From: Nymphaea colorata
Lineage: Eukaryota > Streptophyta > Magnoliopsida > Nymphaeales > Nymphaeaceae
Length of the DNA: 64,000 bases
Assembly (NCBI RefSeq): GCF_008831285.2
Contig: NC_045143.1
Location: 3,915,503-3,979,502 of the forward strand
Direction: 5' to 3'
In this document: positions 1 to 64,000 of the stretch, in pieces
Layout: every line of letters starts with the position of its first letter
How positions within the stretch are numbered: position 1 is the first letter of the stretch
Made by a program: the position numbers and the translations under genes
The notes under the pieces: model-generated
What the model was told of the DNA's origin: nothing
What the model saw: only the letters and a program-made list of their open reading frames with translations
The model's database searches: none

Positions 1-110
1 AGTTACTACTTTAAAAAACTGGCCTGTCTAAGCGTGGCTGCAATGAGTCTAGCCAACTGGGCTTCAACTCGAACTCCGACTTGTTTAAGAGTCAAGCTCA
101 AGTTTAAACC

Positions 111-275
111 GCTACAACATTTGTGGCGATTGCCGATGGTCAAAATCACCGGTAAAATATGGTTTTAACCGTTGGCATAGAATTTACCGACGGTTTACCT
201 ACCGTCTGGAAAATTATAGACGGGACTCCGTTCCTGACATTGAAAATCGTCGGTAGATCGTTGTAGTATTCCCAA
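111..275. mobile_element. degenerate CACTA-like MITE (tentative)
   Basis: The left end reads CGCTACAACATTTGTGG, close to the CACTACAA-type ends of plant CACTA elements. The right end near 268-275 carries GTTGTAGT, the inverse. The interior and the next 170 bp repeat palindromic ACCGTCGG/CCGACGGT motifs, as CACTA subterminal regions often do. No clear 3-bp target duplication was seen and both ends are diverged, so this is a weak call. Confidence 0.3.
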
Positions 276-1689
276 CGCTTCCAAGTCTTTGCATAAACAA
301 AAATTTCCCAACAGTTTGGAACGTTGGGTTCGATGTTTATCCCAACGGATTACAACATTGGGATTTACACTATACCTTGACGACGCTAAACGCCGGCAAT
401 TGTTGGCATATATGGACGGTTAAAACCGTCGGGATATATATATATTTAGGTTTGCTTGAGAATAATGGCCCTTTGGAGATAATGATTATTGCTTGAAGGT
501 TCTGATCCCGGCTGCTTGTAAATTTTGGATCTTATGCCTTCCATGATCCAGATCAGGTTTCAGATGTTCAGGTCCAAGTCTGAGTTTGGTGTCCAAACCG
601 AAGAAGGAAGTACCAGATTAGGTGGGATCTGGTAAAAGTCGATCCAAACATATATTAGACCATGGATTGGTGGGTAAAAATCAACTTCTAGTTTGTAGTT
701 TCACCTAATTTGATAAATTGGTCTATGGTTATTGGATTAGAACTAGTGAATGTTGAACCCAAACTCGATCTGTCGACATCCATATTGACTTCAAACAAAA
801 GGCTGCCTGTGTTTTAAAGATAACCCTTTTGGCCTTTTCCCCTTTCGAATCAATCACAAAAAAGAAGGAAGGAGAAAAGAGACTAATGATCAATGACACT
901 TTGTTCTTTTCAATTGTGCTTCGTAGTTGGTATCAGCTGACATACTTAGGAAAAAAAATCTCTTTCATGTTTCCTTTTCTTCTTGACTTATGTGAAAGGA
1001 AGCAAGATTCTTCATGAACTCTTAAGAGCAACATGGTTCTTGATGAGCGGCTGCGCAGATTTTGAGAGGCAAAGGAGAACTCGTATACCAATTTCTTTTT
1101 TACTTCTAATCTGAATCTGGCTACGATTAAGTCTGAATCCAGATGCGATTATGTAGATCCAGGTTGAGATTCAAAACTTTCCGGCCGAATTCATGGATAT
1201 TAAAATTCTACAACAACTAAATGTTTGAAGTTACTTACTTTCTCTGTTGAAATCTGAGACTAATTAGTAACCATTGTCAAGTTATGAGTTGCACCATACT
1301 AAAGGCGTGCACAAGTGCAAGTGTTGATCATTGTAAATATGATACATGAAATCATGGATTTTGTATGCTGACCACCCAAATAAGTGTGCTTATGAACATA
1401 TCCAAATTCAAATGCAATTAATATATGAACATCCGATCAATTGGATTTGGTAAGGGATACATTCAATTCAAATCCAATCAGTTGGTATCTCTATAGTTGG
1501 TTCAAGCAAGACTTTGATCTTGAGGAAGGCCAGGAGCTCACTATTTGAACTGGGTTTATCAGGATAAGGTGGATCTGCCAGGTCCCATTTTTCCTAACTT
1601 AAACTTGAACGAGCCTGGCCTAGCTCGAGCTTTTCTCACTTTTCTTTTCTCCTTCAATGACAAAGGCAACTACAAATTTTTGGAACTGC
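276..1689. other. intergenic, no gene seen
   Basis: AT-rich sequence without a supportable coding region. The first 170 bp continue the ACCGTCGG-type palindromic motifs. The short open frame at 829-1017 has no recognisable protein signature. Confidence 0.5.
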
Positions 1690-1905
1690 TGAACTGTGTT
1701 GGGGATAGGAGCGGAGCTAAGGTAGGGGCCGCATAGGCAGTGACCCTACCTTAATTTTTTTGAAAGAAATTTACATGTAAATTTTAGAAAATTTCACTTG
1801 TTTTATATAAAAATTTTAAAAAAATGATATTTCGGCCTTAGTCAAAGTTTAAAAACTTTAATTCGGCCCTTCTCATGAGAATTTTCTGGCTCCGCTCTTA
1901 GTTGG
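1690..1905. repeat. dispersed 'GGAGCGGAGCTA' repeat
   Basis: The block opens with GGAGCGGAGCTAAGG and closes with TGGCTCCGCTCTTA, so its ends are imperfect inverted copies of each other. The interior is AT-rich and contains short TTTACAT.TAAATTTTA runs. Related sequence occurs at about 4478-4620, 9655-9830, 43985-44260 and 59633-59815. This looks like a dispersed non-autonomous element; its class is not determined. Confidence 0.45.
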
Positions 1906-2981
1906 ACACATTCAAGAATTCAATGAGATGGTTAGTTAGATTCTAACCTTGCAAAAAGGGCCACCGTATACGGCAGTTTGCACAGTCATGCACAAGATGT
2001 AGCGGATCTTTCGTCTCATTCTTATCATTGATCAATTCTAGTAGAATTCAGATATCTCTAGTTGAAGACATTCACAGATTTCCATGTCCAAAAGACACTC
2101 ATATATATAACAAAACAAACTTTTGAAGATGTTAATGTGAAAACGAAGAAACATTCCATCGAACCTCTTTAAAAGCCCAGGATTTCACTTAAGAAGCAGA
2201 AACATATTTCAAAATATTTGAATTCAGTTCCGGTTCCATCAAAATGGGCCGTATATTTTTGTGTCCATTGCGTGGATACCGGAATCACACTTCCGGAAAA
2301 CCCGTCCCACCACTTATTGAATGGACAGTTTTCTCATTAAGGATTCTTGTCAGGGAACTAAATCACATGCGCCTGTTTCCGCCTCTAAAGCTAGTCAAAT
2401 TGGGCCGGCCGAAGCCTAGCATAAGACGGCGGTTGTCCATTTCAAACAGGACACTGAGCCGTGATTCTTGATTTTTGGCTCTTAGATGAAATAGAAGAAA
2501 TAAGACAAGTTTGGCATTAGAGCACATCCAGTGAGACTACGATCAAGCAAATACAAGGGAAGCTGATTATTATTATTATTTTTGAGTTAAATTTATTCAG
2601 AAAAAAGTGCAGAAGTAGACTTCAGTTTGTTCAAAGTGTATATACCACGTACACCAAGTGACCATCGGCAATAATAGAAAAAATGCATACATCTTTGATA
2701 TTATTAGAAATACACGCAAGTTCGTTTCATAGTCAACTGAACAAATTTATAAGATTATTAGAAGAAATGTACCTAACTTAGTTAACACAATTAGGGTGGA
2801 GGGCTTGGCTCTCAACCGGGCAGTATGATGAAATACTTCTCTTACTCATTCAGAAAAGAGAAAAATTCCACTATCGTTCGAGTGAGAACAGATGAAGCCT
2901 CCAATGCACATCATATAGTTCCACACCATTTGCATAAAGGCAGTTTGACACTCATGCGGTTCGAACTAATGACTGGGTGCC
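1906..2981. other. intergenic, no gene seen
   Basis: No homology-bearing frame was seen. The 75-codon frame at 2244-2471 resembles no family I know. Confidence 0.5.
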
Positions 2982-3067
2982 TATCAACCACTATTTTCTA
3001 GCCGTGTATAATATTTCTTCTCCATATCAACCACTATTATCTAGCCGTGTATAATATTTCTTCTCCA
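2982..3067. repeat. 43-bp tandem duplication
   Basis: Two adjacent copies (2982-3024 and 3025-3067) begin TATCAACCACTATT and end TATTTCTTCTCCA. They differ by about one base. This is a recent local duplication in non-coding DNA. Confidence 0.85.
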
Positions 3068-3963
3068 ATTAAGCTCAAACTCATTTCTTATTTCAGGTTT
3101 TTTTTTTCTCTTGATTTAATGGCGTCCAAAGATTTTTTTGTGTTGATTTTTTAACCAGTATTATCTCGACATACTACATCAATCACTTTCATCACAAAAA
3201 GTATAGAAATGCTTAGCACCAAAACTTTATGAAAAGCTGTATTCTCTTTTCATTCCCCTCCACTTGCAATAATTAATTAATTTGTATGTTGCCATTCGGC
3301 CTTGCTAGGTTTGAAAGAGATTATGAATATTAATTGAGAAATGCGTAAAACTTGTTGATCACAATGGCCGAGAAGCATATGGGCAGGTGTCAGCTATTGC
3401 CTACGCCAATCCCATAAAAATTCTTTATTTTCATAACGAATGTCTTTGTTTGCTTTTTTACATGCATTAATACTCTAAAAATATGAGAGCTTTTAAATTA
3501 GTGCCTTTTGGCCAAAATTTTGACTCCATCAGGATGATCAAGATTGTAATTGGTACCAAATTATCAATGATTTTTATTTTGGACTTGAATTCGCCAAGGT
3601 TTTCAGCAGGATGGGTTTTGAATCTCTTTAAAAGAAAAAAAATAAAAACTTCATTTTCTTAAAAAAAAATACAAATATAAGTTAATTTAAGGCAACTTGT
3701 TGATCGGCCATTTAGTTTATTGGATTTAATATGATAGTATTGGAATCATTAACTCAATGTCCGGACCATTTAATGATGAAAAAGTGGGGAAATGCATACT
3801 GCTAACTACACGCTTTCCTTTGAGTTGGCATTTAAGAGCATCTAAAAATGCTTAATCGGCTTACTTATCATCTATCATATCAAACTTGAAAGATGCATCG
3901 AACTAACCTATATACTTTTGCAGGGAAGTTCAATGGAGGGACAAAATTTGAGTCAAGCATGGC
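3068..3963. other. intergenic, no gene seen
   Basis: AT-rich, with homopolymer runs and many stops in all frames. Nothing recognisable. Confidence 0.5.
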
Positions 3964-3971
3964 TTCCTTAG

Positions 3972-4368
3972 TAGGGATGTCAATATATCCGATTTGAATC
4001 GGATATTCGACCGATCCGATCCAAAAAAACGGATATGGATAAAAATTTAATATCCGATTAAGAAATCGGATCGGATTCGGATTTAATAAATGACATCCGA
4101 TCGGATTCGGATATACATGAATATCGGATCAGATTCAGTTTTAGACAAATATCCTCTATCTAATACTTGAAAAATGGCAAAATCCGGTTCAAAATTTGGA
4201 TTCAGATATAAATATAAAAATCGGATTCGGATTGTAAAATCGGATTTTGGATTCGGATATGACTTTGCTTTATCCGAATTCAAATTCAAATCCGAATCCG
4301 AATATATGAATATCCGAAAAAACGGATATGGTTGAAGATGTATCCGATCCGATCCGTTGACATCCCTA
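3972..4368. mobile_element. hAT-type MITE with 8-bp target duplication
   Basis: The element starts TAGGGATGTCAA and ends TTGACATCCCTA, perfect 12-bp inverted termini. It is flanked by TTCCTTAG (3964-3971) and TTCCCTAG (4369-4376), an 8-bp target duplication with one mismatch, as expected for hAT insertions. The 397-bp interior is almost entirely degenerate GGATCGGAT/ATATCCGAT repeats in both orientations and has no transposase, so it is non-autonomous. The 104-codon minus-strand frame across it is produced by this repeat and is not a gene. Confidence 0.85.
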
Positions 4369-4477
4369 TTCCCTAGAGCACCATGGACCATGTACACAGG
4401 GTGTGACTTGTGAGGGCAAAATCATGTAGAAGTTAGGCTTCAAAGGCTTGGAATTCAACTTGTTTCTTGTTGTGTTC

Positions 4478-4620
4478 AGTAGCGGAGCTATCTGTGGGCT
4501 GGTGTAGGCCATTGCCCACGCCAACCAGCACCAGTACTTGAAAAATTTTTATTAAGAAAGGGTTGGATCTGGTTCAAACAGATGCGGTGCCCACGGCAAA
4601 CTCACATTAATGCCCCATAG
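4478..4620. repeat. dispersed 'AGTAGCGGAGCTA' repeat, partial
   Basis: The block begins AGTAGCGGAGCTATC and continues with GGCGTGGGC-like motifs and TTGAAAAATTTTTATT. The same opening and order of motifs occur at 43985. The right end is not definable. Confidence 0.4.
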
Positions 4621-6470
4621 ACGCCAAACCCACTAAGGTAAATGCAAGACCAATAAAGATTAACGAACCTAATCCGTCTGCACTCACAACTAAGCTAAAA
4701 ACTAACTAAAACTCAAGCAAATGACTAGACGAAAGGAAAGAACAGAAGAAAACTAAGAAAGAGATTGCATTTCATTTCCTTTTTTTCAATTTTCCACTGT
4801 CTACTAAATGAAAGCCTTATAAAAATAAATTCAATTTTAGGAAACAAACATGATGAACGTCCCTTCTACTTGAACACGTCAGACAAGATTTGAACCTGAA
4901 TGAGACTTGGACTTGCTATGCTGGTTAGGTGACTCAATCGAGGCACTAATTCAGGAGCCAATAGAGATCTCGGGCGACAATAATTGAAGTTCAGATCTTA
5001 ATAATATTGGATCTTATTTATACTCCAGGGATTTAAGTCTGAACCACGATCCGAGACCCAAGTCTAAACCAACCGTTTATATATATGTCACTAACATTAT
5101 GTTATTGAAACATATATTCTTATGTCATGTATTCAGAGAATTCAATACTTTTGTTCCAAGAAACATGATGCGGTTCTTCAGATTGTTCGTTTATCTAATA
5201 AGAATATAATACTCTCTTCGAACATGTGTTCCAAAAATACAATACTTTTAGTCAAACATCTTTAAGATTTTTTTTTTATTTGAAAACTTTAATCTAAGAA
5301 TTTTCTTTTCTTTTTAGACTATGAACAGATATTTCGCAAGCAGGAGAACAAAATCCTTTGAGATTAGAACCTCGAAAAGTGGAACATTTCACGTGGGGGA
5401 TAGTGATTATAATTAAAGGAGTGGCCAGTTGTTCACCTCGAAAGAAAGGTCCACCTTTAGAGATTCTTACCTTTTATTTATTTGTTTATTTTTGTTTGAA
5501 TACCTTTCATTACATATAGGGTTCTATTCTTGTTCGCTTTCTCGCTTGTTTGAAACAAAAGCTGGTGGAGCCTACTTATTTCTTTGCATGCATCATTTTT
5601 CATCGAATATTTCTAAAACTTTATGAAGATCACGTGAAAGTATGACTCGTGAACACATTCTAAAAAAAATACTTTTTCATTGTATGTTAATCTAATTTGA
5701 ATGAAGTTAAAATCCAGGATAAAAACAATTTTTTTTTTAAGTGCAAAGTCTTCTTTTGACCGGAATTGTTTTTATTCTGCTCGATGCCAGCCGTTTGCAC
5801 CAACTTGACCGATTTTTCTGGTCCACTCGAGAAACTTAATTTTCATTAATTTTCTTGAGTTTTGGATCGAAGAAACTCATCGGGGCTAGATATTCTCCAG
5901 TTGATGGATCTAAAAATTGAATGGAAATTTTTTCCTAGGCAGATGCTTGGTGAGCAATTACCTCTTGAGAAAAAGAGAGATTCCTTCCTTTGGATGTAAA
6001 CGGTTCCGATTTAGTCACGGCTCTATAGTCATTATCTAATTTGAATTGAACCTGAATTTCTTTACCTGACGTGCAGTACATTGGATCCATCAACACAAGC
6101 ATAAGTTCTAGAGCACAAGAATGAGTTTTTTGTAGTTCTATAACGTATCCAAGTTTAAAATACAAAAAAATATGCTGAAATAAATTTTAAGAGTTGGGCT
6201 TGTTAAGAACGATGTGCTCTTACACTTTCAAGATTAAAAAACAGAAAATAAGCAAGCTAATAAAGGATGTAAGGATTTACATAATCGAAAAAGAAGAAGA
6301 GGCTGTTTGATAATAACAACAAACTGTTAGTGTTATTGTTTCATAAATCAGGTTTAAAAATTAAAATATATTCATGAAGTACTGTAACATAATGTTGAAT
6401 TTTGAGTTAAGTTATTCACATTTAACTTCTATCATTCAGAAAAGACAAATGCACATGAGGTGCTAGCTCT
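4621..6470. other. intergenic, no gene seen
   Basis: No coding or RNA gene recognised. The region contains poly-A/T runs and unconvincing short frames. Confidence 0.5.
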
Positions 6471-6471
6471 C

Positions 6472-6479
6472 TTTATAAG
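6472..6479 (+). promoter_or_regulatory. TATA-like box of the EG45-like gene
   Basis: TTTATAAG lies about 215 bp upstream of the ATG at 6693. It is followed by a leader containing a (GA)n tract at 6619-6648 directly before the coding region. Position and sequence suit a plant TATA box. Inferred only. Confidence 0.4.
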
Positions 6480-6616
6480 AGTCTTCACAACACTCCAATG
6501 GCAGAGAATTATTTCGTGACCAACAATAGAGAGGTCAATGTATTTCAAGTTAGATTTTCTTTTCTTTTTTTTTACTATATTTGAGATTTATAGGAAACAT
6601 AAGAGAAAGTTATCAC

Positions 6617-6650
<34 letters not shown>

Positions 6651-6692
6651 CGGCGAAGAAACCAGAAGAGGGGAAGAAGAAGAAGAAGAGAG

Positions 6693-7192
6693 ATGTCAAA
6701 TATGGTTTGTAGAAAGGCGACGCTTCTCTTGATCATCCATCATCTCCTCGCTCTCTGTTCAGCAGACGTCGGCACTGCTGCTTCCTATGACCGCCCTTAC
6801 GTCCGTAAGCTCTCCTTCTCTCTCTCACTTTCTCTCTCTCCCCTGCTGTACATCAAGGTGACGGAGTTTTTGCATGTTTATGGGCAGCAACGGCGTGCTA
6901 CGGGTGGGACGTGTCGCAGATTCCGTCCGACAACATGTTCGCGGCGGCGAGCGAGCGGATCTGGGACAACGGTGCCGCCTGCGGCAGGACCTACCAAGTC
7001 AGGTGCCTCAGCGGCGAGGCACCCCCCAATCCTTGCAACTCCGGCGAGAACGTCAAGGTCACGGTCGTCGACCAAGCCCCTCCGGTGTCCACGCCGTCGA
7101 GCTCGGGCACCACCTTGGTCCTCACCGTCGACGCCTTCTTCGCCATCGCCGACTCCTCTGCCTCTCTCATCAACATCGAGTTCTTACAGTAA
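6693..7192 (+). CDS. EG45-like domain / plant natriuretic peptide-like protein
   Basis: Two exons, 6693-6804 and 6888-7192, with a GT-AG intron of 83 bp (donor GTAAGC), give 138 residues in frame. Residues 1-25 form a hydrophobic signal peptide (TLLLIIHHLLALCSA). The mature part is a double-psi beta-barrel of the expansin-like/EG45 type: CYGWD at the exon 2 start, IWDNGAACGRTYQVRC in the middle, VKVTVVDQAP, then FFAIADSSASLINIEF at the end. Small apoplastic proteins of this family (PNP-A-like, blight-associated p12) are reported to affect water and ion balance and stress responses; they lack the second expansin domain. The start could be Met1 or Met4 (6702). The length is usual for the family and nothing is broken. 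The exact role is not visible from sequence. Confidence 0.9.
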
Positions 7193-9015
7193 TCACACCC
7201 TTTTCTCTCTCTCTCTCTCTCTCTAGTCAACTGTTGTTGAGGGTCAAAGCTTTTAATGCACTATAAATGACCACAGAGCCAACATAATTACTAACTGGAA
7301 CATAATCTTTTAAACCTTTTTCTGTTTCTTTGTTTACATATGTTAAGCGATGGTAATCTAACCATTTTTTTTTTCATTTCACGGCTCCTAATATCTCTTT
7401 TGTGTCTTTCCCTAAGATTTCACAAGTTTACTTCAAACTTATTATGATTTAGAAGAAAAGATGTGATAATGACTATTTTAAGATTTAAACACAAGTTTCT
7501 TAACCGCTCAATGCACTACAATTCCTTGAAATTTAAAAGGTATTGCAACAACTATTGATTAATTTTTTAAAAAGGTTTTTGGGTTGAGAAATAAAATGGA
7601 CCCACATTCCAGCCTTTGTCTCTTGCATGGAAGGAATCCAAGCATCATGATCAACCCTAGTCACGATAAAACGAGAAAAAGCGAGAATACGTGCCATCAA
7701 TCATTTGTTCTCTACAAAAAGCGTGTGGAATTTACTCATCCCTTCACTTCCTTCAACTTAAAAAGAAAAAAACACTATATATTTATTGACTTCAAAAACT
7801 TAGTTGCAATGAAAGGTGGTCTGACCCTATTCTTTTTACTCATTATAATGGATGGTTTAGAGAAAAAAAAATTATCATTTAAGTATTAAATTGCACATTC
7901 TTCAACTTATTTTTCTTTTAATCATTATGATGAATCAGCCTCATACATAAACTGGATGATTTTAGATAACCATAGTCATCATTCTTTTTCTCTTAAGTGA
8001 TTTTAGAAAGCTAGAATCATCTATAAATTTATGTTTTTCTCCTTCACCATTGAACTTTGTATAGGAATTTGTTTAAAGTTGTATAATGACTTAGACGGGT
8101 TTCACGGAGCATAACGTAGCTGGTTGAACTAGAGACCGATATAAAGATAGGTCTTTAGTTTAATTCTTGTATGTGTTATATTCTTGTGTCTTAATGTAGT
8201 AGGACGTGACATCTAAGTTGAAGGATGTACCTTTGTTATCGTTGACACCGACGCACAGGAAGAATGAAGGGCTTTCAGGCCTTGTTTCAAGCAGTGGGAT
8301 GAACCTCTCGCTTACCTAAATGAGTTTCGCTCACCTAAATGAGTCTGCCCGTAAATGAATTTGAGTGATTTTAGAAAGCCAAGTTGAATTTGTTTAAAGT
8401 GGTTAGTTTAAAATTTTTCTTTTTTTTTTAAATTAATGCTCTCTTTATCCAATAAATTGAAAACAAACGCACACTCAAAAGGCACAGCTCTCTCTCTCTC
8501 TCTCTCTCTTTTGTTTATCTACACACACAAAAAACAAACATGGCCTCATCGCTCACGCTAGCTCATTCCCATTTACTAATCTTATGACGTGATGTGGTGG
8601 TGTAGGGTATGAGTCGAGATGTACAAGTTGGAAGACGGCAGGTTTTATGCGCGGAGAAACTTTTGGCCCACAGATCATTAGCCGTGGGTTTGCGGCCTCT
8701 TGTATCATATGTATTTGTATTCTCCCACCATTTCATAAGTAACAATAATGGTTTAATATTTTTCAAATGGGTTCTGATTTCCTTTTCTTTCAGCATCCTC
8801 ACTGTTCCATTTTAAAAATATATAGGCTTTCCAATCTCTCTCTCCCTGTCGTATTTAAATATTTTAAACAAAAATGATAACTATAAAAAATAAAAGAAAA
8901 AAGGCAAATGACAAAGTGAACCATAGTTCAAGCTGGGTTAGTGCTTTTATAAGTGCCATAACACATACAATATATTTATAAATGAAAAACTTGGAACCCT
9001 TAACTTTTTCTTAAA
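7193..9015. other. intergenic with short CT microsatellite
   Basis: CT tracts lie just after the EG45-like stop codon (about 7205-7225) and at about 8489-8510. Otherwise the sequence is AT-rich with no recognisable gene. Frames at 7584-7889 and 8563-8815 have no family signature. Confidence 0.5.
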
Positions 9016-9023
9016 AACCTAAT

Positions 9024-9230
9024 GTTGAAGTTCTGAGCTAATAATAGATGACAAAAATGTTTAATCTCTCTGTTCTCTCTAGTTTTCAATCAATCACCAA
9101 TTGAAAAAAAAAAACAAAAAAAAAAGGTAAAATGATTCCTTATAAGTCTAACTAATAACAAAGAGTCCAACACCTAATATATATTTTATGTTACCATTGT
9201 CAGATAGCTAAAAATAAAAATATATCATTA
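9024..9230. repeat. segment duplicated at 27938-28135
   Basis: The sequence from GAAGTTCTGAGCTAATAATA through AGATAGCTAAAAATAAAAA matches 27938-28135 in the same orientation, with small indels around the A-rich tracts. At 27.9 kb it is fused directly to a copy of sequence from 14.87 kb, so this block is part of the 9-28 kb rearranged domain. Confidence 0.75.
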
Positions 9231-9654
9231 AAAAACTGCCAGCTATTACTATTAGTAATGGTTTATGATGCAATAGCTGTTCATGATGTATTTATCAATG
9301 ATTCATAATATTTTTATTGACGAATACTTGATTTTTAGCAAACATACAGCACATCGAAGCACGTGTGTGTGAGGAAGACTTCATTTTAAAAAAGAAATGA
9401 CTTGTGTGGCTTCATTTATGACCTTGGTGGCATTTAGTTTCATTAATGGTACTAGTGTTGTCATGAATTCTATGTGGAAGACCGTGTAATATTATGTTTG
9501 TGAAGATGGAGGTCGTCCGAGGCAATAAATGACTGGGTTTTAATTTCTTTTAGTTGCATGCACTCTGTTTCGGAAACCAGTGTTCGGGGTACGTGTGGGC
9601 ATAATGTAGGCAATGTACATAAAAGGTATTTATTTTCGTATTGAAACTTCATAT

Positions 9655-9830
9655 TAGCTTTTTTTTCATTTACATATGAATGCCTCTTAAAAATTTTAAA
9701 TTATATAACTTATTTTCATATTAAAACTTCATAGCAGTATTTTTCATTTACATATAAATGCTTCTTAAAGCATTTTAAATTATATAACTAATGACCCTTG
9801 ACTAAAATTTTCTAGCTCTGCCCCTACTCT
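9655..9830. repeat. dispersed AT-rich repeat, internal duplication
   Basis: Two adjacent copies of a roughly 65-bp unit contain TTTTTCATTTACATAT.AATGC and AAATTATATAACT. They are followed by AAAATTTTCTAGCTCTGCCCC, the end motif of the 'GGAGCGGAGCTA' family. A similar unit sits at 44180-44260. Confidence 0.45.
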
Positions 9831-10819
9831 TAACTCCAGTGACGCCGTATACAATTTATCGTGATGCCTTTCCTGTTGGATGATGAGGCAGAGGCAGTCC
9901 TTGTGCCAATGTTTGAAAGAAGGGAACACATAGGACGCGGCCAAGGATTTTCATGGTTGGAACACCAAAAAGTTGTTCCTTTGTATTTGTGTTAGCAAGA
10001 CGTGTTTCGGATGCTTGTTGTTCGAACGAGCTTGGAGATTGAGTTTTTTATTTTTTTTCAAGGTGAGTAGTTGTTCTTCCACACCGTGAAAGTTGTAGCC
10101 CAACCCCTGCATTGCTCGCCTTTTGGGGTGCACAGAGCATGCTTCATAACATTTTATGATCCAAATAAATAGTGCATTGGGTGAACGACTACGATCATAG
10201 GTTTCATAACAAGGACCCCATGAACCCCACTGTGGCTGTTTTGCCTCAACCTTTTGTGTAAGTAGTAGTATATCCGACGTCATCGGTTCCAAACCCCACT
10301 GTGGCTGTTGCACTGATAGTGCTTGTAAGGTAGCCTCTAGGCCTACTTGAGTCGGTTCAGTGGTCATGGTAACTTGGCCGTCACCTTCTTCTTTGGGAAA
10401 AGTCAGGGACACGTTATTAAGGAGGCATGTCGACATTGGAGAGTGAAGAAGATTTCTCACGCGAGCCATGTTTTACAACAATATTGAAAAATTTGCCACA
10501 TTGCATTAAACAAATGAAGGTTGAAATAATTTACAGTTAAAAAAGCCAGTTTAAATGTCCGTAATAAATGTTGGTGAAATCGGCACATAAGTGTCAAATT
10601 GGCTCATTTGCAAACAATAACAAACAGGCTACTAGGGTTAGGATTTGCTCCTTTCCTCATGATCCGAGAACGAACCTCGAACTCGAACCAAACAAAATTT
10701 GGAGGGAAATAGCGGCAGCAAGAGTTATTCAGCCAGTGGCAGCATTTTGGTCATTTCACAGAGTACGAAAGTCTTTGCAAGGCAGGCACTTTAGGCAACT
10801 GATGTGAGTTGAAAAACAT

Positions 10820-10875
10820 CTTTTTTCCCTTGATGATCCACTTGAAAAAACCGCTCAAATGAATTCTTGATGATA
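10820..10875 (-). pseudogene. XS-domain gene fragment in left arm
   Basis: Read on the minus strand, this gives NSFERFFQVDHQGKK-like sequence. It matches residues about 188-202 of the XS protein encoded at 18203-19682 (NSFERSFQVDHHGKK). Only this short stretch of the XS domain is present. Confidence 0.75.
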
Positions 10876-10904
10876 ATACATGCTTCCCCAGTCATAGAGA
10901 GGAC

Positions 10905-11012
10905 TCTATAACACTGGTGATAGGTGTATAAGGGAGCATCTGCGGAAGCATGTATTATCATCAATAATTCATTTGAGTGGTTTTTTTAGGTGGATCATCA
11001 AGGGAAAAGAAA
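10905..11012 (+). pseudogene. XS-domain gene fragments in loop and right arm, scrambled
   Basis: The plus strand first encodes DRCIREHLRKH (residues 228-238 of the XS protein) and then NSFE..F.VDHQGK (residues 188-201). The parent gene has these in the opposite order about 30 residues apart. An internal stop replaces the Gln of FQVDH. This is a rearranged, non-functional copy. Confidence 0.75.
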
Positions 11013-11807
11013 ATACGTTTTTCGACTCACATCGGTTGCCTAAAGTGCGCACCTCGCGGAAACTTTCGTACTCTGTGATATGATCAAAATACCGCCACTG
11101 GCCGAACAACTCTTCCCGCCACTATTTCCCTCTAAATTTTGTTTGGTTCGAGTTTGACGGTTCGTTCTCGAATCATGAGGAAAGGAGGAAATCCTAACCC
11201 TAGTAGCCTGTCTGTTATTGTTTGTGAAGGAGCCAATTTGATAAATATGTGCCGATTTCACCAACACTTATTACAGACAATTAAACTGTCTTTTGTAACT
11301 GTGAATTATTTCAACCTTCATTTGAGTTTCCTCCGCACAAGTTGGCTGACGAGTGCAGCAAAATGAATGCGATGTTGCAAATTTGTGAATATTGTTGTAC
11401 AACATGGCTCATGAGAGAAATCTTCTTCACTCCTCAATATGGACACTTCTCAAAGGTTGCTAGGGCGTGTGCACGTGTTCGTCCACGACACTCATTTGAA
11501 AAGAGCCACTGTTGCTGCTCAAAGTTGCGTAAATTTTTAATTCTTTCCTTTCGATACCAGGCATGCTGTAATTGGACAACCTGCAACTTCTTTTTTATTT
11601 ATCTTTGTGAGGTTCTTTACGTTTCCACACTCTTCGACTGATCGCTCACCAGCAGTAGAAGAGTGTTTAAGTGCTGATATTGTGCATTCAAGTGCTTATC
11701 TCTTATTAAAATCGCTTTTCCAGCTACAGATTCCCTAGCAGAGTGAGGGAGACTGGTAGTTTTTCATCCACTAGTGAGGATAGTGATCAAGCTTTGCACA
11801 GGTGGGG

Positions 11808-12217
11808 ATGTCGTCTGGTTCAGATGATTATAGTGATCTTAGTGAAGGGGAAATCGAAGAGTGAGTGGAAAAGCTATACAAGGAATTGAAGGAGAAGAAT
11901 GTCATCTCTAATGTCTTCATTAGGTGCCCCTACAGCCTAGGGAGGATGAAACATGATTACAGATACAAGGATACAGCCTAGGGAGGATGAAACATGATTA
12001 CAGATACAAGGATATTCTTCAGCATGCAACAAGAGTTAGGAACTCCAACAAGAGATTGAAGGAAACCGCGAGGCACGGGGCACTGACGAAGTTCTTGCAG
12101 TTGGATTTCGTAGAGAAGCTTGCACCTTCGGTTACACCTTCATTTCCAATATTTGTTCCATCATCCAATAGATTCAAAACCACAACTGCTGGCTTAGGGA
12201 GTGCAAACCCACTCTGA
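11808..12217 (+). pseudogene. XS-gene zf-XS fragment, broken
   Basis: The ATG at 11808 begins MSSGSDDYSDLSEGEIEE, nearly identical to the start of the XS protein at 19682, then hits TGA. Further on come VEKLYKELKEKNV, RCPYSLG (second zinc-binding Cys changed to Ser) and a 41-bp tandem duplication (from 11931) that shifts frame. After it the frame resumes as LQHATRVRNSNKRLKET through FLQLDFVEKLAPSVT to about 12217. The stop, frameshift and lost Cys make it a pseudogene. Confidence 0.85.
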
Positions 12218-12487
12218 GTCTGAGTCTAGTAGCAGGTAAAATGGTGAAAGGTTCAACAACAACACTTTTTTTTCCTTCTAAAATCAACCAACCCTATCAA
12301 TAAATTATGGTTGTGCTTTCTCCTAAAGACACCGTACTTGGTTCTTGATAAAATGGAGCAAATGGGAGCGGGCGGCTCTGAATTTTTATTTTTTAATCAG
12401 ATACCATCTTCTTCCGCTTTGTGGTGCCTTATTTCAATGTTCTCATTGATCACCATGCTTAGCCTTATTTGCCATTTCAATCGTACA

Positions 12488-12490
<3 letters not shown>

Positions 12491-12559
<69 letters not shown>
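12491..12559. repeat. (CT)n microsatellite
   Basis: About 34 CT dinucleotides with one TT interruption. It creates Ser-Leu and Arg-Glu repeat frames on the two strands that are not genes. Confidence 0.95.
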
Positions 12560-12596
12560 GTTGTGTGGATAGATATCAAGCTTTGTGTAGGAGGGG

Positions 12597-12690
12597 ATGT
12601 CGTCTGGTTCAAATGATTACAGTGATCTTAGTGAGGGGGAAATCAAAGGGCAAGTGGAGAAGCTAACAAGAAAACCAAAACTGACCAATA
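12597..12690 (+). pseudogene. XS-gene 5' fragment fused to inverted upstream sequence
   Basis: The ATG at 12597 gives MSSGSNDYSDLSEGEIKG then QVEKL, matching the XS protein N-terminus. At CTAACAAGAAAACC (12662) it switches to a copy of 19703-19800, which in the parent gene lies upstream of the ATG and in the opposite orientation. The piece is a fold-back chimera of coding start and antisense upstream DNA. Confidence 0.75.
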
Positions 12691-13204
12691 AAATTGATGA
12701 TCATGAAAATGATTGCAACAAACTTTAAAACTCAAACTGGGTTAAACAAGCTGAGGCAGAACACTCCCCACAAAGTATATACGAGGAGAACATCTACTTT
12801 GCAACCAAATCCAATAGCTATAGCGTTGCATATGCTCTTCCCCCCACCATTCACCCCTCTCAGCATATGTTATACTCGTGCACTTAACAAGGAAAAAAAA
12901 GAAAAACATTTGCAAATACAAAGTAATACGACTACCACTGAACTCTAAACAGTTTCATTTGCCATGGTGACTCTAGAAACCAGAGTATAAAATGATACCC
13001 AAAAGAAATCGTCCAGTTCTTCAAAGAACTGCAATGATGCAATTCAGAAAACAAGCAGTGCACAATATCTGAGAACAGGAATACCTCCGGTATCGATGAT
13101 TACGATGCCCTTAGAAACTACTGGATGCACAACTCCTGGACCACTACTATAAAAAGGAAGAATAAAGTATAACCCGGTTTGAAGGTAATCGTCCGGTTGG
13201 ATAG

Positions 13205-13206
<2 letters not shown>

Positions 13207-13269
<63 letters not shown>
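13207..13269. repeat. (GA)n microsatellite
   Basis: About 31 GA dinucleotides. The duplicate at 26380-26403 has only about 12, so the tract changed length after duplication. Confidence 0.95.
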
Positions 13270-13270
<1 letters not shown>

Positions 13271-14872
13271 CATTGACTCTAAGTAGGACTGCGTGAAGAA
13301 AAATTTGAAGAGGTCTTGTAATGAAAGCATGAGATTTAATCTAGTTGTACACCACGGAAGGCCACCATTGGCCTTAAGGATCATATGGTATGACTTGATA
13401 TTTATACCTTCTTTTTGCAATAATCTCTAGGCATGTCTTTAATTTTTTTTACAACTCTGGGTCGCTAAATTTCTTTGTTGATAGCGATGCAATTATTATT
13501 TTTGTTGGTTTCTTTATTTTTGTAGATTATCATTTCCTTACAGTCAATAATAATAACATTTCTTTTGTTAAGCAAAAATGTTAATTGCTTTATATAACAT
13601 CAACATTATTAGATTTGATATTTATACTCTTAGTTTACAATAAGGTCAAGAAACTTGATTTTTTTTTTGCAAATTCAGGTGGATGACCACACTCGTTGAT
13701 AACAATGTTATTATTATTTTTATTACATCTTTGCTTTTATAGATGTCATTCACTTATAAGTCACCACATTATCTTTAGCATTAATAATGTTTCTTTTATT
13801 GAGAAGATTTTTTTTATAACACTAAATCTCTCCATTTTCACCTTCAAGACATACTTGAAGAATCCAAGAGATCATATTTGATATTTTTAAATTCAAATAT
13901 AGATATTTGATTACTAACAAGGATTTAAAATTATTTATTTAAAAAATTCAAAAATTGCAGCATATATTCATAATTGTTGATTTAAATTAGCCGGAGAACG
14001 ATCAATTTATGGGAATAAAAATTCACACATGACATAAACCACTTTTTAAGGGAAACAACATATATAAAATTCACATACATATAAGAAACTAAAGGTTTTC
14101 TTTAAAAAAAAGCAATCAAAGAACAAGACACCACATAATGCACATCAAATATCCGGTCAGTTTGAGTAAAGAAGGTATTATTTTTAGTTTGGGTTTGCTC
14201 TTCACAAAGTAGTAAAACTTCAAATGGGTTTTAGCAATGCATATTACCAATACAATGCAAGGAACCATTAAAGGTTCATTTTGCCAAACCAATTGCAAAA
14301 AGTTCAATAAAAATTAAAGCAGTCAACAACCCACTGTCCCAAACCAATTTCCAAAATCCAAACCCAAACTCTGTCCATGTGTACAAGGGATGCCAACTTC
14401 TACACATGCATGATTCAATATTTTATACATATTTATCACCTAGTTCCTTTGGTTTACGTCTTTCATCTTCAGACACTCTGAGAGTGTGTTTGACAATTAA
14501 CCTCATATTTTAATTCCAAAGCTGATCTCTTTTACGTGGGATGCATCCCACAATGGAAACAAACACTGGATTTTACTACTATGTGAAAAAGAGGATTTGT
14601 TTTCTAGGCATTTATCGCAAAAAACATGGGATTTAAGGTTGACTAGGATGAGATCTGTCCTTAGTTCTGCCCTTAAATTCATGAATCTGAGATTCCAGTG
14701 ATCTCGAATCTGAGTTTACCATGCGCTCCATAAAGGACTTCACTTATTGTCAAACATAAATTTTTGTTCATCAGACAAACAACATGCAGATAAGTGCACA
14801 TAAAGTAGAAACAATTGATCATTGATGTGACTAGCAACGCCTTCATGGAGGCTGTGTTGTAAAAATAAGGCG

Positions 14873-17672
14873 TCCCATCGAATTTGCCAATTCACATGGA
14901 GCAGCAAAAATAGTCTCCTATTTATTTTTAAAGAACAATTGAAAATATGCATACAAATAATTAAAAAATCTAAAACAGAACAAAAAAGAATCATAACACA
15001 CTACTGTTAAGTGGGCTGATAAATTAAATTAAATCGGTCTGCTATCAATTTGCTTCGACTGCATTAATTCATGCGGAAATTCAATGAAACAAAATTTCCA
15101 ATTGAAACAAATAATGATACCGTTCATTTCCATTTTTCCAGAAAAGCATACAATAGAACAGGCTTTGCTATCAACTTTTTCGATTTAACAGCTAAATATT
15201 TCAATTTCTCGTTCAACATAAATTCTATAAGTATGTTTACACCTAATCATGGTGCTTAACACTTTGACTTACTCAAAAACGATAACCGCAATTTCTTGGT
15301 ATTCTGGTGGCTATTGGGAATGAGCACACGGAGCTCAAAACCACGGCGACGACAATGATGGCGTCAATCGATGGATGAACCCCGACTTCCGCAGTTACCA
15401 TTCCCACATCAGTAGAACAGGAGAGAGAGAGACCTAATGTCGATGGCAAGCAACCGGCGGCCACGGTCTCCCTCGCAGGAACGGCTGGCTGCTGTCGGGA
15501 GTAACTGTGCGAGAGGGAGAGGGAGAGGAAAGGTCCAGGTGTGATGCGACTGAGAGACTTCTCGCCGTCTATATCAGTCAGGTTAAATCCTTCTCCTTCC
15601 GATCGGGGACGATACCGACGGATCATCGGACTTGCAATCCATGGATTTTAAATTTTACGTTTGTTAGCGTATGGATCAAACGACAGGCTAACAAACACGA
15701 TTAAATAGGCTAGGCTTGTGCGGTTGTGCTCTGAGAGAGATTTGTCTGGTGAAATAAGAAAACATTTAAAAATATATTCCAGACAGGAGTCTGGCTGAGC
15801 CCAGTTTTGCTTACTGAAAAATAAGGGATAAAAACAAATAATATTGTCGCTTTATGTAGCAGTCTTGGTCACAAATTTTAAACGGCTAAAACGTCACTGT
15901 TATTATCATGTTAATTTGAATAACCCCATCATCGTTAATAGATTTTTTTAATACATTTTTGCTGTGTCCCCATTGATATCTGGTGAAGTTTTTTCAAGTA
16001 TGCTTGTAGACGTGGCCACTGGCCATGTTGCATTTGTCACTACGTAGGCCCATTATACGCATGGAAATGATTCTCCCATGTCCAAATCTGGCAACATATT
16101 TTATTAGCAAGAAGCGAGAAGAAAAAAGAGCTTGAAAATAAACGAAGTGCGATGGATCAAGCAAATGTAAAGATGCCTTGAGCTTAATTACTAATCCATA
16201 TGCAGTTTCGTAGTTGACTATGAACCCGTTCTTGATATAAAGATCTGATCGAATTACAAATAAAAGTTGATTTTTTGTTTAAAAATAGAGTTTGAGATGC
16301 AAATCCAATTATATAGAATCTAGTTAATCGAATTCAGTAAAAACTGAATGGGGCCAGAGTCTGAACGGAACTTAACAAGGCCAATTTCCTTTCTATGATG
16401 ATGAAAGACAATTTCCGGATATGGATGACATGTTTTTGGATGATGGAACACAAAATAAAGTTCTCAGTTTGGTAGTTTTACGAGCAACACCGTAACAGCT
16501 TAAGGGACTGTTTGGCAGCAGAGACACTTTCCACGTATCTCACGAACTTGCACCAAAAGTTGGGGTATATACATGAGAGATTAGTTTTAGCGTTCTATGA
16601 ATCTGTCTAATTTTTTTGGCAGATTCATGAGACATTCCATAATGCCTCTGATGTCAAACACCCTCTAAAGGTACATCTTAATTCAACTTTGATGGAGGGA
16701 CAATCTCTTACTGCCAAAACCCGCCTTCTCTCGACAACTTTGTTTGAGTTTAAAAACAGCAGCAAGTTTACAATATGAGTAGAGTCTGAAACTCATGCTT
16801 TTAGCAAGCATGAGCCATGCATGCAAACCACACGCAAAAGAGCTCATTTAGGTGGTGCTTGATCAGAGCAAGTAATATATATTATATAGTCCTCAACAAG
16901 GGACAATGTGTTATGAGCCCAAATGACTAAAATGACCCTTCTAGTTGAATGAAAAACTTTTCCCTAATAAGGGCAAAAATGAAACTTTGAATTTTTGTGC
17001 TTCATAAGTAGGACCTTCCATAGACAAAAAACTTTTGTGCTTCCTTCTAAAGATTTTCCTGAACAAAGGAAAATTAATTGATGAGATCATAAAATTTCAA
17101 GATAATGCAACAAGTTTCCTATGAAAGGTAAACTAATTGATGAGATTATGAAATTTCAAGATACTGAAACAAACTTCAAGTTCAAAATGGCAAGAAAATA
17201 ATGACTAGGACTTTTACGAGTTTCCCTCTTTCCCTAATTCACGAGTCCTTTACATTGTCGACCTTTTAGCAGTTAGAAGTCCCGAATAGGACTTTTAGGT
17301 GGCGTTTGAATCACACTCTCAGGAAACTTGATTTTTTAAATCAAGTTTTGTGAATATCTAAACAAAAAGACTACTTTTAAAAACCTAGTTTGAATGTTTG
17401 GGTGACGACAAAAATACTTGAGGGAGATGAAATTCAGTTTTGTCAGAACAACTTGAGGATAAAAAGGTGAGTGCACTTCAAATGGTGTTGTGGGGGCAAG
17501 TATAAAAACCAAGGCATTCAATGCCACATAAAAGCCCAAGCATGACCCCAAAACTTTAGCGGAGAGTCGTGCCAAAGCACATCCTTTAATTTGACTTATC
17601 TGACACAGAGAAATGCTTGTTTAATTTGCTGGAGGAGTTTCAAAGCTAAACATGGAAAGGAAGAAATCTTAC
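14873..17672. other. intergenic, no gene supported
   Basis: A GC-richer patch at about 15290-15620 with a CT-rich stretch looks like a minus-strand first exon or leader (possible frame MVTAEVGVHPSIDAIIVV), but no family is recognised and no downstream exon found. An imperfect 59-bp tandem duplication lies at about 17070-17190. A possible MITE-like pair of ends (CTGTTTGGCA at about 16510, TGTCAAACACCCT at about 16652) has no target duplication. The minus-strand frame at 17336-17575 may hold decayed aminopeptidase sequence, but this is unsure. Confidence 0.4.
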
Positions 17673-18005
17673 ATTAATCAAGCATGACAAAACAGTGTAA
17701 TCGAGTTCATCCCTGTATGCATCCATCAAGATGAGCAAAGAGGACAAGGACTGCTTGCTAGCTCTACACAGAGCATATGAGTCATCCAAGATACCTGAGA
17801 GAGCACAGACAATTGATGTCATAAGGAGACATATAGCTGTACAAGTGCGCAAATATCCCTCTTATTTACCAAATCGGTCTGTTGCAGTTAGGCACTTTGC
17901 CTCTGCTGCAATTCTAAGCATACTGGAAAGCTCATCATCGTACTTCACCCTGTAAAAGCCAGTTTGCTCAATGTTAACCTTCAACCAAGAGCTTCGCATA
18001 AAAAC
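17673..18005 (-). pseudogene. aminopeptidase M1-like, two isolated exons
   Basis: Exon A (about 18005 to 17870) encodes SSWLKVNIEQTGFYRVKYDD then ELSSMLRIAAEAKCL and TDRFG. A 75-bp GT-AG intron follows, then exon B (17794-17673) encodes ILDDSYALCRASKQSLSSLL followed by YRDELDYTVLSCLIN, ending at a GTAAG donor. These match the start of the C-terminal (ERAP1_C-like) domain of plant aminopeptidase M1, an M1 zinc metallopeptidase. The reading frame and splice sites are intact. The catalytic HExxH domain upstream and the remaining C-terminal exons downstream are missing, and the XS gene's last exon lies only about 200 bp away on the same strand. It is therefore a captured or left-over fragment with no aminopeptidase activity possible. 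Confidence 0.8.
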
Positions 18006-18202
18006 CTCAACATAAGATAAATATTATATGCAACTTCGTTTGCTGGAATTGTGGTTCAAAATCCATACATATGGGTTATAAGATGTTTCCTTCAATTTTT
18101 ATAAACTTGCAAAAATTTAAGGCTACCATGTGTACTCTTCACAATAACAGAAAAACACAAAGGAAACAACATGAAACAAGAAAAAGTCAGGATGTTCACT
18201 TA

Positions 18203-19682
18203 TTACCCCTGTTCCACATCCTTTGAACTAGTCTGTGCAGCATCTGAACCATCACCAATATCCAAAAGGGCAGGAGGAGGCTTTTTCTGCTCAGGGTGAA
18301 CGGCAATTCCTGAAGCAATTGCATCATGTCAGTGGGAGGTGAACCGTTGCACTCCACAACTCAAAGACGGGAGAAAACTGAAAAAGGGGGGACAAAAAGA
18401 GAGAAGGAAGAGGAGAAAAAACAGTGTTTCATGTTGGATCCCCTAATAAGCATTTTAACGAACAGTTAATCCATAGAAGCTGCACATAAATCTGTAACAT
18501 GTAAAACTTTAACCAAATGTAAATGGAAAAAGCCGGTGCACAGACAACCGGAAGTCCTTTGGCTTGCGTGGCATGTGTGAAATTTAAAATATCAAAACCT
18601 GTTGGCTGTAGTTACCAAGAAGAATCAAGAAAGAAGTAAAACATGATTAAGCTAAGACAGTAAGATGCTATCTAATTCGCACATTAATTCCACAGACGGT
18701 TAACACTTGACTCTCATTTCTCGCATAAAGTCCAGAAATGAAGGAAACCAAATTGAGGGAAAGGAAAATAAAAAGGTCGACATATGGAATAACCTTCTTC
18801 GAGAGAAGCCTTAGTCTGCTGCAATACATATGTAACCTCTTTCAGCCGCATCCCAGATGATTCCAAATCCTTGTTCTTTAAATCTATCTGTTGTTTAAGC
18901 CCATCTACAAGGATATTTTTCTTCCGTTTCTCCTCATCTTCGAGCTCAGTAACAGTTCTGAGTTCACCATGCTTCCGCAGATGCTCCCTTATACACCTAT
19001 CAGTACTGTTGTAGTCATCCTCACGAGCCATCCACCCATACATGCTTGATCCATGCCCTCGGAATTCAACCCATTCTTTTTTCCCGTGATGATCCACCTG
19101 AAAAGACCGCTCAAATGAATTCGCACTGTGATACCCACTCCACAACCTGTTAAATTCTATAATGGCCGTCCCCCGAAAGCCGTTATAATCCCACAACGGA
19201 TAAACTCTTATGGGATTGAACCAAGCAAACTCTTCTTTCAATCTGGATGCAGTAGCAAAGTGTTTACCATCCTTCCCCCTGGCCTGGATATTCACAACGA
19301 TTCCCATCCAAGGCCAAACAAAACGCTCCTCCTGAGCATCCTTTTTGAAACGTTTGGATGGTGGAGCAGATCTTGGAAATGAATGTGTAACCGAAGGTGC
19401 AGACTTCTCTATGAAATCCAACTGCAAGAACTTCGCCAATGCTCGATGCTTCACGGTTTCCTTCAATCTCTTGTTCGAGTTTCCAACTCCAGTTGCATGC
19501 TGAAGAAGATCCTTGTATTTGTAATCTTGTTTCTTCTTCCCAAGGCAGTAGGGGCACCTAAGGAAGCCATCAGAGCTCCCGGTGAAGACATTCTTCTCCC
19601 TCAATGCCTTATATAGCTTCTCCGCTCGTTCTTCGATTTCCCCCTCACTAAAATCACTGTAATCATCGGAGTCAGACGACAT
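18203..19682 (-). CDS. short XS-domain protein (SGS3/FDM family-like)
   Basis: Two exons, 19682-18794 and 18309-18203, join in frame (codon split G|GA) to give 331 residues. An acidic start (MSSDSDDYSDFSEGEIEE) is followed by a zf-XS zinc finger (RCPYC at 42-46, LQH near 60-62). The XS domain spans about 119-232 (WPWMGIVVNI, LWDYNGFRGTAIIEF, YGWMAREDDY), and a coiled coil begins at about 240-293. Proteins of this family (SGS3, IDN2/FDM1-5) bind double-stranded RNA with 5' overhangs and act in siRNA production or RNA-directed DNA methylation. FDM proteins normally continue with a long coiled coil and an XH domain. Here a 35-codon last exon (IAVHPEQKKPPPALLDIGD then GSDAAQTSSKDVEQG) ends the protein. 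The start at 19682 is preferred over one 13 codons upstream because the acidic N-terminus matches the family and a splice acceptor (TTTGCATAG) precedes it, suggesting an intron in the leader. Missing the XH domain, it may be a truncated paralogue. Confidence 0.85.
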
Positions 19683-20051
19683 CCCTCCTATGCAAAGCAG
19701 ATCACCTAACAAGAAAACCAAAGGTAACCAATAAAATTGATGATCATGATTTACAAATTACAACAAATTTTAAAAACCAAACTACGGAAAACAAGTCCAC
19801 TTAACAGTATTGAGCTTTATGATTATTTTGATATGTTTCAGATATTTTAACTATTTGTACGTATATTGTCAATTGTTCCTGTCTTTCTCACTTGTCCTTT
19901 CAAAGATATTTTGGGCACCTGAATAACAATTTAGCTATGTTTACAATTTAATCTCAACCATCTAACATCATTGGAATTAGCTGCTCAGCCTACCAAGTAT
20001 GGTTTATGTGGGTCCGGTAGCTACTTGTTTTCTCTCTCTCACAATATCTAC

Positions 20052-20118
<67 letters not shown>

Positions 20119-20240
20119 ACTTCATTACCGAGACTTGTTAAACAATAAAGCTCATTACATCCCTTAGAACAAAAAAAATTACAGAAGGTACACGGCAGTG
20201 GAAATGCCACCAATCAATTTGCGAGACAGAAATCTCGGAG
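19683..20240. other. upstream region of XS gene with (TA)n tract
   Basis: 19703-19800 is the segment copied in inverted relation to the coding sequence at 12662-12770 and 25870-25960. A (TA)n microsatellite occupies about 20049-20114. No gene on either strand. Confidence 0.7.
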
Positions 20241-23200
20241 ACAGAAACTAATGAAATGCATAAAGGCTTTCCAGAATTTTGGCATAAATCACATGTTTCT
20301 CAATGAGAGTCACGATATACTTGACAGTTGACACATTATGACCTCAAACCAGCAGCAACTTCAATCAACAATTGACTTTTCAATAGTAACCCAAACTTTA
20401 TAAGTTGACACATGGCACAAAAGGTTCTAAAACAGAGATAAAGAAATAAAATAAAAGGCCATCAGAGGGAGTCTGCTGGCCCCTTCTTCGTTATTTTCAT
20501 GTCCAAGTTGGGCATATTGAAGCTTAAGGTAATGAGTTAGGCTGATTTTTATTAAACATTCCAGTAACATGGCCTTGTACAAGTTCTTTTCTTTGTTTTC
20601 TGTTTCACCAACCATCATATTAGAGAATGATAGGAGTAAACTCAGAGATGAGACGATATAGAAGAAAACGTGGATAGAAGGAGAGAAAGAATGAGTAACC
20701 TCAGAGATGCGCGGTGCCTTCAAGCGGTGACAGATGCTGGTGGCGTCTGGGATAAGATGTTTTTAGACAATCTCGAAGACAGAAACTAATGAAATGCATG
20801 AAGGCTTTCCAGAATTTTGGCATAAATCACATGTTTCTCAATCAGAGTCACGATATACTTGACAGTTGATACCTTATGACCTCAAACCAGTAGCAACTTC
20901 AATCAACAATTGGCTTTTCAATAGTAACCCAAACTTTGTAAGTTGACACATGGCACAAAAGGTTCTAAAACAGAGATAAAGAAATAAAATAAAAGGCCAT
21001 CAGAGGGAGTCTGCTGGCCCCTTCTTAGTTATTTTCATGTCCAAGTTGGGCATATTGAAGCTTAAGGTAATGAGTTAGGCTGATTTTTATTAAACATTCC
21101 AGCAACATGGCCTTGTACAGGTTCTTTTTCTTGTTTTTTGTTTCACCAACCATCATATTAGAGAATGATAGGAGTAAACTCAGAGATGAGTTGATATAGA
21201 AGAAAACGTGGATAGAACGAGAGAAAGAATGAGTAACCTCAGAGATGCGCGGTGCCTTCAAGCGGTGACAGATGCTGGTGGCATCTGGGATAAGATGTTT
21301 TTCGACAATCTGGGAGACAGAAACTAATGAAATGCATAAAGGCTTTCCAGAATTTTGGCATAAATCACATGTTTCTCAATGAGAGTCACGATATACTTGA
21401 CAGTTGACACATTATGACCTCAAACCAGCAGCAACTTCAATCAACAATTGACTTTTCAATAGTAACCCAAACTTTATAAGTTGACACATGGCACAAAAGG
21501 TTCTAAAACAGAGATAAAGAAATAAATAAAAGGCCATCAGAGGGAGTCTGCTCGCCCCTTCTTCGTTATTTTCATGTCCAAGTTGGGCACATTGAAGCTT
21601 AAGGTAATGAGTTAGGCTGATTTTTATTAAACATTCCAGCAACATGGCCTTGTACAGGTTCTTTTTCTTGTTTTTTGTTTCACCAACCATCATATTAGAG
21701 AATGATAGGAGTAAACTCAGAGATGAGTTGATATAGAAGAAAACGTGGATAGAACGAGAGAAAGAATGAGTAACCTCGGAGATGCGCGGTGCCTTCAAGC
21801 GGTGACAGATGCTGGTGGCGTCTGGGATAAGATGTTTTTCGACAATCTGGGAGACAGAAACTAATGAAATGCATGAAGGCTTTCCAGAATTTTGGCATAA
21901 ATCACTTGTTTCTCAATCAGAGTCACGATATACTTGACAGTTGACACATTATGACCTCAAACCAGCAGCAACTTCAATCAACAATTGACTTTTCAATAGT
22001 AACCCAAACTTTATAAGTTGACACATGGCACAAAAGGTTCTAAAACAGAGATAAAGAAATAAAATAAAAGGCCATCAGAGGGAGTCTGCTGGCCCCTTTT
22101 CGTTATTTTCATGTCCAAGTTGGGCATATTGAAGCTTAAGGTAATGAGTTAGGCTGATTTTTATTAAACATTCCAGTAACATGGCCTTGTACAAGTTCTT
22201 TTCCTTGTTTTCTGTTTCACCAACCGTCACATTAGAGAATGATAGGAGTAAACTCAGAGATGAGTCGATATAGAAGAAAACGTGGATAGAACGAGAGAAA
22301 GAATGAGTAACCTCAGAGATGCGCGGTGCCTTCAAGCGGTGACAGATGCTGGTGGCGTCTGGGATAAGATGTTTTTCGACAATCTGGGAGACAGAAACTA
22401 ATGAAATGCATGAAGGCTTTCCAGAATTTTGGCATAAATCACATGTTTCTCAATCAGAGTCACGATATACTTGACAGTTGATACCTTATGACCTCAAACC
22501 AGCAGCAACTTCAATCAACAATTGGCTTTTCAATAGTAACCCAAACTTTATTAGTTGACACATGGCACAAAAGGTTCTAAGACAGAGATAAAGAAATAAA
22601 ATAAAAGGCCATCAGAGGGAGTCTGCTGGCCCCTTCTTCGTTATTTTCATGTCCAAGTTGGGCATATTGAAGCTTAAGGTAATGAGTTAGGCTGATTTTT
22701 ATTAAACATTCCAGTAACATGGCCTTGTACAAGTTCTTTTCCTTGTTTTCTGTTTCACCAACCATCATATTAGAGAATGATAGGAGTAAACTCAGAGATG
22801 AGTCGATATAGAAGAAAACGTGGATAGAAGGAGAGAAAGAATGAGTAACCTCAGAGATGCGCGGTGCCTTCAAGCGGTGACAGATGCTGGTGGCGTCTGG
22901 GATAAGATGTTTTTCGACAATCTGGGAGACAGAAACTAATGAAATGCATGAAGGCTTTCCAGAATTTTGGCATAAATCACATGTTTCTCAATCAGAGTCA
23001 CGATATACTTGACAGTTGATACATTATGACCTCAAACCAGCAGCAACTTCAATCAACAATTGGCTTTTCAATAGTAACCCAAACTTTATTAGTTGACACA
23101 TGGCACAAAAGGTTCTAAAACAGAGATAAAGAAATAAAATAAAAGGCCATCAGAGGGAGTCTGCTGGCCCCTTCTTCGTTATTTTCATGTCCAAGTTGGG

Positions 23201-23430
23201 CATATTGAAGCTTAAGGTAATGAGTTAGGCTGATTTTTATTAAACATTCCAGTAACATGGCCTTGTACAAGTTCTTTTCCTTGTTTTCTGTTTCAGCAAC
23301 CATCATATTAGAGAATGATAGGAGTAAACTCAGAGATGAGTCGATATAGAAGAAAACGTGGATAGAACGAGAGAAAGAATGAGTAACCTCAGAGATGCGC
23401 GGTGACAGATGCTGGTGGCCTCTGGGACGA
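20241..23430. repeat. 538-bp tandem array, about six units
   Basis: The marker ACAGAAACTAATGAAATGCA begins at 20241, 20779, 21317, 21854, 22391 and 22929, a spacing of 537-538 bp. Units are nearly identical, so the array is recent or homogenised. Each unit contains on the minus strand a mostly open frame (KAPRISEVTHSFS...IHVFF). The start of that frame contains CATCTCTGAG followed by GTTACTC, a possible exon end and splice donor. The last unit (to about 23430) runs into unique GC-rich, CT-rich sequence on the same strand. The short frames in each unit are unlikely to be genes. Confidence 0.95.
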
Positions 23431-23596
23431 TCGGGCTGCAGTTGTCCGGCAAGGAGAAAACGACAGCACGAGAAATCGAGGGTGAGAGTCAGCGAGAGGA
23501 CAGAAAGAAATAAGAGAGGTTTGAGGGAGATTTGACCTGTCACCGGCGCTGCGAGTGGCCGTCGGCAGAAAAGGTTTGGGTTGAAGCTGCTGCCGA
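23431..23596 (-). promoter_or_regulatory. possible first leader exon of the XS transcript
   Basis: On the minus strand this unique stretch is GC- and CT-rich (CTTCTCTTATTTC, CTCTCGCTGACTCTCACC) and leads into the last array unit, ending at CATCTCTGAG|GTTACTC. That composition fits a plant 5' leader with a splice donor. If so, the 538-bp array would lie in the first intron of the XS gene. No transcript evidence; inferred. Confidence 0.25.
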
Positions 23597-24808
23597 TGAA
23601 GTTCTGGTCTCTTTCTATAATCAAAGCCTTGTGATTTTTTTTTTTGTTCATTCTAAATGTTTCGACCCTTAGTGCTAAATTCAGAAAACATCTCAATGGA
23701 TCAACAACTGGCTTTTATTATTGGATAATTGTTCAACAACTTTGAAACTCTAATTAATGGTGAGACTTCAACTCTCAAATGCGCCATTGAAGTGAAAGTC
23801 ATTGTCAGATATTGCAGTTTTGATTAATGAATGTCTTTCTCTTTATTGTCGAGCACTTAACTAATTACAGAAAGTTTCTTGAGGAAGTGCCTGCTGAGCT
23901 CTTTAGCAAAGGATGCCCATTTTCAGAAAGTTTCTTGAGGAAGAGCCTGATATTTTCTCTCGATATTTTTCTGAATTTAGCACTAAGGGTCGAAACATTT
24001 CGAATGAAGAAAAAAACTTAAATCATATGGACAGGTTGCAACCGTGTGAAGCGGTAGAGGGAGAGAGAATCAAGGAGCAATGGTGCCGTCCAGCGTGGAA
24101 TGTAATCAATGTATATTATTTTATCATTTCAACTTTAAAAATCTTATTTTCAATCAATTTGCCAATTTTAGATCTTGCATCCAAATAATTTGACCACATA
24201 GTGAGCTGTCTTCAAATTTTATTATTATGTTAATCATGCTTAAAATTATTCTGTGAAGAGATAGAGAAACTTAATTTATGTACATATAAAATAATATAAT
24301 TTTCATTAGTCACTAAAAGTCTGTGCTTGTTTATTTGGTAAGAACCAACTTAGTTATAACATTCAAAGTAACTGAAGCAATATCGCACAGGGTAGTCCTG
24401 CGGTTAGGCAGACGTCTACTGAATGAACTAATGATAATTACAACAATAAGAGTCTGATATTTTCTCCCGATATTTTTAAAATGGGCATCCTTTGCTAAAG
24501 AGCTCAGCAGGCACTTCCTCAAGAAACTTTCTGTAATTAGTTAAGTGCTCGACAATAAAGAGAAAGACATTCATTAATCAAAACTGCAATATCTGACAAT
24601 GACTTTCACTTCAATTGCGCATTTGAGAGTTGAAGTCTCGCCATTAATTAGAGTTTCAAAGTAGTTGAACAATTATCCAATAATAAAAAGCCAGTTGTTG
24701 ATCCATTGAGATGTTTTCTGAATTTAGCACTAAGGGTCGAAACATTTCGAATGAACAAAAAAAAAAATCACAAGGCTTTGATTATAGAAAGAGACCAGAA
24801 CTTCACCT
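23597..24808. repeat. inverted repeat with ~330-bp arms
   Basis: The left arm (23597-23925) and right arm (24478-24808) are reverse complements, for example TGAAGTTCTGGTCTCTTTCT against AGAAAGAGACCAGAACTTCA. The spacer of about 550 bp contains a further partial copy of arm sequence (about 23932-24010, TTTAGCACTAAGGGTCGAAA). No transposase is visible. Either a non-autonomous element with long inverted ends or a rearrangement product. Confidence 0.85.
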
Positions 24809-24842
24809 GACCATATGTTCTGAAACATCCTGGCTGTATAAC

Positions 24843-25085
24843 AGGAAGAGTTATACAGCTAGTGGCGGCATTTTGGTCATTTCACAGAGTACAAAAGTTT
24901 CCGCAAGGCGCGCCCTTTAGGCAACCAATGTGAGTCGAAAAACGTCTTTTCTTTTCCCTTGATGATCCACCTGAGAAAAAACCGCTCAAGTGAGTTCTTG
25001 ATGATAATACATGCTTCGGCAGTCATAGAGAGAACTCTATAATATAATACATGCTCCCTTCTACACCTATCACGGTATTATAAGG
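24843..25085. repeat. third, truncated copy of the XS-containing inverted repeat
   Basis: This matches the left arm at about 10715-10905 in the same orientation, including the minus-strand XS fragment (FFLRWIIKGK region, about 24957-25000) and the TGATGATAATACATGCTTC loop flank. Most of the right-arm region nearest the loop is missing, and homology resumes at 25108. Confidence 0.8.
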
Positions 25086-25107
25086 TAGCATGTTTTATAG
25101 AGCATGT

Positions 25108-27936
25108 ACTATTTTCCTCCAAATTTTGTTTGGTTGGACTTCGATGGTTCGTTCTCGGATCATGAGGAAAGGGGGAAATCCTAACCCTAGTAGGCCTGTT
25201 TGTTATTGTTTGCGAAGGAGCCAATTTGATACTTATGTGCCGATTTCACCAACACTTATTACGGACGGACATTTATACTGGCTTTTGTAACTGTAAATTA
25301 TTTCAACATTCATTTGTGCTTCCTCTGCACAAGTTGGCTGACCAGTGCAGCACAAAATAAATGCGATGTCACAAATTTGTCAATATTGTTGTACAACATG
25401 GCTCGCGAGAGAAATCTTCTTCACTCCTCAATATGGACACTTCTCAAAGGTTTCTAGGGCATGAGCACGTGTCCGGCCAGGACACTCATTTGTAAGAGCC
25501 ACTCTTGCTGCTCAAAGTTGCGTAAATGTTTAATTCTTTCCTTTGGATACCAGGCATGTTGTAGTTGGACAACCTGTAACCTCTTTTTTTTTTAATCTAA
25601 GTGAGGTTCTTTACGTTTCCACCCTCTTCTATTGATCGCTCACCAGCAGTAGAAGAGTGTTTAAGTGCTGATATTGTGCATTCAAGTGCTACTCTCTTAT
25701 TAAAATCACTTTTCCAGGTAGAGATTCCCCAGCAGAGTGAGGGAGACTGGTAGTTTTTCATCCGCTAGTGAGGATAGAGATCAAGCTTTGCGTAGGTGGG
25801 GATGTCGTTTGGTTCAAATGATTACAATGATCTTAGTGAGGGGGAAATCAAAGAGCAAGTGGAGAAGCTAACAAGAAAACCAAAACTGACCAATAAAATT
25901 GATTATCATGAAAATAATTTACAACCAACTTTAAAACTCAAACTGAGGAAAACAAGCCGAGGCGGAACACTCTCCACAAAAGTATATATGGGGAGAACAT
26001 CTATTGTGCAACCAAATCCAATAGCTACAGCGTCGCATATGCTCCTCCCCCCCACCATTCACCCCTCTCAGCATATGTTATACTCACAAAGAAAAAGAAA
26101 GACTACCGCTAAACTCTAAACAGTTTCATTTGCCATGGTGACTCTAGAAACCAGAGTATAAAATGATACCCAAAAGAAATCGTCCAGTTCTTCAAAGAAC
26201 TGCAATGATGCAATTCAGAAAATAAGCCGTGCACAATATCTGAGAATAGGAATACCTCCGGTATCGATGATTACGATGCCCTTAAAAACTACTGGATGCA
26301 CAACTCCTGGACCGCTACTATAAAAAGGAAGAAGAAAGTATAACCCGGTTTGAAGGTAATCGTCCGGTTAGATAGCCAAAGAGAGAGAGAGAGAGAGAGA
26401 GAGGTCCTTGACTCTAAGTAGGACTGCGTGAAAAAAAGTTTGGAGAGGTCTTGTAATGAAAGCATGAGATTGAATGTGGTTGTCCACCACGGAAGGCCAC
26501 CATTGGCCTTAAGGATCATATGATATGAATTGATATTTATACTCTCTTTTTGCAATAATCTCTAGGCATGTCTTTAATTTTTTTTACAACTCTGGGTTGC
26601 CAAATTTCTTTGTTGATAGCGATGCAATTATTATTTTTGTTGGTTTCTTTATTTTTGTAGATATCATTTCCTTACAGTCAATAATAATAACATTTCTTTT
26701 GTTAAGCAAAAATGTTAATTGGTTTATGTAAGATCAACATTATTAGATTTGATATTTATACTCTTAGTTTACAATAAGGTCAAGAAACTTGATTTTTTTT
26801 GCAAATTCATGTAGATGACCACACTCATTGATAACAATCTTATTATTATTTTTATTACATCTTTGCTTTTATAGATGTCCTTCTTTTATAAGTCACCACA
26901 TTATCTTTAACAATAATAATGTTTCTTTTATTAAGAAAATTTTTTTTATAACACTAAATCTCTCCATTTTCACCTTCAGGACATACCTGAAAAATCCAAG
27001 AGATCATATTTGATGGTTTAAAATTTAAATATAGATATTTGATTATTAAAAAAGATTTAAAATTATTTATTTAATCGAGAATTGCATCATATATTCATGA
27101 TTGTTGATTTAAATCAGCCAGAGAACGATCAATTTATGGGAATATAAATTTACATACGGCATAAATCTCTATTTTAAGGAAAACAACATATATAAAATTC
27201 ACATACATATTAGAAACTAAAGGTTTTCTTTCAAAAGAGTAATCAAAGAACAAGACGCCACAGAATGCACATCAAATGTTCGACCAATTTGAGTAAAGAA
27301 GGTATTATTTTACTTTGGGTTTGCTCTTCACAAAATAGTCAATGTTCAAATGAGTTTCAGCAATGCATATTACCGATACAATGCAGAGAACCTTTAACAA
27401 CAATGCATATTACCAACACAATGAAAGACCCATTAAAGGTTCATTTTGCCAAAACAATTACAAAAAGTTCAATGAAAATTAAAGCGGCCAACAGCCCACT
27501 GCCTCAAGCCAAGCCCAAAATCTGTCCAAGTGTACAAGGGATGCCAACCTCCACACATGCATGACTCGATATTTTATACATATTTATCACCTAGTTCCTT
27601 TGGTTCACATTTTTCATCTTGAGACATTAAGAGTGCGTTTGAAAATTACACTAGATTTCAATTCCAAAGCTGATCCCTTTTAAGTGGGATGCATCCAATA
27701 GTGGAAACAAACTCTGGATTTTACTACTATGTGAAAAAAGAGGATTTGTTTCCCATGCACTTATTGCAAAAAACATGGGATTAGAGGTTGAATGGGATGA
27801 GATCTATCCTTAGATTCATGAATATGAGATTCTAGTGATCTGGAACCCGAGTTTACCAAATTCTCCATAAAGGACTTCACTTATGATTGATGTGACTAGC
27901 AACGCCTTCTTGGAGGCTGTGTTATAAAAACAAGGC
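25108..27936. repeat. segmental duplication, copy 2
   Basis: Direct copy of 11105-14872, lacking the extra zf-XS unit and most of the CT/GA expansions. It ends at about 27936 inside GGAGGCTGTGTTATAAAAAC, where sequence switches to a match with 9024-9230. No intact gene. Confidence 0.85.
25802..25890 (+). pseudogene. XS-gene 5' fragment, copy 2
   Basis: The ATG at 25802 gives MSFGSNDYNDLSEGEIKE then QVEKL. It switches at CTAACAAGAAAACC to inverted XS upstream sequence, exactly as in 12597-12690. It therefore shares the same fold-back junction and derives from it by duplication. Confidence 0.75.
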
Positions 27937-29575
27937 TGAAGTTCTGAACTAATAATAGATGACAAAAATGTTTAATCTCTTTTTCTTTTTAGTTTTCAAT
28001 CAATCACCAATTTGAAAAAAGAAAAAGAAAAAACAAAAGGTAAAATGATTCCTTATAAGTTTAACTTAGTCTAACACCTAATATACATTTTATGTTACCA
28101 TTATCAGATAGCTAAAAATAAAAACATATTATTAAATTATTTTTACATACTATATTAGAATAAATTGCACATAAAATTTTACATTTTTGTTATATAGAAT
28201 AAATTATTTTTTTAAATTTACATCTAAATTATTTATCAAAAAAAAGTTGAAAGGGGCGAGCATGGCCCCCACCAGCCCTCTTGCCTCTGGCCCCAATGTA
28301 GGTTTTGTATCAGCCAATACCTTAACGAGTAGTTTGATAATAATAACAGCAATGTTTCATGTATGTCTCAAAGATAAAAATATGTTCATCATGAACCAAT
28401 AACATGTTATTACTATACTATTGCCAAACATCTGCTAAGGAGTTCTGTTAGATAAAAGCATTAGTTCTAGTGTTTACTAAATTTACCAAAATTTTTGAAT
28501 GTGATTTACGTGACACTCACATAGTATCCTTAATGTCATATACAATTGAATCCAAATTTCATTAGGGAAAGTAAGTTTTAAAATATGTAATTTGAGTTTG
28601 ATTAGACATTTATTTAAAACCAAATCCGAACATTTAAACTTGCATTGGAAGAAAGAGATGTTAACAACACAACACTGCGTCAAACAATGGAAAATGCACC
28701 TCAGCCGTACCCTTTTCAGTCGCAACTTGGGTAAAGGCGATGCAGTTGTCAACGGATATGAAATCCCGCAAAATTTTGGGATCGACGGTCTGGGAGTCCA
28801 ACCGTAGATCGAGTACGACGGACGGTGGATCTTGAAACTCGAATCAGCATCACTTCTCGGCGTCATCTTTAGGCTGACGAGATCAGGAAGTTAATCTCTC
28901 CCAAGGATTAAAAATCTTAAGAATGGAAAGTGCAAGGAAGTTTCAATGGGTTGACAATACTTGATCAGTTCTATTCTCCACTTGATGTGCACTGAAAAAA
29001 AAAATATTAACTGACAAATGAGAGAGAAATTTTCATTTTAGGAATTACACTTACTTTTTTCCTAAAAATACAAAAAAAAAGAAACCTTTTTGTGTTTTTA
29101 TTAAAAACCACATTTTTTGTTAAAATTATCAAACAAAAAGCTTGGGCTAAGGTAAAGAAAATAATTCAGTTAAATATTGAAGAAAAAATTTGCAGTTTAT
29201 TATCTTGTAAAAAAAAACATTTTTGGATATTCTCTATCAGAAAAAAATAAACAATCTGATAAATAAATAATTTTATACAGAAAAAAAAAATTTACATCTT
29301 CCTTCCTAAACCAATGGTGTTAATCGCAACCGTCAGTTGGATCCATCGGACGGCGGAGGCGAAACGGCTGACGACGAGAATGGGTCCCACCTGCCACGTA
29401 TACAAGTAATGACGAATCGAGAACCGTCTGGACTCGCTCATCCCGTGGAATAAAAAACCCGAGGGGCAAGAGGGCGCCCCGATGGACTGACCACCGGAAA
29501 TTCGTCGCCGTTCGCTCCTCGCCGTCTTGATCCTCTCCTTCCGTCTCCAATCCGCAGAGAGAGAAATAGAGAGAG
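27937..29575. other. upstream region of the ERDJ3A-like gene
   Basis: 27938-28135 copies 9024-9230. A GC-richer patch at 28720-28870 has no recognised coding content. The 200 bp before 29576 are GC-rich and end in a GA-rich leader. They include TGCCACGTA (29392-29400), an ACGT-core motif, in the likely promoter. Confidence 0.5.
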
Positions 29576-32500
29576 ATGCTGCTGCGTCGATCTTTCTTGA
29601 TTGCCCTTGTCTTCCTTCTCGCCTTGTCCTTACTTCCTTGTCATGTTCATTCCATCGACCCCTACAAGGTACGCCTTTGCTGGTTTTCAGGTATTGTCTA
29701 TTTGTTTGTGCTTTTTCTGCAGTTGTTGAATTGGTCTGCCGAAATTGTTTCTTCTGTTTTGTTTGTTCTGTTGAGACACTAGGTAATGAATTTGGGTATG
29801 ATGGCCTAATTAGCAGAATGTGACGCTTTGTAGAGTTTGGGGGTTTCTATTCGCTTTCCGGTGCCGATTGCGTAGTTACGTTCAGATGTCCCGGTTCAAC
29901 TTAGTGCCTGACAGTTACGTCTTGTTATCTGGACAGAAAACCATGCGTTTCTACCCTAATTGGACAACCGACGGTGTTTCTGATGCGTAGGGCGATGTTT
30001 TTCGTGATCGTTATCTTTCCTTGGTATGTGGTCTCTTGTTGATAGACACTGATGCATATGGTGAGGAATTGATACTAATGTCCCTAAAGAGTGCCCAAGA
30101 TGAGGGTTTCCGGCTTGGGGCCGCTGTCTTCTGTGCATGTTGAGGTGGGAATCCGTACCCCTCATTTGTTTTTGAAGAATTAAACACCTGATTTGGAGGA
30201 CTTTATGAAGCCTTTTCTGGGTTCTTGTCCCTACCATAGCAACACGATCTTTTAGAAGCCTGGGAGTCGACTGAAGCCAAACCTATGGTTGAAACAGAAA
30301 AAGGAGTATATAGAATTACTTTAACGGTAGATAATGAGAGTTTTTAAGTGGATAGTGTGTTGCGATTCACAACTGTTACATTGTTTCCCCCGTTGACAGT
30401 GGTGCCCTTAACTATGCGGCGGACTATTTTTCATTGAGTATCCTACGCGCGGCCGCCCTAGAAGGTTTCCCGAACAGCACGATATGGACTGGTTAAATCT
30501 TTGGTCGGTCTTTTGAGATGCTTCAAAACAAGGAAGCGGGAGTTGCCGGTGCCATATATTCGCTGGTGTCATGGTAAAATCCCTAATTGACACTTTTGAA
30601 ACCGAATCAAGGAGAGTAGCATATTGGTCCCTATCACTTATCTTTTCTCTCCTATGGATTTCCTTTTTTCTTTTAGCTTCTAGGGTACATCTGTTAGGTT
30701 CTCTTACGTTAGCCAGTGCACCTCCTTCTATCTCTTCTCTTACCTTGAAATCTATCGTCATTTGTGGCGTATGTATTTTCTCCTAAAGTGCTAGATAGAG
30801 CTTAGCTTATTGGGATATTAATGAAAAGAAAAATTTGAAATTCTTGTCGTTAGTTTATTCTAGGAGTGCTTTTCTGCTATGTTGATACGTTGTCCCCCTT
30901 TAGAGAGCTCCAAATTCTTGATTTCATTGCTTCGATTAATCACTTGCAGAAAGATGTAGCATGAATTTAACATCCTGATCAGGCACACTTTTAAGCTGGT
31001 TATATGGTTGTTTATGGCCAATAAGCCCATCAGGAAGGAAAAAGAGAGTGCATGGAAGAGGAGAGACAAATATGAAGTAGGGTACAGTTTGGTTATATTG
31101 TCTGGATGCCTTCTCAATGGATTGGATAGAATGGATGGCGATCTTGTTAATGGGTGTTATCAAGCGTCATGATTAACCTTGGGTAGCATGGAATATGTAG
31201 CGCTCATTATAAGGACAAAGACTCACCTTCAGCATTCATCATGGGCCATAAGTGTAACAAATGCTTGAAGTAGACACAAAGATTATATAGGGCATCGTTT
31301 TCCACCTTGGGAACCTGCCATGGGGTAATTTCCATCAAAGATATAGACTCTTCTTCCACTATGAGCATATTTATGGAATAAAACTAGGTATGGACTATGG
31401 ACTATGAAGCATGAACAGGAAATCAAGCTTCTTTCTAATGGGTACCGTTATCTAAGAAAGAAGAGGATTTAGGGGAAGTTGTAATAGAATAAATGGCCAA
31501 AGTAATTATGAGAAAGAAATTTTTGATTGACAGTTAAGCAGTTCATCTGGATTAGAATATTTGTGTGGGGCATTGTGTAGCATTATTTTGGCTTAGTTAG
31601 CAAGTTGTTGTGCTCTTTTGGCTGTTCTATTTCCATTCTTATGTATCCCTATGTCACATGGGTACGGATACAACAATTTTTAAAAACTTGGGTATAGGGT
31701 ACGACAGCGTGCGATTGTAAATATATATATTATATATACAATAATCCACAAAATTTTCAAAATAAAAAAAAAATGAGAGGAAAAATAGAATCTTAGTGGA
31801 AGGGAAATATAAAAGAAGGGAAAAATCAAAATTAAAGAAAAAATTAAGTTTGAAAATATAATTTTAAATGTTTTTAAATGCAGCCGTACCCCTGTACCTG
31901 TGTCGCCGTACCCACATACCGACACGGGTACCTGGGCAAATCTCACGTACCCGTGTCACATAGATGTATCCTTTTCCCTTTTTTATTGTACTGTTGGATT
32001 TTGAGTCCTTGTTGATGACATGCTTAGCAGAAACTTTTTGGTGATATTGAATTGTTATTTCAGGTTCTCGGCATTGACCGGAAAGCAAGTCAGCGTGATA
32101 TTCAGAAAGCTTTCCATAAGTATGTGATAACCACAAAGCTCTTCTTCTGTCCTAAAACTTATTCCTCAAGCATAGCTAGAGATTGCAGTTATGCATTGAT
32201 GTTGCAATATACTCCTGTTTTATCTTGTGCTGTGTAACGTGTAATATGTTGTGTTTTCTTGTCAGGCTCTCGCTTCAGTATCACCCTGACAAGAACAAAG
32301 ACAAGAGTGCACAAGCAAAGTTCTCAGAAATAAATAATGGTTAGTATATCTTTCAAATGGCTGTGTGATGTTCAGGTCCCCTCTTTTCCTCCTTACTCCT
32401 AGATCTTCTTCCTCGTGTCACTTATACTATCCTTTGCACCAAGTCTATGTAACAGTATTTTTGTTTTTTCCTGTTACTTCATATTCAAATATTCATTACA

Positions 32501-34843
32501 CCTTCTAATGTATATATGCCATTATTTGATTCTTAGGGCCTAAAGCTAGATTTCAAATCTTGTTTTTGACGAGTTGAGAATTTGGGTACATTTATTATTC
32601 CCTTGAACAGGTCTGCTTACACGTTATGGACACATTATTGATTAATTTACCTTTTTGTATTGTATAGACCATCTAGTTCATAGATTAGATTCATCCAAAA
32701 AACGTTAATAATTGAAAAAAATGATTATTTCTACTAAGATAGGCAATCTGTGCCTTAAAATTTGTTTCTTAGCCTTAAATTGGGCCCTTGGATAAAAACA
32801 GGAACCATATGCTTTTCATGACGTAAAAGGTTGTGTTTTTCATTTTCTATGTACTCAAGAACCTAAGATGGACTGAATTATGTTACAGGAACTTGCGTTT
32901 TACATCATCAAATGCAACTATGCAAGTGCGGTCATTTGTGTTCCCATACTCTTGTTAATATTTTACTTGTTTCAGTTTCTTTTACATTGATTTATAGGTT
33001 AATATCACTTCTCATCTACCTTACATTTTACTCTTTCTCAGCATATGAGATCTTGTCAGATGAGGAGAAGAGGAAAAACTATGATTTGTATGGAGATGAA
33101 AAGGGGGGGCCAATATTTAGTGATATGAACTACGGCGGTCCTCAGGGAGGATCAGCACATTTTACCTATGGGGGCCATGACTTTGGACAGAGCTCATGGC
33201 ACACGATGGGCAAGAACAGAGATTCAGAGACTTATAGTTATTCCTCTGGAAAACCAGGAGGAAGCAGCAGAAGTTACAGTTTCGACTTTGGAAGTTCAGG
33301 ATTTGCGGGAGACCTTTTCTCTAACATATTTGATGCTTTTCTCAATAAAAGGAGCTTTAGCAGTTTTAGTAGCTCAAATGGTCCCAGTTCAGAATCTCAA
33401 ACTATTCAAAATATTCCAAGTGTCAACAGAAAAGTATTTAAAAGCAAAATATCAGATCAAGGCTTAACCTGGCTGTTGTTGTTCTATATGCCTAATATGA
33501 GAGGTCTCCAGATGATACAGTCCATCTTGCAGGAGGTTGTGGGTTCTCTAAAGGGAGCACTGAAGGTCTGCTTCAATCCCATTTGCTTTGTGAGGTTGTT
33601 GTTTGTGATCCATTATGTCTTTGCGAGCATTACTATCTGAACTCAAAATTGTTCACACTTCGTCATTTTCTGCAGGTTGGTAGTGTAAACTGTAAAACGG
33701 AGCAGAAATTCTGCAAAGAACTTGGTGTGTGGCCATCCACAATGCCCCGGATATTTGTGTATTCCTATAGGAGCTCTGAAGAAGGCTCGTTGGTTGAATA
33801 CAGTGGTGATCTGGACTCCAGGCAACTGAGGAAATTCTGTCAGGACCAGCTTCCACGGTTTTCAAAAAGGGTGGATTTGAGTGCATTTGATTTTTCACCC
33901 AAAAAAGGGAAGAATATGCCTCAAGTTGTTTTGCTTTCAACCAAGAAGGAGACGCCTGTTATATGGCGTACCCTTTGTGGCCTGTATCGAAAACAATTAA
34001 TTTTCTATGATGCAGAGGTATGGAATTAATGACCGTGTTGTTGCATCTTTCTTCCTTTTTCTTTTCATGGACAAGTGTACATAGCTGATTTTTTTGATGC
34101 AGATTCATGATGTTTCTAATCCAGTGATGAAAGGGTTGAAAGTGGATTCCCTTCCAGCAATAGTTGGCATCCTCCCAACTGGTGAAAAGCATATCTTGAG
34201 TGCAGGAATGGTTGTCAATGATCTGGAATCTGGAATAAAAGAGATTTCAGAACTATTAGAGAAGTTCGAAAAGAAGTACAAAAAAGCATCCAAGGAAACT
34301 GCAAGAGAATCAACTTGTGACTCTGATGACGAACGTGTTCCCTTGCTTACAAAGGAAAACGTGCGTGGTCTTTGTGGAGAGAAGACAAGTGTGTGCATCA
34401 TTGGTGTTTTCAGAAAACCAAGGACAAAGGAGAAGTTGCAGGCTATTCTTTCTTCTGTAAGTGACTCATTATTCAAGGAAATGCTGCAGAGCCCTGTCCC
34501 TTAGTACCAACAGTTTTCAGGCACTTATTATCAACCATTTTGTGATTTACCTCTACTACAGGTTTCTCAGAAGAGGATGATGCGGCGTCAGGATTCAACA
34601 AAGGACATGGTGGTCTCCTATTCTCTGTTGGACGCAAGCAAGCAGCCTTCATTTCTTTACTCATTTGACATGTCTGGTTTCAAGTCCTCAGATGGGTTAT
34701 TGGTCTCTTATAAACCTCGGAAAGAGAGATATGCAGTATATTCTGGTGATTTGAATTTTGAGAATGTGGAGGATTTTGTTGGCTTGGTTCTTAGTGGGGA
34801 TGTACAGTTTAAAAAGATACTTAGGGAAGCAGAACTCAAGTAG
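29576..34843 (+). CDS. ERDJ3A: ER-resident DnaJ protein, ERDJ3A/TMS1 type
   Basis: Seven exons: 29576-29668, 32064-32119, 32266-32339, 33042-33565, 33676-34017, 34103-34456 and 34562-34843. All introns are GT-AG and phases agree, giving 574 residues. Residues 1-26 are a signal peptide (RRSFLIALVFLLALSLLP). The J domain (about 28-92) starts DPYKVLGIDRKAS, has the HPD triad at 56-58 that stimulates Hsp70 ATPase, and ends AYEILSDEEKRKNYDLYG. A Gly/Ser/Tyr-rich linker (about 95-190) leads to a thioredoxin-like fold (ISDQGLTWLLLFYMPNMRG onward) without a CxxC motif, then further thioredoxin-like sequence to the C-terminus. Plant ERDJ3A (TMS1) works with BiP in the ER lumen and is linked to pollen heat tolerance. 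No KDEL-type retention signal is present. The first intron is 2.4 kb and contains a hAT-type MITE. Confidence 0.95.
31649..31963. mobile_element. hAT-type MITE in ERDJ3A intron 1
   Basis: The ends CTATGTCACATGGGTACGG and CGTACCCGTGTCACATAG are inverted copies with one mismatch over the shared 18 bp. They are flanked by perfect 8-bp duplications ATGTATCC (31641-31648 and 31964-31971). The 315-bp length and lack of coding potential make it a non-autonomous hAT-type element. Its GC-rich ends and AT-rich core contrast with each other. Confidence 0.9.
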
Positions 34844-35894
34844 ATGGCAGCAGGCCAGCGGCATTCATTTTTGTATCCCTGGTTCGGATGTGAGTCAACG
34901 GCTTGGCGCATTCACAACTTCTGTGCCAATTGAAAGTATTGTAAAGTTTGCATACGCATGTACAGGAGCTACTAATTATCAGAAAGTTGGTAGTATGAGA
35001 AACTTTCTTAAGAAAATGCCCTTGAGAGGGTAACAGTTTCACAGTAACGCCCATACGTAGTTTTGATTATTGAGTTTGGTGTCAGAAGAGGTTTCACATT
35101 TTCTCATTTTCTCCGAGGCTCATCATGCATGGATTATTGGTCTTGGTACCCAACGTCAATACCTGGGCCGCAAATCGTCGGCCTGGTGTGTCAAGCAACT
35201 AGATGTCGATGGCCATAATCTTCTGATTACCGAGTTTGGCAGGGGATTGCAAATTTGGCTTAACAATTGCTTGTTCCCAGATGTTGCTTCTGAAAGCATT
35301 CGGGAACCCCCGGCACACGTTTTATATACATGCTTATGATGAATAACCTTCACATCTTATAGTTATGGATGGTTCCAATCAAACCTTTGTTGTGAATACA
35401 GACCATCCGATGATAAACAATATCTCATGACCTATCAATGGGAACGCTTATAGAAATCCTGAAAATTTTAGGATCTAAAAGATTTTTACTAAATTAATTA
35501 TAGAAAAAAATTCGATCGAAACAAAGCTAAAACCATGGGGTATGTCAAGGGCTTTTGTTAAACAAGCTTTTACGGCTCCATGACAGTATCGGAGTTTAAT
35601 AACGGGCGTTGGTTGCATGTTTCCTACACCATGCAGATCTTAAGGTTTTTAGAATATCTTTGGAAGTCTTGCCCCTCAGAAAATTGCGAAACCAGTATGC
35701 TACAGAAAATTGCCATACAAAAGCCGACTATGAGTTGGCCGCGTAAAAGAATGTGCGATGTGCTGATATCAGTTTGTACACACCATTATTGCTCGTGAAA
35801 CAAGACTTGTGCTCTAGTATTAGTTTCTACACGTTATTGCAGTCGAAACATAAACAAAACTGTGCTGCTCATGCCCATTCCTTTTTTAGTATCT
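34844..35894. other. ERDJ3A 3' region and gap
   Basis: Follows the stop codon at 34843 and probably includes the 3' untranslated region. No new coding region recognised; short frames here lack a family signature. Confidence 0.5.
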
Positions 35895-35900
35895 TTAAAC
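35895..35900 (-). other. COX17: candidate last coding codon and stop of COX17
   Basis: On the minus strand, TTTGTTTTTCAG followed by GTT TAA is a good splice acceptor followed by Val-stop, exactly what is needed to finish COX17 as EGFKV. The implied intron is about 4.2 kb. It is inferred from family endings only, and another acceptor is possible. Confidence 0.4.
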
Positions 35901-35999
35901 CTGAAAAACAAAAATATAAGTATCAGGATTCAGCCTTCAGCCAAAATATGACAAGTCCATTTGGACACACTTCTAACTGCTATCATAATAAAGGCTAAT

Positions 36000-38900
36000 A
36001 GCAGATACTAGACTTCCAGCAGTTAAGGCAGCCCAATGCATAGTGAATGCAAGTAGCGCACTCAGACGCAAAATCTCACGACGATTTTTCCTATAATTCT
36101 GTTCTCCAAAGATCTCCACACTTGAAAAAAAAAATGTACAAAATGTAAAAATAATAAGGTCACACAATAAAGTGTTTTTGAAAACGTAAAAAACATGTTA
36201 TAACTTTATAAGATTTGAAATACAAAGAAACATAAAAAAATGGATAAAGAGTTTAAAATGTAGAAAAAAAAACATGCATTAGCAATATTATTGAGAACTG
36301 TAGTGATTTTATCAAATAAATTCAAATACACTACATTTTGGAAAAATTGTGATGTTAATTTTCACATCATATAATGAAAGTATTTGTTGACATCTTTAAC
36401 CTGAAAAAGAAAACCACAACGTATATAATGTCGATATTCAAATGTTGACGAGGGGGAAAAAAATCTCACAATAATCACGCATGAGAAGGGCAGCTGCTCA
36501 ACCACTTCCTAGCTGCATTAAGCAAGGGAAGAATCATTGCAGGCCTTTTCTTTCAGGCCACTAACAAAAGGACGTTAAGATTTCTGTAAAACCTAAGCAG
36601 GCTAAAACTTTATCATAATACTAAGAGGCCACCTGTAAAGCGGCCCAATGTGTGAATCCTAATTGGCATGTGTATCTTATACAAGATACAGGAAACATGA
36701 TTGTCTTCAAGTAACCATGAAGTAGAACATAAGAATCTAAAGCAAGTCTAACTTTAGAGCTCAGCAGGACAGAACTAGGCAATCAAAATGCATTGACGAT
36801 TTATCTATGTTTGACATCAAAACTATGGTTACTACTAAGCACTTGAATGTTTACTCAAGTTATATTCGGCAAGCTCCACCAGAGTGCTTTAATAACTTTT
36901 TCAAATATTCAGACTGAAAAAGAAGTCTAATTTATCAGTAGATTTGTATAGTTTAGTAATTAATATCTTCCGCACAAGTATGGAATATACTACCAATTCC
37001 TCAAATTTGCCATCCGCAGAGCCTTCAGTAAACCAAAAGAAGAAGTTTTAGTTAATACAACCAGATGCAATTTCCCCTCCAGAACTCCATGCAGCAATAA
37101 TCATGCGTTCTCCATTTCTCCAATGAAGCTATTCACAATCTAAAAATGCCGATATATATGATAGTTATCTATCTTCTAAAGCATGATTCTGCTTAACTGC
37201 ATACTTAGAAGTTAGATCATTGAATCACCAGCTTGGATGTTTTCCCAAACTGATGTGGTTGCACCAAATATCATGGCAGAGTATAACTTTTGCTACCATT
37301 CCTAATATTTTTGAGTGATGTGACACATCACAAAAATGAGTCCACTAAAACTTTGTATGGACAAGAAATCTTTTTATTATCATGGCATTGGTGGCAGTGC
37401 GGTTTGTGCCTTGCATCATACATCAAAAAAGCAGCAATTTGTTTGGTTATGCTTTATAGTGGGACGACCTGAAAGCTTCAACTAGGACTTTTTCTCCGGT
37501 GTAGTAGTATTTTTCATCAAAAATCATGAGTAGCTTGGCACATAACCACAAATGCAATAAAAGGGAAAATGGTATGAAATGTACAAATGGGTTAGTTCTT
37601 GACAACAGTTGGAAGTTTCAAATCGACAGTAAAACTATTTGTATGCACTTTTATCAATTTACAAATCTGTTTTATTTGTTTGAATATTTACTCAGTTCAT
37701 GTTCAGTATCTCTGCCACATCAAATCAGGATTCACTAATTCATATCAAATATTTGTCCTCCCTACTTGCCATAAATTTTACCAGATATATGGTTCATCAG
37801 ATTTCCCATACAATCCACTATTTTCTTGGCTTCCGTTGTTTGGGGATAAATAAACTTGTTCATATGGATTTAATCCCAATCCCATCAGTCAGGCCCTTCC
37901 AGTCTCTACAAGTCAAGAAGTGCCATTGGCAAATCCTACCAGTACTACTTCCAGTCTTCCTATAAAAGAATAGCCAAAGATTTTCCTTTTCTTTTTGTGT
38001 CACCTTCTGTTTGTCTTTTAACCCATAATGAGGCAAGAAGAAACCAAAGTCCCACCTTGGTACAATATGACCTTGAGATTGCCAATGGAGATGCATTACG
38101 TGAAGCATGAGCTTACTGTGCCACAATCAGATATACTTTTCCCCAGCATCATTAATGCACATATCCTTCTATTAACATTCAAGAGAGTGGCATATGCAAA
38201 AAGGATTAGGAACAGGGTTGAGTTTGCCTTACCTAAACAAGGCAACAGTACACACCATCTACTAATTTGGTATAGGCAAGAGAAGGAATATATAGGATCA
38301 CGTGGCCCTTTACAATCCCCCAGTACAGTACTTCTCTTAAGACCAACATAGGCCCTCAATTGCAAGATTGAAATTGAGGAGACGCTAAAGGCCCGGTTCC
38401 CTTTGCATCTAAGAAAGATGTGCCTACGTCTCAAATTTATGGATAATACAATACAGGTTGAGTATGGAATTTTCTTTTCTAGACATCCAGAAGAGAAGTG
38501 AAGCCTAGAAAAACAGAAAGACAAAAAAAAATACAAAAGCCAAAAAAAGGCTCATCCACATCCACGATAAGAATTAACAAAGATTACTTCATTCTCTTTA
38601 ATTGTGTGAAGAGCTTAACATGCAATAATGGTCGCCTTGATACATACCTTAGAGAAACTAAAGTATGGACTTGGGGAGATTCTGTCGTCCCTAACTTTTT
38701 TCAATCTCATCGCCATGCCAACATACATATAATAGCTTTGAATGATATATTAAATAAAGAAAAGGTAGAAAAGTTAGTAATATGACTAGCACTTGAGTGT
38801 TTTAGACTCAAAATCAGATTTCACTATTTCAGCCAATCCAACCTTCAGCATGTTATGTGCTATTCCCTCCATATTCTCAGCACATCAAACATTCTACAAA

Positions 38901-40077
38901 GCATTATATAGAAGCCTACAGAGAATCAGAGATCCATCTAGTCCCAGTACTTCCATACTTGCCATTGCACCACTCACCTTGTACACTTGCATTTCTTTCA
39001 GTCTCCAGACACTAGATGCAGAAAAGATATCTGGATTAAAAAGAAACTAGAATATCGCTCTGCTGAAATCAATTCTTTTCATCATTATTGCTTTCATCCA
39101 CTATCTCCTCCCCTTCTACCAATCTGTCCAAGATCTTCAACGAAGGCACATACGTTCTGTATAAACGACAAGGAACTATGATCTCTTTTCTTCGTCCAAC
39201 GTACAAATACACATCACTCTTAAATAGTTCTCGATGCCTTAGTGTTCAAAATCAATCAATCCATTTTCCAGTTTTCATTTCAAAGGATTTTTCTTTGTTT
39301 TGTCCACATCATAGAATTCCTGAAGTTACTAATCTCAGGCGTCAATGTTCAAATTCTGTTTTTCCTTTTTTACTGTTTCTTACAATACTTTCTTCACGAT
39401 ATACAATAGCTTCCTCATACTCTATGTTGCTGTCTCTGTATCTTTCATATTGAAATTAAATTGCCATAACGGGTCCAGAACGCAGGCGAATCTACTTCCT
39501 TGGTCAATATGGACCACAAGGTAACACCAACCGTACATCAGAACCAAAAGGCGCTTTTATTTGCTCATAAGAAGCACGGAAGACAAGGTCATCAGAGAAA
39601 ACACGAAAATCAGGAGGAAACATTAAGGGCGGCCAAGATACTTCTACAATAAGAGCTGGTTAGTAACAACCAAAGTAGCATCAGCAAGACGACATATCAA
39701 TATCGGACGTCCCACTATTACGTACCAATAGTACTTCCCCATAAAGAAACGTTACTAAATTCGGAGCATCTAACAGCTAATTTTCAGAATCAAGCAAAGT
39801 ACGACCAGCAGAACCATCGGCCTAATAGCTCATAAGTAGACAGAAAACTTTTATCAAATGCTTCTATCCTCGCAGATGTCCCAAAACCAAGGTTAAGAAT
39901 GTTACCAAGGCAAGCAGTAATCACCTAGTAGGACCATTAATATAACGCAAGCACGAAGTGAGCTGCCATTTTCTAGATCTTGAACAAATAAGCAAAAAAC
40001 CAAATCAATCTCTAACACAGGTGCAGCCAGACTCCTTCTAATATTTGTAAAGGGAGAGAGAGAGAGAGGTGCGAGAC
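36000..40077. other. probable long COX17 intron, no other gene
   Basis: AT-rich sequence. Short frames in it (38028-38536, 39088-39453) have no recognised domains. If the splice proposed at 35895-35900 is wrong, this is plain intergenic DNA. Confidence 0.4.
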
Positions 40078-40329
40078 CTTGAAGCCCTCGGCACGCAGGC
40101 ATTCGAGATGGGCTCGAATCCATTTGGAGCAAGCCGCCTCCCCGTGCTGGACGATGCACTCGTCTCTGAGCCGCTTCGTGTCCGGGCAGGCGCAGCATAT
40201 CTTCTTCTTGGGTGCAGCCGCCTTCGACGCTTCTTCCTCCTCGTGATGCTTCTGTTGCTGCGCCAGCGAAGGAGTTTCCTTCTCCCCCATAGTTTTGGCC
40301 CTCACCGAGCTCACATCCAACGCACCCAT
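40078..40329 (-). CDS. COX17: cytochrome c oxidase copper chaperone COX17
   Basis: The 84 codons from 40329 encode a charged N-terminus, then KKKICCACPDTKRLRDECIV, then HGEAACSKWIRAHLECLRAE and GFK. The CCxC copper-binding site and the paired Cx9C motifs (C48/C58 and C67/C77, a coiled-coil-helix-coiled-coil-helix fold) are all intact. COX17 carries Cu(I) in the mitochondrial intermembrane space to SCO1 and COX11 for complex IV assembly, and is imported by the MIA40 route. Plant homologues end about one residue later (GF-basic/polar-V), and the sequence after AAG is GTCTCG, so the final Val and stop are probably on a separate exon (candidate at 35895-35900). Without splicing, the frame would run 21 residues further to 40012 through a CT-derived SLSLPL tail. 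A second Met at residue 14 could also start the protein. Confidence 0.92.
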
Positions 40330-40361
40330 ATTCCTTTCTTTCCTTCCTTCGATGCTCCAAC

Positions 40362-40362
<1 letters not shown>

Positions 40363-40390
<28 letters not shown>
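40363..40390. repeat. (CT)n in COX17 leader
   Basis: A CT/TC tract (GA-rich on the transcript strand) lies about 35 bp upstream of the COX17 ATG. GA/CT tracts sit in the leaders of at least three genes in this window. Confidence 0.85.
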
Positions 40391-40395
<5 letters not shown>

Positions 40396-40571
40396 CCTCT
40401 CTCTGTGGGAAGGCTAGGTAGAGAAGAAGAAGCGAAATTCTCTTCTGCGGGAAATGCGGTGTTTCCGCGGTTGTGGTGGACAACCCACTTTGAACGTGCC
40501 GCCTTTCTTGACACCCACGCCACCGTGGTGGACAAGAAACCGAAGCGCGGAAGCGAGAAGCGTGTTCTCAT

Positions 40572-43500
40572 TTGGAGCCTCTGATCTATCGGAGCAAATT
40601 AGTTTTTTTTTTTTTAATATTTATTTAAGAAACACCACCTGTTGTGCAAAACCTTCAACACATGAGCTGAGCTGCAGTAAAAGATGTGCTTCTCAAGTCT
40701 CCAGTTTCTTATATCTCCGTAACATGGATCTCAGATCCACCGGACATGTTAAAAGCCATAGATTTAATAGGATGAAGGGTGGTCAAATCTTAAATCCATG
40801 GGTTTAATATCTTAGGAATTAATATCCTAGGAATTTCAGATCATGTGAATCTCAAATCCACGGTAAACCTTACTTCTTCAAAGTTGTATTTTATTTTGAA
40901 GTCTAAATGAACTTCTCATATATCTTTCAACTTGAATATTGTTGAATATTGTGCTTGTCAATGTTTACAATTTAGAAGATTAAGGACTACGGGGCTTGAC
41001 CTTTTGAACCTCAACCCCTTGAATGTGATCGGCCTTGCATGTTGAAGCCAATAACTAGAACTTTTGATTTCAACCACTTTGAATGTTGCCATACAAAAAA
41101 TAAAACTCATCTCTCCTTTCGTTGTTCCATGTCAAAATCATAAGAATTTCTTCTCTCACATAATTTGAAACTCTGCAGTACATCATTCAACTCGAATGTT
41201 GTGTTTTGCTACTGTTAGAGTATGAGGTTTGAACCTCAAACCCAATTCAAACCTTTAGAGTGTGATGATTTCATCCGTTGAGATTGAATGTTGTAGCTGA
41301 ACTGCACAAAAAATTGAAACAAGTCTCCCCAACTCCCATTCCATGTCAAAATCATTCGATTTTTTTTTTTCTTGCATCCTTTACTCAAGCCTCTTGTGAG
41401 CATTTAAAAGATTGTATATCGATCAAATCTTTGGCTAATTGGGTCTCCAACGTTCGTTTCTCATATATAATCCCACATATTCAACTAATTATCAAACATA
41501 AAGAAAAAATTTCTGTCAATCAATTTGCTATTCCACCTTTTCTTAGCTAAACACAGATGAAGATAAAGAATCAACAATTACAACTTCGCTCTCTCCTGCA
41601 AACCTAACTGTATAGAAGTAAAGACAAGACGTCGTATTATCGTTTCAAAGTGCTCAAGTCTTCTAATTAATGTAAAAATCAGTGCAGATATGATTCCAGA
41701 GGAAGACTTCCTTCTAGAGAGAGGGAAAGATGGGACATTATGGTAAAGAGGGTGACATACAACCAATATCCGAACCGATTACCTCAATATACATCAATCA
41801 ATCAGGATTTCACATTATAATTTAAATAAAACATTCACGATGGCTACGCAAACTTGCTTCCTCCAAGTTCTTGTATCTTGTTAGATTTCAGAAGGGAGAC
41901 GCCCTCTGTTCTTCATCTGTCATAGAGGAGCTGATGAGGATGATTCATTAGGACAAGTCTACTGTCTCCCAAAACTCGCTCGAAAAGTAGATTTCCATCA
42001 ATTGGACGCTCAAAATCTAGCATCTCCTTGATAGAGAAAGAAAGGCGATTGCCAAACAAGTTGAGCTTCTTCCTTGAAAGGGAAGCGCCAACCAGTGTGT
42101 AGTTTAGCTAGTTAGATTTACGAAACGTGATAGCGCATCTCAAGTTTGATTTCTATGGGCGTTATACTCTAGTCGTGGTTCAGATGTAAGGGTTGAGGGT
42201 CAGGACCTGCAGGATCTCTTTCTTTCTCTCTCGAAAGTACAGAAGCAAACTACTAACAAGACACTATGCTAAAATTTGATGCTTCCCTCGTCGATGGTCC
42301 ATGATACTTGTTTAATTCCATTGAGCCCATCATACTTTTCGCACCTTTTTGTTTTTAAGAGTGAGTGGTTCATTCCACCATTCTTAAGAGAGACCATTGC
42401 CCCCCCCTCTCCTCCTTGTGCCTGCCTTACTGAGTTCACAGATCATGCTTCGAGACCTTTTACAGTTTAGAGGTAGAGTGCAGTTGGATGTGACAACGAC
42501 CCCTTCAAGATTCAAACACGAGTCCTTAAAAGAGTTAGACCACATTACCGCCTAGTATTTTTGGCACCTTAGCGGCGTTGAACTTATTATAAATCACACC
42601 ACTCATCTTTAAATTGATCTTTTGAAGAAGGGCAACCCCAAAAAAGCAGAGTGGTAGAGGCAAGAGTAGTTCTTGAGAGGTTAGTATGGCTCTGATTAGC
42701 CTAGAAAGGAACGACATGATAAATCAAACATGGTATTTTAGTTGTGGAATCAAGATTCCAGGTTATCAAACACAGATAAAAATTGGAATTGGATGGATTT
42801 GGAATTTTCATTCCAATTCCAGTTTTAGGTGGAACTTTGATTCTAGACTGATCAAATGACCCCTAAGTGGCTTGTTATTAACCTTAGTGAACAGAATATC
42901 ATATGTAAATATGAAGATGGCAGGGCATCATCCCACAATAGAGGGGCATTTGTTTATCTCAAATCTGAGATTTGAAGTGATTTGAGATCGTAAATCCAAC
43001 GATTTGAGGTCAGACCCCCAAGCAATCCGACTCCAAATCTGAAGCTTTGGCTATATATTAAAGATGTCAGGTTCTTATTTTTCTATGAAAACTTTTCACA
43101 AAAATGTACTACTCTTTTTCAAAAATCGACATAGAAATTAGAATTTTTGAAAATATTAGTATGTAAAAAATTGACTTCTTACACAATAAATGAATTCCTA
43201 CGTGGTTTTTTTTTTCTTTTTTATCAAATCGATCCAAGGAAACTTTTCTCTATCAATTAAAAAAAACCTGCAAACCTAAAACTACATCTAACTGAAACTC
43301 TATCATTCTACATTCTACATGTTGTAGAAGAAAATAAAAGTTGCTTTCAAGTTTGTTTCTGTCTTTCAAAAGTTTCTCCTTTCCTTCTTTTTCCTTCTTT
43401 GCCTTTGAGGCAATAACGCAGCTAGTGACGTAAGACCGAGGTTCATCAATTACTGGTTGGAAGAGTCTCTTCTTTCCCAGCTTCCATTGTTGCAGACAGT

Positions 43501-43578
43501 AAGATTTACTTCTGTAGATTTTTACCTTTTGCGCAAACTAGAACATGATATAAAAGACAACAGGCAGGACAAATCACG

Positions 43579-43627
<49 letters not shown>

Positions 43628-43983
43628 GCCGAACTCAGTTTACCAAAAAAGAAAAGTGTAAAAATACATTAGTATATCATGCAGCTGAGGTCACCCATGT
43701 TAGACGACCTTGTCCACTCATTTTCCAGCCGTGCATTGTCGGAAAACTTTAAAATGAACAAAAGGCAGTTGGCTTGAATATTTTTTCCGGTCGTTTTCGG
43801 CCGATGGCTGACTGTATCGTTTCGTACCGTCACCAAGACGGCAGAAGTGCTAGAAAACCCTTCAAGTTCACGAGAAGTTTTCATGTTGTATTTGCATATG
43901 CATGTTTATGTGCGGATGATATATTAGAGAATCAGAAAGTTCATTATTGATAAGTAGAAAGTATTTATTATATATTGAGACGA
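40572..43983. other. intergenic, no gene supported
   Basis: AT-rich. It contains an uninterrupted T run of about 41 bases (about 43584-43624). Short motifs such as GATCAAATGACCCCT (about 42859) suggest MITE remnants without matching ends. No coding region recognised. Confidence 0.5.
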
Positions 43984-43984
43984 G

Positions 43985-44260
43985 TAGCGGAGCTACATAT
44001 AAGTAGGCGTGAGTAACTGTCCGCACCAGCAACAAAATTTTTATTTATTTTTATATTTTTTATATAGATTTCTTACAATTATTTACTTATTTGTATATAT
44101 TGTGACCCTTTAAAAATGATAATTTCTATAGCAGTGCCCCATTACAAGAACTTTCTGTCTGTGCCACTGAGAATCATGTCAATTTTTTTCATTTATATAC
44201 AAATGCCCTTTAAGAGTTAAAAATTATATGGTTAATTCTCTTTAGCCAAAATTTTGTGCC
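43985..44260. repeat. dispersed 'AGTAGCGGAGCTA' repeat
   Basis: Begins AGTAGCGGAGCTACAT and continues through CACCAGCAACAAAATTTTTATT, AAAAATGATAATTTCTATAG and TTTTTCATTTATATAC.AATGCCC. Shares its start with 4478 and its tail with 9655-9830. Confidence 0.5.
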
Positions 44261-45323
44261 AAAAAAATTGTTTTATAGTTCCCAAACGCTCAATGTTTGC
44301 CAAAAGTAAAGTAGACATCGAATGTTCAAATCTTTGGTGATTTACTTACAAAAGTTTTAGCACGAAGGCTTTTAAAGCTGCATTCTAAACAACATTAAGA
44401 AATAATTATTTGTAATTATTTTGTAATTAATTTATCAGCCTGCGTCAACTGATGCGAGTGAATCGGTGTTGTATCGGCCAATTTGCAGAAAGACCCGGAT
44501 CGGTCCGAGCCGCACTGCAGGGAGGGGGTTGTCGGGATGATGTAACGCGTGTGACCAATATGCACCCGTCTTTACAACTCAAATGGATTTCATAATCAAT
44601 AGTCAAACTCAAGGCTTGTTCTTGTTTGAAACAAATGCAAGCCATTTTTTTAGCACAAGCAACAATTGATGCACCAAGAAAATTTTGCATCGCTTGGTGT
44701 TAGAAGAAACAGCCGAAAATGATAATTTTTTTTAATACTTACATATTTGTTTTGTTTATTTGACAAAAACAAAAAACAAAGAGAGGGGCTCCACATAGTT
44801 TGGAATTTTAAGTGGTTATTTATCAGCCGTTACCAATCATGCAAACCTTGAAAGAAAAGGAAAAAAAAAAACATTCAAGCTTAAAGACATTTTCTTTTAA
44901 GATTTTTCTTTTCTGTCTCAAAGCACGTTCGAGCACCGCGTAGACAATAAATTAGATTTCATCTATCAGCCAATGGACGGTGAAGATTCTGGATTTTTGT
45001 TTGGATTTTGATGTATTACGAGAGATCAGACGTTGGTGAGGAAAATGTAGGAAGTTTCAGACTTCGCCAGGGGTCTCCAAGGAAAAACTGCGTTTCTTTG
45101 TTCCTTTTGACTGGGGAATCAAATTTAGAAGGTGGTAATGGCGGGGGCCGCCAGTCAGTCGTTGTGGAGAAGAAGCTCCCCTGGAGCTTCTCCGTTGACT
45201 AGCAGACCAGGCGGAGGGACGCGACGGCCTCTCTTTTGTTCGGTTTTCAGTCCCCCCATTTTCCTTCCTCCTCCTTCCGTTTTCGGTTAGAGGCTGCGGA
45301 AGGGAGGAGAGAGAGAGAGAGAG
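44261..45323. other. upstream region of the U-box kinase gene
   Basis: No other gene seen. The last 120 bp are GC-rich and finish with a (GA)n tract (about 45306-45322) ending at the ATG, a typical plant leader. Confidence 0.6.
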
Positions 45324-53147
<7,824 letters not shown>

Positions 53148-55648
53148 GATCGTGGTCTCTAGCAGACATCTACTCTTTTAGATGTCTGATGTACATTAAA
53201 AAGCTCTGATGTACATTAAAAAGCGATTGGTTGATAGAAAGCCACTGCAAAGATGAAGTTTTGTTCTTACACCAATATTCTTTGTGCTTCTTTGGATTTC
53301 CGTTGTGAAAATAAAAAAGTTGATGTACATAATAGCAAAAGTAACTGGAGACAAAGCAAGGCAATGTCTTCACCTCAGTGTCTTCATTGTTTACACCTGA
53401 TTAATCATGAAAATTCCAACTGCATGATGTTGATTAGCCATGTTTCTAAACCTTTCTTGTTTTTGGGATTAGAACAAATCTCCAGTCGTCTGGATGTGCA
53501 ACTTTAGTCCTAAGTCTGCTGGATGGATGCTTTTTTTGCAGTCGGATCTTGTTCGGTCCAAGTGCTATGTAGACATGGACTTGCTTGAAGCAGTCCCATC
53601 TTTGATAGGAGCATCAGAGTCATTTGTCTGACGAGCTGCTAGTCCAACTCATCATGCGGATGATCATAAACTAATTTCTCCCATAATCTTGGAGACCCAT
53701 TTATGCGAAAGATATACCCAAGATCTGCTTCCTGCAGCATAAGCAATTATTCATATGTTTTGAGCCCTTAAATGACGATGGCAGGGAAACTGTGTGCTTC
53801 TACGGTATGTTCTCACCAGTAAGTAGGTGGTCACCCTTTTAACTTTTGAAAGTAGCTTGAACATGCTTTTTTATGACTCCCATCTGCAACTAAACTTGTC
53901 ATGTCATGGAATCCCACATCCACTGCAGCATGGGGACTATCCACCTAGACAGGGAGGAGGAACATGCGGCCAACTTTAATCACCAGGCATGGTGTTAAGT
54001 CACTCAGATGGACTTTGATCTAACGGTTAAGTTTGTAAATAAACCATAGCTGAGAGCTCACAAAAGATGCTTACAAGTGAGTTTAACGTTCATGAAATGC
54101 CTGCAAATGATATATGATTGTATAACAGTTACCGTTTATGTTGGTTAGCAATTCAAAGCCAAATAGAAGCTAATGGCTTGAAATCAATGTGTAATAGGCA
54201 CCGAAAGTGGACTGTGTTGCATCTTCCCCTTTCTAAAAAAATCCAATTTCCTAATGCAGTCCCTCACGTGGCAAAACCAGTTTCCAAGACAATTGTCGTG
54301 TATGCACTGAAGTCATAATAATGGCAAAAATATCGAACAGAAATAGCAACAGTAACAAGAAGAGAACGCAGTGTACAGTATTAGTCAAGTTGATGCCAAA
54401 TTATCAAATAAAATGCAAAAAGTGACGAACGAAATATCCAATATGCTGCACTATTAAATATGTGGATCGATTGCCTTGTCGTATGTTATGTTTGTCTCGT
54501 AGGGATTGCAGGCTGAAGTAAACTGCCCATGTGATCCATGTTGAATCATGTCTCCTCTTCCAAGTTGTCACCAAACAAGACGAATTAAGAAGAAGATGCA
54601 TTGTCATCTGTGAGAATTGATAAAATTCAAATAATTTATTATAGAAAACGAATCTTTGAAACTGTTTCAGGTGTTGGACATATCGAAACCTCCACTTTCT
54701 CAGGATAGATCACATGAACATTAAAGAATTATGCTCGAGTTGTCACGGTGCCCTTCCATGAAAATGAACCTGTCTTGTCTGTGGAAGGAACCCAGAGATC
54801 TGAAAGGTTACAATTCCACTTGCATTACGTGTTTGCAGACGATATGACACGTCTACCACATAAGATACGATTTGCCGCATGAGACATTGCATGAGCAGAG
54901 CGACCTGAAATCTTACTAAGATGGGAGAGGAAATTTGATTCTGCTACTTCAATTCGCGTCTAATTCGTGAAGCAACTTAACAGTATCCATGGATCCGGTT
55001 CTTTCAAGCAATCCATGCTGAAACTGGGAAGTCCTGTAATTTAGATAACAGGGAAGAACGTACCGCCTTGGGGTCATTTGGACAGGGGGACAGTTGATCG
55101 CTCATCAACCCTTTCTCTACAAATGGTCAAGTGGCTCTACGAGCAAGGACTGTCGGACCACACAACCATGCTTGCAATGATCTGAAATTGTTCAAATAAT
55201 TTGGTAAAGAAGTTGAATAGCAGTTCTCCAGGTTTGTGGACACTTTTAATGCACCATAGACCACTCAACAGTAGCAGTTTGGCAATAAGAACATTCGATT
55301 TCACTTTTTACAACTACATTAAAACAATCGATCCTGTAGATGACGGATCCTGTATCTGACGGAAGCATTTACATCACAGAGCTGGCACTGTGTACCAAAC
55401 CGATAGAGAAACATGAATTTTGTCTTGATTGATATAACAAATAACAAAATTAACAATAGAGAAATTTAATTTACAGGCAGCAATTTTGCTTTCATCAACG
55501 TATACTTGGGTTGTCTTTTTTTTACATGTTTCAAAAAAATTGAAGGCTGCATTTTTCTTTGTCGCTAGAGCAATCGATGAATCCTTGTTTACAAAAGTAT
55601 GATATCACTGTTTTCTGAAGTTGGGGGAACAGAAGAAGATCCGGTTGA
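53148..55648. other. gap between convergent genes
   Basis: Probably includes the 3' untranslated regions of the U-box kinase (+) and the ALP1-like gene (-). A short duplication (CTGATGTACATTAAAAAG, twice) lies at about 53186-53224. No further coding region recognised. Confidence 0.5.
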
Positions 55649-57052
55649 TCACAAGAAGGCAGTGCCAGCGTGTGCGTGATGCAACAGGTTATGGGCAATG
55701 CTGTCCCTGGCTCGCATTGCAGCCGCCGAGCGAACGCAATTCTCCGGCGGCACCTCGTCGTCGATGAGGCGGTACTCGAACTCGGGATCCATGGCCTCGC
55801 GGCGCTGCTCACAGATGTTGTGGAGGACGCAGCAGGCGCCGAGGAGCACGGGGAGGTCCTGTAGCTTGACTTCGGTCCGCTTCTGTAGGCAGGACCATCT
55901 CCCCTTCAGCCGGGAGAAGGCAGCCCGGGCGACGGCCTGCACCTCACCGATCCTCTCGTTGAAGGCGTGTTGGGTCCAGGTGAGGTGCTGCTGCGCGTAA
56001 GGAACGAGCACCCAGTCCATCAGCGGGTGGCCGGCGCCGCCCACGACCCACATGCCGTCGAGCATCCCGTTAGCGCCACGGCGGTATAGGCCGGACTTCT
56101 CGAGAACCTGCTCGTCCGGCATGGATCCCGGCGACCCGATGCAGACGTCGGTGAAGATGCCGGAGGGGTCGACGACGCCCTGGAGGATGATGGAGTAGGA
56201 CGTCTTGTGGTTGCGCTCGGTATGCCACTTGTTGAAGTACGCTGAGACGCCTGTTTTGGGAGCAATAATCGGTATGTGGGTGGTGTACATCGCTCCGACG
56301 ACGTTTGGGATGCCGGAAATTGCCTGGAATTGCGCCCCCAGCGACCGGAGTTGGTCCTCCGAGGACGGCCACTGCAGGAACCTCGACATTAGCACGTCGC
56401 GCATCGCGGCGCAGACCTCGAGGACGAGCTTGTGGCAGGTGGATATGCCGAGGCCGAAGCGCTTGGACACCAGCCGCAGCGGCTCACCGGTCGCCAGCCG
56501 CCACACGCACACCGCCACCCGCTGCCGGACGGGGATTGCCGCCCGAAGCATCGTGTCCTCCTTCTCCACCGCCGAATTCAGCTCGCCGCAGATCATGTCG
56601 AACGTCGCCCGCCCCATCCGAAACGCCCGCCGGAACAAAGCCTCCGGGTAGTCTGGCGCGCTCACCGCGTCCCACCACGCCGTCGACCGGTCCTTGACCC
56701 ACAACCGCCTCATCGTCGGCGCGGGCGCCGAATCGTTGTCGTCGGCGGTCGGATCTTTGGGAACCACCGAACCAGTAACCGCGGCGGGGGAGGCCTGGGA
56801 GAGGCGAGGCCGTCTCTTGCGGCGGCGATCGGAGTCCGCATCGTCGGAGCTGAGTTGTTGGTAGGTGTGATCAAGGAAAGAGGCGGTCGTGTTGCTGGCG
56901 AAACTGGAATCGAGGACGTGCTGGTCGTCGAGCACCTGCCTCTCCTGCCGGTGGCTCTGATCGTCGAGCATCCCCAGAGCGGAAACCAGCTGGGCCACGG
57001 CCTTGGGGTCACCGAACTCCTCCTTCTTCTTCTTAACAGCACCACCCATCAA
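55649..57052 (-). CDS. ALP1-like domesticated Harbinger transposase
   Basis: Single exon of 467 residues. The N-terminus (1-115) is acidic and disordered with a basic RRRKRRPR patch (77-83), a likely nuclear signal. From about 125 it matches plant ALP1-like/DDE_Tnp_4 proteins derived from PIF/Harbinger transposases: RQRVAVCVWRLATGEPLRLV, FGLGISTCHKLVLEVC, IPNVVGAMYTTHIPIIAPK, GSPGSMPDEQVLEKSGLY, RLKGRWSCLQKRTEVKLQDL, GACCVLHNICE, and the C-terminus HNLLHHAHAGTAFL. The first catalytic Asp is Tyr256 (GAMYTTH). Asp313 remains. The expected third acidic residue in the VARAAFSRLK segment is absent, so the protein cannot cut DNA. ALP1 of Arabidopsis acts as a Polycomb-antagonising partner of PRC2; this paralogue group (At5g12010-like) is less characterised. 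No terminal inverted repeats flank it. High GC and no introns set it apart from its neighbours. Confidence 0.94.
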   Translation of the reverse strand: MMGGAVKKKKEEFGDPKAVAQLVSALGMLDDQSHRQERQVLDDQHVLDSSFASNTTASFLDHTYQQLSSDDADSDRRRKRRPRLSQASPAAVTGSVVPKDPTADDNDSAPAPTMRRLWVKDRSTAWWDAVSAPDYPEALFRRAFRMGRATFDMICGELNSAVEKEDTMLRAAIPVRQRVAVCVWRLATGEPLRLVSKRFGLGISTCHKLVLEVCAAMRDVLMSRFLQWPSSEDQLRSLGAQFQAISGIPNVVGAMYTTHIPIIAPKTGVSAYFNKWHTERNHKTSYSIILQGVVDPSGIFTDVCIGSPGSMPDEQVLEKSGLYRRGANGMLDGMWVVGGAGHPLMDWVLVPYAQQHLTWTQHAFNERIGEVQAVARAAFSRLKGRWSCLQKRTEVKLQDLPVLLGACCVLHNICEQRREAMDPEFEYRLIDDEVPPENCVRSAAAMRARDSIAHNLLHHAHAGTAFL

Positions 57053-57767
57053 CCACCAATACTCGCCTAAGAAACCAACTTCTCCCGCTTCTCTCGAATC
57101 AAAGGACGGAGTTGCAGAGTCGGTTGATCAGGGGAAGAAGAGAGACGCCGAGGACGGTGGTGGGTTGCCGTTTACATATTGGAACGGGCAACGAGGTGTG
57201 AACGCAACAGGGAAGCAACGAAGAAAGGCCGCAGTTGGTGGAGGGAGCCCGCCGTCCGCCGCGACATCTCTTAATTGCTCTTTTGGACGCCGCAAACGCG
57301 TTTCTGTTCCCACGGTGATCGGGTCGAGCACGGTAGCTTTAAGGAGTTCCGGAGCCTCACCGACTCTGCAGTTTGACTATAGGATTCAGACGTACTCTAT
57401 GCTCGACTCGATTCTGAATCCCTCGCTTTTTCGCGGTGACCAGTCGTCAGGCTCAGTGAAGTGGAGGACCAGCTCTTTACCTGTTATGACACTTGGGTGC
57501 TTGATCATTGGGGGCATTGCTATTCAACGGATCCGCAAGCACAAAAAGCTCATCCCCCTTACTGAAAAAGTAAAAAGGAATGTGCACCTCCTCAACATTA
57601 GGGGGGGAAAATTGGTGTCATTTTTTGACTTTTATGATGATTTAAAGGTGGACGGTTAAGGACGAGGGGAGTTTCGCGCTGTTGGCCTTTCTCTCAATCC
57701 AATACCAGACTTCTTCCTTCAGTCAACGTCAAAGTCCACCGCCATCGGCAGCTTCTTTCAGAATACA

Positions 57768-57771
<4 letters not shown>
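57053..57771. other. upstream region of the ALP1-like gene
   Basis: GC-rich for about 400 bp, then falling. The 218-codon plus-strand frame at 57003-57659 runs antisense into the ALP1-like N-terminus and has no family signature. Likely promoter and leader. Confidence 0.5.

Positions 57772-57855
<84 letters not shown>
57772..57855. repeat. (TA)n(GA)n compound microsatellite
   Basis: About 40 bp of TA repeats directly joined to about 40 bp of GA repeats. Confidence 0.95.
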
Positions 57856-57857
<2 letters not shown>

Positions 57858-59632
57858 TTTGTAGAACTAAAATGAAAAAATAGTGATGACCAGATTATTC
57901 AAAGAAAACCATTTAGTTGTATTGCAATCTGTTTTGTTGGATTGTTTTATATTTTTTTTTGTTTTACCAACAATTCATGGTACTGTTCTTTAATTATGAT
58001 CAGAACAGGTAACATTATTCACTTGGATAATGAATGAGATTCACCGTTCATTCGTTTTATGATTGTACCCAATGTTTAGTTATTGAATTTAAAACCTCTA
58101 ATCTAATATACATAAAATATATAGTTTTTTTTATTATGTATCTTAGAAACATTTACCCTATAAATATACTATTCTTCTTGAATTGGAGCATACTAATGCA
58201 AACAATTTTAAATTCTTAAGGAAAATAATATATACAACAGCCAGTCCACATGTGACGACTCGGCCACTGCTTCTTATCAAACACCCCCCCTAAAGCGGGT
58301 GTTAATGGATCCTGTGACTTTGTTCAGCTTGAAGATGTCAGCTGCAGGATTAGGATTAGATATACTTATTTATCATACTTCAACTATTTTGCATATTACT
58401 TAGTTTATTTAATTTAATTCACTGTTTGAATTCCAACATAAAATATTCAGATTTTCTTTTTTGAAAATCATGTATTTATTGTATTTGGAAAGAAAAACTT
58501 TTCACAGAATGTATATATATATGTGTGTGTGTTTGGTCAGAGCTTGGCCCGTGGTGGTCGGGCTGGCCCCAGCCTGCCTTTTTGATAGGTTAGGCCGGGC
58601 GGGCCCGACACCCAGCTCAAAAGTCTAAGGGCGGAATGATACATGATTTTTTGTACAGTTTATAAATAGTATAACCAACATTTGTGATTTATGATTAAAA
58701 ATAAGATGGGAAAGGTAGGTGCATATATTCGAATGATATTTATACACTAAGCACCAAGCAAATTTAAGGGTATAATTCTATAATGCCAAATTAACTTCAA
58801 AGTTGGTGGGTTTAGCAACAAAGCCCACACCAACTTTTTTTACCAATCTTAGTTCTATGCCCAAAAAAGGGTGTTGGTTTATAAGTATGAATTTAGTAAA
58901 TGGGGAATAAAGGGGTTGTGTGCTCGCGTCATTTATATTTATTTTTTTATTATTGGCAAGTTGGAGTTAGGCAGACTCGTGCCAAAGTATGATCATTCTT
59001 GATATTAATTAAACCTTTTGAATCTCCGAGACCGTTGGTGCATTGACTTTTTTTTTTTTAGCATTAAGAAATACTTCTCATATTCACCCAAAATTAAAAT
59101 TCTCAACCTCTCGTCGTAACCTTTTCCCTTCCTTTTCAATATTTTAATGTAATGACCAATTGAATTCATGCATATCTCTTCTAGCCCTTAAGTTTAATTT
59201 GCTATTTGAAGGCATTCAGTTTGTCACGTCACCATAATGGTAGATCGCTTGAACATATTGTCTCTCGTCATCGTGACATATATATATATATAAACAATAG
59301 ATAGTAGGCTTTAATACGTCAAACCCAAGGTCATTGATTTGAAAAGGATTTGTAGGATGGAGATTAGGTTGACAAAAAAAAAAGATTATTTTTATTTGCA
59401 AAAAATTGAAATATCTTTCATTTCAAAATAAGTAAGAAGTCTCAGTCAAGGAGTCAATTGAAGCGGATTTCGGTCTCTTAAAAATACAATTCCTTTCCAT
59501 TTTTTTTTTAACTTAATCTTCATTCATAAATCCCCTTAAAATTAAAATTAAGGTGTTTATAATTCCCATCAAATCTAGCATATATAAAAATATATGGCAA
59601 CTACCTGTCTTCCAATATATATACACTCATCC
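57856..59632. other. intergenic, no gene supported
   Basis: AT-rich. A short GC-rich patch at 58545-58620 (GGCCCG/CGGGCC motifs) resembles the interior of some hAT-derived MITEs, but no inverted ends were found. Confidence 0.5.
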
Positions 59633-59815
59633 AGGGGCAAAACCAAGATTTTTTTCAAGCACGGGCCAAACGATCTGCGGGTTGGGCTAAGAGAAGCGAC
59701 AGGAGAGTGACGGGTTGGACCAAACTAAAAAAATTTGATTTTTTCAATATAATTATTTTTTTTCTGCACTCACCCAGGCCATGACCCAAGCGCTCCCTCC
59801 CTCCGCCCCTCATCC
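59633..59815. repeat. dispersed repeat, 'CCAGGGGCAAAACC' member
   Basis: Begins CCAGGGGCAAAACCAAGATT and ends CCCTCCGCCCCTCAT, imperfect inverse ends that resemble a diverged member of the 'GGAGCGGAGC' family seen at 1690-1905. Confidence 0.35.
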
Positions 59816-59818
59816 TCA

Positions 59819-60216
59819 ATCAACCTAAGATTCACAAATTACCCTTTTTATCCAGTTCTTAAAACAATATTCACTACCTAAATCTTAACAAATTAGAAAT
59901 AACAAACTAAGAAAAGTGTCCCCCAAGAAAATATTTAACTCAAGAAAGGGGGAAAATATGAAATCCGGCTAAAATGGTTCACCAAATTGTCCTGCACCTC
60001 TCCTGATCCTGGTGGAGATGAATTGAAACTGCAGCTCAAGCTGTAACATTTTGATGAACAATTTTAGCCACATTGTCCCCACTTTTCTTGAGTTAAATCT
60101 TTTCTTGCGCGACAACCCTTTTCTTAGTTTGTTATTTCTGATTTGTTAATATTTTGGCAACTGAATATTGATTTAACAAATGGATAAAAAGGGTAATTCA
60201 TGAATTTTAAGTTGAT
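59819..60216. mobile_element. near-palindromic foldback MITE
   Basis: The arms are about 160 nt each. The left arm starts ATCAACCTAAGATTCAC and the right arm ends GTGAATC-like TTTTAAGTTGAT. Internally GGTAATTTG/CAAATTACC, AAATAACAAACTAAGAAAAG and ATTTAACTCAAGAAA pair with their inverses. The unpaired centre is about 80 nt. A transcript would fold into one long imperfect hairpin. No target duplication is certain and no transposase is present. Confidence 0.85.
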
Positions 60217-60255
60217 CGAAAATTTGAGAGTGATCGGCGACAGCAGGACCTCTCC

Positions 60256-60258
<3 letters not shown>

Positions 60259-60289
<31 letters not shown>

Positions 60290-60420
60290 CATGAATTTCT
60301 TCTGCATTTGGCTGACATCTTGTTATTATATATATATATATATATATGTATGTATATATATATGTATGTATATATATATATGTATGTATGTATGTATGTA
60401 TATATGTATGTATGTATGTA
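60259..60420. repeat. (TC)n, (TA)n and (TATG)n microsatellites
   Basis: A CT tract at about 60259-60288 and mixed TA/TATG repeats at about 60326-60420. They generate Tyr-Ile and Thr-His repeat frames that are not genes. Confidence 0.95.
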
Positions 60421-61669
60421 TAACTTGATTCTACCACATGCCCAATGTAATCAGTTGGTTAAAATTTGAAAATTTACTGTTAAAGAATAGTCACCAGATT
60501 AGTATTAGTGGCAGTTCATGGTGCGATCATGGTTTATAATGGTTTTAGTGACGATCCATAGTCTTTTTACCAACGAATTTTTAAATTTTACCTTTTCGAC
60601 AAGTGTTGTATCCAGCAGCATTGTTTTTCCCTGTGTGTGTATATAGAGTCTAAAACTTAAACGATCCAAACGCTTTTCAGCTTAAAGAAGCCCGTCTACA
60701 GTAAAAGAAAAAGCATTTAAACCATCTTGCAGGCAAATTAAAGTTCTAGTTATAAAGAGCACAGCGTAGCCAAAGGCAGCCAATGTTAGGTCACTGTGTA
60801 TGAAGATTTCAGTGTCTCCATTATAAGAGTTTCAGGAAACTGATGCTTCCTGTATTCTTTGTCTCGACGCTTGTGACAAGCAGAACACGATGATTTATAT
60901 TTGAGTCAGGTACCACTGTGACACATTGAATTGCTCAAATCAGAGAAGGCCTCCTTTTCATTCCAAGACACAGAAAAAGTGCATCTCTAATAAATGTGAT
61001 ATATGCTTCTGTGGAAAGCTTTGATTCTTCTGTTTCATTCACTATAGATCTGGTTTAATTTCCTGCACATCTCTATCTATTCGCTGCAGTAGTAGACTTT
61101 GGGTGGTTCCCAAGATTCACATAGAAAGAAATTCATATGTAATCTTGTTTCTGTTACACCATTAAAAGTTGAACACTTTTTATTGTTAAAAATAACTAAA
61201 TAAATACATATATATATATATATAATCTAGCAACTTTTCAAAAAACATTCCAGCCACTTTTCTTATTGTCTAAAGCAAGACAAACAAAAAGGTCTTTAAT
61301 TTGCTTGTACTTTCCATGGGAATATTGGATTTTATTGTTTCCCGTCATATAAACAAGGCTTCATTGGGCTTGTGGTTACTTCACATAATTAAAGTTCATA
61401 TAGTTCTCCTCGCCATAATATATATTCTTCTATTCTTTTGAGAAATATTTTTAATATGATTCCTTGAACGTAAAGCATTCTTACTTGATACTTGGTTGAA
61501 TTCTAATGAGTATAGAACTAATCTGGGCCAAACCTTTTGGACATACTCAAGTATTCAATAACCAATGTTTTAAGAGCTAAAAGATTCTAGACCAATTGCT
61601 TTTTGCAACTGTGCATGTCTACAAATCTGTATAACTAAAATAATTGTTTGAGAGGAGGAAGAGAATGCC
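60421..61669. other. intergenic, no gene supported
   Basis: AT-rich with a short TA tract at about 61206-61224. No coding or RNA gene recognised. Confidence 0.5.
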
Positions 61670-62478
61670 CCTAGAATTATTCCTTCCCAGAAGAGTTATT
61701 CAAGATTATACATTATTGGTCCGTGAACTTGTTGATAATCTGATGAGCAATTGCATGGATCTTTCAAAAGCTTATCACAAAGAAAATGGTGAATTCCTAA
61801 GAAAATTCAATGCATAAACTGCATCCATCTGTTTGTTGTGGTTTTTTCAAAGAGGTATTCAACAGGGGACCCCATGTCTCCCCTCCTTTTTCTTGTGATG
61901 TTGAAGAGTCTCTCAAGAATATTTAAGTCACGATCAGAACTTTGACAAAATCATGATCCCTAAGAGTCTTGGTTATGATTTGCTCTTGCCAAGATTGTTC
62001 TATGTAGATGAAGATGATGTAATTATGTAATGTAAAGCATATTTGACTTCTAGTACTGTGATATCATGAAGGTTCAATTTCCTCATGTGCTTTTGTCACA
62101 TGAGTTTGCAAAAGAAAGTTTGTGATTCTTAGGGTCTGAAATTCAATTATAAAAATTTCTCTTCCAAGCTTGATTAGCAAGACCTTAGTTTGGTAAAAAT
62201 TTAAGAGAAGAAGAACATTTCATGATAATCTTCAAATTGCTTTCCTTTTCAGAGCTAAGGTGGGTGGATTTTCAAAGGTGGATGTAGTTAGATTGGCAGC
62301 TGAGTGGAAAGAAATGGCGGCATGCAGCATCTTTTATGGCTAGAAAGAAGTGATCCTAGTGTTAGAGCCTAATTATTGAAAGTGATGTTCAGCTATGAGC
62401 CACAGATATCACAAAGCACAGGAATTAGGGTTCCTATGATGCATTTACAAAGGCCTACATGTTAAAGTAGATGACAAT
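61670..62478 (+). pseudogene. decayed LINE reverse-transcriptase fragment
   Basis: Interrupted frames read KRVIQDYTLLVRELVDNL, CMDLSKAYHKENGEFL, RGIQQGTPCLPSFFLVML then KSLSRIF, and LPRLFYVDEDDVIM. In order these match LINE reverse-transcriptase blocks: the 'grqI.dn.ll.qEl' region, the catalytic 'D..KAYD.v.W.FL', 'RG.rQGdPlSP.lF', and 'LlFADD'. Stops and frame shifts separate them. Only the middle of the enzyme remains. A hAT-type MITE follows at 62479. Confidence 0.7.
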
Positions 62479-62912
62479 TAGGGGTGAGCACAAGCCGAGT
62501 CGAGCCCGAATTCAGTCAGCTCTGTTGAGCTCGAGTTCGACTCGATTAAGACACGACAAACTCATTTTAATAGAATTGATATTCATCGTTACTTGTTGAG
62601 CTTGAGCTCGACTCGATTAAAGCTCGACAAGCTCGTTTGAATAGTCATCGTCACGTGTTGAGTTCGAGCTCGACTCAATTAAGGCTCGGCAAACTCGTAA
62701 ACTCATTTGAATGTATCGACTTGATGAAGGCTCAACAAACTCGATTAAGGCTCGAGCTTGACTCGGTAGTTACGTGTTGAGCTCGAACTCAACTCGATTA
62801 TTTGAACAAGTCGACTCATGAACTCGAGCTCGACTCGTTAAGCAAATGACTCGGCTCGAACTCGTTCAAAGCCAAGCTTTAGTGAGTCGCTCGAGCTCGT
62901 TGTTCACCCCTA
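62479..62912. mobile_element. hAT-type MITE with 8-bp target duplication
   Basis: Starts TAGGGGTGAGCA and ends TGTTCACCCCTA, imperfect inverse ends. Flanked by ATGACAAT (62471-62478) and ATAACAAT (62913-62920), an 8-bp duplication with one mismatch. The 434-bp interior is a series of degenerate GAGCTCGAGCTCGACTCGATT units. No coding capacity. Confidence 0.85.
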
Positions 62913-64000
62913 ATAACAATGCTCTGGTTGCTGAAATTCTGGCTCTCCTCATGGTTGAGATATTTCTTCCCAATGGCAAGGTTATAGTCTAGAAGAGAAG
63001 GATGTCTCCAAAGGCTAGAGGTTGATGGTGAAGATGATTATTGATGTCCCTGATCTATTTGTTTGTTTTTTGTGTTTTCATTCTTTTGTGTTATCTTGAT
63101 TCCTTTCTTGTACTTGTCTCTTTTTTGTCAATAAAAAGTTGGGGGGGCTATCACCCTACAGGTTTGTATGGGCAATAAACAGTTCTACCAATCACCATCA
63201 AAAGACAACTTTGGGAGTATGTGGGCCTGAGTTGGGAACCAATTGACATGCATGTTCATGCAAAGTGGGGGTGAGTCTAGTGATTGAATGTGAATGTGAA
63301 GCTACCAAATAAGCTACATATAGGCAACGTGTGGCGACGACGGCAAAAAACCACGTGTCATACATTATTCTTTTTGTTCTTTTATATACTTTAAAAGTTT
63401 TGTTTGTAATTATTTGTATTTCTAGATATGAATCACTGAATGGGAAGCTTGGGCAATCCAATTTGGTGTTCTATTTTAACAACACTGGTTTGAACAAGCA
63501 CCAGTTCTACTCGGTTTCAGAAAAAGAAAGTATTCTTAGATCAATGTGAATGTGGCACAAAGGAAATGACAAAATCTCCATATATACCATCTTTCAATGG
63601 ACCACTTTGTAAACCTGATCAACTTGCTTAGATCTCATTTGAATGCAGTACAACAACACATGACAAAATCTTCATGTAACCTAATCAATCTGGTTTCAAG
63701 ATTGATATCATGTGTTGCAGAAGGATTGCCAGAGTCAGAAATTTTCATGAGAATGACCGAATTAAAGTTTCTAAATTTTGATACGGGCCAAAATATCATT
63801 TTTCAAAATTTTTGTATAAAAAAATTAGATGTTTTTTTTTTTAATTTAAACTGTCATTTACCTTCCTTCGGATATCAGATATGCGGTTATCGATCAAACA
63901 TAGACAAAGATGATCTATTTAAGTCTTTTAAATTATAATCCTTAAAAGCCAAAACAGGAAGAAAAAAAATTGCAGGCTTCCTTCCCACCGAAGGAAAATC
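62913..64000. other. intergenic, no gene supported
   Basis: The first 250 bp may be the rest of the element interrupted by the MITE (an AATAAA signal lies near 63131). The frames at 63198-63461 and 63597-63938 have no recognised domain. Confidence 0.4.

Follow-up and report, generated by a model that had tools for sequence, protein, structure and literature searches.

A decaying composite palindrome with pieces of an XS gene in the Nymphaea colorata genome

The long palindrome found at nucleotides 10428–11445 of a 64,000-nt stretch of Nymphaea colorata DNA (C6:3915503-3979502, hereafter the window; genome of 408 Mb in 783 contigs) is probably a decaying composite inverted duplication, generated as a by-product of local rearrangement and now devoid of a selected function. 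It is composite in sequence, its arms are inverted duplicates of each other, a second copy of the block that holds it lies elsewhere in the window and its stem has decayed. A first-pass annotation had presented it as a hairpin that could act against a nearby gene with an XS domain. The structure is real, was partly misdescribed there and is ordinary in kind. It illustrates clearly how tandemly copied genes, stray sequence and an inverted duplication can combine into a hairpin that mimics a designed silencing locus; it resembles such a locus, yet it shows no sign of upkeep.

Geometry and composition of the palindrome

A repeat search, a BLAST self-match and an alignment of the arms confirmed the inverted repeat. 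Nucleotides 10428–10891 (left arm, + strand, 464 nt) pair with nucleotides 10940–11445 (right arm, − strand, 506 nt), and between them lies a 48-nt loop (10892–10939; repeat search and BLAST), the right half of which is largely XS-derived. These values replace the earlier figures of about 480 bp for the arms and 57 bp for the loop. In the repeat search the pairing is resolved into four collinear blocks with complementarities of 91, 85, 85 and 93%, the innermost arms being 48 nt apart. The repeat is not near-perfect, as had been stated: the global alignment of left and right arm gives 411 matches, 53 mismatches and 63 gap columns, that is, an identity of 88.6% over 464 aligned columns with the gap columns left aside. 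When 10428–11445 is aligned to itself by BLAST, gaps counted, the value is 79% over 1066 columns. The longest exact runs of the stem in the arm alignment are of 23 and 21 bp.

The proposal that a transcript would fold into long double-stranded RNA agrees with the predicted fold of the + strand RNA, which is one long stem, mostly double-stranded, of −674.4 kcal/mol (an absolute value calculated without a shuffled reference). The palindrome thus provides what is expected of an endogenous inverted-repeat siRNA locus in one respect, a long inverted repeat whose RNA can fold into a stem-loop. Identity with a known RNA family was rejected, as no Rfam match at gathering thresholds was obtained in the window. 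Inverted repeats were also searched in 221 kb, made up of the 64-kb window, 80 kb of C4, 67 kb of C6 and 10 kb of C10. With a filter of 80 columns and a spacer below 3 kb, 22 inverted repeats were retained (18 in C4, three in the window, one in C6 and none in C10). Large inverted repeats are thus not uncommon in the scanned sequence, a sample which is not random because the C4 stretch was picked for its match to the arms. The palindrome is the longest one listed in these 221 kb; the next ones measure 678 and 600 bp.

Most of the arm sequence does not come from an XS gene. In both arms about 85% of the sequence (some 394 of 464 nt on the left and 431 of 506 nt on the right) matches five places in C4:25.41-25.48 Mb (25.411–25.477 Mb; local BLAST), C4 being another contig of chromosome scale, and we refer to it as C4-type sequence. 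By BLAST and alignment it spans nucleotides 10418–10821 (+ strand) in the left arm, where it extends about 10 bp past the end of the palindrome, and nucleotides 11015–11445 (− strand, inverted) in the right arm. This homology of the bulk of both arms had been overlooked in the first-pass annotation. In three aligned C4 loci some 600 bp of additional sequence split the homology at 10630/10631. Read on the reverse strand, this block starts with GTAGAG after CTAGTT, has AG before CCTG or CCCG and is intron-like. The arms may conceivably represent a spliced retrocopy, but the junction of the hairpin at 10630/10631 does not match an exact splice of the C4 block. At both C4 places tested, the C4-type matches lie upstream of ORFs with an NT-C2 domain (28.4 and 26.5 bits, against a Pfam cut-off of 25.2). 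A search of the genome with nucleotides 10420–11450 gave at least 34 matches, located on C4, C6 and C10; among the matches listed, the ones on C10 and at other places on C6 correspond to XS genes.

The XS content amounts to two pieces of exon, of 47 and 50 nt (together 97 nt of gene sequence), located at the tip of the stem and in the loop. The prior claim that both arms and the loop contain XS fragments is borne out by three BLAST matches to the XS gene of the window: nucleotides 10819–10866, antisense on the + strand, match 19075–19122 (93.8%); nucleotides 10906–10952, in sense, match 18968–19014 (91.5%); and nucleotides 10966–11014, in sense and out of gene order, match 19073–19121 (87.8%). 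Along each arm, the order of the two exon pieces is reversed relative to the gene. The longest exact match is of 35 nt (10918–10952), 22 of which lie within the loop. In the left arm, about 52 nt (10817–10868) are antisense to the window XS gene; none of the 21-mers of this stretch matches the gene exactly, while seven differ from it at one position and 21 at two.

To quantify these similarities, the 998 21-mers of the hairpin were compared on both strands, at most two mismatches being allowed. Matches to the window XS gene amounted to 59 of 998, whereas 20 random window segments of equal length gave none each, so the XS homology is beyond chance. For the other XS genes the counts were 59 (C6:3852.9k), 24 (C6:3857.6k) and 28 (C10); for the second copy of the palindrome, 539; and for the five C4 loci, 30, 215, 245, 160 and 87. 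On these counts the donor of the XS pieces cannot be named, and XS genes are a minor part of the possible targets. The window gene had been regarded as the parent; its paralogue at C6:3852.9k, about 82 kb away, matches equally well, the same 35 nt being exact in both. That a double-stranded RNA would match the XS gene stands for the 52-nt antisense stretch; that the hairpin is mainly XS does not, with 59 matching 21-mers as against 539 for the second copy.

The XS gene and the broken copies around the palindrome

The XS gene of the window (18206–19705, − strand) comprises an exon coding for zf-XS and XS (Pfam) and a predicted short last exon at 18206–18307, the splice model being our own reading. 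The exon at 18717–19757 (− strand) encodes the whole of both domains (Pfam). The gene had been called intact, which it is not. No match to the coiled-coil exon of its paralogues (C6:3851.0k, C10:392.0k) was found in the window, and none of the 12 genome matches listed for the XH domain falls there. It resembles the FDM/IDN2 family in having zf-XS and XS and differs from it in that coiled-coil exon and XH were not detected (family as described in PMC3342958 and PMC8872474). XH is needed for the function of IDN2 (PMC3342958) and of FDDM1 (PMC8872474); since the window gene lacks it, a role in silencing or RNA-directed DNA methylation (RdDM) is doubtful, and so is its earlier designation as an RdDM-type gene. 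From its domain content it is best called a 3′-truncated FDM-type paralogue.

Compared with the C6 paralogue, it shows a dN of 0.052 and a dS of 0.232 over 297 codons; the ratio of 0.22 indicates purifying selection in at least one of the two lineages. Parts of XH are found at C6:3844.4k and 3846.7k, on the same strand as the XS exon at C6:3852.9k. One C6 XH match has an internal TGA in the matched stretch, perhaps an intron edge, and for this reason the C6:3852.9k paralogue is not taken as proven whole. Downstream of the window XS gene, nucleotides 17590–17997 are 96.8% identical to C6:3870782-3871189, a recent duplication; their ORFs give a weak match, below cut-off, to an aminopeptidase C-terminal domain (ERAP1_C). 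Upstream of the gene there is a tandem array (20231–23427) in which a unit of roughly 537 bp occurs about six times. The units are 95–97% identical, and one of them matches C6:3853962-3854488, upstream of the C6 paralogue.

XS fragments had been placed in the arms and the loop, where they are indeed present; further ones occur just outside the palindrome. A degenerate 5′ part of an XS gene, from the start codon region to the zinc finger, lies at 11783–12179 (+ strand; BLAST), its frame being broken by an exact 41-bp tandem duplication (11931–12012), and another 5′-end piece, or head, lies at 12580–12665 (+ strand; BLAST). Adjoining these heads and inverted with respect to them, nucleotides 12663–14807 (− strand; BLAST) match C10:389566-387508 (79%), directly upstream of the start of the C10 XS gene. 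A splice-acceptor-like sequence can be read before the XS start codon, and the block probably corresponds to a 5′-UTR intron plus upstream sequence. The window XS gene lacks about 2.2 kb of this block between 19794 and 19795. That an XS promoter in inverted orientation drives the hairpin leftward was considered and rejected: the block seems to consist of an intron and upstream sequence, including the roughly 2.2 kb missing from the window XS gene, so we make no promoter claim for it. A reading in terms of bacterial-type promoters and terminators was also discarded; promoter-like sites were fewer than in shuffled sequences, and such a scan is uninformative on plant transcription.

A second copy of nucleotides 10716–14747, partly deleted and rearranged, is located at 24842–27884 (+ strand; BLAST). 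It retains one inner and one outer arm which do not pair, and no inverted repeat of at least 20 nt was found within 24700–25700. Another inverted repeat (23597–24805), with 328-bp arms that are 98.5% identical and a 554-bp spacer, ends just before this copy begins and looks like a young terminal-inverted-repeat element. Nucleotides 9012–9232, to the left of the first block, match 27925–28136, to the right of the second one (87%), an arrangement as if the block belonged to a longer tandem series.

Decay of the stem and origin of the palindrome

Three internal tests give no support for maintenance of the stem. Arm mismatches that are G:U-compatible number 17 on the + transcript and 18 on the − transcript, so there is no preference for one strand. 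Conservation of the stem is not higher over its XS part than over the remainder (Fisher p 0.31). The second copy, as described above, no longer folds. Divergence is 0.125 between left and right arm and 0.082–0.117 between the arms and the second copy; these values are near a star, from which it follows that the events were close in time and that the arms drifted afterwards. A tree built from both arms, the second copy and three of the C4 loci is compatible with either order of the inverted and the block duplication. Derived substitutions number 23 and 26 in the arms versus 13 in the second copy (p 0.043), a comparison in which the inner block, half of the columns, is without outgroup. Of the C>T changes in the arms, 15 of 23 are at CG, and the C>T share is not significantly higher (p 0.36). 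The excess of arm changes, with C>T mostly at CG, would fit methylation, although the result is weak. The CpG observed/expected ratio is 0.78 in the hairpin versus 0.65 in the window; the hairpin is not depleted.

We favour a decaying composite duplication because the arms, mostly C4-type, are only 88.6% identical and carry 63 gap columns; because the XS pieces are swapped in order and the neighbouring XS heads are broken or inverted; and because G:U pairs are unbiased, the second copy is foldless and Rfam gives no match. The rank of the palindrome as the longest one listed, the excess of substitutions in its arms and its exact runs of 21–23 bp count against this reading. In the sequence of events that we propose, C4-type sequence would have been joined to two scrambled pieces of FDM-type XS exons at a place on C6 where XS-gene copies stand in tandem, and head-to-head duplication of this composite would then have produced the palindrome. 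A copy of the block bearing it would have arisen at a distance of about 14 kb and would since have lost its palindrome. We infer that the structure arose through DNA repair involving template switching and not through transposition. No short direct repeat of the kind left by target-site duplication was seen, by eye, at the flanks of 10428 and 11445; this, together with C4 homology continuing about 10 bp beyond the left end, makes the ends of the palindrome unlike those of a transposon. The locus appears to have no selected function now, absence of function being something that sequence cannot demonstrate. Should a read-through transcript cross it, Dicer-like enzymes could cut the hairpin into siRNAs of 21–24 nt, most of which would match the hairpin itself, the second copy and the C4 loci.

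Alternative readings and comparison with known systems

Long inverted arms enclosing foreign gene pieces could also denote a non-autonomous DNA transposon, of Mutator type or foldback, with long terminal inverted repeats and captured gene pieces, and there are other inverted repeats nearby, such as that at 23597–24805 with arms 98.5% identical. The features of the ends just mentioned, namely no visible target-site duplication and C4 homology running beyond the left one, speak against it; moreover, the captured XS sequence sits at the tip with no unique interior, and the matches of the palindrome, at least 34 on C4, C6 and C10, are XS genes on C10 and elsewhere on C6. We consider a transposon decidedly improbable. 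An unlikely reading, to which we nevertheless accord some weight, is an endogenous inverted-repeat siRNA locus without XS specificity, in which a read-through transcript would be diced and the resulting siRNAs would methylate the hairpin and its second copy, perhaps also the upstream regions on C4. The predicted fold of −674.4 kcal/mol is suited to this, at no more than two mismatches the second copy accounts for 539 of the 998 21-mers and the best C4 locus for 245, the excess of arm changes with C>T mostly at CG points the same way, and endogenous long stem-loops of Arabidopsis are described as being diced by DCL2, DCL3 and DCL4 (PMC4687873). What weighs against it is that the stem shows no sign of upkeep (mismatches of 17:18; fold lost in the second copy) and that CpG is not depleted; in addition, a start site in the C4-type block, if present, would make the arms fire outward, and no hairpin RNA would be produced.

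The first-pass annotation had gone further and proposed a young small-RNA gene, born by inverted duplication and regulating XS/FDM genes. In its favour, XS pieces do occupy both stem and loop with 35 nt exact, the antisense stretch of about 52 nt in the left arm provides seven one-mismatch and 21 two-mismatch 21-mers, and there are precedents for partial inverted gene copies that silence their parent (as reported in PMC9636151 and PMC7048303). Yet the pieces are only two and amount to 97 nt, the stem strand tested has no exact antisense 21-mer, the exact part is mostly loop, the stem is not conserved more strongly over its XS part, and the presumed target gene is without XH. We therefore regard such a regulator as improbable. 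Silencing of the window XS gene by the hairpin is a possibility that these observations do not positively support, and a self-targeting silencing loop would be a testable but weakly grounded idea. Even smaller is the credence that we give to a chimeric hairpin linking the RdDM-type family to the NT-C2 cluster of C4 through the siRNAs of one transcript. If that link were true, the siRNAs would match FDM-type XS exons (in the window, at C6:3852.9k, at C6:3857.6k and on C10) as well as NT-C2 upstream regions, and the strength of silencing at the C4 cluster would be coupled to the supply of silencing factors via a decaying hairpin.

Among known systems, the palindrome is akin to IR71 and IR2039 of Arabidopsis in being a long imperfect stem-loop within one transcript unit's worth of DNA, for which dicing would be possible without an RNA-dependent polymerase; as described in PMC4687873, those loci are transcribed and diced, whereas the hairpin reported here is known from its sequence alone. 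Populus ARR17 (PMC9636151) and persimmon OGI (PMC7048303) likewise involve inverted gene pieces away from a full gene. In both, the repeats correspond to the target gene and yield small RNAs against it; here, in contrast, the arms are about 85% C4-type. The boldest case would be that the hairpin acts as the inverted copies of ARR17 or OGI do and silences its parent (PMC9636151; PMC7048303). The inverted-duplication model for MIRNA genes, as set out in PMC3237417, also has the hairpin arise when a segment of a gene or pseudogene is duplicated in inverted orientation. It differs in that arms derived from the target gene are expected, and at this locus, documented as genomic DNA, the duplicated segment is itself chimeric, with arms of about 85% C4-type sequence. 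If small RNAs were found, the locus would exemplify the birth of a hairpin with chimeric target content, one of its possible targets being a member of a family that plays roles in RNA-directed DNA methylation.

Elsewhere in the window, a 492-aa ORF at 55652–57127 (− strand), set in a GC-rich stretch, has a DDE_Tnp_4 transposase domain (Pfam), which, by the name of the domain, we take to be of the PIF/Harbinger type. Pieces of a protein kinase gene (Pfam) are found at 50757–52874.
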